Virus record (IMG/VR): IMGVR_UViG_3300027881_000536
Coordinates: 54,156 to 118,155 of that record
Reading direction: 5' to 3' (one strand)
DNA from: a virus
Length of the DNA: 64,000 nt
Of this stretch, positions 1-64,000 are shown one piece after another (within the stretch, counting starts at the first letter, position 1; each line of letters opens with the position of its first letter). Below the pieces are notes generated by a model. It was not told the origin of the DNA, ran no database searches, and saw nothing but the letters and a program-made list of their open reading frames with translations. The translations under genes and the position numbers were made by a program.

Positions 1-3000
1 CCTCTGTTCGATGAGGCTAGTGTGGTGTCTGATGGGACTACTATCAATGACCGACTCTTCCAAAGCATAGGAAGTGTTGCACACGATTACCAATTAGGTA
101 CTCAGTACGCTAGTACTAGAGCCCTAGTTGAGATACCAGTGTTTGGCAACCAGTTCTTCGATGACCCAAGAAATGGTGTATTCCCTGGGCCTGACAACAG
201 CATGAAGATACATTTAGACCCCACACTCACAGCCCATTCTTGGGCACCAAACCCTGTGGGAAGAAGGGCAATGGGAATTTCCCCTGCAGACCGGGATGTA
301 CTAGGTCCTTATCACAAGAGATGGATTGAGAACACTACTAAATCGGCTGTTGTTGTCACCAAGATGGATTGTGCATCTTCTGGTTACAAGATTTACTTTG
401 ATGACCTCAGTAAATCCTTCCCTGCTTTTGAGGAGGCTATCTCATCATTCAGAGACATCACAGGAGTCCAGAAGGCCGGTACTAATGCTGGTGTCGCTGA
501 AGTAGCAAACACTATCATGCATAGACGCATTTACACTCCTGAAGGGGAGTGGGCTATCGTAGAGTCAAACTCTGGTAGTGAGTATGTAACTGTCAACAAT
601 CCTCTTAGCACTGGGACTAGTGAACATTTCTGGAAGAATTTCTCTGAAGGGGGGATAGTTTCCAATATAGTAAGTGGGAGTTATGGGGAACCTCTTAGAG
701 GTGACCCTGCATTAGAGAGTACCGAGAATGAGTTTCGTAGGCCCTACTACTATGACCGGGCTAATGTTCAGACTCAGGGTGGTAATATTGACTATGGTCT
801 TAGGCAATATGTCAGTGCTGTCGAGTTCAAGGAAGGTCCTACTGCCAACCCACACGCTAAGAAGATAGAGAGTGGTGCTGCTACTTTTGAGATTATATCT
901 TGGTCTAGTCCTAATGCTGGCTATATCAGTGACAATCTACCTAGTTTTACGGGCTCTAGTTGGACTGACACTACGATGGAAGCCATCAATCAAGATGATG
1001 AGATACTGTTATTCACCCACCATACAGATGGAGATAAGATTGTAGTATCATCTGGTACCCCAGCAGTTGGTGATATCTACACTCTTAAGCGATTGAAATT
1101 TTCACAGAATAATTTAGGTATAACCACTACCAACTATTTCGATATCCATGATGGTTATGGGGTAGGAGAACAGTCATGGAAGAATACTCTCAACAAGACA
1201 TGGAACAACCCCTATGCTCCGGGTGGATTGAGGCATGGTGATACTGTATGGATGAATATGCACTACACCAATCCCCATGCCATCGAGGGTCTATTCTGTA
1301 AGTCTCGCGGAGTTCTCAACGAGTTCCTAGTTTGGAATGGTTTCAATGGAGGTAGAGGAGAACTAGGGACACAGGCTCGTGATAGCATACCACTCGAGAA
1401 CTTCCTGATAGGTAACACCTGTATGGAGACTGCTCAGAACTTCGTGCAGCATGTGAACAAGACAGTGGAACTTAACTGGTTGGAACTGGGATACTCAGCC
1501 TCAGAAGTTCCTGTGGTAGCATACCTTGACCCATACTTAGCCAAGGAGGGTCACGCACGCGTACTACTCTATGATGTGGCTCATGACAGGGAGTTCATAG
1601 CCTTCCATGACATCCACATGCAAGTTCAGACAGGGCAGGCTACCCCTAAGGTCAACGGATTGGATATTGCTAATGGGTTCTATAGCCAAGATAAACACAG
1701 AAATAACAGTAGTCAAACCAGTGGTGGGGCAGCAATAATAGAACAATCTGACTTCATAGAAGGGGCTTATGCTCACAAGAGTAGTCCTTACATGGAAGTG
1801 ACTACTAGCGGACAGACTCACAATGCCTATGGTATGAATGATGCTACAATATTCTATGGCTCTTCTTTCCTAGGTAGCACTGGTAGGACAGAGAACAGTA
1901 CAGTAAGAACAGAAGACCTAACCTATGGGGTTAATTATACAGAGAAAAGACATCAGTTGGAGACTGCTACTACGAATCGTTCCACCTTCTTTGATACACC
2001 TGATGGCACTAGGGCTATACCGGCTTTCCTTTGCCTCAAAGGAAATCGAGCAAATACACTTGACCTGACCACACATTCAGAATCTAGATTGCAGCACCTC
2101 CCACAATGGAAAGATATGGATTTCGTGAGAAGATTGACACTTGATTTGGGTGAGATAGGGCAGGCTGATGGGGTATCTAATACTGAGTCGGCTGTGCGTG
2201 AGATGGTTAGAAGAGTGAATCAAGCCGCTGCTTTACAGGGTAGAAGTGTTGGTGGCTCTACCCATGACCCTGCTACTTTCTGGGATGATACAGCATTCAA
2301 TGGTGACAAGGGTTCCCATATGGGGTATCTTAGAGCCCATTTCGGTAGGGCTGTAAAGGACTTGGATGGTAATGATGGGTATACCATTGTGATACACAGT
2401 ACAGTACCAGGTGCTTCTGGTAGGAACTTCTGTGCTTGGTTGGACAACAGCAAGGGTCAAGCAGAGTATAGACCTCAGTTTCTAGTTGGTCATGGTGGTA
2501 GATTCCGTAGTTTTTGGGCTATGCCAATGGAAGGAGAGGATGAGAATATGCACCCGGCTCCTATGCCTATCACCAAGAATGGAAGGCCCTTTGCTCCCAT
2601 TACTACATTGAGACAGATGGTTCCACCCGATGATGAGGATGAGGAATTCATCAATAACTTGGCTGATTATGAAGGTACCAATACTAGGAGAAATAGTGAG
2701 ATGGCCACTGGTCGTGGTGCTAATACTGTCTATCAAGAGTCGTTTGAATCACAGGGTGATGCTAATAGAATGGTAGAAGGTCTGAGGACTGGGACTCGTG
2801 CTCGTGCTCGTATCAATTTCGGGGGATTGGTAGCCAGTGGTGTACCAGGTTGGGCACCTGATGCTGGCTCCATGGGTTTTGGTATACTCAACAAAGGAGG
2901 TAGATTTGACAAAATCTACAATGATGATAGTAACACCACTTACTCTACCTATGTGACAACAGATGAACAATCGAAAGATGAAGTTGGTAAGGGGGAGTTA

Positions 3001-6000
3001 TATGGTTTTAGATTCACTGACCACAGAGATAAAGACCATACAATTAGGTTAGTTTACCGTGAGAAGGGTCAATCTTTCGCAAATAACAATACTGTATTAC
3101 CACCAGGTTTAGAGAATGAGATAATTATCTCGTTTGATGATAGAGATATAGGTAAGGGGGGCTTTACTGTAGGTAAGCATATGAAAGGTTCTACCTATCC
3201 TGTTACTATTGACGCAGGAGAAGATAGTGTTGGTGATGATATCACTACTAGTGTGACATGGCGAGGTAATAGTTGGAATGGTATAAAAGCACCATCGGCA
3301 GGTTATCCAGTCTCTACTGCTTCTGTCAGTGGTAGTAATCTATCTATCACATTGAGCAACATATGGTATACAGATGCTTCTACTGCTACTTCTTTGGATT
3401 ATCTTGGGCTACTAGGTTTCCCTGAAGAAGGTCTCTTCATTTACACAGACAATCATTCTAGTTCTCAAACAACCAAAGTCTTCCGCTATACATCTCGTTC
3501 TCATAAGTCTGCTGCTAGTGATGCTAATGGTACTATGTCCACCCACTCTTTCTATGGTGTTACTGGAGGTACTCTTGATACTAGCAATATGAGTGCTGAA
3601 TACGCTACTATCAGCCCTATGCTCAACTGGACTACTATAGTGACGGATGAACTCATCGCTGCTGCCGTAGAATATGCTATGGGTGTCGACCCTAATACTG
3701 CAAGTGAGTTTGACTGTAGTAAGTTGTATGGTCCTGATGGTCGAACTTACAAGGAATGGATGGGTGATGCTGCCACTACTGCTATACAGATTCATACTCT
3801 GAATGATAAGAAGAAAGTCACTCCCTTAGGAGATTTATTTTCAGTATCTAGAGAGATAGATTTAGGACTCTATGCTGGTAATGCTGAGACTTATTTAACT
3901 TCAACCCAAGTTGATGATGGGGTAGTAGTTGATACTGGTTATCTACCTAAAACCTTGTTGAATATCACAAGCAAGTTCAGAGGTGAGAATGCTAATACTG
4001 TAAGTCCTACTTTCATCAAGAGTAATGGTGATTCACTATCTACATCTGATTGGAAGAAGCACTTGAGAGGTGAGAAGTTCACTGCTTATGCGGGAGACCA
4101 CATCACCCCTTGTATTAATAATGTTATAGTGAAAGTCACTAGTGTTTCTGGTACCACCATAACAGTGACTCCTTGGCAGTTGTTAACACCATATGACCCT
4201 GCTATTGCTGCTCTTGATAATTACTTCTCAGAATTGTACACCCTCTATGACCCTAATGGTAAGTGGGCTACATATCAACTAGTACCGGCTGGCAACAATG
4301 ATTCCGGTGGTAAACTAGAACTGGTCAACAAGCACAGTGATTTCTCAATTGCTCAGAATAATCATCTTTCTACTTGGGGGCCTGAGAAAGACCCTAGGGC
4401 TAGAGAATTTGCAGGGCATCGCTTAACAGGGAACACTTACGGGGAGCCACTGACCTATTTCCGTGGGGCTCATGATAGCCCTGACCATAGTGTCCCACTT
4501 TACTTCGGGGGTGGCTTCAGTGGTGTGGTTATGGATATCAATGACGGAACACAGAATGACTATACTGAGTTCTACTCTCACCCCTACGCTTCCGGTCCAA
4601 CAGGGTGTGCTGGACTGCAGAATGTGGGAGAGAACATGGGGGCTCATGCCATACTAGATACTACTGCGATGCTAGCCATGTTCCCTGGCACTCCATTCCT
4701 TAATCAACACAGAGGTGAATCCCAACCCCCATTCACTAATGCCGATGCCCTATTGGCTCCAGATATGAATGTCAAGAGTGGTAGTGGGAGCAATTTAGCA
4801 GGTAATACTACTCAACTGGTGGGGTATGACAATGATTCTGATAAGGCTACTAGGTACAAAGATGATGGTAGTGATGTAGATAACCAAACCACCATCACCC
4901 ACCCTACTCCTATAGTCCTTAGGTTCGCTCACCCTTATGCGAGATATACTGATGCTGCCAGTGGATGTGCTGATGAGGTAGCCTACATTGTGTTTGGTCC
5001 TGGTCAATCTGTACCAAAGAACATACAGATGTATGCCAGTAGTGGTGTGAAAGAGCCTACTGCTCTTAAGACTGTGAGTGCTAAGTTCACACATGTCTAT
5101 CACAATGACCTGGGTGGTATTTCTTTGAGAGGCTCTGGGACTGAGCCTGGTAAGTATCACCCTAATGAGATGAGCAAGGGATGGAAGAATAGTGGGACTT
5201 ATACCGATAGGGCTGGACTCTTCAAGCCATATCTACCCCCTACTATGTCTTGGCAAAGGAGTGCTGAGTATCCCTATGGAGTTCTGAGAAACTGGGAGCC
5301 TGCTTGTGGTACACCAAGTGAGTGGTTGAATACTGAGTTCGACTCTAGTAGTGCTTCACTCATTACCAATCACTGGGCTAGTAGTAAAGCCACTGCATCA
5401 TTGACAATAGCACATCCAATGTTCACACAGACTACTGCTGATGCATTGTATTACCACTGGCATATGGATGGTGGGTACCCTGCTGGTGGTAACTGGATGG
5501 ACAATGCTATCGCTAAGAATCCTACACATCCTACTACTGGAAATAGGTTACCTGATAATCAAGAACACTCTATCAATAGTGAAGACATCACTCTAGGGCT
5601 GAATGCCAGTATGTTCAGAGTAGGTGCTCTAGCCCTCGAAGACTATGACAGGGGACTAACAGAAAATACCACAGGAGATGGGACCACTAGGGATGTCTTC
5701 GTAGTTGATGCCACTAGGGTACAGAACTCAGAGGAACTGGCTACCATCATCTCAGCAGCCATTAACTCCTATCCCGGTGAGGGTAATCTCAAAGCCATGG
5801 GCGGGACATTCCTCCCTTCCTTCCAAGATGCCATAAGACAGGATAGGTATGCTTGGATTAATGTCGGGATGGTGAAAGATAGTGGTTATTCCAATGGCAC
5901 TACTCTGACTACGGATGAGAGGTTACCGAAATATCTTCCAGAGAAGGGATGGTTGAGGGTCAGTAAAACAGGTACTGGTGTGTTCTATGGTAGATACACT

Positions 6001-9000
6001 GCCCATGATGATGATGCTAGTGGTGAGGGTACATTCACCATAGGTACTAACTGGCGTAGTGGTGGTGCTAGACTAGAGAGTCCTACGATTGGGAGTGGGA
6101 CTACTGCAGGTAACCATGACGCTGCTGCTATTGATGACTCTTGGACAATCTATGTATGGTCAAAGACAGGTAATCTGAGGTGGAGTAACGGTGCACCTGA
6201 AGCATTGCATACTGCAGACGCTTCTACAAGTAACTGGGATACTAATGTGTTCCATCATCTCGCTGCTACTCAAGTCCACTTCAATGGCTTCGTAGATGCT
6301 ATAGACAGGACCAGACCAGTGGGTGCTGTAGGATGGCATGGTGAGAGATACTCCTATCTGAATAGTCTCAAGGTAGCCAAGACTACTACTGGTCATGGTA
6401 TTAGTGCTGGTCTAGGGGCATGGCATCCTCTACTAGGCTTCAATCCATATGGGAGTGCTATGGGAGTCCACGCTCTCAATGGTGCTACTGCTGCTTATGC
6501 ACAAGCCGGGGCTACCGCCTCATTCACTCAAGACTCGACTGGTCTGAATAGTGGGCTACACCCTAGACACTATGTTGTGGTATCTAATGAAGCGGAGTTA
6601 CCTATCATAGCGAAAGCAGACAGAGATGGTCTACTACTTTGTGGAGATATGCTAGACAAGAGATGGGCTGCTAGTAGCAAGACTGGTGGTACAGTCATAG
6701 CCTCTCATAATGCTAGGCACAACAATGACAGGTTCGCTGCTTATGCTCATGGGGGCCCTCATGTGGATGCACAATTTGCTAAGGATTTTGCTGCCCCTTC
6801 TAGTAGTAATGGTGAGTGGGCAGCCAACATTCCAACCGCTGGTGAGTTGTACCCAATGGAATCTTGTCTATTCCCTACCGGGGACCTGTTCTACGATAGG
6901 CTAGAAAACCCAGGAGTGGCACACTACCCACAGGAAGACCCCATCAATCACAATGACATAGGCTCTAACACTTTAGCAGCACAATCTGCTGTGTTAGCAG
7001 CACCTTATTCCTTTTGGAAGGGTAAGAGTGCTGCTCGAAACTTCTTCACTAATCATGTGGTTTGGAAGAGGATGGACGGTGGTAATCTATGTATGCCTGC
7101 CTCTAATGCTAGAGGATTAGGTGCTGTCCCTTGGGTGTGGCGTAAGGTAGGTAATTCCTATGTGAAGTTCGGGGAGACTATCTATGGTAACACTCGTTTC
7201 TCGTTCGAGACTACCAATGCTGCAGTGTTCCCTACTGTACAGGCTCAGGAGTTAGCCCACCCTCAGTTAGCAGAGAAATACCCAGTGGAGATAGGGGCCG
7301 CTTTGTCTATACCCAACGAGGAGATACAATTTGAGGCTATCACAGTGGTCGATGACTCAGGTCAGGAGCACAAGATAGAGGGTGGCTCACCTCTAGGTAC
7401 TGTGATTAGAGACTTTTCAAGAGTAGGGGGGAGAGATATCCAAGGTCCTGCTTTATCAGGCTCTGGTAATGAGCCAAATCTATCTATTAATCTACCAGAC
7501 CCTAATACCATTCCTGGTAACATTCTAGTGAGAAGTGGTTTCGATAAGGTGCAGGCTTACCAACATGAGACCATGGGGGCTGGTGGACTTCAAAGACCTG
7601 ACCTACCTGACGCTGTAGTGAGCAGCAACTTCGACTCAACTAATGAGAATCCATCAACCAACCCATTTTGGGAGAACGAGGGATGGGAAAGAGTAGACAA
7701 TAGTGAGACCAGCGAGGTGGGTACAGGTTTCCCTTACAGTAAGAGTGGGAGCATGGATGATAAGGCCCCTCTACAGACCTCCTATGAGCCACATGATAGG
7801 GCACTCTACTTCCATCTAACCAAGATGGGTTGGGGGTACACTGAGAGAGAACCCCTAGGTATAGTCAGTGCTACTACTAACGGAGTCACCACTAACACCA
7901 TGACTCATAATCCACTGACATTCGTGAGTGTGAGTGGCTCAGTTTTAACTGCTAGTGGGACTATCACTGCACCCATTTGGCAAGCCGAGCAGACTCCTGA
8001 TGGCAGGTCATTCCTTACTGTCAATGGTCATGTGGTATCATTCACAGGGGTCAGTGGCTCGACATTTACTGGCTGTAAGTTCACTCCAGGCTTCACAGCC
8101 ACTAACGGGAATATGATGAAGCCCTCGTTTTATGTTCCTGCTGGGAGCACTCGCCACTTCGCTGCTAGGAGGCTCAGAGACCATGCTGAGGTCAGTGGAG
8201 AAAGCCCAGACAAGGCACCGATTGATTGGGTGGGCGTTGATGTCGATGCTAGCCCAGCAACTGCCATTAGAGATGACCGTCTGACACCAATGCCCATACC
8301 TCGAATGGGACACCACTATGTAACGCCTACTATGGCTGTGATGCCTGGGCATTTATCTCACCCTCTCTATCAGAGAGTCTACAACCTCAATAGGGCTTAC
8401 CAAGGTGCTACTACTAGCATAGAGCAAGCACAAGGGTACACTTCAGTGGAGAACAGCCTCATAGGTCTAGACAATGGTAGTCTATTGGAGGAAGAAGGTG
8501 TAGGGGTCAACGCCCTGATGTGGTTCTCATCCCCTTCAAGCCCTCACCCCCCATCTGATATCCATGGTGGGGCATTCACTCTGATGGTAGAGACCAAGGT
8601 GAGATATGATGGCTATGGTATACTAGCCTTCGATGCTGAGAATAATAGTGGTGACCATAGGCTCAAACTAGAGGCTGGTACAAACTACAGTACTCATTGG
8701 AACTTCCCAGACCCACTAGAGACTGGGGCATACCAAATTATTATTCAGCCTAACCTATTTGCTCAACAACTCATGGGGTTCAGTACTAACTATGACTTTG
8801 GTGCTGATAGTAGTACTCAGTACCCCCTTCTCACTGACCAACAGGTGGCCACAGTCATAGCCTTACAGTGGAACGGTACCACCTATGATTTCGTATTGGC
8901 TGAGGCTCTCAAGGCTGATGTCAGAGGCTGTGAGGTCTATCTGAATGAGGTGATTTTGGACATAGACCCATCACCTAATCAGCAATTTACTAGCCTCCCG

Positions 9001-12000
9001 ACATTAGCACTTTATAATCCACTAGGAGTGAATGAATCTACCTCGCCTGCTTGGAGTCGCAAGAGTCTACCTTACTATCCTGGTATGTTCCAACTTGCTA
9101 GTCCAGGCTATACTCTCACTGTGCCTTGGTGGTCACCAGCATATACCACTGCTAGTGGGACACTTACCAATGGCGTGTTTGCAGGAGTCAATACTGATAC
9201 CCAAGGCAATTCATATAATTGGAGAAACACTGAACAGTATCATCCTAATCACTACTATCACTTTTCTCGAACTGGTTACGGTTCCGTAGGCGCTCAGTCA
9301 GTCATGACTGGCTATCCTACCCATTATCTGAACCCGTATCTACATTCTTATGAGTCACTCAATCCTAGTTGTGTAATCAAGTATGCTGATGATGGTAATG
9401 ACCAAATATTGGTAGACAATAATAATTTATTCCCAGAAGTTTCGTTTGTTTACGATGATTGTATGTTGACTGTTATTGACCCAGATGGAGGTACATATGA
9501 AGCCAACTATGGTTATCGTGGGCAGGCTAGTGGTGAAGAAAATGCTACCACGAACAGATTCTATCAAGTGAATGGTTCAACACAATTCTGGGCCGCTTGT
9601 ATTGAAGGTAGGAGGTTGACCCTTACTGGTACTACTAGGAAGCCAGGGGAAGTCTATACTGACAAACTATCCAGTGTTGCTGCTCATCATATACAGGACC
9701 TAAGAGCAGGTACTGGTGATACTGGCACTAGTCATCTACCCGACGCCTATCTATCCATGTGGCATTACAATCTTGGTAGACCCATGACATATTACTCTGA
9801 TAATAGGGCAAGCGCAACTGCTGCTGCTGTAGATAAGAAGCCCTACAACCATCTACCTGAGCACTATGAAACTGTACACTATCATGACTTTGGTTATGTT
9901 GCTAGTGATGGTCCCTTTGACTTTAGGGGATATGGTTGGGATGATGATGGGGCTAACATTGTCACTCCTAACTCAATGGGTACTGGGTCAGGAGATTGGT
10001 TCCCTCAAGCCCGCACTGCTAATAGTTTGTACTATCACTATGGCGCATTCTGGCCTGGTGGCTCACGCTTTGGTGCACAGGCTAGTAGGATGGACCTTTG
10101 GGGAACTGCTGGGCCTGGTTGGGGTAGATTCTGGGACTCGGACCACATCATACAAGAGCAAAGTACTGCAACACAGTTCAGATATGACAGTGCTTCTGGT
10201 ATAACTGATAGTATCAGCAGTGTAAATCATAAGAGAAATGCTGCTTTCGGTTTCCGTTTCTGTGTAAGAGGTCCCTTCAATAGACCAAGGGCTGCGCTTT
10301 GGTCTGCCCAAGGGTTCGATGATACCTACGATAATGAGCACGCTGGTTACAGATTCGGACCATATGTACAGAATGATGCAGTTACTGCTGCTATCTATAC
10401 TCCAGCAACTAATGCTAATACTTCTACTGCAGGTACTGAGTCTATAGCCTCTGGTTATTCTGGTATCATTGAGAGGTTGACTAATGCTTCAGCCTTAATC
10501 GGTTCTGATTTGAAAGGGCAGCAAGTCAAGTATAGTCATGGTAGAAGAATGTGTAGACCATTCGGCTGTGCTGTTAGGAATATTGTGAATGACCCTTATG
10601 CTATACGCCACCACCAAGGAGATTATGTGGCGGGAGCAGCCTCTGCTGATACTGATATCACCAATAGGAGAAGAGACTTGGCAACAGCCCTCGCTCACTA
10701 CATGACTGATTGGTGGGGTAATACTACTGGAGAAGATGTGCGTAGGCTTCCAGTAAGAGGGTTTGGTATCAGACCGGCTTGGGACCCGGAAGATGCTTAC
10801 AGGGCTACTGATAGAACTAGAAATGCTCAAGTATTTGCTGCTCCAAGTGGACATGGTAAGGCTCGAGTCACTCTCGATTTATTTGACCCTGCTACTGCTA
10901 AGAGAGTAGGAGATAGAGGAGATGGAAGAGGAGTTAGATGGCCTACGGTATTCAATGAAGATGTACTACAAGAAGTGGACACTATCATGGATGCTACTGG
11001 CTTAGTGCTCTCATCCAATACTGCAGAGCCACCCCTAGGTAATGGCTATACTCGTGCACGCAATGATGACTTACAACTCAATGAAGTGCCAAGAGGGATT
11101 AGTAGGAGACTGGATGTACATGCTGATGATGGTTTGTTGAAACCAGAAGCCATGGCAGGTTCCAATGTAGAGAAGGCTGCTAATGATTTACTACCAGCAA
11201 GTGAAGTTCTGCAGGAACCAATATCCCGTATCGCTCCTCGGATTGGGCTTGACACTCTGACTATAGGAGAAAGTACAGGGGGCATCGCAAATACTCATGT
11301 TGCTCTTGGGACAGAAGCCCATAGCCTACATACAGATAGAGTGGCGGGTCGTAGATATACATTATCTGGGGGGATAAGAACAAACGATGCATACAGTAAA
11401 CCCTTAGCCGACTATGACCTTTCATCCCTCTCCTTTGTGCAGAAAGATGGTCCTAGTGGTAGTTCCAATGTACCTCATTTCGTACAGGTTATGCGACTCA
11501 ATTATACTCATGGTCTATGGCCTTTGGGTGGTAATCTCATTATGGATTTGAGAAACTATACAGAACCTGTGGATGATGAGAATTGGGGTACTCATTTTCA
11601 AGGGAGAAATAACTATTGGAGTGCTAATCCCTATGAAACAACCAGTCACAATGCTGATACTACACGCACTAACAACTCAGATTACTCAATCAAATTCCTA
11701 CTAAGACCTGTAAGAGTATTGGACCATCGACATCTAGAAATATTCCGAGACCGATTCACTAATGCATTGAGTGCTACTGCTGCTGGTCGCTATGGGGTCT
11801 TCACCTATGATACTCCTAATGCTAGGGCTACTACTGGTGGATTTTTCCTTAGAGGTACTAACCCTGCCCCAGATAATCCTCCTTATCCACCAGCATATCA
11901 TTTCTTGAATGACACTGTTGTCGACAACACCATTTCTACAGAAACCAAAGACTACAGATTACCTATCAGTGTTGGCCCTATTATTCCTGGGACTGAGGCC

Positions 12001-12207
12001 AGTGGTTTCACTAACAGTTTGAAACAAACAGTTGCTAGAATAACAGTGGCTGATAATACACTTCAGCATCTAAGGGCTGATGCTAGCAGGAGAGGTGACT
12101 TCACTGTCCAACCACGCTACACTCAGTCCCTCTATCCAGGTACCAACCTCAACAAGAGTGACCACAGTGGAGAGAGTTCCCATACTGACAACGAGGTGGA
12201 TGGCTGA
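1..12207 (+). CDS. Giant beta-rich virion protein, probable tail-tip/fibre component (5' end outside window)
   Basis: The frame is open from the first base, so the N-terminus lies outside the window; at least 4061 residues are present from the first GTG at 22. I recognise no named domain. The protein is rich in Gly, Thr, Ser, Asn, Tyr and Trp, poor in Lys and Cys, and has no coiled-coil stretches, so a tape-measure protein (normally helical) is unlikely. Short beta-type segments recur, for example VTSVSGTTITVTPW and VSGSVLTASGTITAP, and one stretch near residue 2850 resembles a jelly-roll or lectin-like fold. It leads the tail block, and its stop overlaps the next start by one base (TGATG). 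A tail-tip, baseplate-wedge or host-adhesion role is inferred from position and composition. Existence as a gene is certain; the function is not. Confidence 0.75.
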   Translation, partial: PLFDEASVVSDGTTINDRLFQSIGSVAHDYQLGTQYASTRALVEIPVFGNQFFDDPRNGVFPGPDNSMKIHLDPTLTAHSWAPNPVGRRAMGISPADRDVLGPYHKRWIENTTKSAVVVTKMDCASSGYKIYFDDLSKSFPAFEEAISSFRDITGVQKAGTNAGVAEVANTIMHRRIYTPEGEWAIVESNSGSEYVTVNNPLSTGTSEHFWKNFSEGGIVSNIVSGSYGEPLRGDPALESTENEFRRPYYYDRANVQTQGGNIDYGLRQYVSAVEFKEGPTANPHAKKIESGAATFEIISWSSPNAGYISDNLPSFTGSSWTDTTMEAINQDDEILLFTHHTDGDKIVVSSGTPAVGDIYTLKRLKFSQNNLGITTTNYFDIHDGYGVGEQSWKNTLNKTWNNPYAPGGLRHGDTVWMNMHYTNPHAIEGLFCKSRGVLNEFLVWNGFNGGRGELGTQARDSIPLENFLIGNTCMETAQNFVQHVNKTVELNWLELGYSASEVPVVAYLDPYLAKEGHARVLLYDVAHDREFIAFHDIHMQVQTGQATPKVNGLDIANGFYSQDKHRNNSSQTSGGAAIIEQSDFIEGAYAHKSSPYMEVTTSGQTHNAYGMNDATIFYGSSFLGSTGRTENSTVRTEDLTYGVNYTEKRHQLETATTNRSTFFDTPDGTRAIPAFLCLKGNRANTLDLTTHSESRLQHLPQWKDMDFVRRLTLDLGEIGQADGVSNTESAVREMVRRVNQAAALQGRSVGGSTHDPATFWDDTAFNGDKGSHMGYLRAHFGRAVKDLDGNDGYTIVIHSTVPGASGRNFCAWLDNSKGQAEYRPQFLVGHGGRFRSFWAMPMEGEDENMHPAPMPITKNGRPFAPITTLRQMVPPDDEDEEFINNLADYEGTNTRRNSEMATGRGANTVYQESFESQGDANRMVEGLRTGTRARARINFGGLVASGVPGWAPDAGSMGFGILNKGGRFDKIYNDDSNTTYSTYVTTDEQSKDEVGKGELYGFRFTDHRDKDHTIRLVYREKGQSFANNNTVLPPGLENEIIISFDDRDIGKGGFTVGKHMKGSTYPVTIDAGEDSVGDDITTSVTWRGNSWNGIKAPSAGYPVSTASVSGSNLSITLSNIWYTDASTATSLDYLGLLGFPEEGLFIYTDNHSSSQTTKVFRYTSRSHKSAASDANGTMSTHSFYGVTGGTLDTSNMSAEYATISPMLNWTTIVTDELIAAAVEYAMGVDPNTASEFDCSKLYGPDGRTYKEWMGDAATTAIQIHTLNDKKKVTPLGDLFSVSREIDLGLYAGNAETYLTSTQVDDGVVVDTGYLPKTLLNITSKFRGENANTVSPTFIKSNGDSLSTSDWKKHLRGEKFTAYAGDHITPCINNVIVKVTSVSGTTITVTPWQLLTPYDPAIAALDNYFSELYTLYDPNGKWATYQLVPAGNNDSGGKLELVNKHSDFSIAQNNHLSTWGPEKDPRAREFAGHRLTGNTYGEPLTYFRGAHDSPDHSVPLYFGGGFSGVVMDINDGTQNDYTEFYSHPYASGPTGCAGLQNVGENMGAHAILDTTAMLAMFPGTPFLNQHRGESQPPFTNADALLAPDMNVKSGSGSNLAGNTTQLVGYDNDSDKATRYKDDGSDVDNQTTITHPTPIVLRFAHPYARYTDAASGCADEVAYIVFGPGQSVPKNIQMYASSGVKEPTALKTVSAKFTHVYHNDLGGISLRGSGTEPGKYHPNEMSKGWKNSGTYTDRAGLFKPYLPPTMSWQRSAEYPYGVLRNWEPACGTPSEWLNTEFDSSSASLITNHWASSKATASLTIAHPMFTQTTADALYYHWHMDGGYPAGGNWMDNAIAKNPTHPTTGNRLPDNQEHSINSEDITLGLNASMFRVGALALEDYDRGLTENTTGDGTTRDVFVVDATRVQNSEELATIISAAINSYPGEGNLKAMGGTFLPSFQDAIRQDRYAWINVGMVKDSGYSNGTTLTTDERLPKYLPEKGWLRVSKTGTGVFYGRYTAHDDDASGEGTFTIGTNWRSGGARLESPTIGSGTTAGNHDAAAIDDSWTIYVWSKTGNLRWSNGAPEALHTADASTSNWDTNVFHHLAATQVHFNGFVDAIDRTRPVGAVGWHGERYSYLNSLKVAKTTTGHGISAGLGAWHPLLGFNPYGSAMGVHALNGATAAYAQAGATASFTQDSTGLNSGLHPRHYVVVSNEAELPIIAKADRDGLLLCGDMLDKRWAASSKTGGTVIASHNARHNNDRFAAYAHGGPHVDAQFAKDFAAPSSSNGEWAANIPTAGELYPMESCLFPTGDLFYDRLENPGVAHYPQEDPINHNDIGSNTLAAQSAVLAAPYSFWKGKSAARNFFTNHVVWKRMDGGNLCMPASNARGLGAVPWVWRKVGNSYVKFGETIYGNTRFSFETTNAAVFPTVQAQELAHPQLAEKYPVEIGAALSIPNEEIQFEAITVVDDSGQEHKIEGGSPLGTVIRDFSRVGGRDIQGPALSGSGNEPNLSINLPDPNTIPGNILVRSGFDKVQAYQHETMGAGGLQRPDLPDAVVSSNFDSTNENPSTNPFWENEGWERVDNSETSEVGTGFPYSKSGSMDDKAPLQTSYEPHDRALYFHLTKMGWGYTEREPLGIVSATTNGVTTNTMTHNPLTFVSVSGSVLTASGTITAPIWQAEQTPDGRSFLTVNGHVVSFTGVSGSTFTGCKFTPGFTATNGNMMKPSFYVPAGSTRHFAARRLRDHAEVSGESPDKAPIDWVGVDVDASPATAIRDDRLTPMPIPRMGHHYVTPTMAVMPGHLSHPLYQRVYNLNRAYQGATTSIEQAQGYTSVENSLIGLDNGSLLEEEGVGVNALMWFSSPSSPHPPSDIHGGAFTLMVETKVRYDGYGILAFDAENNSGDHRLKLEAGTNYSTHWNFPDPLETGAYQIIIQPNLFAQQLMGFSTNYDFGADSSTQYPLLTDQQVATVIALQWNGTTYDFVLAEALKADVRGCEVYLNEVILDIDPSPNQQFTSLPTLALYNPLGVNESTSPAWSRKSLPYYPGMFQLASPGYTLTVPWWSPAYTTASGTLTNGVFAGVNTDTQGNSYNWRNTEQYHPNHYYHFSRTGYGSVGAQSVMTGYPTHYLNPYLHSYESLNPSCVIKYADDGNDQILVDNNNLFPEVSFVYDDCMLTVIDPDGGTYEANYGYRGQASGEENATTNRFYQVNGSTQFWAACIEGRRLTLTGTTRKPGEVYTDKLSSVAAHHIQDLRAGTGDTGTSHLPDAYLSMWHYNLGRPMTYYSDNRASATAAAVDKKPYNHLPEHYETVHYHDFGYVASDGPFDFRGYGWDDDGANIVTPNSMGTGSGDWFPQARTANSLYYHYGAFWPGGSRFGAQASRMDLWGTAGPGWGRFWDSDHIIQEQSTATQFRYDSASGITDSISSVNHKRNAAFGFRFCVRGPFNRPRAALWSAQGFDDTYDNEHAGYRFGPYVQNDAVTAAIYTPATNANTSTAGTESIASGYSGIIERLTNASALIGSDLKGQQVKYSHGRRMCRPFGCAVRNIVNDPYAIRHHQGDYVAGAASADTDITNRRRDLATALAHYMTDWWGNTTGEDVRRLPVRGFGIRPAWDPEDAYRATDRTRNAQVFAAPSGHGKARVTLDLFDPATAKRVGDRGDGRGVRWPTVFNEDVLQEVDTIMDATGLVLSSNTAEPPLGNGYTRARNDDLQLNEVPRGISRRLDVHADDGLLKPEAMAGSNVEKAANDLLPASEVLQEPISRIAPRIGLDTLTIGESTGGIANTHVALGTEAHSLHTDRVAGRRYTLSGGIRTNDAYSKPLADYDLSSLSFVQKDGPSGSSNVPHFVQVMRLNYTHGLWPLGGNLIMDLRNYTEPVDDENWGTHFQGRNNYWSANPYETTSHNADTTRTNNSDYSIKFLLRPVRVLDHRHLEIFRDRFTNALSATAAGRYGVFTYDTPNARATTGGFFLRGTNPAPDNPPYPPAYHFLNDTVVDNTISTETKDYRLPISVGPIIPGTEASGFTNSLKQTVARITVADNTLQHLRADASRRGDFTVQPRYTQSLYPGTNLNKSDHSGESSHTDNEVDG

Positions 12208-13973
12208 TGGTTGGTACTGCTATTTTCCCTGTGCCTGGTAATCAGAATACTGTTCCAGGTGGGAGAGATGACGATATCAGAAGTAGTGTAGGCTCTAAGG
12301 TATCTACTGCCAAGTTTGTAGATAATACTGTACACCATGCTGTATACAAGAGAAGCAGTAACACTACAGGACAGTATATGACTGTAGATAGACCTACCAA
12401 TACTGATTTCCAAGTTACTAGTGAAAGGGCTTATGACATTATAGAAGAGGAGAGTTCGGTGATATTGAACCACTCATTGGCTGCTGGAGTTAAGAGTAAT
12501 ATCTCACCCTTCTTCTCAGACAGGAAACTAATCACAGGTGTTACCCCACCACTTCTCTTGATGTCTAGAAGTGGTAGAATGATACCTGACACAGTAACTA
12601 TTATAAATAAAGGTAGTAGACTGGACTTCCGAAATCTAAGGGGACTCACTCCATCTGGTATTAGTGAAGAATTTACTACTGGTACTAGTGTCCATGCTGG
12701 ACAGATAGTAGATGTGGGGATGAGAACCAGTGACTTGGTCATGAAATTATTCAATGGAAAAAATCACTCATTGAATTCTATATCTGTGGGTAGGCCATTT
12801 GCTGGTCCTAGAACTGAGGAAGTCACGACTTACAAAGGGGCTAGCCTTGCTAAACATTCCCATAGATTCCTATCTAAAAACTTCATCTCAACTACGATTC
12901 CAGATGCTGCTAGATTCATCAGTAGACATGACAATTATCACATCTTCTTCGACAGATATGGAAATTTCATTTATGCTCCTGATGGATTCTCCAATATAGA
13001 CAAGCAGATAGACCCCCTTATTGCTTCCAATGTAGAAACAGATTCTGTTGTGGATGTGGCTAACAGTGTATCAGTCAAAGGTAAGGTTGTAGCAGATAAT
13101 GATAACAATAGGGTCACAGTCAATGATGTAGAAATGCAAAAGAGAGATGGGATAGTGAAAACCATGAGTGTTTTTGACCCTGCAGCAACTACACTCACTG
13201 CTTCTAGACGCTCTGCGAATCAACTACTTCGACTCAACAGGAAAGCGCAAGGTGTAGTCAAGAGTAAGGGGCATCAGATGGCTTGGGACTTGTACCCTAG
13301 TGACATTATTGATTATAGAAGCCCCATAGATGGTGGGGTTAGTAGAAAGGCGGTACTGGAAGTAGAGCATAACTTAGAAACCATGAGTAGCGACTTCCAA
13401 TTATTGTCATACGAAAGTGGTATTGAAAGGGTATTAATTGACCATAACTCAAAGATAGATGATGAGGAACCTACTGTTCCCAATGATAAAACCAAAGCGT
13501 TAGAGATGGGTAGTGGTGACAGGGCCATGTTTAGGGTTAGAGGTAAGATGTTGACTAGGAACTTATCTAGTATTCTCAAGCGAATTAACAGTGACCCTTA
13601 CACCCTAGCAAATGCTGGTAATGACATACATAGTGGCTTCTTAATTGGGCATAGGAATTATGACACTGGCAATGGTGCTGGTCGTGGTGCAATAGGTACA
13701 GGTTTGGCTCCTAGATTGACTGGTGGTACTCACAATAGTGGTACTATAACAGTGTCCTCGACAACAGGCTTCCCAAGTGCAGGTCATCTTATCATAAACG
13801 AGGCTATACATATACAGTATACTGGTAAGAGTGGGACAACATTCACAGGTGTGACAGTACAGGCTCCTTCAGGAGAGAGTGTGCCAGCAAGCGGTTTGAG
13901 TGTTAGGTTGCTTAGAAGTAGGGGACATGAGATGAGAACTGTGAAGAATACGGTGAAAGTGAGGATGTTCTAA
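12207..13973 (+). CDS. Putative baseplate hub / tail protein
   Basis: A 588-residue protein whose ATG overlaps the previous stop (TGATG). The central part (about residues 220-430) reads like phage hub proteins of the gp27/gpD type: a segment with YHIFFDRYGNFIYAPDG, then VSVKGKV, a long helix-forming stretch rich in Arg/Leu, and a beta section with DIIDYRSPIDGG. That similarity was judged by eye. The C-terminal 80 residues carry a motif common in phage neck, tail and fibre proteins, of the form TTGFPSAGHLIINEAIHIQYTG followed by SGTTFTGVT. The setting between a giant tail protein and fibre genes fits a baseplate role. The alternative is a different tail-tip protein with the same C-terminal module. 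Confidence 0.55.
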   Translation: MVGTAIFPVPGNQNTVPGGRDDDIRSSVGSKVSTAKFVDNTVHHAVYKRSSNTTGQYMTVDRPTNTDFQVTSERAYDIIEEESSVILNHSLAAGVKSNISPFFSDRKLITGVTPPLLLMSRSGRMIPDTVTIINKGSRLDFRNLRGLTPSGISEEFTTGTSVHAGQIVDVGMRTSDLVMKLFNGKNHSLNSISVGRPFAGPRTEEVTTYKGASLAKHSHRFLSKNFISTTIPDAARFISRHDNYHIFFDRYGNFIYAPDGFSNIDKQIDPLIASNVETDSVVDVANSVSVKGKVVADNDNNRVTVNDVEMQKRDGIVKTMSVFDPAATTLTASRRSANQLLRLNRKAQGVVKSKGHQMAWDLYPSDIIDYRSPIDGGVSRKAVLEVEHNLETMSSDFQLLSYESGIERVLIDHNSKIDDEEPTVPNDKTKALEMGSGDRAMFRVRGKMLTRNLSSILKRINSDPYTLANAGNDIHSGFLIGHRNYDTGNGAGRGAIGTGLAPRLTGGTHNSGTITVSSTTGFPSAGHLIINEAIHIQYTGKSGTTFTGVTVQAPSGESVPASGLSVRLLRSRGHEMRTVKNTVKVRMF

Positions 13974-14320
13974 TGCCGATGTTGAACTCAATCAAAAGGA
14001 GATTGATAGAGCATCTATCAGGTCTAGTCAATGAGTTGCATATCGGTAGTGATGGTACAGTCGCTAGTGTAGATGATGGTGGCTCTAGAACCTTGGCTAC
14101 AGTTACTCCTACTGTCAGAATTCTAGATGACAACAGCCTTCTAATCGAAGGAACTTTTGACTCTAGTCATATTTATTCCACTGATATACAAGAGGTCTAT
14201 TTACAATACAAGGATGCTACAACTGGAGAATTCATACCAGTATATCGTACAGCCTTACCAGCCTTCACTAAGGATGGGCAGAATGAAGTTAAATTTTCAT
14301 TCATACTGGAGGTAGAATGA
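13973..14320 (+). CDS. Small probable tail-associated protein
   Basis: This 115-residue protein begins at an ATG that overlaps the preceding TAA (TAATG) and ends in an ATGA overlap with the next gene, so translation is probably coupled on both sides. The N-terminal 20 residues look helical and basic; the rest alternates hydrophobic and polar residues as in beta-sandwich proteins, ending in a strand with EVKFSFILEVE. No family is recognised. Its place between the hub-like protein and the fibre genes suggests a structural tail component. Confidence 0.6.
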   Translation: MPMLNSIKRRLIEHLSGLVNELHIGSDGTVASVDDGGSRTLATVTPTVRILDDNSLLIEGTFDSSHIYSTDIQEVYLQYKDATTGEFIPVYRTALPAFTKDGQNEVKFSFILEVE

Positions 14321-14502
14321 TGGCTAAGAGTTACATTTCACAGAGACCTGCTAAGTTGGCTCAAGCCCGAGTCAAGAGAATGTCTCAAAAGAACCAGAAA
14401 AAGAGGAAGATGCGACAATATCGTAGGCACAGTAAAATCGGGGTGCGGCGTCCGAAGATGCGTAGGCAGATTGGATTGACTAGAGTGTCAAGGAGTAGAT
14501 AG
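14317..14502 (+). CDS. Very basic small protein
   Basis: A 61-residue protein of which well over a third is Lys or Arg, with a central cluster KKRKMRQYRRHSK. It starts at an ATGA overlap with the previous gene and ends two bases before the next start, so it fits the coupled gene series tightly. It contains no cysteines and no hydrophobic segment. The composition suggests binding to nucleic acid or to a negatively charged virion surface; no family is recognised. The frame could in principle be spurious, but exact junctions on both sides argue that it is real. Confidence 0.55.
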   Translation: MMAKSYISQRPAKLAQARVKRMSQKNQKKRKMRQYRRHSKIGVRRPKMRRQIGLTRVSRSR

Positions 14503-14504
14503 AT

Positions 14505-16838
14505 ATGGTAGACCCTCTCAGTGGACATACAGCAGCAGGTAATACGCTAGGTGGAGATGGGCTTAGAGATGGTGATGCTCTAGCCTCACCAACACTCACC
14601 AACATTCTCCAAGGACTCAAAGGTAATGGTATAATCAGACTTCAGGATGCTGCCTATGGTTCTACTAGAAATGCTGTTAATGACCAGCCCGGAGCAGTAG
14701 TAAGGGCTACTGCCCATACTCTCACTGTAACTGGTGGGTATGTAGTTTTGGATGGGCAACTGTATGAGTTTGCAGGTGGTCCAGGAGGTGCTGCTACTAT
14801 CACTCTAGGTTCTGATGGCACAGGTACTGCTCTTGCAGCCAGTGGAGAACAGTCAATCTATGTCCTTTATCTGACCTCCCAAGGTGGTAATGCACAGGTT
14901 CATGTTGTTGGTGGTACTCCAGTCCAAGTCAGTACTGGACTCTATCCCTCTATCCCCTCTCAATATCTCACAAATTATGATACAGGTACAACTCGAGATA
15001 ATCAACAGGTAGTGGTCTTAGCCACAGTTAGATGTCAACATGTGAGTAGTGGTGGTGGTAACCACCTTGTAGATGTTCAAGAGGTGAATGACAAGAGACA
15101 TTTCCTTAGAAACAATCCAATCTATATGTTCCCATTGACTTCATCAACCATAGTTACTGACGGGACTGAGGTCAGTCAGGTACGAAGGAACCCCGATGAT
15201 GGAGTACAGTCACCTGCAGACCTTAGAGGGCTGTTCGGCTCAGAGCCTGGGAAATTAGGATTGGCAGCAAATGGTAGTACACTTATTGATGCTGGTGCCA
15301 TGTGGATGTCCACATCTAAGAGTGGGGCTGGGATAGGAGCCACTGCTACCATCACCATTACAGATTTCACCGAACTCAACACACCCGACAAGGTGAACTT
15401 AGTCGCCACTGATGGAACTAACTATGACTTTGTGCAGGGTGACCAGAGTTCTGTTGCTGGTACATTTGAAGCCACTACATCAAACGATGTAACTGCAACT
15501 AACCTGATGAATGTCATTAACACATCATCAGGGCCATCGGGAACGAGATTTACCGCCACGGTTGATGGGGCAGTTGTGACTGCAACTCAGGCGGTGGGTG
15601 GTATAGCCGGCAATACAACTGTCACTCTTACAGACAGTGGGACTGCTGGTATGACCAAGACTGATTTCGTTAGTGGTTCAGGTTATGGGTTCGGTCCTGG
15701 TGATGGAGAAGACAGGGGTGAGAATCAAATGAAAGATGAACTGTTCTTCGCAGGCCAGAATAATACTGAGACTGCTTTGGTCAGCAAGAGACTGTTCAGT
15801 AAGGGTGTGTCTGCTCCTACTGCTGCCATCAGTACCAGTATTACTTACAGTATTACATCATACGGTGACTCATTCTTCATCCTTAGCCCTGCTTCTACTA
15901 AGGTTGTGACACTGGCACCGGAAAAGAGTGGCAGTAACTATCTATTCCCCGAGGGTCACATCATAGAAGTGGTCAACAGTGCTAGTGCAGGTGGAGGAAA
16001 TATTACCTTCGACCCTAGTGGATTAGATTCAGATGTCGCTCCTGAGTTTCGCGCTACATTCATATTCGAGGGTAGTGTGTGGTTACGCACAGCATATGAA
16101 ACATCTACTTCTGCTGCTGCAACTACTTTCCTAACACTGACTGATACCCCTAGTGCTTTCACTAGTCAAGCAGGTAAAGGAGTAAGAGTGAATAGTGGCG
16201 CTAATGCTCTTGAGTTCTATACTATACAGAGCACCCTTGCTGGTATAGATGACCAAACATCATCTAATGATGACCAGTTGACTATCACTGACACTGCTGT
16301 AACCATCAATGTAGACCATGATGACTTGGACTTCAAGGTGATATCAGATGATAACAGTGCAACTCTGCATGTAGACGGTGCAGGTGCAGGTAAGGTAGGT
16401 ATCAATCAGGCTACTCCTGAGATGACCTTCCAAGTAGAAAGTGCTGGGTTTGAATATGGGACTGCCACTAGTGGTAGTAGCAATAGTAGTACTAGTACAG
16501 CCATCCCTCTCAACCTATTCCATATTCAGAACTTTAGGTCTGCCAAGATACTAGTAGAGACTGAGAATAGTAGTGAGGAGAAGTATGAGGTAGCAGAGAT
16601 TGTAGTGACCACTCCTTACAAGAGCAATAGTACTATCAGTAGTGACGCTGAGATGCCTATACAGGTCTACGGTGTCACATCTTCAGACAGTCAGGACAAT
16701 AACCCAGGTACGACTGTAGTCAATACCTACAGCGTATACGCGGAGAGTAGTAACAGTAACATTCAATTGCGAGTGACGCCAGCACACTCCGGCGATACGG
16801 TAACCGTGAAGGCGTTTTGGTATGCAATTGGGCTATGA
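14505..16838 (+). CDS. Tail fibre protein
   Basis: A 777-residue Ser/Thr/Gly/Ala-rich fibre. The N-terminal 150 residues resemble the attachment ends of phage fibres that carry a conserved LVDGQLYEF-like strand (here VVLDGQLYEFAGG). Around residues 285-390 there is a beta module frequent in phage structural proteins, with ATDGTNYDFV, a DVTATNLMNVINT helix and FTATVDGAVVTATQAVGG. Further on is the phage fibre motif LTLTDTPSAF..QAGKGVRVNSGANALEF. The last 40 residues (QLRVTPAHSGDTVTVKAFWYAIGL) look like the strand-rich tip of marine virus fibres. It starts two bases after the basic protein. A virion-surface location and host recognition are inferred. Confidence 0.7.
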   Translation: MVDPLSGHTAAGNTLGGDGLRDGDALASPTLTNILQGLKGNGIIRLQDAAYGSTRNAVNDQPGAVVRATAHTLTVTGGYVVLDGQLYEFAGGPGGAATITLGSDGTGTALAASGEQSIYVLYLTSQGGNAQVHVVGGTPVQVSTGLYPSIPSQYLTNYDTGTTRDNQQVVVLATVRCQHVSSGGGNHLVDVQEVNDKRHFLRNNPIYMFPLTSSTIVTDGTEVSQVRRNPDDGVQSPADLRGLFGSEPGKLGLAANGSTLIDAGAMWMSTSKSGAGIGATATITITDFTELNTPDKVNLVATDGTNYDFVQGDQSSVAGTFEATTSNDVTATNLMNVINTSSGPSGTRFTATVDGAVVTATQAVGGIAGNTTVTLTDSGTAGMTKTDFVSGSGYGFGPGDGEDRGENQMKDELFFAGQNNTETALVSKRLFSKGVSAPTAAISTSITYSITSYGDSFFILSPASTKVVTLAPEKSGSNYLFPEGHIIEVVNSASAGGGNITFDPSGLDSDVAPEFRATFIFEGSVWLRTAYETSTSAAATTFLTLTDTPSAFTSQAGKGVRVNSGANALEFYTIQSTLAGIDDQTSSNDDQLTITDTAVTINVDHDDLDFKVISDDNSATLHVDGAGAGKVGINQATPEMTFQVESAGFEYGTATSGSSNSSTSTAIPLNLFHIQNFRSAKILVETENSSEEKYEVAEIVVTTPYKSNSTISSDAEMPIQVYGVTSSDSQDNNPGTTVVNTYSVYAESSNSNIQLRVTPAHSGDTVTVKAFWYAIGL

Positions 16839-16853
16839 TAAGAGGTAGAAATA

Positions 16854-19800
16854 ATGGCAAGTGCATCAGATTTTAAGGTCAAGAAAGGATTGCAGGTACA
16901 AGGCGGAGACCTCAATTTAGGTAACGCTCAGAACGCAGTTATCCAAGTCGATGCAGTTTCCGGTACTAATACTGCAGGTAAGACTCTCACTATTAGTGGT
17001 GGGGAAGGTACTGGTACAGGTGCTGGTGGTAGCATCATCTTCCAAACTGCAGACGGAGGGGGCACTGGGTCCAGTGTTAACCCTCTTGCTACAGCATTAA
17101 CAATCGCTGATGATTTGTCTTCTGCTTTCACTGGTGCAGTAACTCTCAATGGTGCAGTGACTCTTGGTAATGCTAGTGGAGACGACATTACGAACACAGG
17201 TCGATGGGTTGGGGACTTTGTACCAAAGACAGACAGTTCGATAGACCTCGGTACTTCTGCACTCCAGTTCGCTGAAGCACACATAGATACTGGACACATT
17301 GACGACATCACTTCGACTGGTACATCCACTCTAAGCACTGTGGATATAGGTGGAGGTGCGATAGATGATACAACTGTTGGTGCAACTACTGCTTCTACAG
17401 GGGCATTCACGACACTCGGTGCTACAGGTGCTGTTACTTTTGGCACTGATGCTAGTGGTGTTGATGTCACATTCCATTCAGCCACTACTGGCGACAATAT
17501 GTTGTGGGATGCTAGCGAGGAGCAATTAGTTATCACAGGCACTAACGGAGCCACTGCTCTGAATGTAGCAGATGGTAATGTCACTATTGCTGACAATTTA
17601 ACTGTCACTGGCACTAGTGCTCTTATAGGTGCTACATCAGTAGGGTCGGCAACTGCAACCTCCACAGTCACTCAAGTAGCATCTGGTCAAGGTATACATG
17701 GGAAGTCACTGACTATCACTGGGGGTAACACAACAACTGGTGGTGTAACTAATGACCGTACTGGTGGTGACCTCTTACTTCAGGGTGGGCAAGGTACTGG
17801 TACAGGTGCTGGTGGAAGTATCATATTCAAATCAGCCGGTGCTGCTGGAAGCACTGCTAACTCCCCTCTTAACCCTCTCGATGATACGCTGCTTACTTTA
17901 GCCTCGACTGGGGCTGCTACATTTGCAGGGGCTGTATCTGGTATCACTACACTTGCTACAAGTGGTGCTGTGACAATAGGTGCTAATGAAGCAGGTGCTG
18001 ATGTTCAGTACTATGGAGACACAGATGGCTTAGGGATGCTTTGGGATACAAGCACTGACAAATTAGTCATTCATGGACGCGCTGCTTACGACGCTCTCCA
18101 AGTTACTCAAGGAGATGTTCTTGTATCCCAAACCATCAACACTAATGTCCTGGAGACAGACACAATAAATGAGTCGACCGCTGACGCTGGTGTCACAATA
18201 GACTCTGTTCTTCTGAACAATTCAGCAGTGTATACTGGAAGTAATACCACTGACAAGGGTAAACTGTATGGCAACGCAACCAATACTTACCTCACCCACA
18301 CCGCTACCAGTGGTAATATCAACCTAGTGGCGACGGGGACTGGTGAAGTCCTAATGGACAATGTCCGTGTAGGTGGTGACACTGTTTGGAATAATACAGC
18401 CAATCTGAAACTGAACGGTATTGCTACTGGTGGTGTGAACATAGCCAGTACTGCTGGTACTCATGCAACTGTAGCGGGTACTGCTATTGATGTGAATGGA
18501 GGTTCGGCAGGTAACTTCGACATAGGTTTACAGGTTAACCCCGGCGCTTCTGCTGGACAATATGCTGAGGTCAGGATTAAGACCAGTACTGAATCACCTA
18601 TTGCGAACAGTGCTCCTGGCTCTTGCTTGGTTCTGAGGAATGCTAACACTGCTGCTACTGGAACCAATGCAACATACTATGATTTTGGTACCGATAATGA
18701 TGGTAGAGTATGGGGTACTGGTACACTACATGGTGACCCTGACATATTCACGATAGGGAATTTCATTGGTAAATCATATGATGGGGCCAAGAACAGTAGT
18801 ACCCAGACACCTACTGATGTAGCCAATTCAGTCTTGGAGATTAGCAAGCCGACTGCTGCTACTGCTGTTAAGGATGTATTGACACTAGTCAACACAGTTA
18901 ACGCGACTGGTGGTGCAGGCGGAGGCGGACATACTGGTACTGGCTCAGCGATTGCATTTGACCAGTGGTATTTCGATAGTACTATCCCAGCAAGAGCAGA
19001 TGCAGGTAGGATTGCAGTCAAAACAGCGGCTGATTGGACTGCTACTAGTACTACTCGTGATGCTACAATGGTATTCGGTGTCGCTCTGAATAACACAGTC
19101 ACTGATTCCCTTACTCTCAACAGTGACGGTTCAGTCGGTTTCCGAAGTTACACATTCCCAACCGCCATAGGAAGCAGTGGTGAAGTTCTCAAGGCCCCAT
19201 CTAGTGGTACTCTATTGGAATGGGCCAGTGATACTGGTGGTGGTACAGCATCAGATGTGGCTGCGGATGATATCACTGTTGGTAACGCTGCAGTAGAGAT
19301 TGAGACTTCAACAGGTGGAGTCGATATCAGTACAAATGCTGTGAATCAGGCTCTCACAATGGGTAACACCAGTGGGGCTACTGCCATTCTTGGCTCGACC
19401 ATTGATTTGACTTCTATTGGTGCGATTGGTATCAGTGCTCCCGTATTCAAAATTAGCAGTGGTACTACTGACAGACCAGTTTTCACAGTTGAAGGTACTG
19501 CTGCCGATGCTACTGCACCTACTATAGAATTGAGAAGCACTGCTGGTACTGGGTCTGCTGGTATTGGAGAGGATGGTAACCCTAGCGGTTTCTTCACCTT
19601 CAGTAGTAGAAACGACAATAATCAGGACCATATGTATGGTAGAATTAGGACTATCGGTTCTGCTGCGGCTGATGGGTCAGAAGAAGGCACCATGACACTC
19701 GCTGTATCTACTACTGATAGTGGTACCATAACTGATGTCATTACCATAAAGGGTAATGATAATGCTGTTGGTTCAAAAGTTACTATCGCAGGTGACCTTC

Positions 19801-20738
19801 AAGTTGACGGAACAACGACCACGGTTAATTCGACTGAGGTAGATGTCACAAATGCTTTCGTCTTCGATGGTGCTAACGATGGGAACCACAAAACTACTTT
19901 AACGATTGTTGAGCCCACTGGTACTCGTACAATTAACCTACCTGATGCAGATGGTACTGTCACTGTATCAGGTGGCACTGGTCTTACTCTATCGGTTCTT
20001 GGTGACATGAGCGTCGATGCATCACAGACTCAGATTACATCAGTGGGTGCTCTCAATGCTGGTTCGATTACATCTGGTTTCACTTCAATAGATGTAGGCT
20101 CAGGTGCTATCAGTACCACAGGCACTCTAACTGGTGGAAGTGTAGTAGCAGAAGACTCCATTACAATAGAGGGAGGTAGTTTCACTGATGCTACCTGTGA
20201 TTACAACGATGACCCCACAATAACAATGGATAGTACTGCCGCAGTGTTCGCTGGTATGTCAGTTAGTGGTACGGACATACCTGTCGGAGCAACAGTCTCT
20301 AGTGTAACCAATAGTACCACTTTCGAGTTGAGTGCATCTACTACTGGTGGTATCAAGACCAACCAGACACTTACATTCACTAATAACACTGTGTTTATGG
20401 ACACTTACTCTGCTACTCTCACTACAATCAACGCTACTACTATGTTCACTCTAGCATCCAATGCTTACAGTGCCGCTAAGGTTCTAGCAAGTGTGTGGTT
20501 GGATGATGGTAGTGATAACAGGTCAGTGACCGAGTTCTTATTCACCTATGTTGGTGCCTCTACTCCCGCTGCTACTGGTAATATCCACATGACAGAATAC
20601 GCTCTAGTGGATACTAGTGGTTCACAACTAGCCACCTTTGATGTAGTGAAGGACAGCGGAAACATCTTAGTCCAAATCACTCCTGGTTCTACCACAAGTA
20701 CCAAGGTCAGGGCTCAAATAACTCAACTCGCAATATGA
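16854..20738 (+). CDS. Large tail fibre protein with repeated beta modules
   Basis: A 1294-residue protein preceded by GAGGT eight bases before the ATG. The N-terminus (SDFKVKKGLQVQGGDL) closely resembles that of the next gene, so both fibres probably dock to the same site. The body is built of short repeats such as GGSIIF, GEGTGTGAGG, TLATSGAVTIGANEAG and MLWDTSTDKLVI, seen twice or more. The segment VDGTTTTVNSTEVDV..FVFDG around residue 1010 is a hallmark of marine phage fibres. The C-terminal 90 residues (AATGNIHMTEYALVD..ILVQITPG) look like a distal receptor-binding or trimerisation tip. It probably forms a trimeric fibre on the virion. Confidence 0.7.
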   Translation: MASASDFKVKKGLQVQGGDLNLGNAQNAVIQVDAVSGTNTAGKTLTISGGEGTGTGAGGSIIFQTADGGGTGSSVNPLATALTIADDLSSAFTGAVTLNGAVTLGNASGDDITNTGRWVGDFVPKTDSSIDLGTSALQFAEAHIDTGHIDDITSTGTSTLSTVDIGGGAIDDTTVGATTASTGAFTTLGATGAVTFGTDASGVDVTFHSATTGDNMLWDASEEQLVITGTNGATALNVADGNVTIADNLTVTGTSALIGATSVGSATATSTVTQVASGQGIHGKSLTITGGNTTTGGVTNDRTGGDLLLQGGQGTGTGAGGSIIFKSAGAAGSTANSPLNPLDDTLLTLASTGAATFAGAVSGITTLATSGAVTIGANEAGADVQYYGDTDGLGMLWDTSTDKLVIHGRAAYDALQVTQGDVLVSQTINTNVLETDTINESTADAGVTIDSVLLNNSAVYTGSNTTDKGKLYGNATNTYLTHTATSGNINLVATGTGEVLMDNVRVGGDTVWNNTANLKLNGIATGGVNIASTAGTHATVAGTAIDVNGGSAGNFDIGLQVNPGASAGQYAEVRIKTSTESPIANSAPGSCLVLRNANTAATGTNATYYDFGTDNDGRVWGTGTLHGDPDIFTIGNFIGKSYDGAKNSSTQTPTDVANSVLEISKPTAATAVKDVLTLVNTVNATGGAGGGGHTGTGSAIAFDQWYFDSTIPARADAGRIAVKTAADWTATSTTRDATMVFGVALNNTVTDSLTLNSDGSVGFRSYTFPTAIGSSGEVLKAPSSGTLLEWASDTGGGTASDVAADDITVGNAAVEIETSTGGVDISTNAVNQALTMGNTSGATAILGSTIDLTSIGAIGISAPVFKISSGTTDRPVFTVEGTAADATAPTIELRSTAGTGSAGIGEDGNPSGFFTFSSRNDNNQDHMYGRIRTIGSAAADGSEEGTMTLAVSTTDSGTITDVITIKGNDNAVGSKVTIAGDLQVDGTTTTVNSTEVDVTNAFVFDGANDGNHKTTLTIVEPTGTRTINLPDADGTVTVSGGTGLTLSVLGDMSVDASQTQITSVGALNAGSITSGFTSIDVGSGAISTTGTLTGGSVVAEDSITIEGGSFTDATCDYNDDPTITMDSTAAVFAGMSVSGTDIPVGATVSSVTNSTTFELSASTTGGIKTNQTLTFTNNTVFMDTYSATLTTINATTMFTLASNAYSAAKVLASVWLDDGSDNRSVTEFLFTYVGASTPAATGNIHMTEYALVDTSGSQLATFDVVKDSGNILVQITPGSTTSTKVRAQITQLAI

Positions 20739-20763
20739 TGGACAGTGAAATCATGGTGATAAA

Positions 20764-23700
20764 TTGGCAACAGATACAGACTTCAAGATAAAAAAAGGAT
20801 TGACGATTACCGATGGTGATATCACCATCAATCCTGGTCAGAAGTTAACCACTTCATCCAATGGTAATTTCACATTGGACATAGGTGGAGATTTACTCAT
20901 CTCAGCGGGAGGTACAGAGTATGGTAGATTTGAGGCTAGTGGTAGAGGACTATCAGTGGGCTCAGGCGCTGACCCAATGGCTGATTCTAAAGTGGATGTT
21001 TATGGTAGACTAGGTATATCTCTTGAGGGCGCAACTCCCTCCCAACCTGCTGATGGTAAGGGCTTGCTCTACACCAAAGCGGGTGGAGGATTATACTGGA
21101 GAAGTTACGACCAAGCAGAGAACAAACTTAGTGGCATGTCTGTCTCGACAGCGAGTGCTAGTGGTAATGGTTCACTAGCCATAGACACAGCCACAGGGGT
21201 TCTTACTTTCACACCAGCCAATGTATCAGGTGATGGTGGTGCTTCTGACATAGGTGCACTAGACGATGTTCTAATGGATGCGACTAACTTCGTTGATGGT
21301 CTTCTGATACAACCCTCATCAAACGCATCAGCACCGGGGACAGGCACTTTGTTTAGTGCCACAGGTAACACAGGTATTGGGAAGGACACCTATGCTGCGT
21401 TGACTTCAGGGACTTACAATACATCAGTAGGATATGTAGCAGGTAAGAATCTGATAGATGGCGCAAACAATGTAATGTTTGGTAAAGCCGCTGGTCAAGA
21501 AGTAACATCAGGGTCATCTAATACTGCAGTTGGCACTAATGCAGGTTTGAATATTATTGGTGGTTCTACCAACATTGCTATTGGGTCTGGTGCTGGTGAC
21601 AATATCACTAGCGGTTCACACAATGTAATGATTGGCGGAGCAGATGCTGGGAGTGCGACAGGTAATAGCCAACTAAAAATTTCTTCTGGTGACGGTGGAG
21701 TCACATGGCTTACAGGTGCAAGCGATGGAACACTTGCATTAGGAACACCTTCTGCATTAACTCTAACCAACGCAACAGGTTTAGTTGCTACGACAGGGCT
21801 AACTGCAACAGGGACCAAATCATCTTCAACATATCTTAGAGGCGACAATACTTGGGCTTCTGTTTCAAGTGGCGCTTCCACTGTTGGTGCATTAACTGAT
21901 GTGCTAATGGATGCTACTAACTTCGTTGATTCATTCCTACTCCAACCCAATAGTGACGGTTTAGCACCAACGACAGGAATACTAAGTAGTGCAAATTACA
22001 ATGTAGGTATTGGTTCAGATGTATTCAAATTCATAACAAATGGAACTCAGGATGTTGCTATTGGTCAATACTCTCAGGAAAAGATTACTTCCGGCGACTA
22101 CAATACAACAATTGGTGGTCAAACATTCAAAGAAGCAACTACTGCCGAAAAAAATACTGCATTAGGATATGCGGCACTAAGGAACACAGTAAGTAATTCA
22201 AATGTAGCAATTGGTTTCATGGCCCATCAAGGGGCTAATACAAGTGGTGGATTCAATGTAGCAATAGGCGCAAGTGCAATGTATGGTGTAAGTAGCCACG
22301 CAAAATGGAATGTAGCAATTGGTAACGAGGCTCTTGAAAATATTACTACCGGAGATTATAACATCGCCGTTGGTTACAAAGCAGGGGAGGCTCTCACAAC
22401 TGCTAATGATTCTATTCTATTGGGCAATTCAGCCGGGAAAAACATAACAGGTGGTGCGAACAATACAATAGCAATAGGAAAAGAATCCTGTTTTACCTCA
22501 ACAGGAGATGCGAATAATATAGGTATTGGGTACAGAACTCTATACTTAGCAAATGGTGGAACCTACAACATAGCAATTGGTAACATGGCTGGCGATTCCG
22601 TAACAACAGGAGATTACAATACATTGATGGGAACTTCTGCTGGTGCTACTATATCCACAGGCTCACGAAATATCGCTATTGGGTATGCGGCGGCAGATGG
22701 ATTCGACACAGAATCAGACAACATAGCAATTGGCTACGATGCAATTGGTGGTGCTGTTGCTGGTGCAGAAAAGACAATCGCAATAGGGAACTACACGCTC
22801 GATGCTTTGACGAGTGGGGATAACAACATAGCGATAGGATACGAAGCACTCACTTCTTGCACGACAGGCGGCTCAAACATAGCCATTGGAAACTACGCTA
22901 TCAACAACATGGATGCCGAGAGTCACAACTTAGCAATTGGATATACCGCATTAGGCGGGGTAATCAACGGGGCTGAATACAATGTTGCTATTGGGAATGA
23001 ATCTTTAGTTGCCGTCACAGAGGGCGACCATAACATCGCAATAGGATACCAGTCCGGCGATAACATCACGACTGGCTCTAATAATGTGGTAATAGGTAAA
23101 GCAGATGTAGCGAGTGCAACAGGTAATAACCAACTCTCAATTTCTTCAGGGGATGGCTTGGTCACATGGATTACAGGAACAAGCGCAGGTGCGGTCAATC
23201 TTCCCAATTCAATACTCACAATCGCCGGGTCTGTTGGTTCAGACGGACAGGTTCTCACTTCAACGGGTTCAGCCGTAGCATGGGAGGACGCAGGTGGTGG
23301 TGGTGCTTCTGTAATCGGTGACTTAACCGATGTATCAATGGATATTGCTAACTTCACAGATGGCTTCCTTCTTCAAACAGATAGTGACGGTTTAGCACCG
23401 ACAACAGGGACATTAAGTGCAACAACCGGAAACATAGGCATTGGAAAAGATGTATTTGCGTCAATGACTTCGGGAAGTTATAATGTAGGTTTGGGGCATA
23501 CTGCGTTAGACGCTTTAACCACCGCAACAGGAACTATCGGCATAGGATATGCCGCTTTTTCAGCAGTTACTACAAATACGCATAATGTTGGGATAGGATA
23601 TGGTGCAGGTAGGCTCGCAACAGGTGCGGGAAATATCTATCTCGGTTATTTCACAGGTGGGCAAAATGCAAACAACCTGTCTTACAATATAGGAATAGGT

Positions 23701-24915
23701 TATGCAAGCCAACTCCTTGCAACAAGTGGTTGGGGAAGAAATGTAGCGGTAGGACAAAGCACACTACGAAATAATACAAGTGGTGGCCGAATGGTTGCTA
23801 TTGGTGATGAGGCACTTTACAGTAATACTACTGCTGATGCTAACATTGGAGTAGGTTACAAAGCAGGTAGGTCAATTACTACTGGAACACGAAACATAGC
23901 AATAGGGTATCAAGCAGCAGATGGATTCGATACAGAATCAGACAACATAGCAATTGGTTACGATGCTTTAGGTGGTGCTGTTGCGGGTGGTGAGAAGAAT
24001 GTCGCTATTGGAAATTATGCTGGTGACGCTATTACGAGTGCTGATGATAACACACTAATTGGCCATCAAGCGGGAACTGACTTGAACTCAGGTGGACAGA
24101 ATACCTACATTGGATTCAAAGCAGGGCAACTTGCTACAACAGCATCCCAAAATGTTGTTATCGGTTATCATGAATATGATTCAGGGACTAAGACCGGAGG
24201 ATATAACGCTCTTGTTGGTAATAGAGTTGGAGGAAGTCTAACTAATGCAAGTTACAATGTGGCTATGGGTTACAGAACATTGGGGTCTGCATCATCAGGC
24301 GCATATAATGTGGCTTTGGGAACTTATGCGCTTTACACAGCCAATCCATCGGGTGCTATTGGTATAGGATATGAAGCCGGAAGAAGCGTTGGTGGAAATT
24401 ATGGTATTCACATAGGCTATGAAAGTGGCCCTCAATCTGGTTCAAATACTGGTGAAAAGAATATAGCAATCGGTTATCAATCAGGAGATAATATCACAAG
24501 CGGTTCAAACAATGTAATCATTGGAAATGCTGATGTAGCAAGCGCAACAGGTGATGACCAACTTTCTATATCATCAGGAGATGGTAGCCCTGTTTGGATT
24601 ACAGGTGACTCAAATGGAACTGTTAAACTCAATCAATTAGCAGATGTTGTAGCAGTATCAAGTAATACACAATTAACACCGGGTCAATCAGGTTCCTATG
24701 TTTATTGGACAGCAGGAACTTGCACTCTACCTGTTAGCGCAACAGTAGGGCAACAATTTACAGTGTTCAATAATACAGGCTCAAGTGCTACTGTGGGTCT
24801 TGGTTCAGGTAACACTATGGCTACTAATTGGGCTGCTAATGCGGCAGTAGCAGATAATGATGCCACAGCCTATGTATGTGTAGCATCAACAGATTGGGTT
24901 CAGGTGGGAGCATGA
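20764..24915 (+). CDS. Tail fibre with NIAIG (YadA-head-like) repeats
   Basis: A 1383-residue fibre. I take TTG at 20764 as start because GGTGAT lies just upstream and the N-terminus (ATDTDFKIKKGLTI) matches that of the preceding fibre. After about 160 residues the protein becomes a long series of repeats of the form NIAIGYxA followed by a TTG or TSG turn, like the left-handed beta-roll of YadA-type trimeric adhesins. The repeats are arranged in three modules, each opening with LxDVxMDxxNF and closing with ISSGDG..W.TG. The C-terminal 90 residues (SGSYVYWTAGTCTLP) form a strand-rich tip. Codon choice shifts from about 21700 towards GCA, CAA and TTA, unlike the upstream genes, which suggests acquisition by recombination. 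The stop overlaps the next start (ATGA). Confidence 0.7.
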   Translation: MATDTDFKIKKGLTITDGDITINPGQKLTTSSNGNFTLDIGGDLLISAGGTEYGRFEASGRGLSVGSGADPMADSKVDVYGRLGISLEGATPSQPADGKGLLYTKAGGGLYWRSYDQAENKLSGMSVSTASASGNGSLAIDTATGVLTFTPANVSGDGGASDIGALDDVLMDATNFVDGLLIQPSSNASAPGTGTLFSATGNTGIGKDTYAALTSGTYNTSVGYVAGKNLIDGANNVMFGKAAGQEVTSGSSNTAVGTNAGLNIIGGSTNIAIGSGAGDNITSGSHNVMIGGADAGSATGNSQLKISSGDGGVTWLTGASDGTLALGTPSALTLTNATGLVATTGLTATGTKSSSTYLRGDNTWASVSSGASTVGALTDVLMDATNFVDSFLLQPNSDGLAPTTGILSSANYNVGIGSDVFKFITNGTQDVAIGQYSQEKITSGDYNTTIGGQTFKEATTAEKNTALGYAALRNTVSNSNVAIGFMAHQGANTSGGFNVAIGASAMYGVSSHAKWNVAIGNEALENITTGDYNIAVGYKAGEALTTANDSILLGNSAGKNITGGANNTIAIGKESCFTSTGDANNIGIGYRTLYLANGGTYNIAIGNMAGDSVTTGDYNTLMGTSAGATISTGSRNIAIGYAAADGFDTESDNIAIGYDAIGGAVAGAEKTIAIGNYTLDALTSGDNNIAIGYEALTSCTTGGSNIAIGNYAINNMDAESHNLAIGYTALGGVINGAEYNVAIGNESLVAVTEGDHNIAIGYQSGDNITTGSNNVVIGKADVASATGNNQLSISSGDGLVTWITGTSAGAVNLPNSILTIAGSVGSDGQVLTSTGSAVAWEDAGGGGASVIGDLTDVSMDIANFTDGFLLQTDSDGLAPTTGTLSATTGNIGIGKDVFASMTSGSYNVGLGHTALDALTTATGTIGIGYAAFSAVTTNTHNVGIGYGAGRLATGAGNIYLGYFTGGQNANNLSYNIGIGYASQLLATSGWGRNVAVGQSTLRNNTSGGRMVAIGDEALYSNTTADANIGVGYKAGRSITTGTRNIAIGYQAADGFDTESDNIAIGYDALGGAVAGGEKNVAIGNYAGDAITSADDNTLIGHQAGTDLNSGGQNTYIGFKAGQLATTASQNVVIGYHEYDSGTKTGGYNALVGNRVGGSLTNASYNVAMGYRTLGSASSGAYNVALGTYALYTANPSGAIGIGYEAGRSVGGNYGIHIGYESGPQSGSNTGEKNIAIGYQSGDNITSGSNNVIIGNADVASATGDDQLSISSGDGSPVWITGDSNGTVKLNQLADVVAVSSNTQLTPGQSGSYVYWTAGTCTLPVSATVGQQFTVFNNTGSSATVGLGSGNTMATNWAANAAVADNDATAYVCVASTDWVQVGA
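21251..24630 (+). repeat. Three-module internal repeat of the NIAIG fibre gene
   Basis: Module openings lie at about 21251, 21883 and 23313 and closings at about 21737, 23202 and 24630. A segment of about 105 bases encoding ADGFDTESDNIAIGYDA is present twice (about 22669-22775 and 23890-23998) with high DNA identity. Module one is short, and modules two and three are long and different in length, as expected if repeats are gained and lost by recombination. Confidence 0.7.
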
Positions 24916-25499
24916 GTTTCTTAGGTGCTGTTGGGGTTGTAGCCCAACAAGGAAATCAATCAGTTTCTGGACCAACAAATGTAATTATTCAAGTTAGTGA
25001 TGGTGGGACTACTGGATTTATTACTGAAGAGTCAACGGGTGGATGGTCTTCTGCTTATACTGCAACATTCTCCGAAGATGGCGACCCTCCCGCTTCAAGT
25101 CATGTTTTGGAAATAAGTGCTGGTGACCTTGAAGATGGCTATGAAGCAGACCATGTTTTACATACAGGGTATATTGAAGTTATGACCTTTGCATGGCTTG
25201 GTGCTGATGCAGCCACTAGTTATGCTTGGTCAGGTTCAATTGCTGGCCAACAATTTAATGAAAGTATAAATGCTACTGTGGAGGGTTCAAGTAGTGATGT
25301 TCAAATGGCCCTTGATAGGGATGGGACAGGAATAAAGTTAAGATTAACTTTACCCGTTGAAAATAATTTCCCTTCCCCTAATGAGTATACTACACCTGAA
25401 CCGGGTGACTATGTGCATTTCACACTTACCGGAACAGCAACTGGTAATTCAATTGATGTATCTACTTCACGAACTTGGAAAATAGAATTCATAACATGA
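24912..25499 (+). CDS. Probable fibre-associated or tail structural protein
   Basis: I place the start at 24912, where ATG overlaps the previous TGA (ATGA) and GGTGGG lies just upstream, giving 195 residues; a longer frame from 24876 would overlap the fibre by 40 bases. The protein is acidic and rich in Ser, Thr and Gly, has no Cys and reads as beta-sandwich (alternating strands such as ATSYAWSGSIAGQQF). Its codon choice matches the recombinant-looking 3' part of the preceding fibre, so the two may have moved together. A fibre cap or fibre chaperone is possible; no family is recognised. Confidence 0.55.
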   Translation: MSFLGAVGVVAQQGNQSVSGPTNVIIQVSDGGTTGFITEESTGGWSSAYTATFSEDGDPPASSHVLEISAGDLEDGYEADHVLHTGYIEVMTFAWLGADAATSYAWSGSIAGQQFNESINATVEGSSSDVQMALDRDGTGIKLRLTLPVENNFPSPNEYTTPEPGDYVHFTLTGTATGNSIDVSTSRTWKIEFIT

Positions 25500-25517
25500 C
25501 GAGGGGGTGAATACGAA

Positions 25518-25844
25518 ATGGCACTGAGAATAGAATACGAGACGCACTACGGAATAACTTGTGACTACGCGCACTGTATCGTTAGAGATGCTAGAGTGAA
25601 CAAGGAAGTCAACGAGCAAGAGGTCGATGGGGAGACTGTCACAACCACAGTCTTCGATGTACATTACAACGGTAAGATTTTTGCAAGCGATGATGCTTAC
25701 GCAGATGGTGCATCGCCTATAGGTGGGTTCAACGGGAGTTTTGAGTTGAACACGGCTGGCTCCAAGAACCAGTACAATCTAGTCAAGCAGTCTTATCTCC
25801 ACTTGAAGGAGAAAGATGGCTTTACTGATGGAACTGATTGTTGA
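25518..25844 (+). CDS. Small conserved-type virion protein
   Basis: A 108-residue protein with GGGGGTGA eleven bases before its ATG. It opens with LRIEYETHYGITCDYAHCIV and continues with strand-forming segments, which is the look of small beta-barrel proteins found in the tail regions of marine viruses. The stop overlaps the next ATG by one base (TGATG). Codon choice returns to that of the left part of the window, unlike the two genes before it. The function is not known. Confidence 0.55.
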   Translation: MALRIEYETHYGITCDYAHCIVRDARVNKEVNEQEVDGETVTTTVFDVHYNGKIFASDDAYADGASPIGGFNGSFELNTAGSKNQYNLVKQSYLHLKEKDGFTDGTDC

Positions 25845-26005
25845 TGGGGGAACTAGTACAACGACTGAGTCAGGAGTGTCCTGGCTGTGGCGAGTTCGTA
25901 TTAGCGAAGCGTATCGAAGGACGATATGTCAACGACAGGTCAGAGAGAATCCTTATTTGGGAGTGCCCTGAGTGCCTATCACTCTGGCAGAAGGCGAGGA
26001 GATAG
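25844..26005 (+). CDS. Small zinc-ribbon protein
   Basis: A 53-residue frame starting at a TGATG overlap. It contains CPGCGEF near residue 12 and CPECL near residue 41, two CxxC knuckles spaced as in a zinc ribbon. Function unknown; DNA, RNA or protein binding is possible. The exact coupling to the upstream gene and the intact ribbon support a real gene. Confidence 0.6.
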   Translation: MGELVQRLSQECPGCGEFVLAKRIEGRYVNDRSERILIWECPECLSLWQKARR

Positions 26006-26006
26006 T

Positions 26007-26099
26007 ATGCCCGAACACAAGCACAAACCTAAGATGGTAATGGTCATCTCCATTGGTGCCAAGCCCAAGAAGAAGGGTGAGACAGGGGTGAAAAAATGA
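26007..26099 (+). CDS. Tiny basic protein
   Basis: A 30-residue frame starting one base after the zinc-ribbon stop. It is Lys-rich at both ends around a short hydrophobic centre (MVMVISIGA). Its stop overlaps another 17-codon frame by ATGA. The support is gene spacing only, so it may not be a functional product. Confidence 0.35.
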   Translation: MPEHKHKPKMVMVISIGAKPKKKGETGVKK

Positions 26100-26149
26100 A
26101 CAGTACAGATATGAAAGAGAAGAACGAGAATACTACGCTTTGGACTTAG

Positions 26150-26302
26150 GTGTGCACAGGGATACCAAAACTCCAAGTAGGTGTAGTTTTTACACCGCTT
26201 GTTGTTCCAATGGGTCTCTTCAATCTTGGCGGTTATCCATGGTTTAAGAGCATGGGGCCGTCTGCGTTTGTGATTAGTTGTCAGTGTGAGGAAGAGGGTT
26301 GA
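26150..26302 (+). CDS. Small hydrophobic protein
   Basis: A 50-residue frame from GTG at 26150. It is largely hydrophobic over residues 8-30 (VGVVFTPLVVPMGLF), enough for one membrane segment, and ends with a CQCEEEG tail in which the GAGG of the next gene's ribosome-binding site lies. Its stop overlaps the next TTG start (TTGA). There is no clear ribosome-binding site of its own. A lysis-related membrane protein is one guess, from size and late position only. Confidence 0.35.
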   Translation: MCTGIPKLQVGVVFTPLVVPMGLFNLGGYPWFKSMGPSAFVISCQCEEEG

Positions 26303-26556
26303 CCAAAGACTGGGATATCGACTGGGACTACTGGGATGCACAGGTCGAAGGCTACAAGAAAGCACTTAGAAAACCTCTCTGGAGAGACTATCTTCAGACA
26401 CAAAAGGAGAAGATGGACAAGGTCCATGATTTCTTTTGGAGTAGAACTTTGAACGGGGGGGAGAGTACAAGAAGAGAAGAAGAGTCGGATGTGCCTGCAC
26501 GCCACGCCGGAAAAAAACTCTCCCCCCCAGTTCCTCCTGTTAATACACCCAAGTAG
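26299..26556 (+). CDS. Last rightward gene, charged small protein
   Basis: An 85-residue protein from TTG at 26299, with GAGGAAGAGGG immediately upstream. The N-terminus is acidic and aromatic (DWDIDWDYWDAQ); the middle is helical and basic; the tail is proline-rich. The 3' part of the gene contains a 12-bp inverted repeat, so some of its C-terminal residues may be set by that structure. No family is recognised. It closes the rightward gene block 11 bases before the stop of the first leftward gene. Confidence 0.45.
   Translation: MTKDWDIDWDYWDAQVEGYKKALRKPLWRDYLQTQKEKMDKVHDFFWSRTLNGGESTRREEESDVPARHAGKKLSPPVPPVNTPK
26455..26528. terminator. Inverted repeat at the convergence of the two transcription units
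   Basis: Seven G followed by AGAGT at 26455-26466 is exactly complementary to ACTCT followed by seven C at 26517-26528, with 50 bases between. It sits at the point where rightward and leftward transcription meet, which suggests a bidirectional stop or an mRNA 3' end protector. No long T tract follows, so it is not a typical archaeal terminator. Confidence 0.4.
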
Positions 26557-26567
26557 AGGGAGGTTTA

Positions 26568-26720
26568 TCACTCTTCTTCATCTTTGGGTAGATTCAAAGC
26601 ATAAAATGAGAGGTCATTGAGTAGTGAGAAAATCATCCCACCGACAGTAATGGCTACAGGTATCACACAGCATAGTGAGAATAGTATGTAAAGCAGGGTA
26701 GTAGCCCAATCAATGTCCAT
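26568..26720 (-). CDS. Small membrane protein downstream of the chaperonin
   Basis: A 50-residue frame whose ATG lies inside the last codons of the chaperonin gene (11-base overlap). Residues 6-38 are hydrophobic (TTLLYILFSLCCVIPVAITVGGMIFSLL), enough for one long or two short membrane segments, and the C-terminus is acidic (KDEEE). It is the final gene of the leftward series. Function unknown. Confidence 0.5.
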   Translation of the reverse strand: MDIDWATTLLYILFSLCCVIPVAITVGGMIFSLLNDLSFYALNLPKDEEE

Positions 26721-28224
26721 CTTCCTGTCCTCTCATCGCTATGATGTCGTCAATCCTAAGGACTGAAGTGCCTACTTCTGTGGCACTACTAATCACTTGC
26801 TTAACCAGGGACTCTGGCTCCACAATTCCCTTATCTAGTGTGTTGCAAATCTCACCCACACCGTCATCATCTATGTAGAGACCGATACCTGGCTCTGCTG
26901 ACCTTAGTTCCATGACCACATCTAAGGGGTCCATGCCAGCGTTGTTCGCTATGGCTGCAGGGATTATCTCTAGTGCGTCAGCGTATGCCTCCATGCACAT
27001 GCGCTCTCGAGCACTCATGTTAGCCTGCTTAGCAGCATGAGTTCTCACTGCCATAGATGCAGCAGAGAAGGCTGCTCCACCACCGGGAAAGCCTCTGTTA
27101 CCATCCTTCATACTGAGGCAGGTCACACCCACGGCGTCGTCGAACGCCCTCTCATATTCATCTAGAGTCTGGCGTGTTGCACCTCTGACTACCAAAGTGG
27201 TAGCCTCTCCTGGTCCGGAGACAGTCACGAAGTCTAGGTCACCTATCCTTTCCTCCTTCACTGCGATGTCTATCCCATCTACAGGGTCTGTGATGTCCAC
27301 TACTCTGTGATAGATTGGGACATTGAACAGTCTGGAAAGTGATTCCATGTCACTCTGTTGTAGTCTAGTGATGAGGGGGATGCCATTCTGCCCTAGGTAA
27401 TGGGCTACAGCCTCATGGACTGAGTCCCTAACAAATACACACCCGTTAGGCCCTGTGGCACCAGCAACCATGCTTGCTAGTTCACTGAGCATCTCGAGTT
27501 CCTGTTGCTTGAGAGCCTGGAGTTGACCCATGTTCTCAACCTGTATCTGGTCTACATCATATCCATCCAGTCCCCCGTTTATGAGTAGCACACTGACCTC
27601 ACCTGAGACCTCTTTGATATCTCCCACATCGTTAGCGAACTCCTTGTTCAGAACCAATCCGTCCTGCACATAGGAATCTTTGAGGGAACCACCAGCCTGA
27701 GTTATCACCTTGATTCTCTCGAGGTCACCTCCTGCTTTCTCTGCTGCTTTGAAGCAAAGCGTAGCAGCATAATCAAGTTCACTTTCGGCAGCCTTACCGC
27801 GCATGGCAGTCTTGGCTGCATCTAACACATCTATCTCGACTGGGTCTAGATTGTTGAGAGCAATGTGTTTGCCTCTGTCAAATGACCTGAGTATAACTCG
27901 GGGGTGAATACCCCTGAGTAGTAGCCCTTCACTGAGGGCTAGCATCTGACCGGCTAACACCACCACACTGGTGGTCCCATCCTTACAGACAGCCTCCTGT
28001 GTCTTACTAGCATCTATCATCATCAACGCACCAGGGTGTGCTGCATCTAATTCTCTCAGGATAGTCACACCATCGTTGGTCACGATGTTATGATTACCAT
28101 TGGTCAGCATCTTATCCATACCTGCTGGCCCAAGGGTAGACCTGACGGTCTCGGCTATATTCATAGCCGCTTTTATGTTACTCATTTGCGCTTCTCTTCC
28201 ACTTTGCTGTGTTTTCTCACTCAT
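26710..28224 (-). CDS. Group II chaperonin (thermosome subunit)
   Basis: A 504-residue protein with the group II chaperonin layout: an N-terminal equatorial segment with STLGPAGMDKML and NDGVTIL, the ATP-binding motif as KDGTTSVVVLAG (cellular enzymes read GDGTT), a substrate-binding apical part in the middle, and the returning equatorial segment with GGGAAF near residue 385. At 504 residues it is shorter than the usual 540-550; the Gly/Met-rich C-terminal tail of cellular thermosomes is absent. Such proteins form double-ring ATP-driven folding chambers in the cytoplasm. A viral copy could fold capsid or tail proteins. Chaperonin genes are known from magroviruses. It starts with an overlap to a 39-residue frame. 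Confidence 0.93.
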   Translation of the reverse strand: MSEKTQQSGREAQMSNIKAAMNIAETVRSTLGPAGMDKMLTNGNHNIVTNDGVTILRELDAAHPGALMMIDASKTQEAVCKDGTTSVVVLAGQMLALSEGLLLRGIHPRVILRSFDRGKHIALNNLDPVEIDVLDAAKTAMRGKAAESELDYAATLCFKAAEKAGGDLERIKVITQAGGSLKDSYVQDGLVLNKEFANDVGDIKEVSGEVSVLLINGGLDGYDVDQIQVENMGQLQALKQQELEMLSELASMVAGATGPNGCVFVRDSVHEAVAHYLGQNGIPLITRLQQSDMESLSRLFNVPIYHRVVDITDPVDGIDIAVKEERIGDLDFVTVSGPGEATTLVVRGATRQTLDEYERAFDDAVGVTCLSMKDGNRGFPGGGAAFSAASMAVRTHAAKQANMSARERMCMEAYADALEIIPAAIANNAGMDPLDVVMELRSAEPGIGLYIDDDGVGEICNTLDKGIVEPESLVKQVISSATEVGTSVLRIDDIIAMRGQEDGH

Positions 28225-28340
28225 TGTATTTCCTCCGTTAATGATAGGAATAGTGCGTCGGGGTCTATCTTGTAGTAATCACACATCGTTAGATAGAACT
28301 CCTTGAAGAAGTCGATTGGTGCGTCCTCTAAGAGTTCCAT
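28221..28340 (-). CDS. Small acidic protein upstream of the chaperonin
   Basis: A 39-residue frame whose ATG overlaps the exonuclease stop (TGATG) and whose TGA overlaps the chaperonin ATG (ATGA). It is acidic and aromatic, with DFFKEFYLTMCDYYKIDPDALF. The last codons contain GGAGG, which serves as the chaperonin ribosome-binding site. Function unknown; it may act mainly as a coupling leader. Confidence 0.5.
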   Translation of the reverse strand: MELLEDAPIDFFKEFYLTMCDYYKIDPDALFLSLTEEIQ

Positions 28341-28936
28341 CACCACATCACCTCTATGTCATCAATGATACCAGTCTTTGCATTGCGAGCCTTAACGAAG
28401 CCTTCATCCCTACCATAGTGTAGTAGGTCGTAGACTAGTTGAGTATCTTTGAGACAATACTCTGCTACCTCGTTGTAGCGACCTTCTTCCCAAGCCTTGG
28501 GAGCATCTGCACTTTCCATCAGTTTCTCACTACCTAGAGTGTGTTTACAGACATCTCCGAGGGAGACTGGAGTACCAGAAGAGCGAAGGATGGCTGAGGT
28601 GTCTATGACATGCTCCTTGTAATTGCTCATCAATTCCCCTGCATAGTGGCAGTCTAGTGCATCTCTTAGGACTGGTAGGTCGAAGCCCATTAGGTTGTGA
28701 CCTATGACTCTACCCCCACCCTCTACATGTTTTTGCAGGTGTTCTCCTAAGTTCCTAGGGTGGAGTGGATGAGTAACAACTCCCTCTAATTCTATGTCCT
28801 TCTTGGAGAACACATGCCCTTCGTCACCATCCCAAGTGGCTACTACCGTGGGCTCAAACAAGTGAGTGTTATCCCAACCACCCACTTGCCATGAGTAGTT
28901 GGATGTCTCAATGTCTAGGGACATTATCTTACTCAT
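28340..28936 (-). CDS. DnaQ-like 3'-5' exonuclease
   Basis: A 198-residue protein with the three RNase-H-fold exonuclease motifs in order: DIE near residue 8 (Exo I), GHNLMGFDLPVL near residue 85 (Exo II) and YCLKDTQL near residue 165 (Exo III, YxxxD type). It resembles the stand-alone exonuclease domain of family B polymerases. It would remove nucleotides from DNA 3' ends, for proofreading support, recombination or host DNA breakdown. The polymerase in this window has its own exonuclease motifs, so this is an additional enzyme. It is coupled by ATGA to the ATPase upstream. Confidence 0.8.
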   Translation of the reverse strand: MSKIMSLDIETSNYSWQVGGWDNTHLFEPTVVATWDGDEGHVFSKKDIELEGVVTHPLHPRNLGEHLQKHVEGGGRVIGHNLMGFDLPVLRDALDCHYAGELMSNYKEHVIDTSAILRSSGTPVSLGDVCKHTLGSEKLMESADAPKAWEEGRYNEVAEYCLKDTQLVYDLLHYGRDEGFVKARNAKTGIIDDIEVMW

Positions 28937-30399
28937 ACCTTATCACCTACCCACCTGATGTATGGAATCCCAGACATCTTAGTTTCCTTGAACAGAGCCC
29001 GAGCCTCCTTGTAGTGGTTGTATACCACAGGGGTGCTGCGGTCTTGTAGTCTTCCGTAAGCCTTGAGAACATCCTTCTTGAGATTCCACCCATCACCACG
29101 ATGGTCGCCTAGGTCATAATCTTTACAGGCTTCTAGTGCCTTGGTCCATGCGTCTGTCTTGGCTATCTTCTCAGCCTTAGCAGCACCCAGTTCTAGGTCA
29201 CTCTCAAGCCACACGATGAGTCGCTCGTAGACATCGTAGAGTATTTCCATAGCCATATCTATGTGGTCACCTGTGATAACCCACGCTTCGGACGGGTCAT
29301 ATGGACCTTCCTTTTTCACCTCATTCATCTCAATTAGGAGAAGGTGAGTAGCCATGATGTTCAGATAGTTCTCGATGTTAGGCATGAAAGACAGGATAAC
29401 ATCACTCAGTTGGTCATCCATTCCCTTCACCAGTCTGTAGAACTCCTCGATTGCTGAGTCTAACGCTGGGTCGAAGTCCCTACTCTTTTGGAACATGTTC
29501 AGAGCAGAGGCCCTGACTAGACGCTCTCGCTCTTCTCTTTCCTCCTTGATGTTCTCATCCAAGTCCTCCCACATTACTGCATCAACATGGGGTGATGAGG
29601 CGAACAAATGTTCTCTCACCATAGCCTCCACCTCTCTGAAGTGTCGGGCCAAATCCTCCGTGGACTTCACGCCTTGCATCTCATCAGACCATAGACCTGA
29701 CATCCTCCGCTTGGACACTGCCATCCTCATGTCATTGTCCCAGTGACAGAACATGAGTAGCACACGCTGGAACAGCCCCTTGGTCAGGACATACTCCTTC
29801 ACGCCCGATGGGGGGAAGGTTGTAATCCAATGTGAAGTGCGGGACTCAGTCTCAATCTTACCATCCTTCATGTGCTTGGTGAGTGTGTTACTGTGGCTTC
29901 CTACAGGGTTCATCGACTGCTGTAGGTAGAGAATAACTTCTGAGAAGAACTGCTTCGGGTTAGGTTGTAGCAGGACACTCCCTTCATCGAAGTTCAGCAG
30001 TTTCTTACCATTGAGTAGACCAGGTGTCTCCTCGGTGTAGAAGTTCCCTTCCTCATCCTTCATCTGTTTGAAGGAACCTATCAGTCCAGCGTCTGTGCCA
30101 GAGGTGAAGGTGTCTGCGTCGAGGTTGGCGTGCTTTGCTACTTCACCTATGAATTCCCAAGAGATGGATTTTCCAGCGCGGGTAGGTTGAATCCAGAACA
30201 CATGGAATCTAGGGTCTAGATAGGATGCCCAAACTGGTATCCTCACATAATCCACCACCGCTTGCCCCTGTAAGTAGAAGAAGGAGAGTAGTCCCGGTAA
30301 CTCATTGAAGAAAGAGGTCTTACTAAACCTCTCAATGTAGTCTTTCAGTATAGGATAGCGTTTGACTGCAGTGTATTGTCGCCAGGTTCTTCTTGCCAT
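28933..30399 (-). CDS. AAA+ ATPase, candidate MCM-like replicative helicase
   Basis: A 488-residue protein. A P-loop is visible as QPTRAGKS (residues 71-78; the usual first Gly is replaced) and a Walker B as LLNFDEGS (133-140). Further on are SHWITTFPP, at the place of sensor 1, and LFQRVLLMFCHWD, which resembles the LLSRFDLIF arginine-finger segment of MCM and related phage helicases. The C-terminal 60 residues look like a winged helix. No other replicative helicase is visible, so unwinding the viral fork is the likely job, but the family assignment is by eye and a DUF3987-like ATPase is possible. No ribosome-binding site precedes the ATG; a TATA-like box about 28 bases upstream suggests a leaderless transcript. 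Confidence 0.55.
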   Translation of the reverse strand: MARRTWRQYTAVKRYPILKDYIERFSKTSFFNELPGLLSFFYLQGQAVVDYVRIPVWASYLDPRFHVFWIQPTRAGKSISWEFIGEVAKHANLDADTFTSGTDAGLIGSFKQMKDEEGNFYTEETPGLLNGKKLLNFDEGSVLLQPNPKQFFSEVILYLQQSMNPVGSHSNTLTKHMKDGKIETESRTSHWITTFPPSGVKEYVLTKGLFQRVLLMFCHWDNDMRMAVSKRRMSGLWSDEMQGVKSTEDLARHFREVEAMVREHLFASSPHVDAVMWEDLDENIKEEREERERLVRASALNMFQKSRDFDPALDSAIEEFYRLVKGMDDQLSDVILSFMPNIENYLNIMATHLLLIEMNEVKKEGPYDPSEAWVITGDHIDMAMEILYDVYERLIVWLESDLELGAAKAEKIAKTDAWTKALEACKDYDLGDHRGDGWNLKKDVLKAYGRLQDRSTPVVYNHYKEARALFKETKMSGIPYIRWVGDKV

Positions 30400-30422
30400 A
30401 GGTCGGGTGGCGTCATACCTAG

Positions 30423-30431
30423 TCTATAATA
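30423..30431 (-). promoter_or_regulatory. TATA-like box ahead of the candidate helicase gene
   Basis: The leftward strand reads TATTATAGA here, 24-32 bases before the ATG at 30399, after a T-rich stretch (30440-30455) just downstream of the nuclease stop. The spacing fits an archaeal promoter giving a leaderless mRNA. This is one of the few gaps in the leftward gene series. Confidence 0.35.
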
Positions 30432-30457
30432 CCTGTCCCTATCAAGAAAGAATAAGC

Positions 30458-31183
30458 CTAAGAATCTCGAGAACTTCGACGCTCGATGTGGACTGGTTCC
30501 TCACTGGTGAGAGCCTCTAGAACCCTAGCCCTAAGCACCTTACCCATGCGTGGTACTCCCCTGAGACAGTCCCCACAAGCAGCCTCCTCTAGGCTACCAC
30601 AAGCACCGATAATCTTGTCCACCATCTCATCACCTATGCCTGGGATGGTACGGAGCATGTCTACTCTGACATCGTTGCTTGATACCCTACGGATAGCCTG
30701 TGCGCCGTGTCTACTGGCACTCTTGTAGGTCTTCTCATGTAGACCTACCATGAAGTGTGATGCCTCCATCAGGTTAGGTGCACGGTATACTAGGCACCCA
30801 AAGTCTGCAGCGATGCGGGCTAAGCCTCCTGCTACCTGCTTTGTTGCAGCACTGAAATTGATGGAGCCTCCTCTTGCTTGGGCCTGCTTGACATAGTCTG
30901 CTACTGGACCCCACACTACTACTCCATACATATCTACATTGGCGTCGAGATTATCTAACTGCCTCATTAGATGCCCACTCCTAAGTGATTCTAGGAAGTC
31001 CCCCACACTCTTGGCTTCCATATACCATTCTCCACACTTGTAGTCCCCAACAACTAGATGTTCTCTAACTATGGAGAGGGGTGGGCTCTTCTTGTGAGCC
31101 CTGCGTTCCACTGCATCGAACAGTGGACCACGCTCGTTGGTGTCTATCACTAGTGGTCTTACAGACTTCCTGTCCCGTCCCAT
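30458..31183 (-). CDS. XPF/ERCC4-type structure-specific nuclease
   Basis: A 241-residue protein. I start at the ATG at 31183 because a perfect GGAGGTG lies six bases before it; the longer frame from 31204 overlaps the primase more. The nuclease core shows D in VIDTNERG, then VVGDY and EAKSVGDF, which match the GDXnERKX3D signature with Ala in place of Arg. The last 60 residues contain two helix-hairpin-helix units (RTIPGIGDEMVDKI and RGVPRMGKVLRARV). Enzymes of this family cut branched or flapped DNA; here the role could be processing of forks or recombination intermediates. There is no helicase domain, so it is like the short archaeal XPF or Mus81 forms. Confidence 0.8.
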   Translation of the reverse strand: MGRDRKSVRPLVIDTNERGPLFDAVERRAHKKSPPLSIVREHLVVGDYKCGEWYMEAKSVGDFLESLRSGHLMRQLDNLDANVDMYGVVVWGPVADYVKQAQARGGSINFSAATKQVAGGLARIAADFGCLVYRAPNLMEASHFMVGLHEKTYKSASRHGAQAIRRVSSNDVRVDMLRTIPGIGDEMVDKIIGACGSLEEAACGDCLRGVPRMGKVLRARVLEALTSEEPVHIERRSSRDS

Positions 31184-32232
31184 AACTGGCACCTCCCGAG
31201 GCATAAACCGCCAGCCTCGAGAGAAGCACAGTGTTTTTGGTATCCTTTGTCCACTATGCTCCTAACATGGTAGCGAGTCACATTTTCATCGTAGTCAGCC
31301 CATTGAAGGGTGGCTATGTATCTTGATATGGATTCAGCGTGACCTTCACGCATCTCCTGTGTCGTTCGTTCTACAGGTAGAAAGTTCCTGAGTCTGGAGG
31401 CTAGGTAAATCACTAGAGATGCCCGAGCATCATGTGGTGGGTTGCTTCCCACTTGACAGGCTGCTTCTACTAGACAGGGGAGAATCCTCACCCCTTCCAT
31501 CTCTACTGTATCGAATTGTAATGCTGGGCCTGATGTATCGAAGCGTGTCTTCTTCACATGCTCGAGAGGTAGGTCTATTCCGTTAGTCCCGTAGGTGAAG
31601 TGGCCTTTACGGTGTGCTTCTGCTTTCTCACACACATCATCCCAGGACCACTTGAGTATCTCTGCACTCCTAAGTGGTATACTCCATCTCCCTACATGTT
31701 GCTTGGCATTGTAGGAGTTGGGAATACGGATGAGTCTAGCCATGTCGAAAGGTACAGTAGGGTCCATGCAGGTTAGGTCTAGACTATCCTTCCAGTCATT
31801 GATGACCTTCTTACCTGCAGCCTTGATGAGAGAGACCTCACTACCAGTTGCTGGCCGGTGTGTCTTGGAGAGTTGAATCCAGATATGAAATCCATTTCCG
31901 CTGAACCATACAGCATGGCAGACATCTTTGTCCATCAAGACTTGATGTAGTCTGCGTACCTGCTCCATCACTTTGTCCCCATCTACATCGAGAACCATGC
32001 TACCTTTCCTTTCCTTCTTGTCGAAGTCCAGCACGAAGTTCCTCACTATTGCGGTGTTGTATTCAGCACGCTTACCACTAGTCTTGACTGCCCTGTAACC
32101 ATACACACTGGTGTAGGCACACTGACTGTTTCTAAGTGAAGTCCAGTATCGTTCTAGTTCCTCAGGGTTGTGGACTACCTTACGGAATAGTCCTACCTCA
32201 CGAGGGAAGTCGAAATCAAGGACTGAATTCAT
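31159..32232 (-). CDS. Archaeo-eukaryotic primase: PriS catalytic part fused to a PriL-like Fe-S part
   Basis: A 357-residue protein. The N-terminal half has the primase catalytic motifs: FVLDFD (Asp69 and Asp71), SGNGFHIW (residues 111-118) and RLIRIPNS (166-173). The C-terminal 110 residues resemble the PriL C-terminal domain: ILPCLVEAAC, a HDARASLVIYLASRLR helix, YHVRSIVDKGY, then three further Cys at about 335, 344 and 348 in an arrangement CASLxxGGLCLGRC. Four such cysteines hold a 4Fe-4S cluster in cellular PriL. The enzyme would make primers for viral replication without a separate large subunit. Fused PriS-PriL proteins are known from archaeal plasmids and viruses. Confidence 0.82.
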   Translation of the reverse strand: MNSVLDFDFPREVGLFRKVVHNPEELERYWTSLRNSQCAYTSVYGYRAVKTSGKRAEYNTAIVRNFVLDFDKKERKGSMVLDVDGDKVMEQVRRLHQVLMDKDVCHAVWFSGNGFHIWIQLSKTHRPATGSEVSLIKAAGKKVINDWKDSLDLTCMDPTVPFDMARLIRIPNSYNAKQHVGRWSIPLRSAEILKWSWDDVCEKAEAHRKGHFTYGTNGIDLPLEHVKKTRFDTSGPALQFDTVEMEGVRILPCLVEAACQVGSNPPHDARASLVIYLASRLRNFLPVERTTQEMREGHAESISRYIATLQWADYDENVTRYHVRSIVDKGYQKHCASLEAGGLCLGRCQLWDGTGSL

Positions 32233-32518
32233 CTAATTCCCCCCACTTGAAATCAGTCAAGGCTTTGCGACACTTCTCATACACCAAGAGGATAGTTTCA
32301 GGGCTCGATATATGTTCTTTGGTGATAGTGATATCTAGATACTCTGCTATCGGAATTGGGTCTATCAGATTGTCTTCAGGTGGTTTTCCGTAGTGGACAT
32401 AGACCCCTTCACTTCCAGCCTCAACCCTCAATGCTTCCTGCAGTATCAGTCTGAATGCCTCTAGTATACTGTCCCTGTGTTTGTACATATCTTTGATAGA
32501 CTCATCGAATGGGTACAT
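32216..32518 (-). CDS. Unknown small protein upstream of primase
   Basis: A 100-residue protein with AGGTGA shortly before its ATG and a 17-base overlap with the primase start. It has a helical N-terminus, a middle strand pair (GVYVHYGKPPED) and a helical, acidic C-terminus. No Cys pairs, membrane segment or known motif are visible. Its place between the Cas4-like nuclease and primase suggests a replication accessory. Confidence 0.55.
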   Translation of the reverse strand: MYPFDESIKDMYKHRDSILEAFRLILQEALRVEAGSEGVYVHYGKPPEDNLIDPIPIAEYLDITITKEHISSPETILLVYEKCRKALTDFKWGELDEFSP

Positions 32519-33436
32519 CTAACTCACCTTGAACTTGGGACATAGGTCCATGTAATCACAGTATGAACATTTGAAATCATCTTTGGTAATGGGGAAGTCC
32601 TGGGTAAGATACATCTTGATGAGTTTGGTGAGCCTGTGTTGCATGGCTCTTTCACTGACTTTGAGTGGCTTCTCATAATCTAACACTCCTGCTGAACTAT
32701 AGCGCCAACCCCAATGGGTCACTGGTAAGTCACCCAATCCTAGGGCCTTTAGTTCTTCCATTGGAGTTAGTTCAACTAGCATCTTGTAGTAGGACATTTC
32801 CATCCTCATGTCTGATGTTTTGTACTTGCTCCACTTACCAGTTTTCAATTCCATGAGACCTAGTCCGTCCGTGTCTTGGAATACTCGGTCAATCACTCCG
32901 ACCAGTTGTACTTCTACTTCCTTCCCATCTATGTGGAAGGTAGCCTTGGGTGAGAGTTTCACTTCGTTGGCTACAGGTAAGAACAGTTGGTCATCAGTAA
33001 CTGACAGGCGTTGCATCTCATTACGCATCAACCAGTCCACATTGAGTTCGTAGTCACGCTCATAGAATGGTTCGTCCTTATCGCTCCCCCTTCTCATCTC
33101 AACCACTTCCTCCTGTGAGGGGAGCCATCCTCTGAATGTGTCAAGGACCAACCTGTTCTTCCCTTCCAGCACTGCTTTCCTCAAGTCCATCAGGGACTCG
33201 GGCTCAGCACGCTTGTAGAACTCCTCCACTGTGTTGTGGACATCAGTCCCTATTATGAGGTAGGGTTTGGACTCTTCAGGTACAGAGTGTGTCTTGGAGA
33301 GCCACAGTTGTTGAGCACACCACTTGGTATTTGCTAAGGTACTCTTACTGATGCGTATCTTCACCCCATCCTCCCCCATCTCAGGGGTCCAAGCATATGA
33401 GGACTCATCCTCATAGATGAGAGGTAGGGCTGGCAA
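32519..33436 (-). CDS. Cas4/RecB-like PD-(D/E)XK nuclease with Fe-S cluster cysteines
   Basis: A 305-residue protein from TTG at 33436, with GGAGG seven bases upstream. It shows the Cas4/RecB pattern: Cys40, GTDVHNTVEE with His67, VGVIDRV with Asp183, MELKTGK with Glu196 and Lys198, then an aromatic SYYKML helix, and three Cys near the C-terminus (290, 293, 299) as CSYCDYMDLC. Four cysteines in this arrangement bind 4Fe-4S in Cas4 and AddB. It should be a DNA exonuclease or end-processing nuclease. There are no other cas genes or arrays, so a recombination or replication role is likelier than CRISPR adaptation. Confidence 0.82.
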   Translation of the reverse strand: MPALPLIYEDESSYAWTPEMGEDGVKIRISKSTLANTKWCAQQLWLSKTHSVPEESKPYLIIGTDVHNTVEEFYKRAEPESLMDLRKAVLEGKNRLVLDTFRGWLPSQEEVVEMRRGSDKDEPFYERDYELNVDWLMRNEMQRLSVTDDQLFLPVANEVKLSPKATFHIDGKEVEVQLVGVIDRVFQDTDGLGLMELKTGKWSKYKTSDMRMEMSYYKMLVELTPMEELKALGLGDLPVTHWGWRYSSAGVLDYEKPLKVSERAMQHRLTKLIKMYLTQDFPITKDDFKCSYCDYMDLCPKFKVS

Positions 33437-33438
33437 AA

Positions 33439-33669
33439 TCAGTCCTCCAATTTTGGGGCGGTCTCGTATGCTATAGTCTTTATAGTTTCTAATTGTATGA
33501 GTTTCTCAAGGTATACCACTAGGTCCATCGCTTCCTCTTGTGCGTACACAAGCCAGTCTAACTTGGAGAAGTCCTCCCTCTCCATAGTAGTGCCGTATTT
33601 CTTCAGTCCTACTGCAGCCCGTTCCTGTATCTTCTTACACGCAGCATCTTCAATGGAACTCAAACCCAA
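33439..33669 (-). CDS. MazG-like nucleotide pyrophosphohydrolase
   Basis: A 76-residue protein from TTG at 33669; no ATG is in frame before the upstream stop. It matches the short phage MazG-like family: ERAAVGLKKYGTTMER, a LDWLVYAQEEAMDLVVYLEKLI helix pair with the EExxD metal-binding pattern, and a short tail. Members hydrolyse (d)NTPs to monophosphates. In phages with 2-aminoadenine DNA a relative (MazZ) removes dATP or dGTP, but no PurZ is seen here. A short 26-codon frame from 33730 overlaps its start and may serve as a coupling leader. Confidence 0.7.
   Translation of the reverse strand: MGLSSIEDAACKKIQERAAVGLKKYGTTMEREDFSKLDWLVYAQEEAMDLVVYLEKLIQLETIKTIAYETAPKLED
33444..33489 (-). promoter_or_regulatory. 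Promoter and leader element B, ahead of the Cas4-like gene
   Basis: The leftward strand reads ACTATAAAGACT, then ACGAG, C, GC, CCAAAA and TTGGAGGA. The same order of elements occurs at 36988-37034 ahead of the clamp gene. It contains a good archaeal TATA box and ends in the ribosome-binding site. It overlaps the 3' end of the MazG-like gene. Confidence 0.5.
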
Positions 33670-33731
33670 ATTCCTCCAGCGTCGTCTGTCTACTCTCTTC
33701 TTCTGTCATTGTTCTTCTTTCTTCTATCATA

Positions 33732-36041
33732 TTACCACCAACCATACGCCTTGGGACGGGGTGCTCCAAGAGCACCGTCTATGTCCCAACCAAGGGTAGT
33801 GTAAACACTATCTAACTTGGCCTTCAGCATTTTCTGGAGTATTACATCTGAATCTAGCACATAGCCCTCTAACTCAGAGGGTTCTCGATAGGCTATGATG
33901 TTGGGAATGCCCTGCACATAGGTCCAGGGAACTGAGTCCCCCTTCCCAAACTTGGGGCCTTTGGAATCGTCGTTGTAGTTTGTTGCTGCTTTAGCAGCAC
34001 CACCCAACACCTTGTAGTCTCGGAGTGCCATCCCTAACCTAGTGGTCAGGGTCACCTCCTTGAGAGGGACTTCACCCTCGCGTATGGACATGGCTATCGG
34101 ACGGACATAGGATTCTACCTCACCCTCATCTGCTCCGCTACACACCATGTTGAACACCTCTTTCTGCACCTTCTTGGATAGGGGTGCTGCGTTGGAGGAT
34201 TTCATCTCAAAGCCTGCCACTTTTAGTTCACCGCTCATCTTCTTACCTACATACCTGTTCTTCTTGACCAGCAACCAGTAAGGCATCCAGTCTTCTAGTT
34301 CTACGGACAACATCTTGTTGCCAGTGGCCTCCTGCACAGTCTTCGTGATTTTGTCGGCCAGCATCTCAGCGTCCTCGTAAGGGACCTTGATGAATACTGA
34401 GTCAGTGTGACCATAGAGGCACTCGTAGCCATTGCTAGTGGTGACTTGGTCCAGTAGGTGGATGCACCTCCTCCCCTCGTGGGTGATGGTGTGTGCTATG
34501 TCTAGGTCAGCCCAGCCATAACCACCATGTGCGGTCATGCCATAGAGTGAGGCCATGACCCTCTTAATCGCCATCTGTGTGGTGTTCCAAGCACCGCGTT
34601 CTTCCTCGGTTTCAGCGTGTCGCATCTTGAACTTACATTCATCTCGATAGGCGAACAGATACTCTACTACACTAGGTAGCAAACCCTGCTCACTCTGGTC
34701 CCAGAAGGTGCCGTTATCGAGTTGGAGTATGTTCTCACCAGGGCCGTCCCTCTTGGTCTCATAAGAGAGGTTGTTGCCTAAAATGAGAGATGCATACAGC
34801 CCCTTGTAATCAAGCAGGCCAACGCCTTGATGCAAACCAGTTACAAGATTCAGTCCTACTTCTGCACCCTTGAGTGAGCCACTGTCACCTCTGGCTCTGG
34901 TTGGAGCCTTCTTGTCTGTCCTCCTTGAGAGTAGACCCCTAGCGAAGTTAGTCACATTACATGCTGAGGGTAGAGTGACTCCGCAGAGTCTGACCATCTG
35001 TATGTAGAAGTCGGTGACATTCTTGGCCTCATCTATCCCTCTGAGTAGATGGGTGTCTAGTAGACAGTAGTCCACGAAGTCACCCCAGTGTTTGTACCAT
35101 CCATTGTGGACATCCATGCCCTCTATATCCTCAGTGAGTTTGGAACCTAGGCCTAGCGTCTCTGCTATGTCGTTGAGTTTGAGGGATGGTAGTTGACCAC
35201 CCCCACTGTCTTTCCATACTCGCTCGAATCCTGTGCCACTGCTGGCCTGGGCTGCAGTATCGAACTGCCATCTACCTATGATGGGTTGGTCTGTTGGGTC
35301 ATACCTGTCCTTACCCTTCCTGAATCTCCTGACCTTTCCCACTGGACTCATTCGCTCAGGGTATGGAATCCTGTTGATGAGGTGAGGTAGGTCTGCGAAT
35401 GTCCCCGCGTGTGCAATTAGCATGTCGGGGTCGCGCTCACGCATGAATGATATGAAGGCCTCATGGAGTTCATGTTCTGAGTTGAAGAATCTTAGTTCAT
35501 ACTCTACATCACGAGCCATTCTCATTTGTGTGTCACCATGAGGTATGTATTCCCACACATTGGTGCGTTCGTCAGCCCAAGCAAAGACCACTGGCGTGTC
35601 TAAGTCGCTGTCTATCACAGCGATGACTGTGGTGAATGGGTCATCACCAGTGTCCCATTCTATGTCATACCACCACTTTCGTGGCTTCCAGTCTGGCATA
35701 ACTTGGACATTGTCTATCAGCCAGCGGTCTGTGAATCTAATATCAGCCTCGTATGTGTTGCTGAATTGCTCCCTCATCCTTGTAATCTCAAAGGGAGACT
35801 GTGCCTCTACTTTCACCAGTGGTGTGCCGTCGAGGCCAACGGCTTGCTCCTCGTAGATGACTCTGCTTTCTGGGAATCTAGTCATCACCCTCCTGAACTG
35901 GAAGTCAGGAGAGTTCTTTGGCACCCAGAAGTATGGCTTGTAACTCCTATCTGTGTGCTCGATGAGGTTACCCTCCTCATCACGGTATCGTGAGTATATG
36001 ATGGGTTGCTCACCATTCTCATAGTAATCATCGACTATCAT
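33732..36041 (-). CDS. polB: Family B DNA polymerase with 3'-5' exonuclease
   Basis: I start at ATG 36041, which overlaps the previous stop (ATGA), giving 769 residues; a GTG three codons upstream is also possible. The exonuclease part has YDIEW (Exo I, about residue 126), AHAGTFADLPHL (Exo II) and YCLLDTHLL (Exo III). The polymerase part has motif A as LLDYKGLYASL (Asp at about 411), motif B as IKRVMASLYGM and motif C as YGHTDSVF (about 543-550). In motif C the first of the two usual acidic residues is His, while the main catalytic Asp is kept. It should be the main viral replicase, working with the clamp and loader encoded nearby. Confidence 0.92.
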   Translation of the reverse strand: MIVDDYYENGEQPIIYSRYRDEEGNLIEHTDRSYKPYFWVPKNSPDFQFRRVMTRFPESRVIYEEQAVGLDGTPLVKVEAQSPFEITRMREQFSNTYEADIRFTDRWLIDNVQVMPDWKPRKWWYDIEWDTGDDPFTTVIAVIDSDLDTPVVFAWADERTNVWEYIPHGDTQMRMARDVEYELRFFNSEHELHEAFISFMRERDPDMLIAHAGTFADLPHLINRIPYPERMSPVGKVRRFRKGKDRYDPTDQPIIGRWQFDTAAQASSGTGFERVWKDSGGGQLPSLKLNDIAETLGLGSKLTEDIEGMDVHNGWYKHWGDFVDYCLLDTHLLRGIDEAKNVTDFYIQMVRLCGVTLPSACNVTNFARGLLSRRTDKKAPTRARGDSGSLKGAEVGLNLVTGLHQGVGLLDYKGLYASLILGNNLSYETKRDGPGENILQLDNGTFWDQSEQGLLPSVVEYLFAYRDECKFKMRHAETEEERGAWNTTQMAIKRVMASLYGMTAHGGYGWADLDIAHTITHEGRRCIHLLDQVTTSNGYECLYGHTDSVFIKVPYEDAEMLADKITKTVQEATGNKMLSVELEDWMPYWLLVKKNRYVGKKMSGELKVAGFEMKSSNAAPLSKKVQKEVFNMVCSGADEGEVESYVRPIAMSIREGEVPLKEVTLTTRLGMALRDYKVLGGAAKAATNYNDDSKGPKFGKGDSVPWTYVQGIPNIIAYREPSELEGYVLDSDVILQKMLKAKLDSVYTTLGWDIDGALGAPRPKAYGWW

Positions 36042-36142
36042 TCTGAACACCCATCACATCTTGGAGCAATCACTCTGCCGCAAGCACGACAGTGAGTAGT
36101 GTCAACTCCCTGCCAACCACAGAAACAATGCACTACTTTCAT
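36038..36142 (-). CDS. Tiny double zinc-knuckle protein
   Basis: A 34-residue protein with seven Cys and two His arranged as HCFCGW, HCRACGRV and PRCDGC. It starts in an ATGA overlap with the membrane microprotein and ends in an ATGA overlap with the polymerase. The cysteine pattern can hold one or two zinc ions. The location directly before polB suggests a replication or regulatory role, but nothing more can be said. Confidence 0.6.
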   Translation of the reverse strand: MKVVHCFCGWQGVDTTHCRACGRVIAPRCDGCSE

Positions 36143-36225
36143 ACTGCCACACTCATATTCCACATCATTAGGGCAACGGCTATTCCACCGAGCATTATCA
36201 AAGCCCAATCCCAATCTCTATCCAT
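36139..36225 (-). CDS. Membrane microprotein
   Basis: A 28-residue frame starting directly after the clamp gene stop, with GAGGGGAT in the end of the clamp gene as ribosome-binding site. Residues 7-28 are hydrophobic (WALIMLGGIAVALMMW), enough for one membrane helix. Its stop overlaps the next start (ATGA). Function unknown. Confidence 0.5.
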   Translation of the reverse strand: MDRDWDWALIMLGGIAVALMMWNMSVAV

Positions 36226-36981
36226 TCAATCCCCTCTTTGGTCCAAGATAACTAGCAGATGCTCCTTCTCCATGTGGCGCAGTATTAGCACGAACTTGTG
36301 CGAGGTGTATAGTTCTACCACTCCCGAAGGGATGCAGTTAACAACACTTGGAAACCAACCACCGAAACTTGACTCACAGGTCTTGGGTGGTCCAGCACAA
36401 TCTTCTATGTCTACACTCAATGTCATGTTAGCAGTTCCTTTCTCACCTGCAGTAATGTTCCACACCTTGTTTTTCACAGAGAATTGAGTGTTGATAGCGT
36501 GGTTCTTCCCTACTATCTTCTCGAGGGTCTGCACCTGCATGAGGTCAGAGGTGTGCAACTTACCGTAACAGGTTAGAGGTTCCCCTCCCCAATGCTTCCA
36601 GTTATCTCGTTCACTGTCCTCTTTGAGAGCCAGTGCCTTACTCGTCCTTACATTGGAGTGGACATACTCACTGTATGGTAGGGTGAGGTCTACATTGCCT
36701 GAGAGGACACGCAATGGTGTTTCTGAGGGCTGGTAGAGGCTCACCATTGACTCCTTTGGTAGAGCCTTGGTAAATGTCAGGAGTTTACCTAGGTCTGAGA
36801 TGACTATTGCACCTGAGTCTTCCACATCAGCACTCACACTAGTGTGCAACATGTGTGTCTTCATTGCAACGGTCCCAGTGAGGGACATATCCCGAGCCTC
36901 GAGCCTGAGGTCCCCCACCCCAGGCCCAAAGCCGTTCAACAGAACGAGGAGTGCTTCCTTGCCAATATTTACTCGAGCCAA
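36226..36981 (-). CDS. Putative PCNA-like sliding clamp
   Basis: A 251-residue protein from TTG at 36981, with GGGGGAAGG just upstream. The length equals that of archaeal PCNA (about 245-250). The sequence is divergent: two similar halves of alternating strands with short helices are plausible, and the end (VVELYTSHKFVLILRHMEKEHLLVIL) resembles the last strands of PCNA subunits. No definite motif proves the call. It lies between the polymerase and the RadA-like gene, and a clamp loader subunit is encoded nearby, so a clamp is expected in this block. Another DNA-binding beta protein is the alternative. Confidence 0.55.
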   Translation of the reverse strand: MARVNIGKEALLVLLNGFGPGVGDLRLEARDMSLTGTVAMKTHMLHTSVSADVEDSGAIVISDLGKLLTFTKALPKESMVSLYQPSETPLRVLSGNVDLTLPYSEYVHSNVRTSKALALKEDSERDNWKHWGGEPLTCYGKLHTSDLMQVQTLEKIVGKNHAINTQFSVKNKVWNITAGEKGTANMTLSVDIEDCAGPPKTCESSFGGWFPSVVNCIPSGVVELYTSHKFVLILRHMEKEHLLVILDQRGD

Positions 36982-36987
36982 GCGCCT

Positions 36988-37034
36988 TCCCCCATTTTTG
37001 GCGCAGCCTCGTGTATAAGAGTGTTTATAGTATC
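36988..37034 (-). promoter_or_regulatory. Promoter and leader element A, ahead of the clamp-like gene
   Basis: The leftward strand reads ACTATAAACACT, then ACGAG, CTGCGCC, AAAAATGGGGGAAGG. It begins at the stop of the RadA-like gene. It resembles element B at 33444-33489 along its whole length. GCGCC and GGCGC flank the A-rich part and could form a hairpin around the ribosome-binding site. Confidence 0.5.
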
Positions 37035-37995
37035 ACCCCTTAAGTTCAGGAAGCCCATGCCACTTGAGTGGCTTGTCGTCATATGTGCTCATCACCAGTC
37101 GGGTCTTATCCAACATCTCAGGTAGATTACGAGCCTTGGCGAATGTGGCCTCATAGGTGGTTTCACCTGTAGGGAAACCCTCATCGTCACGAATCTGCGT
37201 TTTCTTCATTTCTATGATGGTATGTAGATAGTTGCTCGTCTGCTTTTCCCATTTTGGTTTCTTAGCACCAGTAGCGGTCCCATCGGCCCTCTGTTCGTAT
37301 TGCCAGTGTGTTTCATACCACACATTGACTCCCAAACGGGTCAATTCTCGACATAGTGAAGTTAGTTGGTGGAACCGCGTACTGCGAATCTGCCAATTGA
37401 ACCTCATACCCACTTTCTCGTGAGGACTGATTTTAGCACCAATTCCGTCAGGAGCGGTGCCTAGGTCCTCGATGAACATACAGGCCATGGAAACTGAGTC
37501 CCAAAGGTCTGTAGCAGTCACTAGGACTGTATTCAGTCTCTGACCCTTGTAGTTAGGTTCTAGTTGGTCTCTAGCCCAATTTAGGGCCTCCCTCCCTATT
37601 TCCATTACTTTGTCGTGTGTAGCAGGGTAGTTGTAAGCGGTTCGAGCCTCGTCCTGCATCACCCATGGATTGATTGACTTGAAATCTGACCTTCTATGGT
37701 TGTAGAAAGCGTCCCTGAGGGATGCGCCCCCACCATCGAAGTCTACAATGACACAGGCGTCACCCTCAGGTATGCTGTTCAGGATGATGGCCGTTTTACA
37801 GGTCCCATCGTCACCTACTATACCACCGAACTCGCCGGTAATGGGTGCGATTTCCTCAGCGAAGTATTTGTCTCCTCGATGTTGTTGAGCCTTCTCCACA
37901 GGAGTGGCACCTCCAGGTGGCCCCGGAGTCAATGGTTTATCATTGGCTTTTGGGTCTATTATCTCCTTATCCTTTAGATTCTTGAAACCACTCAT
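37033..37995 (-). CDS. RadA/Sak4-like P-loop ATPase (single-strand annealing or recombinase type)
   Basis: A 320-residue protein with a Walker A as GDDGTCKT (residues 61-68) after a strand GGIV, followed by CVIVDFDGG and a later hydrophobic strand LNTVLVTATDLWD that fits Walker B. The layout resembles phage Sak4/RecA-core ATPases, which promote annealing or strand exchange together with an ssDNA-binding protein. It lacks the N-terminal helix-hairpin-helix domain of cellular RadA. The first 45 residues are polar and Pro/Gly-rich. It starts in an ATGA overlap and lies next to the ssDNA-binding candidate, consistent with joint action. Confidence 0.65.
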   Translation of the reverse strand: MSGFKNLKDKEIIDPKANDKPLTPGPPGGATPVEKAQQHRGDKYFAEEIAPITGEFGGIVGDDGTCKTAIILNSIPEGDACVIVDFDGGGASLRDAFYNHRRSDFKSINPWVMQDEARTAYNYPATHDKVMEIGREALNWARDQLEPNYKGQRLNTVLVTATDLWDSVSMACMFIEDLGTAPDGIGAKISPHEKVGMRFNWQIRSTRFHQLTSLCRELTRLGVNVWYETHWQYEQRADGTATGAKKPKWEKQTSNYLHTIIEMKKTQIRDDEGFPTGETTYEATFAKARNLPEMLDKTRLVMSTYDDKPLKWHGLPELKG

Positions 37996-38180
37996 TGTTG
38001 GAACCCCCTATAGTGATTCTCACGAGCAGATTCCCACATATGCCTTATTTCGGCAGTCATATCAAGTGACTCATCTTTGCTGATATTTGGGTCTTTAGCA
38101 TTCTCACGAATCCACTTAGCGATGGTTTTGTCATCATCACCATTGTGTAGCATGATATCTATGTTCTTGAAGAACCCCAT
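37992..38180 (-). CDS. Unknown small helical protein
   Basis: A 62-residue protein. Either GTG at 38183 (GTGA overlap) or ATG at 38180 (TGATG overlap) can start it; I chose ATG. It is helical and charged, with DDDKTIAKWIRENAKD and MTAEIRHMWESAREN. There are no Cys pairs or membrane segments. It sits between the ssDNA-binding candidate and the RadA-like gene, so a mediator or accessory role is conceivable. Confidence 0.5.
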   Translation of the reverse strand: MGFFKNIDIMLHNGDDDKTIAKWIRENAKDPNISKDESLDMTAEIRHMWESARENHYRGFQQ

Positions 38181-39520
38181 CACTCTACCCCCTTGAACTG
38201 GTCTAGTGAGGTATTACCGCCTTCACCAGCAGGTATCGCTAGTCTCGGTGGAGCATATACACCCAAAGCCCTCATTGTGGGTACTTCCTGTTTACCATCT
38301 TCTACAGCCCTTAGTCCCAATCTACCGAAAATGTAGACTGTTGACTTCACTGCATAAGGCTTCCAACCCTTTCGACCCTTGTAGTCGAATACATGACAGT
38401 CTTGACCTAAGAATCCATGAACTCTGATAGAGACTTCTTGTTTCCACATATTGTCCGGGAATTCTCTCTGTAGAGCAAATGATGACACTCTCATGGTGTA
38501 ATTGACACCTGCTGGGTCATATTCGCTCTCGTATCCTGTCTGGTTGATATCTGTCACTTTTCCTTTGATACAAACCAAAGGACCGATGGGGTTGTCGAAC
38601 CCTTCAATGGTCTCAGACTCTGAGCGATAGACATCCATTAGGTCGGATAGGTCTGATACATAACAGTCCATCCCACCCATCAACAGGTCACCCTTGAGGT
38701 ATTCCCTGTCGTCCTCGCTCACGAACTCCTTGTTGTAGTGGATTGACTTGAAGAAATTGCTCATTCCTCGCCACATATCCTCCCAACCGGGATTCACATT
38801 CTCTGGTTGAGGCCTTACTTTGACAGTGCAAGGTTCACCGAATACTACATGTTGAGATACACTCAATTCAGTAGAGCCACTCACATCAATTCTGAACAGT
38901 TCCATCTCATCCTCAAACCTTTCAGGGGTATTTCCATAGAATCGGTAGGTTCTGCTGAACAGGTAGGGTGAGATAGGTTCACCATGTCTTGCCCAGTCAG
39001 GGTTTTCTTGTAGGATGGCTAATGTCATCCCACTGTCCCTAACTAGGAACCAAGGGTCATTATCCTCGTCAAACCTCTCTTGGGTCGACGCTACTATTCC
39101 CATAGCCTTCTCAAGCATCCATACCTCGTTTTCTACGAAGGCTCTGGCTACTGTGCCTTTCTCGATAGCAGCACCTAAGTCTTCTTTGGCGAATTGTATA
39201 GCATTCTCTCTCACATTCTCTCTCTTGTCTCGTATCTTGGGTTCTACACCTACGAAGCATCCCACTAACTCGGTGGAACTCCCTCCCGGTGTGCTCATCA
39301 CCCTTCTCTCAACCACGAAGGTCTCAGCGGCATCCACTAGGAAATCGTCGTCCTCTTCGTGGGTGTTAACGATTCCGAGATGTTCCTCGATGTAAGCGAG
39401 GTATTGTTCCACGGCCTTGTGTTGGCTGATACTATGATGTTCAGCATACCAATGTAGTCGTTCTAACACTTCTTCTGGCAATTCTTCTTTGTTTTCATTT
39501 TTCTTTTTCAGCGTGCTCAT
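38180..39520 (-). CDS. Putative OB-fold ssDNA-binding protein (RPA-like)
   Basis: I start at ATG 39520, with GGAG five bases upstream, giving 446 residues; GTG at 39526 is possible. The first 60 residues are helical and charged. The last 130 contain an OB-like strand order: GPLVCIKGKVTDI, YTMRVSSFAL, EVSIRVHGFLG, KSTVYIFGRL. An RPA-like role is inferred from this and from the neighbours (RadA-like ATPase, RFC subunit). No zinc finger is seen. The middle 200 residues are not recognised. Another replication or packaging-related protein remains possible. Confidence 0.4.
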   Translation of the reverse strand: MSTLKKKNENKEELPEEVLERLHWYAEHHSISQHKAVEQYLAYIEEHLGIVNTHEEDDDFLVDAAETFVVERRVMSTPGGSSTELVGCFVGVEPKIRDKRENVRENAIQFAKEDLGAAIEKGTVARAFVENEVWMLEKAMGIVASTQERFDEDNDPWFLVRDSGMTLAILQENPDWARHGEPISPYLFSRTYRFYGNTPERFEDEMELFRIDVSGSTELSVSQHVVFGEPCTVKVRPQPENVNPGWEDMWRGMSNFFKSIHYNKEFVSEDDREYLKGDLLMGGMDCYVSDLSDLMDVYRSESETIEGFDNPIGPLVCIKGKVTDINQTGYESEYDPAGVNYTMRVSSFALQREFPDNMWKQEVSIRVHGFLGQDCHVFDYKGRKGWKPYAVKSTVYIFGRLGLRAVEDGKQEVPTMRALGVYAPPRLAIPAGEGGNTSLDQFKGVE

Positions 39521-40436
39521 TTTCACTCCTCATTCTCTTCTCTTCTCTCCCGTTAGGGAGGGACAGAGACCCCACGAACCAGTCAATAAACCCTCTGTTA
39601 TCTAGAGGCCATTGGTGGGTCGAAAGGACTGCGTCCCCCCATACCTTGGAGTAGTGGTGGAACCTATCTGGCTCCATATCTAAGTCGCGCACTCTATCGT
39701 GCAACATGTTGAGTATAGTCATCATATTCCTGCCTGGTTGGTTGAGTGAGTAGAGTTCTTCTCTCAATGATACCCAATCTCCACCAGCGATGGAAAGGGA
39801 GGCTTCAGACAGCATCTCTGCTTTGATGGTGGCCATATTTTCGAGTTCTCTAGCGTCCTGCACAGTTTGGGCCGCTATGCCGAGACTGCGAAGGTCTCCA
39901 TTGAAAGCCATACCTATCTTGCCGATATTGTAGCCGTTCCACCCATATGTTGACTTACATAGGTGTCTGAAGTTCTTTTGCAGAAACGCATGCACATGGG
40001 TGGTCCCGTATGGCGCGAAATGTAGTGTGTGGCATCGCGAGCGCAACGCGGGTATGATGTTAGCCTCTTCGTTGGCTGTGAGTATGAACAGCGCATGACC
40101 TTTCTCTATGGTCCTGCGTAGGGCGTCTTGGGCCTGTCTTGTGAGACCATCTGCCTCATCGAGTAGTATGATGGTGGTATCACTGTAGCCACGCTGTGTT
40201 GCTACCTGCTTCACACGCGTGCGTATGAAGTCTATACCGCGCTCATCAGAGGCATTGAATTCGTGCACATCAGCATCTAGGAACTGACCTACTGCTAGTG
40301 CTGTAGAGGTCTTACCAGTGCCTGGAGGCCCTACGAATAAGAGGTCAGGGACATTGTTTGACTCACATAATTCTCTCACTTGGCAGATGGGATGGGTGGA
40401 ATCATCACTCCCAATCAAGTCCTCGAATGTCAACAT
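39495..40436 (-). CDS. rfcS: Replication factor C small subunit (clamp loader)
   Basis: A 313-residue AAA+ protein with the full clamp-loader signature: GPPGTGKT (residues 36-43), NASDERG (61-67), LLDEADGL (91-98), sensor 1 as ILTANE and the SRC motif (133-135). The C-terminal collar part is present but ends in a charged tail (EEKRMRSENEHAEKEK) that overlaps the next gene by 26 bases. Cellular subunits have about 320-330 residues. It would load the clamp on primed DNA. No large subunit is seen, so it either forms a homo-oligomer or uses host RFC-L. GGAGG lies shortly before the ATG, and AGTATAAG at 40463-40470 may be a TATA box. Confidence 0.93.
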   Translation of the reverse strand: MLTFEDLIGSDDSTHPICQVRELCESNNVPDLLFVGPPGTGKTSTALAVGQFLDADVHEFNASDERGIDFIRTRVKQVATQRGYSDTTIILLDEADGLTRQAQDALRRTIEKGHALFILTANEEANIIPALRSRCHTLHFAPYGTTHVHAFLQKNFRHLCKSTYGWNGYNIGKIGMAFNGDLRSLGIAAQTVQDARELENMATIKAEMLSEASLSIAGGDWVSLREELYSLNQPGRNMMTILNMLHDRVRDLDMEPDRFHHYSKVWGDAVLSTHQWPLDNRGFIDWFVGSLSLPNGREEKRMRSENEHAEKEK

Positions 40437-40463
40437 GGAACCCCTCCGATGTACCCCAAGTGC

Positions 40464-40823
40464 TTATACTATTTCCTCGAACTGTCTCATAAGTTCGGAG
40501 ATGTCACCATGATTCATCTTACGAGCAGTAGGGGCATCCATAGTGATTAGCAATTTCTGTAGGTTACCCCCATCCTTCACTGCCTCCCATACGGGTGCTA
40601 GAAGTGAGAGGACCTTCTGTATCTGCTCCTTGTCCCTCAAGACTCTACCATGCACACCCTTTGTTGCAAGCCATAGATTCAGTTCGGGTTCGTCTTCCAT
40701 ACTTGTATACACCTTTCGATGCACTTTGTATCCTAGTTTCCGCTTGGGGGAGAAGTGAATGCTGGCTTGGAAGCGAGCATCTCGGGCTAGCCATGCTAGG
40801 AAGAAATCATCGTGCCTGTCCAT
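40464..40823 (-). CDS. Unknown protein, faintly LAGLIDADG-like
   Basis: A 119-residue protein starting 17 bases inside the end of the ligase-like gene. The pattern AWLARDARFQASIHFSPKR, then GYKVHRKVYTS, a helix with ELNLWLATKG and QKVLSLLAPVWEAV, has the order of one LAGLIDADG endonuclease half, but the GLxDADG core is degenerate. If real, it would be a DNA-binding relic rather than an active enzyme. The name is only a suggestion. Confidence 0.4.
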   Translation of the reverse strand: MDRHDDFFLAWLARDARFQASIHFSPKRKLGYKVHRKVYTSMEDEPELNLWLATKGVHGRVLRDKEQIQKVLSLLAPVWEAVKDGGNLQKLLITMDAPTARKMNHGDISELMRQFEEIV

Positions 40824-42150
40824 TACCTTCCCTCTCTATGATATCGCCGTATTGGAGTGCATCACTCATCCCTAGCCCTGTGTCTATACGGACGAGATAT
40901 GCTCCTTCGAGTCTGTGGTCCCTGCAACGCAGGGCGTGAAACAGCCCCACTAGGGGTATTTCGAGTTCTGTCCATACCTTCCTTCTACAGGCTTCCGTGA
41001 GTATGGAGTTATCAGGGAGATTTTCCCTCTTGACATTAGCATACCCCACATGAATGGGGTCAAAACCGTCTAGAGCCTCTATCCTCAAGTCTATCCACTC
41101 ACCATTCTTCTGCTCTTTGGCTTGGGTTATGAGGAGTGGCATCTCATAGATTCTTTTGGGCTGGATGAAGCCCCCTCTGTGCTGACCATGAATGTGTGGT
41201 TTGTCTCCATCAATGAGTCTGAGCACTTCCCCATCTTCCATAGCCTGTGAGAGTGTCCTGAGATGAGCAGCATCTCTTATTCTCTGAGGTTTTACTGACC
41301 TTGCTTGGTATTCCATTTCCCACTGGTCGGGGTTGGCTTCTGTGTGGAGCCACTCTATCACATCCCCCCCTTCGTCTACCAAAGCCACACAGTCTCCTCC
41401 TATGGCTAGGTCTGCTGGTGCGTTAGGTAGTATCTCACCCATGCCGTCATACACGAAGATGTCATCTTGGTATTGGTGCGCGTACCTGCGTGGACCTGAT
41501 ACAATCTCGTAGTAAGTGTTCAAGAATGGGACAGACCAGTATTTCCAGGGACCGAATGATGGGGCCCTGAATGGGTGGCCTGGTTGAATGCGAAATTCAT
41601 CAGAAAGAGTACCTTCTATAGCCCTACCAAGGACTACTGCGATATTCTCCACTGATAGAGCACTTGTAAGCCTCTCTGGGGGGTACTTACCTCCACCATG
41701 TGCAACGGCTCTGAGCAGCCTCTTACGGGGCAAAACTGGCCTTTCTCCGAGGGCTCTACACCATAGGGCTTCTGCAGACCTCTTATCCATCTTAGCGAAG
41801 ATGGCTTTTATGTCTGGAGCAGTCTCTATGACTCTCAATTCTGAGACACAGGATAGGGCTTCTGGGATTGTCATGTTGTCCTCACATTCATCTGGTGATT
41901 CTGATACCAATGCTGGGACCAATGGAGCCCCTTCAATGAGTTCAAACTCCTCGGGAAACATACCTAGTCCTCTGTGTAGAGCACTCATTATGTGCTCAGG
42001 CTTGAGAATGGCTGGCCCATAGAGGAGAGAACAGAACTCTTCAAGTTCTCCTTTGTTCTCTACCAGAAAGTTATACAGTAAACTCTCTTGTTCTCTGCTC
42101 TCCGCTGTATTGACAGCAGTAACTAAGATAGCAGCGTCATCTATTTTCAC
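40807..42150 (-). CDS. ATP-dependent DNA ligase-like protein lacking the usual active-site lysine
   Basis: I start at GTG 42150, nine bases after GGAG, giving 447 residues; a longer frame from GTG 42195 would cover most of the preceding zinc-ribbon gene. The N-terminal 170 residues look like the helical DNA-binding domain of archaeal ligases. At about 214-245 the sequence YEIVSGPRRYAHQYQDDIFVYDG aligns by eye with the ligase motif EYKYDGERxQIH, but Lys is Val and Asp is Ser. DLAIGGDCVAL resembles motif III. The end (LEGAYLVRIDTGLGMSDALQYGDII) resembles the OB-domain end of ligases. If the alignment holds, adenylation would be lost and the protein could act as a nick-binding factor. If it does not hold, the protein is unidentified. 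Confidence 0.5.
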   Translation of the reverse strand: MKIDDAAILVTAVNTAESREQESLLYNFLVENKGELEEFCSLLYGPAILKPEHIMSALHRGLGMFPEEFELIEGAPLVPALVSESPDECEDNMTIPEALSCVSELRVIETAPDIKAIFAKMDKRSAEALWCRALGERPVLPRKRLLRAVAHGGGKYPPERLTSALSVENIAVVLGRAIEGTLSDEFRIQPGHPFRAPSFGPWKYWSVPFLNTYYEIVSGPRRYAHQYQDDIFVYDGMGEILPNAPADLAIGGDCVALVDEGGDVIEWLHTEANPDQWEMEYQARSVKPQRIRDAAHLRTLSQAMEDGEVLRLIDGDKPHIHGQHRGGFIQPKRIYEMPLLITQAKEQKNGEWIDLRIEALDGFDPIHVGYANVKRENLPDNSILTEACRRKVWTELEIPLVGLFHALRCRDHRLEGAYLVRIDTGLGMSDALQYGDIIEREGNGQAR

Positions 42151-42301
42151 GCTTCTTTCTCTCCTTCTGCTTTCTATCCAAGTAACATTTCCCACAGTTT
42201 ATTGCGTTAGCGAGGTTCCCTTTAGTATTCAATTTGTTGAGCACTACCCCACAATTATCGCAATGCGTGCGACGGTGTCTTAACCCGCCCACGCGTATCA
42301 C
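42137..42301 (-). CDS. Small zinc-ribbon protein
   Basis: A 54-residue protein from GTG at 42301, overlapping the previous stop (GTGA). It has CDNCGVVLN and, 18 residues on, CGKCYLD, a classical zinc ribbon like that of transcription factor and ribosomal-protein ribbons, then a Lys/Arg-rich tail (QKERKKRENR). The tail codons include GGAG, used by the ligase-like gene. Nucleic acid binding is likely. Confidence 0.6.
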   Translation of the reverse strand: MIRVGGLRHRRTHCDNCGVVLNKLNTKGNLANAINCGKCYLDRKQKERKKRENR

Positions 42302-42540
42302 TCAGGCGCGGGCGTGAGCGCCCACACGCATATGCTATAACTGCCGCTCAGCGTGCCTGCGCGTCTTGTGTCACTAACTTTCACAATCTGCTTATCTTTG
42401 GCCAGCACATTCCCCAATTGCTGGGGAGTTGTGCCGTGCCGCATAGTGCTGTTTATGTATTCCAATATCTGTTGGGTATTACACTCACCATTTGTTGCTA
42501 GGTATCTCTTAATGTTCTGTCTTAGGCGTGTAGTCCTCAT
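42298..42540 (-). CDS. Putative winged-helix DNA-binding protein
   Basis: I start at ATG 42540, which overlaps the preceding stop (ATGA) after a GGAGAGGAAG stretch, giving 80 residues. The order of a helix (RLRQNIKRYLATNG), QQILEYINSTM, TPQQLGNVLAKDKQIVKV and a beta tail (GSYSICVWAL) fits a winged helix like those of small archaeal regulators. It may control viral or host transcription. No partner is known. Confidence 0.5.
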   Translation of the reverse strand: MRTTRLRQNIKRYLATNGECNTQQILEYINSTMRHGTTPQQLGNVLAKDKQIVKVSDTRRAGTLSGSYSICVWALTPAPE

Positions 42541-43226
42541 TCCTCTTCCTCTCCTTTTCTTCTTACACACATGAGTCCCCTCATGTGTAGGGGGACAGGT
42601 TTGCCGCCCCATTCGCTACCAAGGGGCTGAGCATATAGGTCTTCCCAATATCCTTTATCTACTGCTTCCACCATTTGCTCAGGTTGGATTGGGAACCACC
42701 CTCCCCAAGTATAGAAGAGGGTCTCCCCCGCGACTAGATAGTAGTCATCGGGACTGAGATATATCACTTCCTCACAATCACAAGTGACTCCTACTACCCA
42801 TCTATCGGCGAGGGTTTCCTCCCCACTCTCGTCTACGAATTGGTTATTCCCTAGAACCTCCCATTGAGCATTCCCCAAGTCCATGTTAACCACTGGAGTT
42901 TCATTACAATGGGGGCATAGCCATGATTGAGCCTCCTTCTGCATCATCTCAGCGGCTAGTTGAGGGTCATCGGGGATGATTTTGGTTTGCTCCATTTCTA
43001 GATGCCAGCCTATCATTTGCAACACGACTTCTACTCTGCGTGCAGCCATCTCTGCTCTCTCGGTTCTGGTGAGGAGGGTGAGAGTGGCGTCCCCCGTCTT
43101 GCGAAACGCCATCTCTCCCTCCATCCAGTCTTGCCCCATCTCTAGGTTCTCAACGACACCCCTAGTCCATTCTAGGTCTTCTTCTGTGGGCTCCCATGAT
43201 GAAGGTGTAAGATGGTCATTCACCAT
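42537..43226 (-). CDS. Unknown protein with a zinc-binding centre
   Basis: I start at ATG 43226, which has a perfect GGAGGT seven bases upstream and overlaps the previous stop by seven bases; the protein has 229 residues. The first half is helical and acidic. Near residue 107 is CPHCNETP and about 45 residues later CDCEEVI, which together may bind zinc. The C-terminal part is aromatic (FYTWGGWFPIQPEQM) and ends KGEEEE. No family is recognised. Confidence 0.6.
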   Translation of the reverse strand: MVNDHLTPSSWEPTEEDLEWTRGVVENLEMGQDWMEGEMAFRKTGDATLTLLTRTERAEMAARRVEVVLQMIGWHLEMEQTKIIPDDPQLAAEMMQKEAQSWLCPHCNETPVVNMDLGNAQWEVLGNNQFVDESGEETLADRWVVGVTCDCEEVIYLSPDDYYLVAGETLFYTWGGWFPIQPEQMVEAVDKGYWEDLYAQPLGSEWGGKPVPLHMRGLMCVRRKGEEEE

Positions 43227-43567
43227 TTCAAGAACCTCCTTTTGAATCCTGTAAGGAAACCCCCCATACCTTTTGATGTGGATTTCGGTTTGTTCTTCAA
43301 CCAATGTGACCAGACCTCACAATGATAACATGGTACAATGAAGTACTTATCACTCACCAGCAATAACTCATCTTCTTTCACTTTTGCATTACAACAAGCC
43401 ATTGTTCTCAATTTGTAACAGAATTTCGCTTCTGAATCCGTTTTCACGATGTGGTCTATGTCTATCATCTGACCAGCAACTTGTAGAGAGCCTAATTCGT
43501 AGGCTTCACCTTCTACATGAACCAGCCCATCTTCTTGCAACTCGTACACGCTTAACCTCCTGTTCAT
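43220..43567 (-). CDS. Unknown protein with cysteine pairs
   Basis: A 115-residue protein with its ATG directly after the previous stop. Cys at FCYKL, ACCNA and PCYHCEVW could form a zinc site. The first 45 residues look beta-rich (VYELQEDGLVHVEGEAYELGSL), and the last 25 are basic. It is not recognised; it belongs to the run of small zinc-type proteins between the ligase-like gene and the SNF2 gene. Confidence 0.5.
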   Translation of the reverse strand: MNRRLSVYELQEDGLVHVEGEAYELGSLQVAGQMIDIDHIVKTDSEAKFCYKLRTMACCNAKVKEDELLLVSDKYFIVPCYHCEVWSHWLKNKPKSTSKGMGGFLTGFKRRFLKW

Positions 43568-43894
43568 TCACTCGTTCTCCTCTGGGATTAGGTCTGTCAG
43601 AAGAACCTGTGTGTGGTGTGTGATTGGTATTTGCCCATCTATACCACCACTACTCACATGTTGACATTGTGTTTGGCTATACATAGCATAGCATCCACAC
43701 CTTTCACAGATTATTTGTATCGTCTGCACATATCTAAGGTTGGAACCTATTCCCTCTAGTTTCCATACATGGTCATGAACCTCGCACTCTAGAAGGCCTT
43801 CATAGGCCCTCTTATTCTCCTCTAGGGATTGTGCTTGTTGTGCTAGTTCTTTCGTCTGTTCTTCTATTTCGTTTAACTTCTGTGTTATCGTCAT
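43568..43894 (-). CDS. Coiled-coil plus cysteine-rich small protein
   Basis: A 108-residue protein starting at an ATGA overlap. Residues 1-35 form a heptad-like helix (ITQKLNEIEEQTKELAQQAQSLEENK), followed by CEVHDHVW, ICERCGCY and CQHV, which could hold one zinc. It may form dimers through the helix. Function unknown. Confidence 0.5.
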   Translation of the reverse strand: MTITQKLNEIEEQTKELAQQAQSLEENKRAYEGLLECEVHDHVWKLEGIGSNLRYVQTIQIICERCGCYAMYSQTQCQHVSSGGIDGQIPITHHTQVLLTDLIPEENE

Positions 43895-44127
43895 ATTTCT
43901 TCTCCTCTTCTTACATAGTCAACATGGTCATCTGGGAGGTATTTCCTCAGTTTCTCTCGTTTCCTATCGAATTCTTCTCGTAACTTCTTGGCGGCTTTCG
44001 TCACCCTATCGTATGCTACTGGGTCATCCTTCGGACCCAACTCCTGGAATATCTTACCAAATTTGAATTGGTATAGTATCGCTCCTACAATCTCATATTC
44101 CGCGTGTTTCTGGCTTTTTGCTCTCAT
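43891..44127 (-). CDS. Small charged helical protein
   Basis: A 78-residue, strongly charged protein with a hydrophobic helix start (YEIVGAILYQFKFGKIF) and a basic second half (KAAKKLREEFDRKREKLRKYL). It overlaps the upstream zinc-ribbon gene by 35 bases, with GGAG four bases before its ATG. DNA or protein binding is possible. Confidence 0.45.
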   Translation of the reverse strand: MRAKSQKHAEYEIVGAILYQFKFGKIFQELGPKDDPVAYDRVTKAAKKLREEFDRKREKLRKYLPDDHVDYVRRGEEI

Positions 44128-44305
44128 TCTTCTCCTCTCCTAATGTGAATTTGATTCTGGGTCGCCCATCATCTACTGGCTCGACAGATGGCTTTGGTGC
44201 TGATGGTGCTAGGTAAGCACAGCCCTTGCACCAAACCTTGTTACCTATACCCCTGTAGACAGGGGCCTTTTTGTCGCATTCTGTGCATTTCTTGATGATT
44301 TTCAT
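44093..44305 (-). CDS. Zinc-ribbon small protein
   Basis: A 70-residue protein with CTECDKK and CKGCAYL, 15 residues apart, forming a zinc ribbon, followed by a Pro-rich linker and a Lys/Glu-rich tail. It starts in an ATGA overlap with the SNF2-type helicase gene, so it may be a partner of that enzyme. Confidence 0.6.
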   Translation of the reverse strand: MKIIKKCTECDKKAPVYRGIGNKVWCKGCAYLAPSAPKPSVEPVDDGRPRIKFTLGEEKNESKKPETRGI

Positions 44306-46014
44306 ATCAGTGCCCTCCCAGCCATCAGGGAGTCTGCGACTGCCTGCGCCACTATCATCTTATCGCTTTCTGAGCCATCCAAAGCGGCTTTTACTATTGC
44401 TTCCTTATCCCTGACAACCTTGTCGAAGTGGGTGTCCACCGTGTTGGCGGCACTTAGAATGACTTGGTGGCACACATCGCTCTCTTGTGTTATGCGCCTC
44501 ACACGCGAGGCTGCTTGCCTCTCATGGGCCGGAACCCACTCCCTCTCTACGAATAGCGTGGTGTCTGCAGCGTCGAGGTTGACTCCTTCTTTCATGGCTA
44601 GTGTGCTACAAATTAGAAATGGGAGTTTACCCTCTTGGAACTCTGAGATTAGTTCTTGCCTCCGCTTGTCCGGTGTGGAGCCTGTGATACAGAGCATAGT
44701 ATCTTCCCCGGCCTCTATCATGAGGCTCTCTGCCAGTCCCTCCACGACATCTCTGTGATGAGCAAACACCACTATCGGTTTGGGCCTGTAGGTGTCTATG
44801 TAATGCATAACCCAACTGAAAGCCCCCTTCACCTTGGCTCTTCCAGCGGCGTGTCTGAGGTCTGTGAGGATGTTCAGCAGGAGGCCAGGAGGTATGCTTC
44901 CGCTACCCGTTGTCCTGTAATGCTCTAACTCATCCATCAGTGTGTTGTAGACTATATCATACTGAGTGCGTGAGATGTCCACCTCTATGATGGTCTGCAA
45001 CAGGTCAGGCATTTGGTCTGACAGTCTTGGGTCATCCATCGTTCTCCTTAGCATGATGTCTTTGAGTAGGTGGTTGAGGGGTGGGGTTATCCCATCGTCG
45101 CTAATCTCTATGTTGCTAGCCCCGTCAAAGTTCCAACCATATCCGTTATGGATTGCTCCACAGTATTTTTTCCCGAACAGGTAGTAATTGTTGAATGAAA
45201 AGGGTCTCAGCATGTTGAGAACTGTGAATACCTCTGAAGGTCTGTTCAGAATGGGTGTGCCACTCATGGCTATCATACCCTTGACTGTAGGCCAAGCCGC
45301 CAATCTCTTAGCGGCTTTCGTTCTCTGGGCCTTTTGATTCTTGAGTGTGTGACACTCATCGAAGACGATACAGTCGTAATCGTCCGCTAGAAGTTCATCT
45401 ACTCTAGCGTGTAGCAAATCATAATTGATAATTGTGATGTCGGATACTCTGTACTCCTTCTTGTAGCCGTAGATGACTGAAGCATCCATCTCTGTCCACT
45501 TCTCCACCTCGTTGGCCCAGTTCACCTTGACCACAGAAGGACAGACTATGAGCACCCTCTGATACTGGCCGGAGAGAATGCACAAGAGAGCCTGGAGAGA
45601 CTTACCTAATCCCATGTCATCTGCTATGAGTAACCTCTCTCCGTGCCCAAACATCTCTGGTGCTACCCATTGGTAGGGTCTCACCAATTCTGGGTTCTTG
45701 AGTCCAGCGAGCCACATCGGTTCAGCCTCTATCGCACTACTGAGGAGGACTCTCTTTGCTGCTGTCTCATGGGCACTATTTACCTCAGGGACAGCAAGTA
45801 TGGCTTCTGAAAGTTCAAGGTAGTGGGGCTTGACTGCCTTAGCCACTTGAATGCCTGATGCTGCTGGAATGAGCCATTCCTTACCCTTTGGACTCCATCT
45901 AGCCTGCCCGCAAGACTTCACAGCAGAATTGATGTCTGTGTAGTTTGGTTTGTATGGCCACTTCATAGATAGTTTGTCAGGTGGTTTGTAACTAACTGTA
46001 ATTGTCTTGGTCAT
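44302..46014 (-). CDS. SNF2-family helicase (SMARCAL1/HARP-like)
   Basis: A 570-residue superfamily 2 ATPase. Motif I is DDMGLGKS (residues 132-139), motif II DECH (219-222), motif III MSGTPILNRPSE (about 250-261), and the C-terminal core shows ITGSTPDKRR, FLICSTLAMKEGVNLD and ERQAASRVRRITQ (motifs V and VI). The first 65 residues (YKPPDKLSMKWPYKPNY, RWSPKGKEWLIP) resemble a small HARP-type domain that guides fork-remodelling SMARCAL1 proteins to branched DNA. It could rewind or remodel viral forks, or displace host proteins from DNA. Such helicases are frequent in phages. Confidence 0.88.
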   Translation of the reverse strand: MTKTITVSYKPPDKLSMKWPYKPNYTDINSAVKSCGQARWSPKGKEWLIPAASGIQVAKAVKPHYLELSEAILAVPEVNSAHETAAKRVLLSSAIEAEPMWLAGLKNPELVRPYQWVAPEMFGHGERLLIADDMGLGKSLQALLCILSGQYQRVLIVCPSVVKVNWANEVEKWTEMDASVIYGYKKEYRVSDITIINYDLLHARVDELLADDYDCIVFDECHTLKNQKAQRTKAAKRLAAWPTVKGMIAMSGTPILNRPSEVFTVLNMLRPFSFNNYYLFGKKYCGAIHNGYGWNFDGASNIEISDDGITPPLNHLLKDIMLRRTMDDPRLSDQMPDLLQTIIEVDISRTQYDIVYNTLMDELEHYRTTGSGSIPPGLLLNILTDLRHAAGRAKVKGAFSWVMHYIDTYRPKPIVVFAHHRDVVEGLAESLMIEAGEDTMLCITGSTPDKRRQELISEFQEGKLPFLICSTLAMKEGVNLDAADTTLFVEREWVPAHERQAASRVRRITQESDVCHQVILSAANTVDTHFDKVVRDKEAIVKAALDGSESDKMIVAQAVADSLMAGRALI

Positions 46015-46329
46015 TCAATCAATCCTCTCCTGTATCATTACTCCCATCTCACCCGTCATATCATCCGGCTCTCCAATTTGTTCCATGCAATACTCCAATA
46101 GTTTAGCGTAGTCACATGTAATATAATCGTTGGAGTCTAGGTATAGACTTGCTCCAACATGAGTCAAAGCATGGCGCAACCGCTTGACTTCTGCTAGGAG
46201 GTCAGGTGCGGCGGCTATGAGTTTCAAATCTTCATCGTAGTATGACTCTCTCACCGCGTCCAACTCAGGAAAGTGTTCAATCTTCCACGGCCCCGGTGTG
46301 TGTCCTTCGTATTTGTCTGTATCAATCAT
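46015..46329 (-). CDS. TPGPW / LIAAAPDLL-type phage protein, paralogue 1
   Basis: A 104-residue protein that begins MIDTDKYEGHTPGPWKIEHF and carries DLKLIAAAPDLLAEVKRLR. This pairing of a PGPW segment with an LIAAAPxLL helix is a widespread small phage family of unknown function. Two further genes just upstream start with the same MIDTDKYEG leader. It starts in an ATGA overlap. Confidence 0.65.
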   Translation of the reverse strand: MIDTDKYEGHTPGPWKIEHFPELDAVRESYYDEDLKLIAAAPDLLAEVKRLRHALTHVGASLYLDSNDYITCDYAKLLEYCMEQIGEPDDMTGEMGVMIQERID

Positions 46330-46565
46330 TCTTCATCACCTATCCCCAAGTATTCAAGAGCATCAGGGTCTATACCTCCCCAATTAGTATGCCACCAATT
46401 AACCGCCCATCTTACAGTTTCAACATCACATTTATGACTATGTATCGCTTGTTTAACTGCGCTCAATTCTTCGGGTCTGTTAAACGCCATGTAAATCATA
46501 AGCGATGGTAGGTCTATCTCTCGCTCGTCTATTATTTCTCCTTCGTATTTGTCTGTGTCAATCAT
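46326..46565 (-). CDS. MIDTDKYEG-leader protein, paralogue 2 with different body
   Basis: I start at ATG 46565 (ATGA overlap), giving 79 residues. It shares the MIDTDKYEG leader with its neighbours, but the body is different: helical and Trp-rich (VRWAVNWWHTNWGG), ending GIGDEE. The shared leader and upstream DNA suggest that the 5' end was copied as a unit. Confidence 0.55.
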   Translation of the reverse strand: MIDTDKYEGEIIDEREIDLPSLMIYMAFNRPEELSAVKQAIHSHKCDVETVRWAVNWWHTNWGGIDPDALEYLGIGDEE

Positions 46566-46879
46566 TCTTTCATCTCCTGCATTACTGTCCATATCAGTTC
46601 GACTCTTACAATTTCCTCAATTTCTTCCATGTCCATAATCTTCTTGACTCGTAAATAGAAAGCGAGCAGTTCAGGTGCGTCTGCTATGAGTTTAGTATCA
46701 GGCATATCATCAGTCAATTCACCGACCCTCAATGGCCCAAGTATTCGCTCACCATCTGTCCATCCAAAATCACTTTCATCTTCATCACTCACTACACATG
46801 ACCCTTCCACATGAGGGAGATTGAACATCGCCTTCCACGGTGCAGGTGTGTGTCCTTCGTATTTGTCTGTGTCAATCAT
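46562..46879 (-). CDS. TPAPW / LIADAPELL-type phage protein, paralogue 3
   Basis: A 105-residue protein starting MIDTDKYEGHTPAPWKAMF and containing DTKLIADAPELLAFYLRV. It belongs to the same small phage family as the gene at 46015-46329 and is clearly a paralogue of it. The body between the two motifs has diverged. It is coupled to its neighbours by ATGA overlaps on both sides. Confidence 0.6.
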   Translation of the reverse strand: MIDTDKYEGHTPAPWKAMFNLPHVEGSCVVSDEDESDFGWTDGERILGPLRVGELTDDMPDTKLIADAPELLAFYLRVKKIMDMEEIEEIVRVELIWTVMQEMKE

Positions 46880-47112
46880 TCTTCTTCCCCCATCAGTTTG
46901 TAGATGAGAACCTGTTGTTCAAGGGTCTCGAACTCTAATTCCCTCCTCGCTTGATAGTTAATCTCTAAGTCACTACGCAACCGCTTGACCTCTGCGAGCA
47001 AGTCCTCGTATGTTTTCAAGTGCCTTCTCCAAGCAAAGTCATCAGCACTTCCCATTGGGCCATCATTAAACTCAGTAATGAGTAATCTCAAATCTTCTCG
47101 GTCTGTGTTCAT
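46876..47112 (-). CDS. Small helical protein related to the leader group
   Basis: I start at ATG 47112 (ATGA overlap), giving 78 residues. It begins MNTDREDLRLL and shares the segment DLLAEVKRLRSDL with paralogue 1, so it may be a distant member of the same group. The second half is a charged coiled-coil-like helix, and it ends KLMGEEE. Confidence 0.55.
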   Translation of the reverse strand: MNTDREDLRLLITEFNDGPMGSADDFAWRRHLKTYEDLLAEVKRLRSDLEINYQARRELEFETLEQQVLIYKLMGEEE

Positions 47113-47438
47113 TGTCTTCTCCCCCTTTTCACATCGTCTCGGTATTCCATTATGGCTGCAAGCCCTGCTGCTGCCCAGAATGCATCTGAATTGATGGCCC
47201 ACCAACCCATCACATTCCCTACGGCTCCGACGAAGATGAATAGCCCACCTATGAGCATCCAATGATGGCCTATGGCTATGATGCTGAGGTCATCCACCGT
47301 TAGTTCTCCATCTGCGTTCACATCGAACCAGCCAGTTAGTTTCTTCTTGAGGCTTGGTTGCTTGTCACAATTGCAGGCTCTACCCCAGAGGATTCTCCCG
47401 CAATATTCGCAATGAGGTGCTACTTGTGGCATCTTCAT
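47109..47438 (-). CDS. Zinc-knuckle, EF-hand-like and two-helix membrane protein
   Basis: A 109-residue protein with three parts: a zinc knuckle (Cys10, 13, 22 and 24, CEYCGRI and CNC), an EF-hand or dockerin-like calcium loop (DVNADGELTVDD, residues 39-50, with Asp/Asn at positions 1, 3, 5 and 12) and two hydrophobic segments (about 56-78 and 85-96). It is probably anchored in the host membrane with a soluble N-terminus. The combination is not one I recognise. It is coupled by ATGA overlaps. Confidence 0.6.
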   Translation of the reverse strand: MKMPQVAPHCEYCGRILWGRACNCDKQPSLKKKLTGWFDVNADGELTVDDLSIIAIGHHWMLIGGLFIFVGAVGNVMGWWAINSDAFWAAAGLAAIMEYRDDVKRGRRQ

Positions 47439-47593
47439 CTAGGAATCCCTCCCATTTCAGGCTTGCCAAACTTGTATGTTACGACACGGATGTCTCTACA
47501 GTTTGGACATTTGTAGCGTTGAAAAGTATACCCTTCTAGCCATATTGATTCTTGTTTGTGGTGCGGCTTCAATGGAGAACCCATCTTGGACAT
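47435..47593 (-). CDS. Small CxxC protein
   Basis: I start at ATG 47593 because GGAGGA lies six bases upstream, giving 52 residues; ATG at 47641, overlapping the previous stop, is an alternative that adds a Cys-containing leader. The protein has a single pair, YKCPNCRDI, and a basic, polar body. It could bind zinc as a dimer. Function unknown. Confidence 0.45.
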   Translation of the reverse strand: MSKMGSPLKPHHKQESIWLEGYTFQRYKCPNCRDIRVVTYKFGKPEMGGIPR

Positions 47594-47637
47594 CTTTCGT
47601 CCTCCTCCACTTCTGCAGAAGCAGTAATAGAGAGGCA

Positions 47638-47769
47638 TCATATCCACCCGAACAATTTCGCCACTACTATGATGCTCAATGCTACATTGAGGAACCCTAC
47701 TATAGTTCTCGTCAATGCTAGGCTACCTACATGCTTCTCTGACCATTTGTCTATTTCTTTTCCATTCAT
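47638..47769 (-). CDS. Small single-span membrane protein
   Basis: A 43-residue protein starting in an ATGA overlap. The N-terminal 18 residues are polar, then LALTRTIVGFLNVALSIIVVAKLFGWI forms one membrane helix running to the C-terminus. A longer in-frame version from TTG 47874 would cover the preceding gene and is less likely. Function unknown. Confidence 0.5.
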   Translation of the reverse strand: MNGKEIDKWSEKHVGSLALTRTIVGFLNVALSIIVVAKLFGWI

Positions 47770-47930
47770 TTTCCATCTCTCCTTGGTCCCCAATAATCTA
47801 TTCTCCATCTGCTCTGCCAGTAGTTTCTCTCTTTCCTTAGTCGAGTAATCTCTACTGTTAAGCAACCAGGACAAGTCCTTTTCATTTTCTCCCCATGATA
47901 CTTACATGAATCGCTGTTTGTTGTTATCAT
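47766..47930 (-). CDS. Small basic zinc-finger-like protein
   Basis: A 54-residue protein with ATGA overlaps at both ends. Cys9, His12, Cys20 and Cys23 (CKYH, then CPGC) form a possible CCHC zinc site, followed by a Trp/Arg-rich helix (RLRKERNYWQSRWRIDYW). This looks like a nucleic-acid-binding microprotein. It was found from the perfect junctions rather than from length. Confidence 0.5.
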   Translation of the reverse strand: MITTNSDSCKYHGEKMKRTCPGCLTVEITRLRKERNYWQSRWRIDYWGPRRDGK

Positions 47931-48145
47931 TCTCTCACATCCACAAGGAACTTACTTTCGTCGGTGCTCTCATACCCACAATGACATGAGAAGGTCTCAA
48001 AGGACAACTCATCGTATTCTAGGTGGTCATAGTGTATCTCATTATACTCTTTGTGGTAGTAGACACTATAGCCACACTCTCCTGACCTCCACATTGTTAT
48101 ACCATCTTCATCACCGCATTCTGGGCATTTAATCTTCTTCTTCAT
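47927..48145 (-). CDS. Zinc-ribbon-like acidic protein
   Basis: A 72-residue protein with CPECGDEDG near the start, a single Cys in ECGYSVYY and CHCGYEST near residue 54. The cysteines fit a zinc ribbon interrupted by a Tyr/His/Glu-rich insert. The stop overlaps the next ATG. Function unknown. Confidence 0.55.
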   Translation of the reverse strand: MKKKIKCPECGDEDGITMWRSGECGYSVYYHKEYNEIHYDHLEYDELSFETFSCHCGYESTDESKFLVDVRE

Positions 48146-48293
48146 CTTCCTTCATCTCCTTCTCCAATCTTTTTCCAGCGTTAATCAATATCCCAATGAT
48201 TTCGTGTTGCTTCATGACTAGTTTTTCAAGTGCATCAAGCCTCTTTGTGAGGTGTTCCACACAAGGTTTCCAATGATTGCCTGGTGTGGTCAT
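48129..48293 (-). CDS. Small coiled-coil protein
   Basis: A 54-residue protein starting directly after the previous stop. Residues 13-48 form a continuous charged helix with hydrophobic heptads (LTKRLDALEKLVMKQHEIIGILI), ending KEDEEED. It overlaps the next gene by 17 bases. Function unknown. Confidence 0.45.
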   Translation of the reverse strand: MTTPGNHWKPCVEHLTKRLDALEKLVMKQHEIIGILINAGKRLEKEMKEDEEED

Positions 48294-48626
48294 TCACTCT
48301 CCCCCTAGTTTTTCATACAGGTCTTCTGACTCTTTCTCAGTCTTCTCAATCAGTTTCTCTATCTCCCAAGAGCATTCCCACAGTTCGTCGGTAGCGTGAT
48401 GAGAAGGGTTGATACCTATGTTTTCGCACAACCCGTCTGCTTCGTCTGAATAATAAGCAGCATCATCTACTGCTTTCTTAGCATCATACATCTCTTGCAG
48501 TTTCGCCTCCAACGCATTCCAAGGAGCCCAGTGCTCCTTCTTTGCCTCTATCGCATCAAACTCTGCTAGTCTGGCTAGGTCCTCTTCAAGCATGTAGGCT
48601 TCCTCTTGACTATCTAGTGGAGTCAT
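48294..48626 (-). CDS. Acidic helical protein
   Basis: A 110-residue, strongly acidic and helical protein with few hydrophobic clusters (EEDLARLAEFDAIEAKKEHW, KLIEKTEKESEDLYEKL). Such acidic helical proteins can mimic DNA or bind basic host proteins, but there is no direct sign of this here. It has adjacent start and stop junctions with its neighbours. Confidence 0.5.
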   Translation of the reverse strand: MTPLDSQEEAYMLEEDLARLAEFDAIEAKKEHWAPWNALEAKLQEMYDAKKAVDDAAYYSDEADGLCENIGINPSHHATDELWECSWEIEKLIEKTEKESEDLYEKLGGE

Positions 48627-48878
48627 TCACTCTTCCTCCTCTGCATCTAGTGCTTCGTGATACATCTTGAACAGTTCGTCAAATGTCCCTTGGTCTATCA
48701 CGCTAGCACCTATCATTGTGGCCACAGCCATAGTGAACGCTAGGTTTTCTCTGTTCACTCTCTGGTAGTCGTTTATCAATTCCCTCATCTTGAAGTATAG
48801 TACTCCTACTAATCCTAAGCAACAGCCTAGAATGAACAGTTCAAAGTGTTCGTGTTCGATTATATCAGTTATTTTCAT
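48627..48878 (-). CDS. Small membrane protein with acidic tail
   Basis: An 83-residue protein with one membrane helix near residues 13-30 (LFILGCCLGLVGVLYF) and a second hydrophobic stretch near 48-60 (FTMAVATMIGASV). The C-terminus DAEEEE holds the ribosome-binding site of the next gene. Function unknown. Confidence 0.5.
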   Translation of the reverse strand: MKITDIIEHEHFELFILGCCLGLVGVLYFKMRELINDYQRVNRENLAFTMAVATMIGASVIDQGTFDELFKMYHEALDAEEEE

Positions 48879-49127
48879 TCACTTAACCTCCTTTACGCTT
48901 TGGACCTCAACATAGGTTTCGCTTGCGCTGTCGCTGTCGCAGTAGCATACATCATTATCGTCTGCTATTCTTTCTGCTTCTTCTTGGCTTTCTGCTTCAA
49001 TGGTGAAGTAGTGGTATTCAGTCACCGTTATCATTACTTTCCACTCTCTTATTTCTTGGTCGGAGCCGGAGGGCGAACCCTCCGACTCCAGGTTTTCGTT
49101 TCCTGTTACCATAGCAATCAGCCCCAT
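48879..49127 (-). CDS. Unknown acidic protein
   Basis: An 82-residue protein from ATG 49127 (overlapping the previous stop) or ATG 49112. The centre VMITVTEYHYFTIEAESQEEAERIA resembles small beta-beta-alpha proteins common in phages (YxxxxxVEAxSxEEA). A strong DNA hairpin lies in its first 25 codons. Confidence 0.5.
   Translation of the reverse strand: MGLIAMVTGNENLESEGSPSGSDQEIREWKVMITVTEYHYFTIEAESQEEAERIADDNDVCYCDSDSASETYVEVQSVKEVK
49062..49089 (-). promoter_or_regulatory. mRNA hairpin inside the start of a small gene
   Basis: On the leftward mRNA, GGAGTCGGAGGG pairs with CCCTCCGGCTCC around a TTCG loop: 12 pairs with one G-U. It lies about 40-65 bases after the ATG at 49127 and is more stable than expected for coding sequence. 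It may slow ribosomes or protect the message. Confidence 0.45.
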
Positions 49128-49438
49128 GTTCTCTTATCTCGGGCTCTCATCTTCAGCACATATTCCGAGCATTTCGGACATAGACGCTGGAAAAAACCCA
49201 AGGTCTTCAGATTCTTCCAACCATTCGCTTCTAGGAACGGCTTGGTTTGCTTCTTAATGAGACCACTGGTGAGGGCAACAGGACCATCGTCGGATTTGAT
49301 GTCTATTTCAATCATCTTACCGCACTTAACCCTCCCGAACTCGCCTGCCGTCATGCCTAAGTCCCCTCCGGTTCCCATAGCAGGACGGCCAGGACAGGTA
49401 CAAGTCAAGATAGTCTTGAATTGGCTTATCTTACCCAT
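49118..49438 (-). CDS. Unknown protein with a CPKC pair
   Basis: A 106-residue protein with CTCPGRP near residue 13, KCGKM near 39 and LCPKCSEY near 87, a possible zinc site. Gly- and Lys-rich, basic overall. Its ATG directly follows the upstream stop. The family is not recognised. Confidence 0.5.
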   Translation of the reverse strand: MGKISQFKTILTCTCPGRPAMGTGGDLGMTAGEFGRVKCGKMIEIDIKSDDGPVALTSGLIKKQTKPFLEANGWKNLKTLGFFQRLCPKCSEYVLKMRARDKRTWG

Positions 49439-49915
49439 TCAAAGCACCATCATTCCGTCTTGCTTCCGCTTCTCGTCAATCTCTCTCTGCCACATGGCAA
49501 AGACTGGTAGGTCTCCTACGCCTATGTCCTCAGACTTAGACGGAAGACTCCTATCGTCAGCGATTGTCTGCCAAAGCCTAGGCCAGTGGGACATTTCCAT
49601 GTGTCCACTTGTTCCGTCACCCCCAGCCTTGAAGGCTGCTCGTATCTGTTGTAGACAACCACAGGTTCCAGTTTTTATGCGCCCATGTAGTCCTGGGTTG
49701 GTACTGCTTTTCCAGTCAGGTCCTACGAACCCAAAGAGTTCGCCTCCCTTACCTTCCCACTCACTAGGGTTGCCCCATGCAGCCTCAATGTTTTCAGGAT
49801 GCTCCGTTAGGTAGTCTATCGCATGGTCATACTTGTCCTTCGGTATTATGAAACCGTGGTCAGGTAGACCGCATTCAATCATCATTTCTTCGTCAATTTT
49901 TTCAATATTACTCAT
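49439..49915 (-). CDS. Unknown protein after an intercistronic hairpin
   Basis: A 158-residue protein with AAGGAGAAAG before its ATG. It is acidic at the N-terminus, with a Gly/Trp-rich middle (WGNPSEWEGKGGELFGFVGPDW) and CGCLQQIRAAF near residue 85. No known motif is found. A 13-bp hairpin precedes it, so its expression may be set apart from that of the upstream genes. Confidence 0.5.
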   Translation of the reverse strand: MSNIEKIDEEMMIECGLPDHGFIIPKDKYDHAIDYLTEHPENIEAAWGNPSEWEGKGGELFGFVGPDWKSSTNPGLHGRIKTGTCGCLQQIRAAFKAGGDGTSGHMEMSHWPRLWQTIADDRSLPSKSEDIGVGDLPVFAMWQREIDEKRKQDGMMVL

Positions 49916-49950
49916 ATTTCTTTCTCCTTGTTTTTGGGTTTGTGTAGGCT

Positions 49951-49983
49951 CTGGGCCGAGGAGTCTCCTTCTCCCCGACCCAG
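49951..49983 (-). promoter_or_regulatory. Stable intercistronic hairpin
   Basis: The leftward RNA reads CTGGGTCGGGGAG, a 7-base loop AAGGAGA, then CTCCTCGGCCCAG: 13 pairs including two G-U. It lies in a 75-base gap (49916-49990) between two genes, about 35 bases before the next ATG. There is no T tract, so an RNA-processing or stability element is likelier than a terminator. Confidence 0.55.
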
Positions 49984-49990
49984 TTTTGCA

Positions 49991-50164
49991 TCAGTCTTTC
50001 TCCCTTCGCAGGTAGATGTTCATAACAGGGCCTGCCTTCCACGAGTCCTGTCTGACTGTCATTATTAGTCCAGCGTCAGTTAACCTTTCAATAAATTCAA
50101 TTTCTAAGGCGCTAGCCATTTCAGTTAGCCATTCCCTAAATTCCAATCTATCATGTGTTTCCAT
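49991..50164 (-). CDS. Small unknown protein
   Basis: I start at ATG 50164, with AAGGAGG eight bases upstream, giving 57 residues; the longer frame from 50284 lies inside the preceding gene. Helical first half (LEFREWLTEMASALEIEFIERL), strand-rich second half ending in a basic tail (YLRREKD). Function unknown. Confidence 0.5.
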   Translation of the reverse strand: METHDRLEFREWLTEMASALEIEFIERLTDAGLIMTVRQDSWKAGPVMNIYLRREKD

Positions 50165-50498
50165 CTTGCCATCCTCCTTCAAATTGTTCGTGTTTCTTTT
50201 CGGAGGTGGTGATACCACTATCCCCCTTCTGCAAGTCCTTCTCGGTGTCTTTGAATATCCCCATGAAGCCCTTGATGGACTCAATACTCATTCCGGGTGG
50301 GGGTGGAGGTAGGAATATACCATCCTCCGCATCCCACTCCAGCAACTCCTCTGGGAACATCTCACACACTTTCACATCATAGCGTCCGCTGTGTATGTTT
50401 CCTTGTAGGTCCTGGATGCTTCCCCATATCCATCCAAAGCCATTCTTGCAGACGGTCCCACCACATGGGCAAGGCCCATCGGTCTCCGCCATCTCCAC
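50151..50498 (-). CDS. Unknown protein with N-terminal cysteine cluster
   Basis: A 115-residue protein from GTG at 50498 (GGAGG seven bases upstream). It has CPCGGTVC within the first 17 residues and a Pro stretch (FLPPPPPGM) near residue 65. The last 40 residues are charged and polar. The cysteines resemble half a zinc ribbon. Function unknown. Confidence 0.5.
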   Translation of the reverse strand: MEMAETDGPCPCGGTVCKNGFGWIWGSIQDLQGNIHSGRYDVKVCEMFPEELLEWDAEDGIFLPPPPPGMSIESIKGFMGIFKDTEKDLQKGDSGITTSEKKHEQFEGGWQDGNT

Positions 50499-50500
50499 GA

Positions 50501-50965
50501 TTATTCCTCCAGAAGTTCTAGGTCTCCAAGGATAAGAACCGCTTGGTTCTTAATTTCAGCCAAAGCATTCAGCCCAGCCTCTCCAGAGAGCAGTGCATCA
50601 CATAGCGTAGCGATGTTCAATGCTCTCTGGCCTGTTATAGACCTAGCCACTAGCCAAGGGTTTTGCTCCTCCTCAACTTCTTCTCTGGCGTTATCTACAG
50701 GTGCAGTAATTTCAGGTGCTACTTCAGCGTTAGCCAAAGTATAGAAGGCTTTTCTTGTGCTCCCATGCATCAAAATCACTCCTCTATCTCGCATTTCCTT
50801 GAGAAATCTAACAGCCGTTCCCGGCTTGATTCCCTTCCAAGGGCCAGCGAGCAGCGCCCTCTTAGTAAACGACTCTTTACCAGTCGCCCACTTCAAGGCC
50901 TGCCCTATTTTCTTCTCTTTCAGTTCTCTTTTCTTGCTCCAAGTTTTTTCACTCATTTTCTTCAT
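50501..50965 (-). CDS. Putative winged-helix DNA-binding protein
   Basis: A 154-residue protein starting at ATG 50965 or 50956 (the latter better spaced from GGAG). Residues 15-75 fit a winged helix: a basic helix, SFTKRALLAG, GTAVRFLKEMRDRGVILMH and a strand pair RKAFYTLA. A linker rich in Glu follows, then a helical C-terminal part. It could regulate the genes beyond the non-coding gap in front of it. Confidence 0.5.
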   Translation of the reverse strand: MKKMSEKTWSKKRELKEKKIGQALKWATGKESFTKRALLAGPWKGIKPGTAVRFLKEMRDRGVILMHGSTRKAFYTLANAEVAPEITAPVDNAREEVEEEQNPWLVARSITGQRALNIATLCDALLSGEAGLNALAEIKNQAVLILGDLELLEE

Positions 50966-51103
50966 TCTCCTCTACTCCCACTAGGTGGGACGAGGGAGTT
51001 GAACGCATACCAAAAAGGCATAACATAACACAACACAAACCAAAATGTTTCTCACACTTATCGTTGGTTATACTCCCTCGCCCCGTTCCAACGGGTGTGA
51101 GTA
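50966..51103 (-). promoter_or_regulatory. Intergenic region with nested hairpins and a T-rich tract
   Basis: This 138-base gap is among the largest within the leftward series. CCCGTT and AACGGG (51082-51095) and TCCCAC and GTGGGA (50976-50990) form two small hairpins. ACTCCCTCG at 51072-51080 is repeated inverted at 50991-50999. Between them the leftward strand is T-rich (51010-51050), as in archaeal terminators. It probably ends one transcript and starts another. Confidence 0.5.
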
Positions 51104-52711
51104 TCATAGTGCACTTATGCCGTGCACCTCTGTATATGCTGGGGTATCTCCCAGCCATTCTTCCATTAGATTTTCATTCAGTATATGGGCCATAACAGGC
51201 CTTCTGTCCTCTATATTGTATTCGATATCGGAATAATCTGCGTGGAACAAGGTGTTGTTCAGCAGGTCTGTGAACACATCATTGACTCTCTTGAGTCTCC
51301 CATCTAAGGTGTCCATACCCAATGCTGTCCCATCGAGTTTCCTCTTGTCATCAAACACAGTAGGCTTGTGAGTTATGGCTCCTGTGAAGCATTGTAGCGC
51401 ATGATACGCTGTATTCTTCTCATCGGCTGCTCTCACATAGTACAGGCTAGGGTCTTTCCAACCCTGTGATAGAGCCAAATCCATATGACTCCTGTTGATG
51501 TTCTTGACCTCTTGAGTCTCTTTGTTTTTGATGACTCTAGGTGGTGATAGACCTATGTTGTTCTCACTCATCACATACATCAGTTTGTCCATCAGTTGGA
51601 TGTCCATCGGAACCCAAGAGAGCAGTTCGGTATTGACCAACCACTCATTGAGTTCTGCTGTGGCATTCACTAGGTCTAAGCCTAACACATCCCAATCAAT
51701 ATCAGCCATGACTCCCTTGGTATGTCTGAGGTTCAAGGCTGTCTTGATGCCTCCAGCAACTGCAAGGTTGCTGCAATAGGTTCTCAAGGCTCCACCATGA
51801 ACGCTGAAGGAACCTCTCCCATCTAGGCTGTTGTTAATCGTAAACCCAAACTTGTAGAGTCCATCCAGGTTCTGGGCAGCCTCACTAAATGCGTCTGTGC
51901 TTAGGAAATTGTGTCCCCTCTCCTTCAATTGGGCTGCTGCTGCTTTCCTAGTCTGTGCCGCTTGGGTCACATCTAAGTCCACTCTACAACGAGCACCATC
52001 ATTCCATGCTGTGACTGACGAGTTGATGTTGGACATCTCTGCGTATCTCAGCATCGGCTCCACCCATTGAGGGTGCGGAAGCACATGGTATCTATCGCTG
52101 ACTGAGCCCAGTAGGGCTCCAGCAGGTCGTGTCTCTGATTTCATCGCTGGGTTGAATATACTCCAAGTGGCTGCGCTGCCATTGGGCTTGTTCACCCTTA
52201 CGAACTCCTCTCCACTAAACACAAAGTTAGGTAGGAACTCTGGTGTGAAGTTCCAAGGAGCCGTCTTCCTGGCTCTCCCTCCCTTCAACAGGGCTCCATC
52301 CCATACATCTGCGGAAGAATCTACTTCTTCGGCTTCCCATACCTTAGCAAACTCCACTCCTTTCGTTAGTTCTGTTGTTGGGGTGTCGTTGATGCGTGCT
52401 ATGAGGTTCTTCTCTGCTGCACCTTGTTCTACCATGTCTATCAGGTCTATGTGCAATTCGCTACTTGGCTGCACTGGCTGTCTCTCTCCTTTGAAGACCA
52501 TCTCGGGTCTGAATACTCCTCCAGGTGTCTCAAATTGGGACACCTTACAGAGCCATTCTCCCTCTTTAATCTTGAAAGTGGTCAAGGCATCGAATGGGAC
52601 TAGGGTGATTGTATCGTCTCCCCCTATAGCCGAGTAGTGTAGCGATACTACTGTCCCAGATTCGCTCTTCTTGACCTTATCTGCTATCATTATTATTTTC
52701 TGTTTTGTCAT
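51104..52711 (-). CDS. DUF932 family protein
   Basis: A 535-residue protein of the phage/plasmid DUF932 family. The characteristic parts are SDRYHVLPHPQWVEPMLRY (about residue 205), a strand-rich core with TAWNDGARCRVDLDV, FTINNSLDGRGSFSVHGG and RTYCSNLAVAG, and a C-terminal helical part. Family members are widespread in phages and plasmids and are biochemically poorly understood. It begins after a GGAG site inside the end of the preceding gene and is followed by the largest internal gap, so it may be strongly expressed. Confidence 0.75.
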   Translation of the reverse strand: MTKQKIIMIADKVKKSESGTVVSLHYSAIGGDDTITLVPFDALTTFKIKEGEWLCKVSQFETPGGVFRPEMVFKGERQPVQPSSELHIDLIDMVEQGAAEKNLIARINDTPTTELTKGVEFAKVWEAEEVDSSADVWDGALLKGGRARKTAPWNFTPEFLPNFVFSGEEFVRVNKPNGSAATWSIFNPAMKSETRPAGALLGSVSDRYHVLPHPQWVEPMLRYAEMSNINSSVTAWNDGARCRVDLDVTQAAQTRKAAAAQLKERGHNFLSTDAFSEAAQNLDGLYKFGFTINNSLDGRGSFSVHGGALRTYCSNLAVAGGIKTALNLRHTKGVMADIDWDVLGLDLVNATAELNEWLVNTELLSWVPMDIQLMDKLMYVMSENNIGLSPPRVIKNKETQEVKNINRSHMDLALSQGWKDPSLYYVRAADEKNTAYHALQCFTGAITHKPTVFDDKRKLDGTALGMDTLDGRLKRVNDVFTDLLNNTLFHADYSDIEYNIEDRRPVMAHILNENLMEEWLGDTPAYTEVHGISAL

Positions 52712-52862
52712 TTTCTTCTTCTCCTTTTTCTTGGTAACCCTCTACGAGGGCTTGACACTTATCTACTTTGCCTTGTTGCAAAGGATAAAGCGAAAGGCTG
52801 GGGGTGGAACCTACATCCCACTCCTCAAACATCCACTCTTGTGTTATCAGTCTGATTTTCAT
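52677..52862 (-). CDS. Small unknown protein with start codon in a hairpin loop
   Basis: I start at ATG 52862, four bases after the previous stop, giving 61 residues; ATG at 52877 is an alternative. It is polar, with WMFEEWDVGSTP near the start and a strongly charged tail (EKGEEENDKTENNNDSR) that overlaps the DUF932 start and carries its ribosome-binding site. Function unknown. Confidence 0.45.
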   Translation of the reverse strand: MKIRLITQEWMFEEWDVGSTPSLSLYPLQQGKVDKCQALVEGYQEKGEEENDKTENNNDSR

Positions 52863-52873
52863 GAAGTCAGACT
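52849..52873 (-). promoter_or_regulatory. Hairpin with a start codon in its loop
   Basis: AGTCTGA and TCAGACT are perfect inverted 7-mers separated by 11 bases that contain the ATG at 52862. On the mRNA the start codon would be in the loop and the previous stop in the stem. It could tune translation of the 61-residue gene. Confidence 0.45.
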
Positions 52874-53139
52874 TCATCTTCCTCATCCTCATCTGGAGCA
52901 AGTAACTTTTGTAATTCCCAGCCACTCTTCACTTCTCTCCGTTCAAGGTACTCTACGCACCTTTGGTTGTGTTTCTCTCTATTACCAGGTCTTTCGTAGT
53001 ACTTGGGCATGTAAGATTTCATGTACGCCCTATCTCTTTTTTGCCTCGGGGTCATACATCTTACATGTCTTGTTCTCGGTCTCCCTTTCCCTTGGTATGG
53101 GACAGGCTCTCCACATTCTAGACAATTAGTTACAATCAT
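52867..53139 (-). CDS. Small zinc-finger-like basic protein
   Basis: A 90-residue protein with CLECGEPVPYQGKGRPRTRHVRCMTPRQK at the start. This is a short knuckle followed by an Arg/Lys-rich helix with Tyr residues, seen in small phage and archaeal proteins that probably bind nucleic acid. The tail is acidic (DEDEEDEV). It is coupled by ATGA overlap. Confidence 0.55.
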   Translation of the reverse strand: MIVTNCLECGEPVPYQGKGRPRTRHVRCMTPRQKRDRAYMKSYMPKYYERPGNREKHNQRCVEYLERREVKSGWELQKLLAPDEDEEDEV

Positions 53140-53228
53140 TTTGCTGTCTCCTTGAGAAAGAACACCACATAGGCAAAGAACCAGATGAATACAATACCCA
53201 TGGCTCCCAATATTAATTCACTAAACAT
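53136..53228 (-). CDS. Membrane microprotein
   Basis: A 30-residue frame; almost all of it (residues 5-25, LILGAMGIVFIWFFAYVVFFL) is one membrane helix with a short charged C-terminus. It overlaps the gene before by eight bases and the gene after by ATGA. Function unknown. Confidence 0.5.
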   Translation of the reverse strand: MFSELILGAMGIVFIWFFAYVVFFLKETAK

Positions 53229-53403
53229 CGCTTGAGCCCCCTTTGACTAAAATTTCGACTTGACGATGTCTAATGTCTCCACTTAATAATGCTTCCTCTA
53301 CACAGGCTTCACAGTATTGGTATACGCCCACCTTAGAGTAAACTATCGTCAGAGGTTTGTCACCTCTTTTACAGGATTTACAACTCTTTCGCCTTGTGTT
53401 CAT
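53221..53403 (-). CDS. Zinc-ribbon small protein
   Basis: A 60-residue protein with CKSCKRGDK and YCEACVEEA, 19 residues apart, a zinc ribbon of the kind seen in many phage microproteins. The N-terminus is basic and the C-terminal part strand-like. It starts in an ATGA overlap. Confidence 0.6.
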   Translation of the reverse strand: MNTRRKSCKSCKRGDKPLTIVYSKVGVYQYCEACVEEALLSGDIRHRQVEILVKGGSSDV

Positions 53404-53858
53404 TCTTCTTCCCCCTCATCAATATCAAATGAGCCATGTTCATCTAAAACAAGGTATGACTCCACATCATATACACCAGGAACTTCATCATGGACTACTT
53501 CTGTCTCCTCCACTTCAATTCCTTGCATTGAAAGGTAAACCCCAGTAATCCAAGGAGGTGCCTCTTCGTACTCTCCGTAAGCCCCTCTTAGGAAGTCGTA
53601 CATGATTTGCTCCCTCTGAAAACTACCTTCTTTTGCCTCTTGAAGGGACTTAACCTTAGCATCGTGTGTGGATTTTACACGCTTACACATCTCTTTGTAT
53701 TCATCCCGTTCTGCTTTCCTTTCCCACCATTTCTTTTTGCTCGCCATCAGTATTGTGTGCCTCTTCATCGTGCCAATCCTATTCCTATACTTATTATGAG
53801 TTTCAAATGGTCTGGCATCGACCTCTTTTCTGTATTCTTCTATTGTTTTCATTGTCAT
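53400..53858 (-). CDS. Unknown charged protein
   Basis: I start at ATG 53858, two bases after the previous stop with GGTGA upstream, giving 152 residues; the longest frame starts inside the preceding gene. The first 80 residues are basic and helical (KKKWWERKAERDEYKEMCKRV). The last 60 are acidic and strand-rich, ending DIDEGEEE. The change of charge suggests that it could bind nucleic acid at one end. Confidence 0.5.
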   Translation of the reverse strand: MTMKTIEEYRKEVDARPFETHNKYRNRIGTMKRHTILMASKKKWWERKAERDEYKEMCKRVKSTHDAKVKSLQEAKEGSFQREQIMYDFLRGAYGEYEEAPPWITGVYLSMQGIEVEETEVVHDEVPGVYDVESYLVLDEHGSFDIDEGEEE

Positions 53859-53859
53859 T

Positions 53860-54171
53860 TTATTCACCATTAAATCCAGCCATAGTTGGCTTTTCTTCAT
53901 TCTTTTTCTTTTTCGCTGCTGCCGTGACTGGGTATTTAGTCTCCCAATCACTATCACTTATCGCATTGATGACCTCATCTGCATACCAGGAGTTAGTACA
54001 ATCTCTACATATCTCCACTTCAGCCTCGAGTAGTAGTGCAGGGTCTAATTTTTGAGGTGGGGTCATAATCCCACAGGCTTCACACTCTATGCAACTATCA
54101 CACTCATCGTAGTCAAGAAGAGCGACATTACATCCTTCACACATCGCTATATCAACATGCTTAGGGTTCAT
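53860..54171 (-). CDS. Cysteine-rich, double zinc-knuckle protein
   Basis: A 103-residue protein with CEGCN, CDSCIECEACG and CRDCTN, seven or more cysteines that can form two zinc sites, then a Lys/Ala-rich stretch (AAAKKKKNEEK). It is coupled by ATGA. This is one of the most cysteine-rich proteins in the window. Function unknown. Confidence 0.55.
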   Translation of the reverse strand: MNPKHVDIAMCEGCNVALLDYDECDSCIECEACGIMTPPQKLDPALLLEAEVEICRDCTNSWYADEVINAISDSDWETKYPVTAAAKKKKNEEKPTMAGFNGE

Positions 54172-54320
54172 TCTTCCTCACCTTCTCTCATATGGGGTGG
54201 AATTAAGTCCCCTTTGAGCAAGATTTTAGCCGTGATGGGCTCTCCTGCCACATTGACTTGGCTAATGTAATGCATCCAGACATTATTATGTTGGTCTCTG
54301 GTATAGTGGGTCTCATTCAT
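54168..54320 (-). CDS. Small unknown protein
   Basis: I start at ATG 54320 (overlapping the previous stop, with GGGTGAG upstream), giving 50 residues. It is probably beta-rich, with VWMHYISQVNVAG and ITAKILLKGDLIPPH, ending REGEEE. Function unknown. Confidence 0.45.
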   Translation of the reverse strand: MNETHYTRDQHNNVWMHYISQVNVAGEPITAKILLKGDLIPPHMREGEEE

Positions 54321-54414
54321 TCTTCTCACCCTCTTCTTTAGCATGTTGCTTAGCAAATTCCCACATGAGTGGCAACAGTGGTATTTTATCAAACATATCT
54401 TCTACTGTTTGCAT
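54313..54414 (-). CDS. Microprotein
   Basis: A 33-residue frame with GGTGATT just before its ATG, a match to the archaeal anti-Shine-Dalgarno sequence. The middle is hydrophobic (FDKIPLLPLMWEFA) and the end charged (EEGEKNE). It overlaps the next gene by eight bases. Function unknown. Confidence 0.4.
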   Translation of the reverse strand: MQTVEDMFDKIPLLPLMWEFAKQHAKEEGEKNE

Positions 54415-54416
54415 AA

Positions 54417-54938
54417 TCACCAACTCGAACGATACTCATACCAAGTGTAGAATTTGGGGGCATCTCCGTTTACTATCGGCTTGAGTTGGTCTATCGTTGG
54501 CTTGATTTGCCACTCAAAATAGTCCTTATCGTACCCTTTACCACCAAAGAAGAATCCCTCAGTATTAGGTAGGTTCTCCTCTGCAAACTGCTTAGCCATC
54601 TCATTAGGCTGACCATGGTTATTCTTGTTCTTCAAGTAACATGACCATATGCCTTCACAGATTTTGAGCAATGTACTCAAACTCTTGCAGTTCTCCCCAG
54701 AGACCTCGACATGATAGGTGCGACAATTATCGTTCCCCTCTTGGACATTCTCCACAAACCAACCGTGAATTGCATTACACTTTCTCCAGTAGGCTGCTTC
54801 TTCCACAATCTGGACTACTTTCTCTTCATTTACACCCGGCATCCCTGTTATCTTTAACTTGCGCTCTGGTTGGTTGGTTGAACTGAGATAGAAAGAAATC
54901 ACAGATGTGTGTTTTGTGAGATACATATCTAGTCCCAT
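54417..54938 (-). CDS. MGLDMYL-type phage protein
   Basis: A 173-residue protein of a family frequent in phages and recognisable by MGLDMYL at the start, AAYWRKCNAIHGWFVENVQ near residue 50 with DNCRTYHV after it, and the GFFFGGKGYDKDYFEWQI segment near residue 130. The molecular function is unknown. Conservation across unrelated phages suggests a general host-directed role. It starts in a TAATG overlap. Confidence 0.7.
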   Translation of the reverse strand: MGLDMYLTKHTSVISFYLSSTNQPERKLKITGMPGVNEEKVVQIVEEAAYWRKCNAIHGWFVENVQEGNDNCRTYHVEVSGENCKSLSTLLKICEGIWSCYLKNKNNHGQPNEMAKQFAEENLPNTEGFFFGGKGYDKDYFEWQIKPTIDQLKPIVNGDAPKFYTWYEYRSSW

Positions 54939-55018
54939 TACTCTTCCTCCTTTACTGCACCCATTACAGGTTCTTTACCTCTAACTCTTCTCCAGAATAA
55001 TTTCATTGACCTAATCAT
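54938..55018 (-). CDS. Basic microprotein
   Basis: A 26-residue frame between an ATGA and a TAATG junction. The first part is basic (KLFWRRVRGK) and the end is KEEE, formed by the GGAGG of the next gene. It may act mainly as a coupling leader; functional status is uncertain. Confidence 0.35.
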   Translation of the reverse strand: MIRSMKLFWRRVRGKEPVMGAVKEEE

Positions 55019-55086
55019 TCTTCATCCTCCAATCTACACTTCTTTAGGTGTTCTCTCCAAGGTATCATTTCATCGTGAATACTCAT
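55015..55086 (-). CDS. Microprotein
   Basis: A 23-residue frame with ATGA overlaps at both ends. It is charged (MIPWREHLKKCRLEDEE). The precise junctions support translation, but a product with its own function is not certain. Confidence 0.35.
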   Translation of the reverse strand: MSIHDEMIPWREHLKKCRLEDEE

Positions 55087-55397
55087 TCTTCTTCCTCCTC
55101 ACGCCCTATGTTGTAGTTCTTCCACAGCGTGAAACCGAAATTGTTCATTCCATCTTTGGACAAAAGATTGTATTCCATCAGTTTTCCCTTGTGTTTCACC
55201 AAATAATCGTATACCTCTGCGACATTCTCCATACCAAAGCCATCACAGCCGTTGTTGAGGTGCTGTCTGATGAACAGGTCAGCGATAGTCCAATTATCCC
55301 TGTTCACACTGTGAAACTTGGGGTCACTGTATTTCGGTTCCTCTCCGTCATCCGCACAATTTTCCAATAGGTATGCGATAATCTCTTCTTTGCTCAT
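55083..55397 (-). CDS. Unknown acidic protein
   Basis: I start at ATG 55397 (ATGA overlap), giving 104 residues. The N-terminus is helical (SKEEIIAYLLENCADDG), followed by a region with HLNNGCDGFGMENVAEVYDYLVKH that could be a helix pair, and an aromatic end (FGFTLWKNYNIGREEEEE). No family is recognised. Confidence 0.5.
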   Translation of the reverse strand: MSKEEIIAYLLENCADDGEEPKYSDPKFHSVNRDNWTIADLFIRQHLNNGCDGFGMENVAEVYDYLVKHKGKLMEYNLLSKDGMNNFGFTLWKNYNIGREEEEE

Positions 55398-55735
55398 TCT
55401 TCTTCCTCCTTCTCTTGGCATTCTTGGCAGTGGTAATCACACCATTCTATGTCGTCATCGCTCCAAGGTATGTTGCTAACCATATAGTGGACAACATTGA
55501 CCCATCTTTGTCCAGCACATATGTACAAACAACTGCATTCGTCAGATTCTACGACTGACCAAATACGATTTACATCCTTAATTGAGCCAAATTTCTCTTT
55601 CTTTCTAACAGTGTCAAGTTGGGCTTTTTCCCACCCATAGTACCCACTATCTTCATCTTCATTTGGGGCAGTTATGAACTCCCAATCTTCAATTAGTTCC
55701 ATTGTCTCATCGCTAGTTAGTGGGTAGTTGGTCAT
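55394..55735 (-). CDS. Unknown acidic protein with C-terminal cysteines
   Basis: A 113-residue, acidic and Trp-rich protein. Cysteines cluster as CSCLYIC near residue 70 and WCDYHCQEC near the end, which may hold a metal. It ends KEKEEEE with the ribosome-binding site of the next gene. Function unknown. Confidence 0.5.
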   Translation of the reverse strand: MTNYPLTSDETMELIEDWEFITAPNEDEDSGYYGWEKAQLDTVRKKEKFGSIKDVNRIWSVVESDECSCLYICAGQRWVNVVHYMVSNIPWSDDDIEWCDYHCQECQEKEEEE

Positions 55736-56025
55736 TTCTCCTCCTTCAGTAGTCGGTGTAGTGCAGGTGTAGGTGAACGCATACAGGTGTCTTTGAGCGT
55801 GTATCTCTTCTCAATTTCCAAAATTATCTTCAGCATAATCTTCTTATCGTTAGCATCATCTGTATCTTCCATCTTTTTCGCAAACATGTGCAGACAAGCC
55901 ATGACACTTGTAGTTGGGAAGTCGTTGCATACCTTGTCCAGCGGTGGTAATTTTGGGTCACCTTTCGCAGCAGACCACATGATGTTAGCAATCGTATTGG
56001 GTGTCAGAGGTGGTTTATTACTCAT
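55732..56025 (-). CDS. Unknown helical protein
   Basis: I start at ATG 56025, after GAGG, overlapping the previous stop by eight bases, giving 97 residues. It is helical, with TPNTIANIMWSAAKGDPK, SVMACLHMFAKKMED and KKIMLKIILEIEKRY. No motif is recognised. A small protein-binding role is conceivable. Confidence 0.5.
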   Translation of the reverse strand: MSNKPPLTPNTIANIMWSAAKGDPKLPPLDKVCNDFPTTSVMACLHMFAKKMEDTDDANDKKIMLKIILEIEKRYTLKDTCMRSPTPALHRLLKEEK

Positions 56026-56641
56026 CCTCTGACACCTCAATAAAGTTCATGCATAGCCAAGCAAGAAGCCACTCTTGCCTCACACAAGGGTAGTTCTCGT
56101 TCGGATGCTTGACGATAGCATCCAAATGACTGAATGCCACGAACAGAGATTCGCCGTCTGCCATTGTGAACTCAAGCATCTTGACATCTTCATCTCTGTT
56201 GTTCTTACCATCAGTAACTCCAACAAACTCCATTATCATGTAGTCTGAGGCTTCGCTAGCAAAACTAACCACATTGTGACTAGACTCCTGAAGCCTTCTC
56301 CCTAATTCCATCATCTCGTGTTGGTCTATGGAACCATTGGCAGTTGGGATGTTGAAAGCCATACCATACTGCCTTAGTGCTCTATCCGAGCCTGTCTGGC
56401 AGAATGGTGTGCCAATTTCTTCTTTCATCAATTGATGAACTTCTGCAGGGTCGGGGTGTCCAAACTGTAGGTGTAGACTCCCGCCGTTCTGCAGGTATGA
56501 CGATTTAATCCTGAACTCTGGTGCAGTCAGGTTTGGTGCTCCCTTCTCACCTTCGATGTTATCATCGAAGATTTCAGTAACATCGTTTTCGGGAACGACC
56601 TTCGTCGGTTTTGTCAAGTATTTTTTAATGTTTTCATTCAT
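56018..56641 (-). CDS. Unknown protein
   Basis: I start at ATG 56641, nine bases after AGGAG, giving 207 residues. The middle has strands such as GGSLHLQFGHPDPAEVHQLM and later YMIMEFVGVTDG and KMLEFTMADGESLFVAF. The C-terminal part is helical and Trp-rich (QEWLLAWLCMNFIEV). It resembles no family I can name. The regular strands suggest an enzyme or binding protein of alpha/beta type. Confidence 0.5.
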   Translation of the reverse strand: MNENIKKYLTKPTKVVPENDVTEIFDDNIEGEKGAPNLTAPEFRIKSSYLQNGGSLHLQFGHPDPAEVHQLMKEEIGTPFCQTGSDRALRQYGMAFNIPTANGSIDQHEMMELGRRLQESSHNVVSFASEASDYMIMEFVGVTDGKNNRDEDVKMLEFTMADGESLFVAFSHLDAIVKHPNENYPCVRQEWLLAWLCMNFIEVSEDE

Positions 56642-56861
56642 TTTCTTCATTCTCCTGTTTCTTGGAGTCGTTGTATGCATTGTTGATGCAGAATATCGCC
56701 TTTTGGTTGAGATAATCGGCTCTCCTATCGTAGCCTTTTCTCTGCTCATCAGTTAGATTAGGATTATTGCTCTCCCCAATAGCGTGTATCATCTCACTCA
56801 TTATGTATGCGATTTCCCTCACCCAGTAATTATCGTGGTTAGCGCTTATCTCAGACGACAT
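56634..56861 (-). CDS. Small helical protein
   Basis: I start at ATG 56861, after GGGGAGG and overlapping the phosphatase-like stop by eleven bases, giving 75 residues. It is helical (YWVREIAYIMSEMIHAIGES, KGYDRRADYLNQKAIFCINNAY) and ends KKQENEENE. Function unknown. Confidence 0.45.
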   Translation of the reverse strand: MSSEISANHDNYWVREIAYIMSEMIHAIGESNNPNLTDEQRKGYDRRADYLNQKAIFCINNAYNDSKKQENEENE

Positions 56862-58356
56862 TGTAGTCATCCTCCCCTGTGGTAGTTTCGTTAGTTGGAC
56901 CATTACCCTCTTCCTTCGCCTCACCTTGTTTAGGTGGGTTTGGGTCATCGGGCCAGTTCTTTCTATTGGTAAGCCTGAACCAATGCTGTGGACTCACACC
57001 ATCTAAGATTAATCCATCTTCCTTCACCAATTGATTAGTGAAGAAGAACGATGCATCCTTACTCTTATTGATACACTCAGGGCAAGCCTTGAGTGTGGTA
57101 GCATTCTTGACATCCAGAGCCATAGTTAGTATATGAGGGCTCAATTTCTTGAAACAGTAGTCGCACTTCACATGATGGACAAAGCCTCGGTCCCCTTTGG
57201 TGTAGTTAGGAGCATCTGACCTATCCTTCATGGTGATATCACACAGTACACAAGAATCTACCACGATGACATTTTCAAGTATCTTGTCCTCTCCATCTAA
57301 CACCGTAGTCCATACATTTACAAGGTTCCTAAGCAGGTTACCTTTGCAGGTGTTACTTGAGTTCAATCTCGTCTGACTCTCTAACAAGTCTGCCCAATTG
57401 TCACCATGTAGTGTTGTCATTAACTCTTCACTGAGATGATTTATTGACATCACTTGAAGGTCGCTAACCGGTTGTAAACACTTCAAACACATGCAGTAGT
57501 CGGTAGAATTGGTAGTGGTATCTCTCTTGACCACGAAGGGGCTCACATCCACTAATTTACCTTGACACTTGATGTCGAAACACCATTCGTCTTTCAGTAT
57601 GTCTTCATCAGTGTTCTCCCAAGATACGAAGTCACATAGTGTGCACTCCACCAACTTGATGTTGTAGTTGGTCTTAGCAGGTGGGTTCTTCTGCCAACCA
57701 CTTGTGCTACCACCGTAAACACTGTGGCCTTGGGTGTATCCCTTGTGGAATCCAAGTGGGGGTCCAACTTCTATTTCACACATATCTGCTACATACTTCT
57801 GTTGTGCTGTCGCTTCTACTGCCTTTTGGCAGTAATTATCTCTGACTTCGGTGATGAGTTCGTTGGAATCTTTCCAAGTCTTCTTCTCTTCATCACTAGC
57901 CAATAGATATCTTAGGATAGACAGTTGCACACCAGTTCTACCGTGTCCGCCCATACACATACAGTGGATGGACTTAATCTCGTTAGTCCTGATGTTCTCT
58001 GCCAGTTCTTCCCAGAACTCTTTGCCTAAATCTTGCGGGACTTTGTAATCAGGGAAGTCTATCGCAAGTATCTCCTTAGGTTCTACTTGCTCTATCTTGC
58101 TCATGCAAGACCATTTCTCCGCGTCCAGACCTCTTGTTGAGTACTTACTAGGCATACCCTTCATTACTTCGTTGTCTGGCCCCATAGCCAAGTCTGGTGT
58201 CTCATCCATGAGCCACCATCCTCCTGCTCTACTACTACCACCTGCATAGACCTTTATTCCGTCATGCGTGGTGAAGGCGAGTGGGTTACCTGTATGGCAT
58301 TCAACCCATCCACCTTTCTTTGTTGTTTTTCCTTGCTGATATTTTGTATCAATCAT
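56851..58356 (-). CDS. Tyrosine/dual-specificity phosphatase-like protein with C-terminal zinc ribbons
   Basis: I start at ATG 58356, which overlaps the preceding stop (ATGA), giving 501 residues beginning MIDTKYQQG. The phosphatase signature is IHCMCMGGHGRTG, a CX5R loop with Cys134 and Arg140; the AIDFPDYKVP segment about 30 residues before it can supply the general-acid Asp. The next 350 residues contain many CxxC pairs (CTLC, CMCLKC, CVLC, CDYC, CPEC), enough for three or more zinc sites. It should remove phosphate from protein or another substrate in the host cell. Its gene directly follows the PEP-synthase-like gene, so the two may act on the same target in opposite directions. Confidence 0.7.
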   Translation of the reverse strand: MIDTKYQQGKTTKKGGWVECHTGNPLAFTTHDGIKVYAGGSSRAGGWWLMDETPDLAMGPDNEVMKGMPSKYSTRGLDAEKWSCMSKIEQVEPKEILAIDFPDYKVPQDLGKEFWEELAENIRTNEIKSIHCMCMGGHGRTGVQLSILRYLLASDEEKKTWKDSNELITEVRDNYCQKAVEATAQQKYVADMCEIEVGPPLGFHKGYTQGHSVYGGSTSGWQKNPPAKTNYNIKLVECTLCDFVSWENTDEDILKDEWCFDIKCQGKLVDVSPFVVKRDTTTNSTDYCMCLKCLQPVSDLQVMSINHLSEELMTTLHGDNWADLLESQTRLNSSNTCKGNLLRNLVNVWTTVLDGEDKILENVIVVDSCVLCDITMKDRSDAPNYTKGDRGFVHHVKCDYCFKKLSPHILTMALDVKNATTLKACPECINKSKDASFFFTNQLVKEDGLILDGVSPQHWFRLTNRKNWPDDPNPPKQGEAKEEGNGPTNETTTGEDDYNVV

Positions 58357-61300
58357 TCTATTTTCTCCCATTGTGTTACACTGAGAACATCGTCTGTTTC
58401 AGTGTGGAGTTCTTTTAACAGTGTATTGGTATCTCTATGACCAATAAGATTTGAACCGGACATTCTCTGCAGTACCTCCTTGAAGAAACCAGAGTCACCG
58501 GTTTTTGCCCATTTCTCCTTGCCTTTAGAATAAAGGCGCCTAGTATTGAACATATGAGAGTGCATAAACATATTACTATCCTCTTCCCAGATGGCAGCAG
58601 CCTTGTCTAACTCATCTGCTTTAGCGTAGATTTTGGGATAATACTTATCACAATTGTTCCATGCATCAATAGCAGTCGATGTATTGAAATCCTGTGAAAC
58701 CAAAGAGATACTGATTTGCCATCTCGCCAACATTTTATCTATCCACAAGTGCATATTTCCTGTATCATCATCATGATGAAATAACAGACTACCACCGGTA
58801 TATTTCGACACTTTCATTTCACCATGCTTTACCAAACGCTCCTTCTCCTCGAATATTGTCTGCTCAGGTGCTCTTGTGCTCATACCAGTAATCTCTGATT
58901 CTATTTGTGCTACGGTTGGGATATGCTCTGGGTCAACTTGGATTGTCCAATTACTCATGTATGTCGACAAAGCCATTGATACCATTGCCGCTTCCTCGCT
59001 TGTTAATCCCATTTCTTTTGTAGCAAAGTAATTTTGACAATCCTGTCGCTCACATTGGTCTAATCCGCAGATACCTTCAACATGCATAGTGTAACCATTA
59101 TTAAGTGGTATACCAAACAAATCCCTATCTTCATCAGAAACATCTAAATTGTCCCATGATTCTGTTAGTGGTTGATTAGAATCACTTGGTTTAGACATAC
59201 CATAGATTTCTTCTGCTGAGAAGGTCTTGAAATCACAATCTCGGTTACTTTCCTTAACTCGATTGGCTGCATTCTGTAGGTGCTGGATAAGTTTGTCATG
59301 ACCCTTTGCAACTCTTTCAGGCTCATTGACATAGTTAGTGTAGAACATGGCGTAGAATGGTGCTGTGACCAACCAGTGCTCAGAGGCTGACTGGAAGTTA
59401 TTGTGACCGAGTGTACCTATGTCAAATGCATCCTTATCTCCGAGGAATTTGTTGAAGAAGAAGCCTGTGTTGTGCACAGCATTCTCCAACTTGTTCACTT
59501 GACTTAGTATTCTCGATAAAGGTACATTCTTACCATTCATTAACTTCTTGACTAATTCTGTGACCTTTACCGTAGGATTGACTGAACTGAAGTATTTGTC
59601 ACCACCGTATGAATTACTATGCCATTGATTGTGCTCCTCACTGTATGACTCAGCGTAGAACTTAGCGATTTCATGCAAGTCATCATAGCCTATTTCATTG
59701 TAGTTGAGTCTTCGGTAGTATTCACTCCTTTGGAATAGGTTCCCGACACCACTCTCCCCAGAGATAGCCTTCTGGTACATTATGTGTGAGAATGCCCTAT
59801 GTGGAGTCATATTACATCTACCTCCTAATCCGTGCCTTAGTTCAGCCATACCGACTGCTAATGCTGCTTTAGTTATCCATGTAGTGAACACACCACCAAG
59901 GTATGCTTCTAGTCTTGGGTCATTCTTGGGACCACTGATGAAACTGTGGAAGAATTGTGATAATGGTGCTAGATTGTATGTCCAGAACCTATCTCCATCT
60001 CTCAACCCTATCTTGTAGAAGTCAAGGAATGGTTCAGGGTCGTATGGCTCAGGCTCTGCCTCCGGCATATCTGTGACCCAACCCCCTATCTCCGTCCACA
60101 CAGTGTGGTTCTTCTTTGGTTTGATACCATAGATAACAGGGAAGCCGAAGTCTATCGACACACCTCCAACATGAGCGTTCTGTGTACCTCCAGGGGCGTA
60201 GACTACCAAGCCTTCAGGTAATTCTCCATCTTTAGCCATCTGTTCAAGTTCCAAACACTCTTCAAGCGAGCCTTTACCCACATCCATGACTACTAATTGT
60301 TCAACTGAACCTGCTGGGACATTCCCAGCGATGTGTAGAACAATGCCGTTCACCTTTGGTGGCGGTCTAATGTCCATCTTTTCAGTGTGTAATCCTCTCA
60401 TTTGAGTGATTCCGGGCTTTATTCTAGCATTTTTGCCAGTATGCCTATCATCAGCAGTTTTCTTGAACCAAGTCAATGTACTACTTGATTTTGGGTTCTC
60501 ATATACGAACTCTATTTCGTGGTTATCCATACCATCTTCGAGATTGATGAGTCTGATGTCTTGTGCAAGGTATCTCTGTGCTCTAGCATTAAGGCTGAAC
60601 ACTATATTGCTACCACCACCTGCTGTAACTCCATCATGGTGAGGACCAACTATGAATGAAGAGGAAGTTTTACCAACCACACCTGAGCACATAGGTTTCT
60701 TGAATCTCTGGACTATCAAAGAACCATTAGGGTCGTAGTCAGAGTGACTCGGGTTGAGCATGCACTGACTCAGCATCCTAACACCTTCAATGAATTCCTC
60801 CTCATTCTTAGCGAGCACATTAGGTAGTGCTCCCGGACGAGGTGTTGCAGGGCAGGTTCTGATGAAGAAGCCACTCTTAGTCCATATCTTTCTCGATGGA
60901 CTACCTGTTCCCCATGTCCTGTATAGGCTAAGCAACAAATCTCTTGCTGAACTTACAGCAGCAGTATCTAATGAAAGGTGTAATGCTCTTGCAGAGTAGA
61001 ACAGGTGGTATTCCTGATTCAATGCTATCGCTCTAACACCTTTGGCCTTCTGTGACTCTGGGTCGAAGTTACCATCATTGGAATCGTAAACCAAGAAACC
61101 CTTCATGAAGATACTAGACATTATGTCTCCTTTAGACATCTCCAAATACTTTTTGAGTGTTTCTTTCATATCTTCAGATGACTTGTCAGAGGTCGACAGG
61201 TTAGACTGTCGTTGCAGGGCACCTTCTCGATGTGGTTGTCCCATATCTATAGTTTTAATCAAAGCATCATCAATAGCATTACCCACTACTTGTGCTATGA

Positions 61301-62468
61301 CTTCTGTCAAGCGTCCAATAATATCTCGCCTCTCTTCAGTAGAGAGTGCGTCGTTATAGCAATCATCAATTAATGGCATTGCGGTTTGACTCACGATGAC
61401 TTGCATGAAATCGCTAAGTGTAGAGGCCTTACCACACAAAGAGTAAATGTGCTCTTTGAATAGTTTCTTCGCTTCGTGCTTGAGAAGATTATCTATTAGC
61501 GTTTCAATAAAGTTGAATAATTGCTCATTAGAACATCTTAAGGAGTTTACGAAGGTATTCTCCATTTTCTCTCTGGACATAGTCGTGGATGTCAGTGCCC
61601 AACTGTCATCAAACCTGTATAAGGCTTCAAGTATCTTTGTGGCTCTCTTGTTAGAGTTAACGGGATAGACCGTTTGTTTCTTCTTTTCTTTATTTTCTTT
61701 ATTCATAATATCTACCATCTTTTGAAGGTTAGAAATTGCGGTTTGTTTGTTAGGGCCCCAATCGTCATCAGACAAGTAGCCATCATCGGGGATGTTTTTG
61801 CCACCTGTCCATTTTGTTTGTTTCTCCTGACCTGACGGGGTGAACTCTGGCATCTTCTCAAGGTAAGAGTTAACGATGTATACTGGTCTCCCTGAGGGAA
61901 GATGGTATATCATCTCTCCTTCCAAGTAACATGTTAGAACACTCTTGGTACATGGTGTGACTTCATGAGTTGGAGGGCTATCGGGATTCTTCTGTACCCA
62001 CTCATCATCGAATTCAAGAGGGTCAAAGAGTGACAAGTTGCTAATGGCGCTTGGCTTGAACACAGTTGATAGTAAGATAAGTGCTTGATTAGCAATGTGG
62101 TACTTTGCCCAATTAGATGCATTTAGTGAGTCATATTCACCCATATTATGGAAGGCACTCGCTTCAAGGTCAAATTCAGTGCCGACAATCTCAGGGAACA
62201 ACTCACCGAAGTCAGATAGACCGTGGTGCACCTTATGATAAGGGCATATTTTACAGTCATGGTCAGTACAATGGTCCCAATCAGGGTCCTCGAATTCTTC
62301 TCCGCTAGGTCCGTCATCATACCACTTGTTAACGAATTTTGTCATATCCCTATGTAGTACACCTATCAATGGAATAGTTTCAATGGAACACCACTTGCTA
62401 ATGACGCTTGGCTTGAACACAGTGGATTGCGTAGTGTCTGCTATTGTGTTATGAGTATGGTTATCCAT
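58353..62468 (-). CDS. Giant protein with PEP synthase/PPDK-like ATP-binding and phosphohistidine domains
   Basis: I start at ATG 62468 (TGATG overlap, GAGGAG upstream), giving 1371 residues; GTG at 62477 is possible. Residues about 1-150 hold a cysteine/histidine cluster (DHCTDHDCKICPYHKVHH). At about 530-620, KSGFFIRTCPATPRPGALPNV, then a helix FIEGVRML and SLIVQRFKKPMCSGVV, follow the order of the ATP-grasp domain of PEP synthase and pyruvate phosphate dikinase. At about 752-782, LVVYAPGGTQNAHVGGV then SIDFGFPVIYG matches the swivelling domain in which the His (about 766) is phosphorylated. The PEP-binding barrel motifs of the cellular enzymes are not visible in the remaining 590 residues, so the acceptor may differ. 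The alignment is by eye. Confidence 0.6.
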   Translation of the reverse strand: MDNHTHNTIADTTQSTVFKPSVISKWCSIETIPLIGVLHRDMTKFVNKWYDDGPSGEEFEDPDWDHCTDHDCKICPYHKVHHGLSDFGELFPEIVGTEFDLEASAFHNMGEYDSLNASNWAKYHIANQALILLSTVFKPSAISNLSLFDPLEFDDEWVQKNPDSPPTHEVTPCTKSVLTCYLEGEMIYHLPSGRPVYIVNSYLEKMPEFTPSGQEKQTKWTGGKNIPDDGYLSDDDWGPNKQTAISNLQKMVDIMNKENKEKKKQTVYPVNSNKRATKILEALYRFDDSWALTSTTMSREKMENTFVNSLRCSNEQLFNFIETLIDNLLKHEAKKLFKEHIYSLCGKASTLSDFMQVIVSQTAMPLIDDCYNDALSTEERRDIIGRLTEVIAQVVGNAIDDALIKTIDMGQPHREGALQRQSNLSTSDKSSEDMKETLKKYLEMSKGDIMSSIFMKGFLVYDSNDGNFDPESQKAKGVRAIALNQEYHLFYSARALHLSLDTAAVSSARDLLLSLYRTWGTGSPSRKIWTKSGFFIRTCPATPRPGALPNVLAKNEEEFIEGVRMLSQCMLNPSHSDYDPNGSLIVQRFKKPMCSGVVGKTSSSFIVGPHHDGVTAGGGSNIVFSLNARAQRYLAQDIRLINLEDGMDNHEIEFVYENPKSSSTLTWFKKTADDRHTGKNARIKPGITQMRGLHTEKMDIRPPPKVNGIVLHIAGNVPAGSVEQLVVMDVGKGSLEECLELEQMAKDGELPEGLVVYAPGGTQNAHVGGVSIDFGFPVIYGIKPKKNHTVWTEIGGWVTDMPEAEPEPYDPEPFLDFYKIGLRDGDRFWTYNLAPLSQFFHSFISGPKNDPRLEAYLGGVFTTWITKAALAVGMAELRHGLGGRCNMTPHRAFSHIMYQKAISGESGVGNLFQRSEYYRRLNYNEIGYDDLHEIAKFYAESYSEEHNQWHSNSYGGDKYFSSVNPTVKVTELVKKLMNGKNVPLSRILSQVNKLENAVHNTGFFFNKFLGDKDAFDIGTLGHNNFQSASEHWLVTAPFYAMFYTNYVNEPERVAKGHDKLIQHLQNAANRVKESNRDCDFKTFSAEEIYGMSKPSDSNQPLTESWDNLDVSDEDRDLFGIPLNNGYTMHVEGICGLDQCERQDCQNYFATKEMGLTSEEAAMVSMALSTYMSNWTIQVDPEHIPTVAQIESEITGMSTRAPEQTIFEEKERLVKHGEMKVSKYTGGSLLFHHDDDTGNMHLWIDKMLARWQISISLVSQDFNTSTAIDAWNNCDKYYPKIYAKADELDKAAAIWEEDSNMFMHSHMFNTRRLYSKGKEKWAKTGDSGFFKEVLQRMSGSNLIGHRDTNTLLKELHTETDDVLSVTQWEKIE
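62038..62427 (-). repeat. In-frame pair of 33-base direct repeats in the giant gene
   Basis: Positions 62038-62070 and 62395-62427 are identical at 31 of 33 bases and lie 357 bases (119 codons) apart. Both encode STVFKPSVIS or STVFKPSAIS. They are in the N-terminal part of the PEP-synthase-like protein. Confidence 0.75.
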
Positions 62469-62812
62469 CAGGGCCACATCTCCTCTTCGTATTCTCCGGT
62501 CTCAATATTGTAATGCATGAGTGAAAGTGCAGGTGTGCAGGCAGTAAGCCTTACCCAACAACTTAGGAAGGCAGTAAGCAAAGGTGTAAGTCCAGTCACA
62601 TAAAGGTATAGTTTGATTTTGTAAGGCTCAACCCGTATCCAGTCTTTGCTCTCTATCCACTCACCACAAGTCCTGCGGAAGTGTGAGAAGTCGAGTGGGT
62701 CATCCACAGGCTCAGGGAAGATGAAGTTCTTCAGTAGTTCACCATCGTTGGTCTTGATTTCATGTCTCCCATTGCAGAGTCCTACATGCCACTTGTTGGT
62801 TGGGTTACTCAT
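62468..62812 (-). CDS. Unknown small protein
   Basis: A 114-residue protein with GGAGAG about ten bases before its ATG and an eight-base overlap with the upstream gene. The N-terminal half is polar (HVGLCNGRHEIKTNDG); near residues 68-95 is a hydrophobic stretch (LYLYVTGLTPLLTAFLSCWV) that could be a membrane helix. Function unknown. It precedes the PEP-synthase-like gene and may be its partner. Confidence 0.5.
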   Translation of the reverse strand: MSNPTNKWHVGLCNGRHEIKTNDGELLKNFIFPEPVDDPLDFSHFRRTCGEWIESKDWIRVEPYKIKLYLYVTGLTPLLTAFLSCWVRLTACTPALSLMHYNIETGEYEEEMWP

Positions 62813-63308
62813 TGTCTGCCTCTCCTTTCGTTTGATGCTCCGCTAATTCTGGGTTTGGAAGTAATCTCCCAAAGCCTTCTGTCCAACCATCTGGAATCAA
62901 GTGCTTCAATTCATCAGGAACGAGCCCAATGTCCTCATAGAGAATGTCTTCTGCATATCCGCGACGGATGACTACTCCCTCATTCTTCTTAATCTCAATT
63001 TGACTCTCCTTTGTTGCTGTATTGTAGATTGAGGCTGTTCGGCAATGTAGTTCTGCATTGTCACAATTGCGGCATGCCCATCCGAGTACCTTCCTCAACT
63101 CTGCCCATGCACCTGTTTTGAACTGACGGAAGTAAACACGGTTTGATAGTAATATATCCATCTTCCTACCTCGGGTGCTCTTGCACATACACTTGGGAGC
63201 GTGTCTTTTCATCACATCCCTGTGAGTTGCAGACATATCTAGGTCATCCTTGCCTAGATGTGAGTTCTTGTGTTGTATTACTATATTGGCAAGATTCGCA
63301 ACTGGCAT
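62805..63308 (-). CDS. Unknown protein with cysteine pairs
   Basis: A 167-residue protein. Cysteines occur as CMCKS near residue 40 and CRNCDNAELHC near 80, a possible zinc site; the region before is basic (RDVMKRHAPK, STRGRK). The C-terminal third is acidic and Pro-rich. It is an early-position gene, third from the promoter. No family is recognised. Confidence 0.5.
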   Translation of the reverse strand: MPVANLANIVIQHKNSHLGKDDLDMSATHRDVMKRHAPKCMCKSTRGRKMDILLSNRVYFRQFKTGAWAELRKVLGWACRNCDNAELHCRTASIYNTATKESQIEIKKNEGVVIRRGYAEDILYEDIGLVPDELKHLIPDGWTEGFGRLLPNPELAEHQTKGEADNE

Positions 63309-63521
63309 TTACTCTTCCTCCTCTTCAGGTGTAAATAGTCCACGCTTTATCATCTCTGCAACCCAGTTATCTTGGTGCTTCAAGTGCTCTTGGTAGTATA
63401 TGAGTGTGCAGATGTGGTCTATCTCAGCGAGTAGCATATCTTTGAGAAGGTGCAGATGGTCGTTCTCATCAAGCATTTCTTGGTATGCTTGGTCTTTACC
63501 ATCGTAGTCGCTACCGCCCAT
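63309..63521 (-). CDS. Small acidic helical protein
   Basis: A 70-residue protein rich in His, Leu and acidic residues, predicted helical (YQEMLDENDHLHLLKDMLLAEIDHI), ending TPEEEEE with the ribosome-binding site of the next gene. Its ATG overlaps the upstream stop region by a few bases. Function unknown. Confidence 0.5.
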   Translation of the reverse strand: MGGSDYDGKDQAYQEMLDENDHLHLLKDMLLAEIDHICTLIYYQEHLKHQDNWVAEMIKRGLFTPEEEEE

Positions 63522-63701
63522 CTACTGCACCTCCTGTGTTGCAGTCGCTATTTTCAAGCGGTATGTCCTAGTTCTTCGAGAGCCTTTGAGAAGCCGCATC
63601 TCCTTAGTTAGTCCGTGACGCCTCTCATACTTTGACAAGGGGCGGGTTAGTGTGGAACTCTCTATAGTTCCGTTTGTCTGTGTGTTCATGGTTGTATTCA
63701 T
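63522..63701 (-). CDS. First leftward gene, small basic protein
   Basis: A 59-residue protein from ATG 63701, with GGAGAG seven bases upstream. It is Thr- and Arg-rich: a polar N-terminus (MNTTMNTQTNGT) and a basic C-terminal half (KYERRHGLTKEMRLLKGSRRTRTYRLKIA). No cysteines. Being first after the promoter, it may be expressed earliest. DNA or RNA binding, possibly regulation, is inferred from charge and position. Confidence 0.5.
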   Translation of the reverse strand: MNTTMNTQTNGTIESSTLTRPLSKYERRHGLTKEMRLLKGSRRTRTYRLKIATATQEVQ

Positions 63702-64000
63702 GTTCGACTCTCCGTTGTTATTGATATTCTCTTGTTCTTCTTATCTAGTAATACTATATTCTCTTACAAGAAGAAAGGAATAATGTTGAGAGGGTGGGGG
63801 TGAGAGTTTGACCTCTCCAACACATCTTGTGAGATGTATACCCAGTGGGCAGCAAGATGTATCCCCCCATGTGTGTGTTACTAACCATGTTGTTGGTGGT
63901 TAGTAGTGTGAATGGTATGTAGCAGGGCAAAACCCTATGGTGTGGAGTGTGGTTTTGTCCGTTCGTGATGAATGAGTTATTCATGAAACCACTAATTCCT
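63702..64000. promoter_or_regulatory. Non-coding control region with five inverted repeats
   Basis: No convincing gene is present. Inverted repeats: GAGAGG/CCTCTC (63788-63817), ACATCT/AGATGT (63822-63837), TACTAACCA/TGGTTAGTA (63879-63905), CAAAACC/GGTTTTG (63928-63957) and ATGAAT/ATTCAT (63968-63984). AGATGTAT occurs twice directly (63832, 63855). The region continues past the window edge. It may hold operators and possibly the replication origin. Confidence 0.5.
63753..63760 (-). promoter_or_regulatory. TATA-like box for the leftward gene series
   Basis: The leftward strand reads AATATAGT here, about 55 bases before the first ATG at 63701. With a start about 25 bases downstream it would give a leader of about 30 bases that contains the GGAGAG ribosome-binding site. 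Confidence 0.5.

Follow-up and report, generated by a model that had tools for sequence, protein, structure and literature searches.

The window analysed here is a 64,000-nt stretch of IMGVR_UViG_3300027881_000536, a marine virus that is probably archaeal, and all coordinates refer to it. Two genes lie side by side on its minus strand, as do all the features described below, and both were found as uninterrupted open reading frames. P0001 (58353..62468) encodes a 1371-residue protein that fold and conservation suggest is a barrel-less phosphotransferase of the pyruvate phosphate dikinase (PPDK) type fused to a helical domain, RH, and P0002 (56851..58356) encodes a predicted PTP/DSP-superfamily phosphatase with a Cys-rich tail, matching phrog_17568 with an E-value of 2.8e-13. 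The P0001 stop and the P0002 start overlap in an ATGA (GAAAATAGAATGATTGAT, 58353..58356), confirming the junction described in the original prediction. Because this ATGA places the start of P0002 within the stop codon of P0001, the phosphatase probably begins at the sixth residue of its longest open reading frame. A further gene, encoding 243 residues (56018..56749), has a homologue located between the dikinase and phosphatase genes in the three nearest relatives. It is a possible counterpart of G4, the last gene of the phage cassette discussed below; this looked plausible by eye but was not significant by HHalign.

The original prediction had read PEP-synthase-like ATP-grasp and phosphohistidine segments in P0001 by eye, and the motifs it quoted are all present: IRTCPATPRPG from residue 536, VQRFKKPMCSGVV, and APGGTQNAHVGG, which contains H766. 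We compared 26 homologues, the others being 24–43% identical to the window protein. An N-terminal extension (residues 1–455, 61104..62468) stands out in this comparison, as only a few to ~70 residues precede the SQK motif in more distant homologues. It is followed by a PPDK_N-type ATP-grasp domain (residues 466–700, 60369..61073), recognized from its motifs, fold match and conservation, with the motifs SQK (K474), RTCPxxPRxG (R537), ExE (E651, E653) and QxRG (Q689, R691), and by a swivelling phosphohistidine domain (residues 708–805, 60054..60347) assigned by alignment and fold. The chain ends in a poorly conserved tail with a Cys cluster (residues 1046–1371, 58356..59333). Following motif order and the numbering of the PDB alignment, PPDK residues K22, R92, D321, E323, Q335, R337 and H455 correspond to K474, R537, E651, E653, Q689, R691 and H766 of P0001. 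The ATP-site residues are kept in 26/26 homologues, apart from E651 (25/26), as is the putative catalytic His766 (codon 60171..60173), the equivalent of PPDK His455.

An AlphaFold2 model of P0001 residues 455–1045, built from the 26 sequences (pLDDT 78, pTM 0.78), was searched against the PDB, and all 11 matches at E ≤ 1e-3 were PPDK or rifampin phosphotransferase (RPH), including the isolated ATP domain 5hv6 (2.7e-4). The fold alignment to PPDK has ~10% identity. TM-scores of the matches are low (0.2–0.34) and the rmsd across the whole chain is ~25 Å, values that would be expected if domain orientation differs in the model, although they do not prove it. Sequence comparison gave fainter signals in the same region. 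Among ten homologues scanned, PEP-utilizers (PF00391) was the only or top sub-threshold Pfam match in three and ranked second, with less strength, in one more, every one of these matches falling at the His motif (E 0.011–0.23), and HHalign of the P0001 swivel gave an E-value of 0.008 with a score of 26.8, against a maximum of 21.2 among shuffles. HMMER or HHalign comparison of the core with PPDK was not significant alone (best E 0.008), nor was HHalign of the core against phage PPDK, even with deep alignments. Pfam and NCBIfam scans of P0001 gave no match, and single-sequence searches of Pfam, PHROGs, NCBIfam, PDB, phages and viral_contigs gave nothing useful. Because of the fold, the motif order and the phage cassette, the assignment of P0001 to the PPDK/RPH type is supported, with the placement of the His and ATP-site residues read from the alignment and fold match. 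The PEP-binding barrel, which had been predicted to be missing, is indeed absent, and the segment following the swivel is all-helical in the model.

This helical segment, RH (residues 812–1045, 59334..60035), occupies the place of the PEP/pyruvate barrel. It had escaped the original prediction and constitutes a distinct family, members of which also occur in phages of bacteria. Profile–profile comparison with phrog_20946 by HHalign gave a probability of 97.4, an E-value of 9e-12 and a score of 89; 30 column shuffles reached at most 19, and unrelated families were compared as well. The landmarks in P0001 are ExRH (876–879), W949 followed by YGG (954–956), HN (999–1000) and K1007. Polar E, R, GG, H, N and K positions are common to the phage RH (82–83 of 83; K in 82/82) and the P0001-type RH (26/26), and the phage motifs RExRH, GG..W and HN.G.FNK are kept only in part in the latter. 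In the tailed phages of bacteria phrog_20946 stands as a protein by itself, whereas in P0001 RH is fused to the dikinase. RH was found on four contigs in genome_contigs, all phage-like; the cassette is complete on three of them, and G4 had no match on the fourth, L200 (4.2 kb). It was not found in plasmids, and no relatives of P0001 or P0002 were found in genome_contigs. Of the parts of P0001, RH is the one most likely to handle the acceptor.

P0002 contains the CX5R P-loop CMGGHGR (Cys139–Arg145, 57937..57957), as originally quoted, and alignment adds a WPD-type loop, DFPDY (DWPDF in relatives), in which Asp108 (58048..58050) is the putative general acid. All 30 homologues have CxGGHGRTG together with D[FW]PD[FY] or EWPDF. 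P0002 thus appears to belong to the PTP/dual-specificity superfamily with a complete predicted catalytic set, and the annotation of phrog_17568 as 'thymidylate synthase' is wrong, the family being a PTP. The tail (57067..57654) had been predicted to be a zinc ribbon. It is Cys-rich, with 16 Cys past the P-loop (5–23 in relatives) and Cys pairs that are kept, which is compatible with zinc ribbons and putative metal binding. Single-sequence AlphaFold of P0002 gave a pLDDT of 31, too low to be of use. Since H766 and the ATP-site residues are kept across 26 homologues and the phosphatase loops in 30/30, and the fold is PPDK-type, the motif matches made by eye are, on these alignments, not due to chance.

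The same three components occur as neighbouring genes in a cassette (phrog_18609, phrog_17568, phrog_20946, phrog_25950) of Vibrio, Stenotrophomonas, Rhizobium and Rhodobacter phages. Its order, PPDK, PTP1, RH, PTP2, G4, is the same in 80/80 loci, with gaps only at contig ends, and in isolate phages the host-genus tallies of RH and of the phage-type PPDK are identical. The predicted pairing is likewise conserved closer to the window: dikinase and PTP are together in every testable magrovirus-type locus, with the P0001 homologue upstream of the PTP wherever there is enough sequence. With a PPDK_N/PEP-utilizers match found and the pair conserved, both the assignment to the family and the pairing are supported. 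Because the order is invariant and the catalytic residues are conserved, both in phages infecting several kinds of proteobacteria and, in fused form, in marine archaeal-type viruses, the gene set is probably under strong selection. A reading as an anti-phage defence system was considered and found no support from PADLOC, whose models matched none of ten proteins from the two cassettes.

We think it reasonably probable that phosphate passes from ATP through H766 to a non-pyruvate acceptor held by RH, with P0002 acting on the product. The fold, the catalytic residues, the absence of a barrel, the RH homology and the invariant gene association are the observed parts of this model. In it, the ATP-grasp domain would phosphorylate His766 using ATP, and the swivel domain would then move the phosphate from His766 to a second site, which we infer to be the fused RH domain in place of the PEP/pyruvate barrel of PPDK. 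Because RH replaces that barrel, the acceptor would be an RH-bound molecule and not pyruvate, probably phosphorylated on a hydroxyl by analogy with known non-PEP members of the family. P0002 would act on the phosphorylated product, either reversing the mark or carrying out a later step in the same pathway; the co-occurrence of dikinase and PTP fits a reversible switch and successive pathway steps equally well, which leaves the shared target proposed in the original prediction as one possibility. The wider statement, that this is a mainly viral non-PEP phosphate-transfer system common to bacterial and archaeal-type tailed viruses, in which RH presents a new acceptor and the PTPs complete or reverse the reaction, seems to us evenly balanced. 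Candidate acceptors for such a system include a protein hydroxyl as well as nucleotides or DNA bases that would be activated for hypermodification.

Two special cases of the model differ in what is phosphorylated. The dikinase might phosphorylate a protein of the host or of the virus, with the PTP reversing this, a tentative reading with perhaps one chance in its favour for several against. The phosphatases are of PTP type, and P0002 could attach to a target through its Cys-rich tail; however, we found no demonstrated transfer to a protein substrate by the PPDK family, and two phosphatases, RH and G4 in the phages exceed the needs of a simple switch. Somewhat less likely is a DNA or nucleotide hypermodification in which the dikinase (pyro)phosphorylates a hydroxyl on a base or nucleotide to create a leaving group, RH swaps this for another group, and the phosphatase clears leftovers. 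PPDK chemistry runs via a pyrophosphorylated His, which would suit such a reaction, and the phage cassette adjoins DNA polymerase I and portal/terminase genes. Furthermore, phage DLP3, in whose genome the cassette genes are listed, has DNA that withstands 15 restriction enzymes (PMC7326821), but many other DLP3 genes could account for this resistance and the literature gave no second phage for comparison. Few of 30 cassette-bearing viruses have a thymidylate synthase (PF00303 in 2/30, ThyX over the cut-off in 6/30), and these counts rule out thymidine hypermodification by way of a dUMP hydroxymethylase as the general route.

The remaining readings depart from the model. The phage dikinase has been published as an auxiliary gene of PEP metabolism that would form or consume PEP/pyruvate in the manner of PPDK. 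This was proposed for the Vibrio phages J26 and LV6, and a match to 1GGO by AlphaFold/Dali is reported together with docking of PEP (PMC12038007). The phage PPDKs are indeed nearest to PPDK in their nucleotide and central domains. However, they align to solved PPDKs only to residue ~475, or 532 in one case, and their C-terminal ~200 residues are unconserved (majority fraction 0.19–0.32 versus 0.48–0.76). P0001, moreover, bears the helical RH where the barrel would be, and the obligatory partners, RH and the PTPs, are without a known role in PEP synthesis. The domain make-up thus does not support the published label, and we judge this reading improbable. We give slightly less credence still to polysaccharide phosphorylation by a viral analogue of the plant glucan water dikinase and SEX4/laforin, a known dikinase and CX5R-type phosphatase pair for one substrate (PMC5215930), given that Pfam, PHROG and NCBIfam scans show no carbohydrate-binding module in either protein. 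Least credible is a degenerate, catalytically dead core serving as a scaffold, which the very low (~10%) identity to PPDK might suggest but the retention of the ATP-site residues and His across 26 divergent homologues argues against.

On our preferred reading of phosphate transfer to an RH-held acceptor, the genes look like an unrecognised viral phosphate-transfer system. If this is true, a new acceptor class joins the dikinase family, the RH family (phrog_20946) gains a likely role, and a recurrent annotation error is mended, including the 'thymidylate synthase' of phrog_17568.

The nearest points of comparison are other dikinases. In RPH the domain order is ATP-grasp, rifampin-binding, His. 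In P0001, in contrast, the swivel directly follows the ATP-grasp and the helical domain comes last; alignment and model show no rifampin-binding domain between ATP-grasp and swivel. To our knowledge, neither RPH nor the phenol dikinases have a dedicated phosphatase. In RPH and the phenol dikinases HpeHI, CreHI and PpsAB, an ATP-grasp and a swivel of the PPDK type do serve an acceptor other than pyruvate (PMC4844700, PMC12167813), and RPH structures (5HV1, 5FBS) match the P0001 model at 2e-5 to 3e-4. PPDK itself (PF01326, PF00391 and a PEP/pyruvate barrel; 1GGO, 1DIK) has the ATP-grasp and His-swivel fold and the active-site equivalents in common with P0001; the barrel is found only in PPDK, and RH, the D321 to E change and the phosphatase pairing only in P0001. 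VadK (Rv1127c), a truncated PPDK, has ATP and His domains without the barrel and autophosphorylates its own His (PMC13400623). It is, however, a cellular protein of ~50 kDa without RH, and the VadK paper describes no phosphatase (PMC13400623). Among viral proteins the best fold match is gp139 of Bacillus phage G (365 aa, E 1.8e-9), a stand-alone ATP-grasp and swivel PPDK without a barrel, whose sequence is much nearer to cellular PPDK than that of P0001 and for which no RH or PTP homologue was detected among the neighbouring genes gp138, 140–142, 144 and 145. Glucan water dikinase with SEX4/laforin resembles the window pair in joining a dikinase to a CX5R-type phosphatase, and the plant starch pair acts on one substrate, but it has carbohydrate-binding modules, none of which were found in P0001 or P0002. 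In the phage cassette, RH and PTP are homologous by profile to those of the window. The cassette differs in having a separate RH and two PTPs, whereas the window family has a dikinase–RH fusion and one PTP with a Cys-rich tail.

The two genes under study, P0001 (58353–62468, minus strand), which encodes a protein of the pyruvate phosphate dikinase (PPDK)/rifampin phosphotransferase type, and P0002 (56851–58356, minus strand), which encodes a PTP-type phosphatase, are both intact open reading frames overlapping by ATGA. All the motifs quoted in the original prediction were found in their products. Searches of viral_contigs with P0001 or P0002 singly gave no match; both genes were found in three related records reached via a DNA polymerase search. 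Scanning with the phosphatase alignment returned 31 loci, including some on contigs that had already been found. Wherever the contig extends far enough upstream of the phosphatase, a P0001 homologue is present there; L165, L174 and L181 have the phosphatase at the contig end. A ~205-residue gene separates the homologues in the three closest relatives; in the remaining relatives the pair is adjacent.

The virus record is 118,155 bp long, and the window covers its positions 54156–118155. By gene content we infer that the virus resembles magroviruses of marine archaea: the window encodes a thermosome (group II chaperonin; 26710–28224, Pfam Cpn60_TCP1, E 7e-105), a family-B DNA polymerase, an ERCC4 nuclease, an archaeo-eukaryotic primase-like protein, a clamp-loader-type ATPase and an SNF2 helicase. 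A ~4061-residue open frame (22–12207) enters from the window edge, and a 535-residue DUF932 protein (51104–52711) is encoded a few genes downstream of the pair. Members of a short-protein family often starting MIDTDKYEGHT... (46015–46329 and 46562–46879; also L160:14443–15692) occur in several copies close to the pair in related viruses, and a MNIFVLH...DKHVPKM protein is conserved close to it in nine related loci (for example L157:274–846 and L068:295–849).

The 26 distinct P0001-type proteins, the window's own included, all have the SQK lysine, the RxCPxx(P/A)RxG arginines, the second glutamate of ExE, both QxR residues and His766; the first ExE glutamate is Gln in one sequence. The order of these motifs is that of PPDK K22, R92, D321, E323, Q335, R337 and H455 (residue numbers taken from aligning phage G gp139 with solved PPDK), and P0001 retains the PPDK spacing R-x7-PG. 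An AlphaFold2 model from the 26-sequence alignment (pLDDT 78, pTM 0.78) matched only PPDK and rifampin phosphotransferase in the PDB at E ≤ 1e-3 by Foldseek (best 2.6e-6), and the best-matching viral fold was that of Bacillus phage G gp139, a PPDK without the barrel. Sequence profiles by themselves fell below significance for the P0001 core, so the family was assigned from fold, the ladder of motifs and context.

Residues 812–1045 of P0001 are all-helical in the model. By profile comparison this region, termed RH, matches phrog_20946, a bacterial-phage protein of ~340 residues (probability 93, E 3e-7 with four magrovirus-type sequences; 97.4 and 9e-12 with the deep set). The score was 89, compared to at most 19 in thirty column shuffles and below 17 for unrelated families, and conserved polar residues (E, R, GG, HN and K) are common to both versions.

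All 30 P0002-type sequences carry the CxGGHGRTG and (D/E)[FW]PD[FY] loops that make up the PTP catalytic set; a Cys-rich tail is a further feature of P0002 and its relatives. phrog_17568, labelled thymidylate synthase, belongs to this phosphatase family, and the label appears to be a propagated misannotation; the name (PHROG, RefSeq/GenBank) is carried by cassette PTPs with CxGGxGRTG (L070:7553–8341, L074:5851–6327 and phrog_17568). The exact CxGGxGR[TS]G P-loop is no longer present in some phage PTP copies, most of which still have CX5R.

The nearest phage matches of P0002 are located near genes annotated as pyruvate phosphate dikinase or kinase. With RH alone as query, 80 viral_contigs loci were collected with the gene order PPDK, PTP1, RH, PTP2, G4 (G4 being the fifth cassette gene). 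PPDK was found in 74 of these loci and G4 in 73; contig ends cut off the others. One of the two PTPs went undetected in a few loci. Among isolate phages, RH and PPDK gave identical genus tallies (33 Vibrio, 4 Stenotrophomonas, 2 Rhizobium, 1 Rhodobacter). Further PPDK matches came from phage G and from unannotated records labelled Listeria, Enterococcus or faecal-sample; many of the unannotated records are short and possibly of cellular origin. PPDK-PTP-RH cassettes also occur on contigs labelled Azospirillum, Helicobacteraceae, Gammaproteobacteria and Proteobacteria (L198–L201), which are probably prophages or phage contigs within assemblies. The phage PPDKs align to solved PPDK across residues ~4–475, one reaching 532, and show little conservation over the last ~200 residues. 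Because the cassette phages are mutually related, their conserved order partly reflects descent; the stronger argument is that cassette parts recur in magrovirus-type viruses, which have a different backbone.

The phage dikinase gene has been treated as an auxiliary metabolic gene (PMC12038007, PMC10141217, PMC10671443), with a PEP/glycolysis role named explicitly in PMC12038007 and PMC10141217. Its genomic partner is RH, and the fusion of dikinase and RH in one virus group together with their adjacency in the other suggests a common reaction. The ATP/His core is functional without the barrel in VadK, a truncated PPDK (PMC13400623), and can use other acceptors in rifampin phosphotransferase, HpeHI and PpsAB (PMC4844700, PMC12167813). 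Based on these precedents, the placement of RH and its fusion or adjacency to the dikinase, we propose a transfer model in which ATP would phosphorylate His766 of P0001, the phosphate would pass to an acceptor held by RH, and the phosphatase would then work on the phosphorylated product, where it may reverse the mark or catalyse the second step of a pathway. DNA hypermodification may be a special case of this model: the DNA of phage DLP3, whose genome lists cassette genes, resists 15 restriction enzymes (PMC7326821), but this resistance has no known causal link to the cassette, and few cassette viruses have thymidylate-synthase-type genes. The acceptor may alternatively be a protein. Since both proposals are narrower forms of the transfer model, confidence in either overlaps with confidence in the model itself.

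Among known systems, phage G gp139 (L197:7881–8978) is a stand-alone PPDK of 365 residues comprising only the ATP-grasp and swivel domains, and no RH or PTP homologue was detected among the neighbouring genes examined. In P0001, RH lies C-terminal to the swivel domain, the position at which PPDK carries its barrel.
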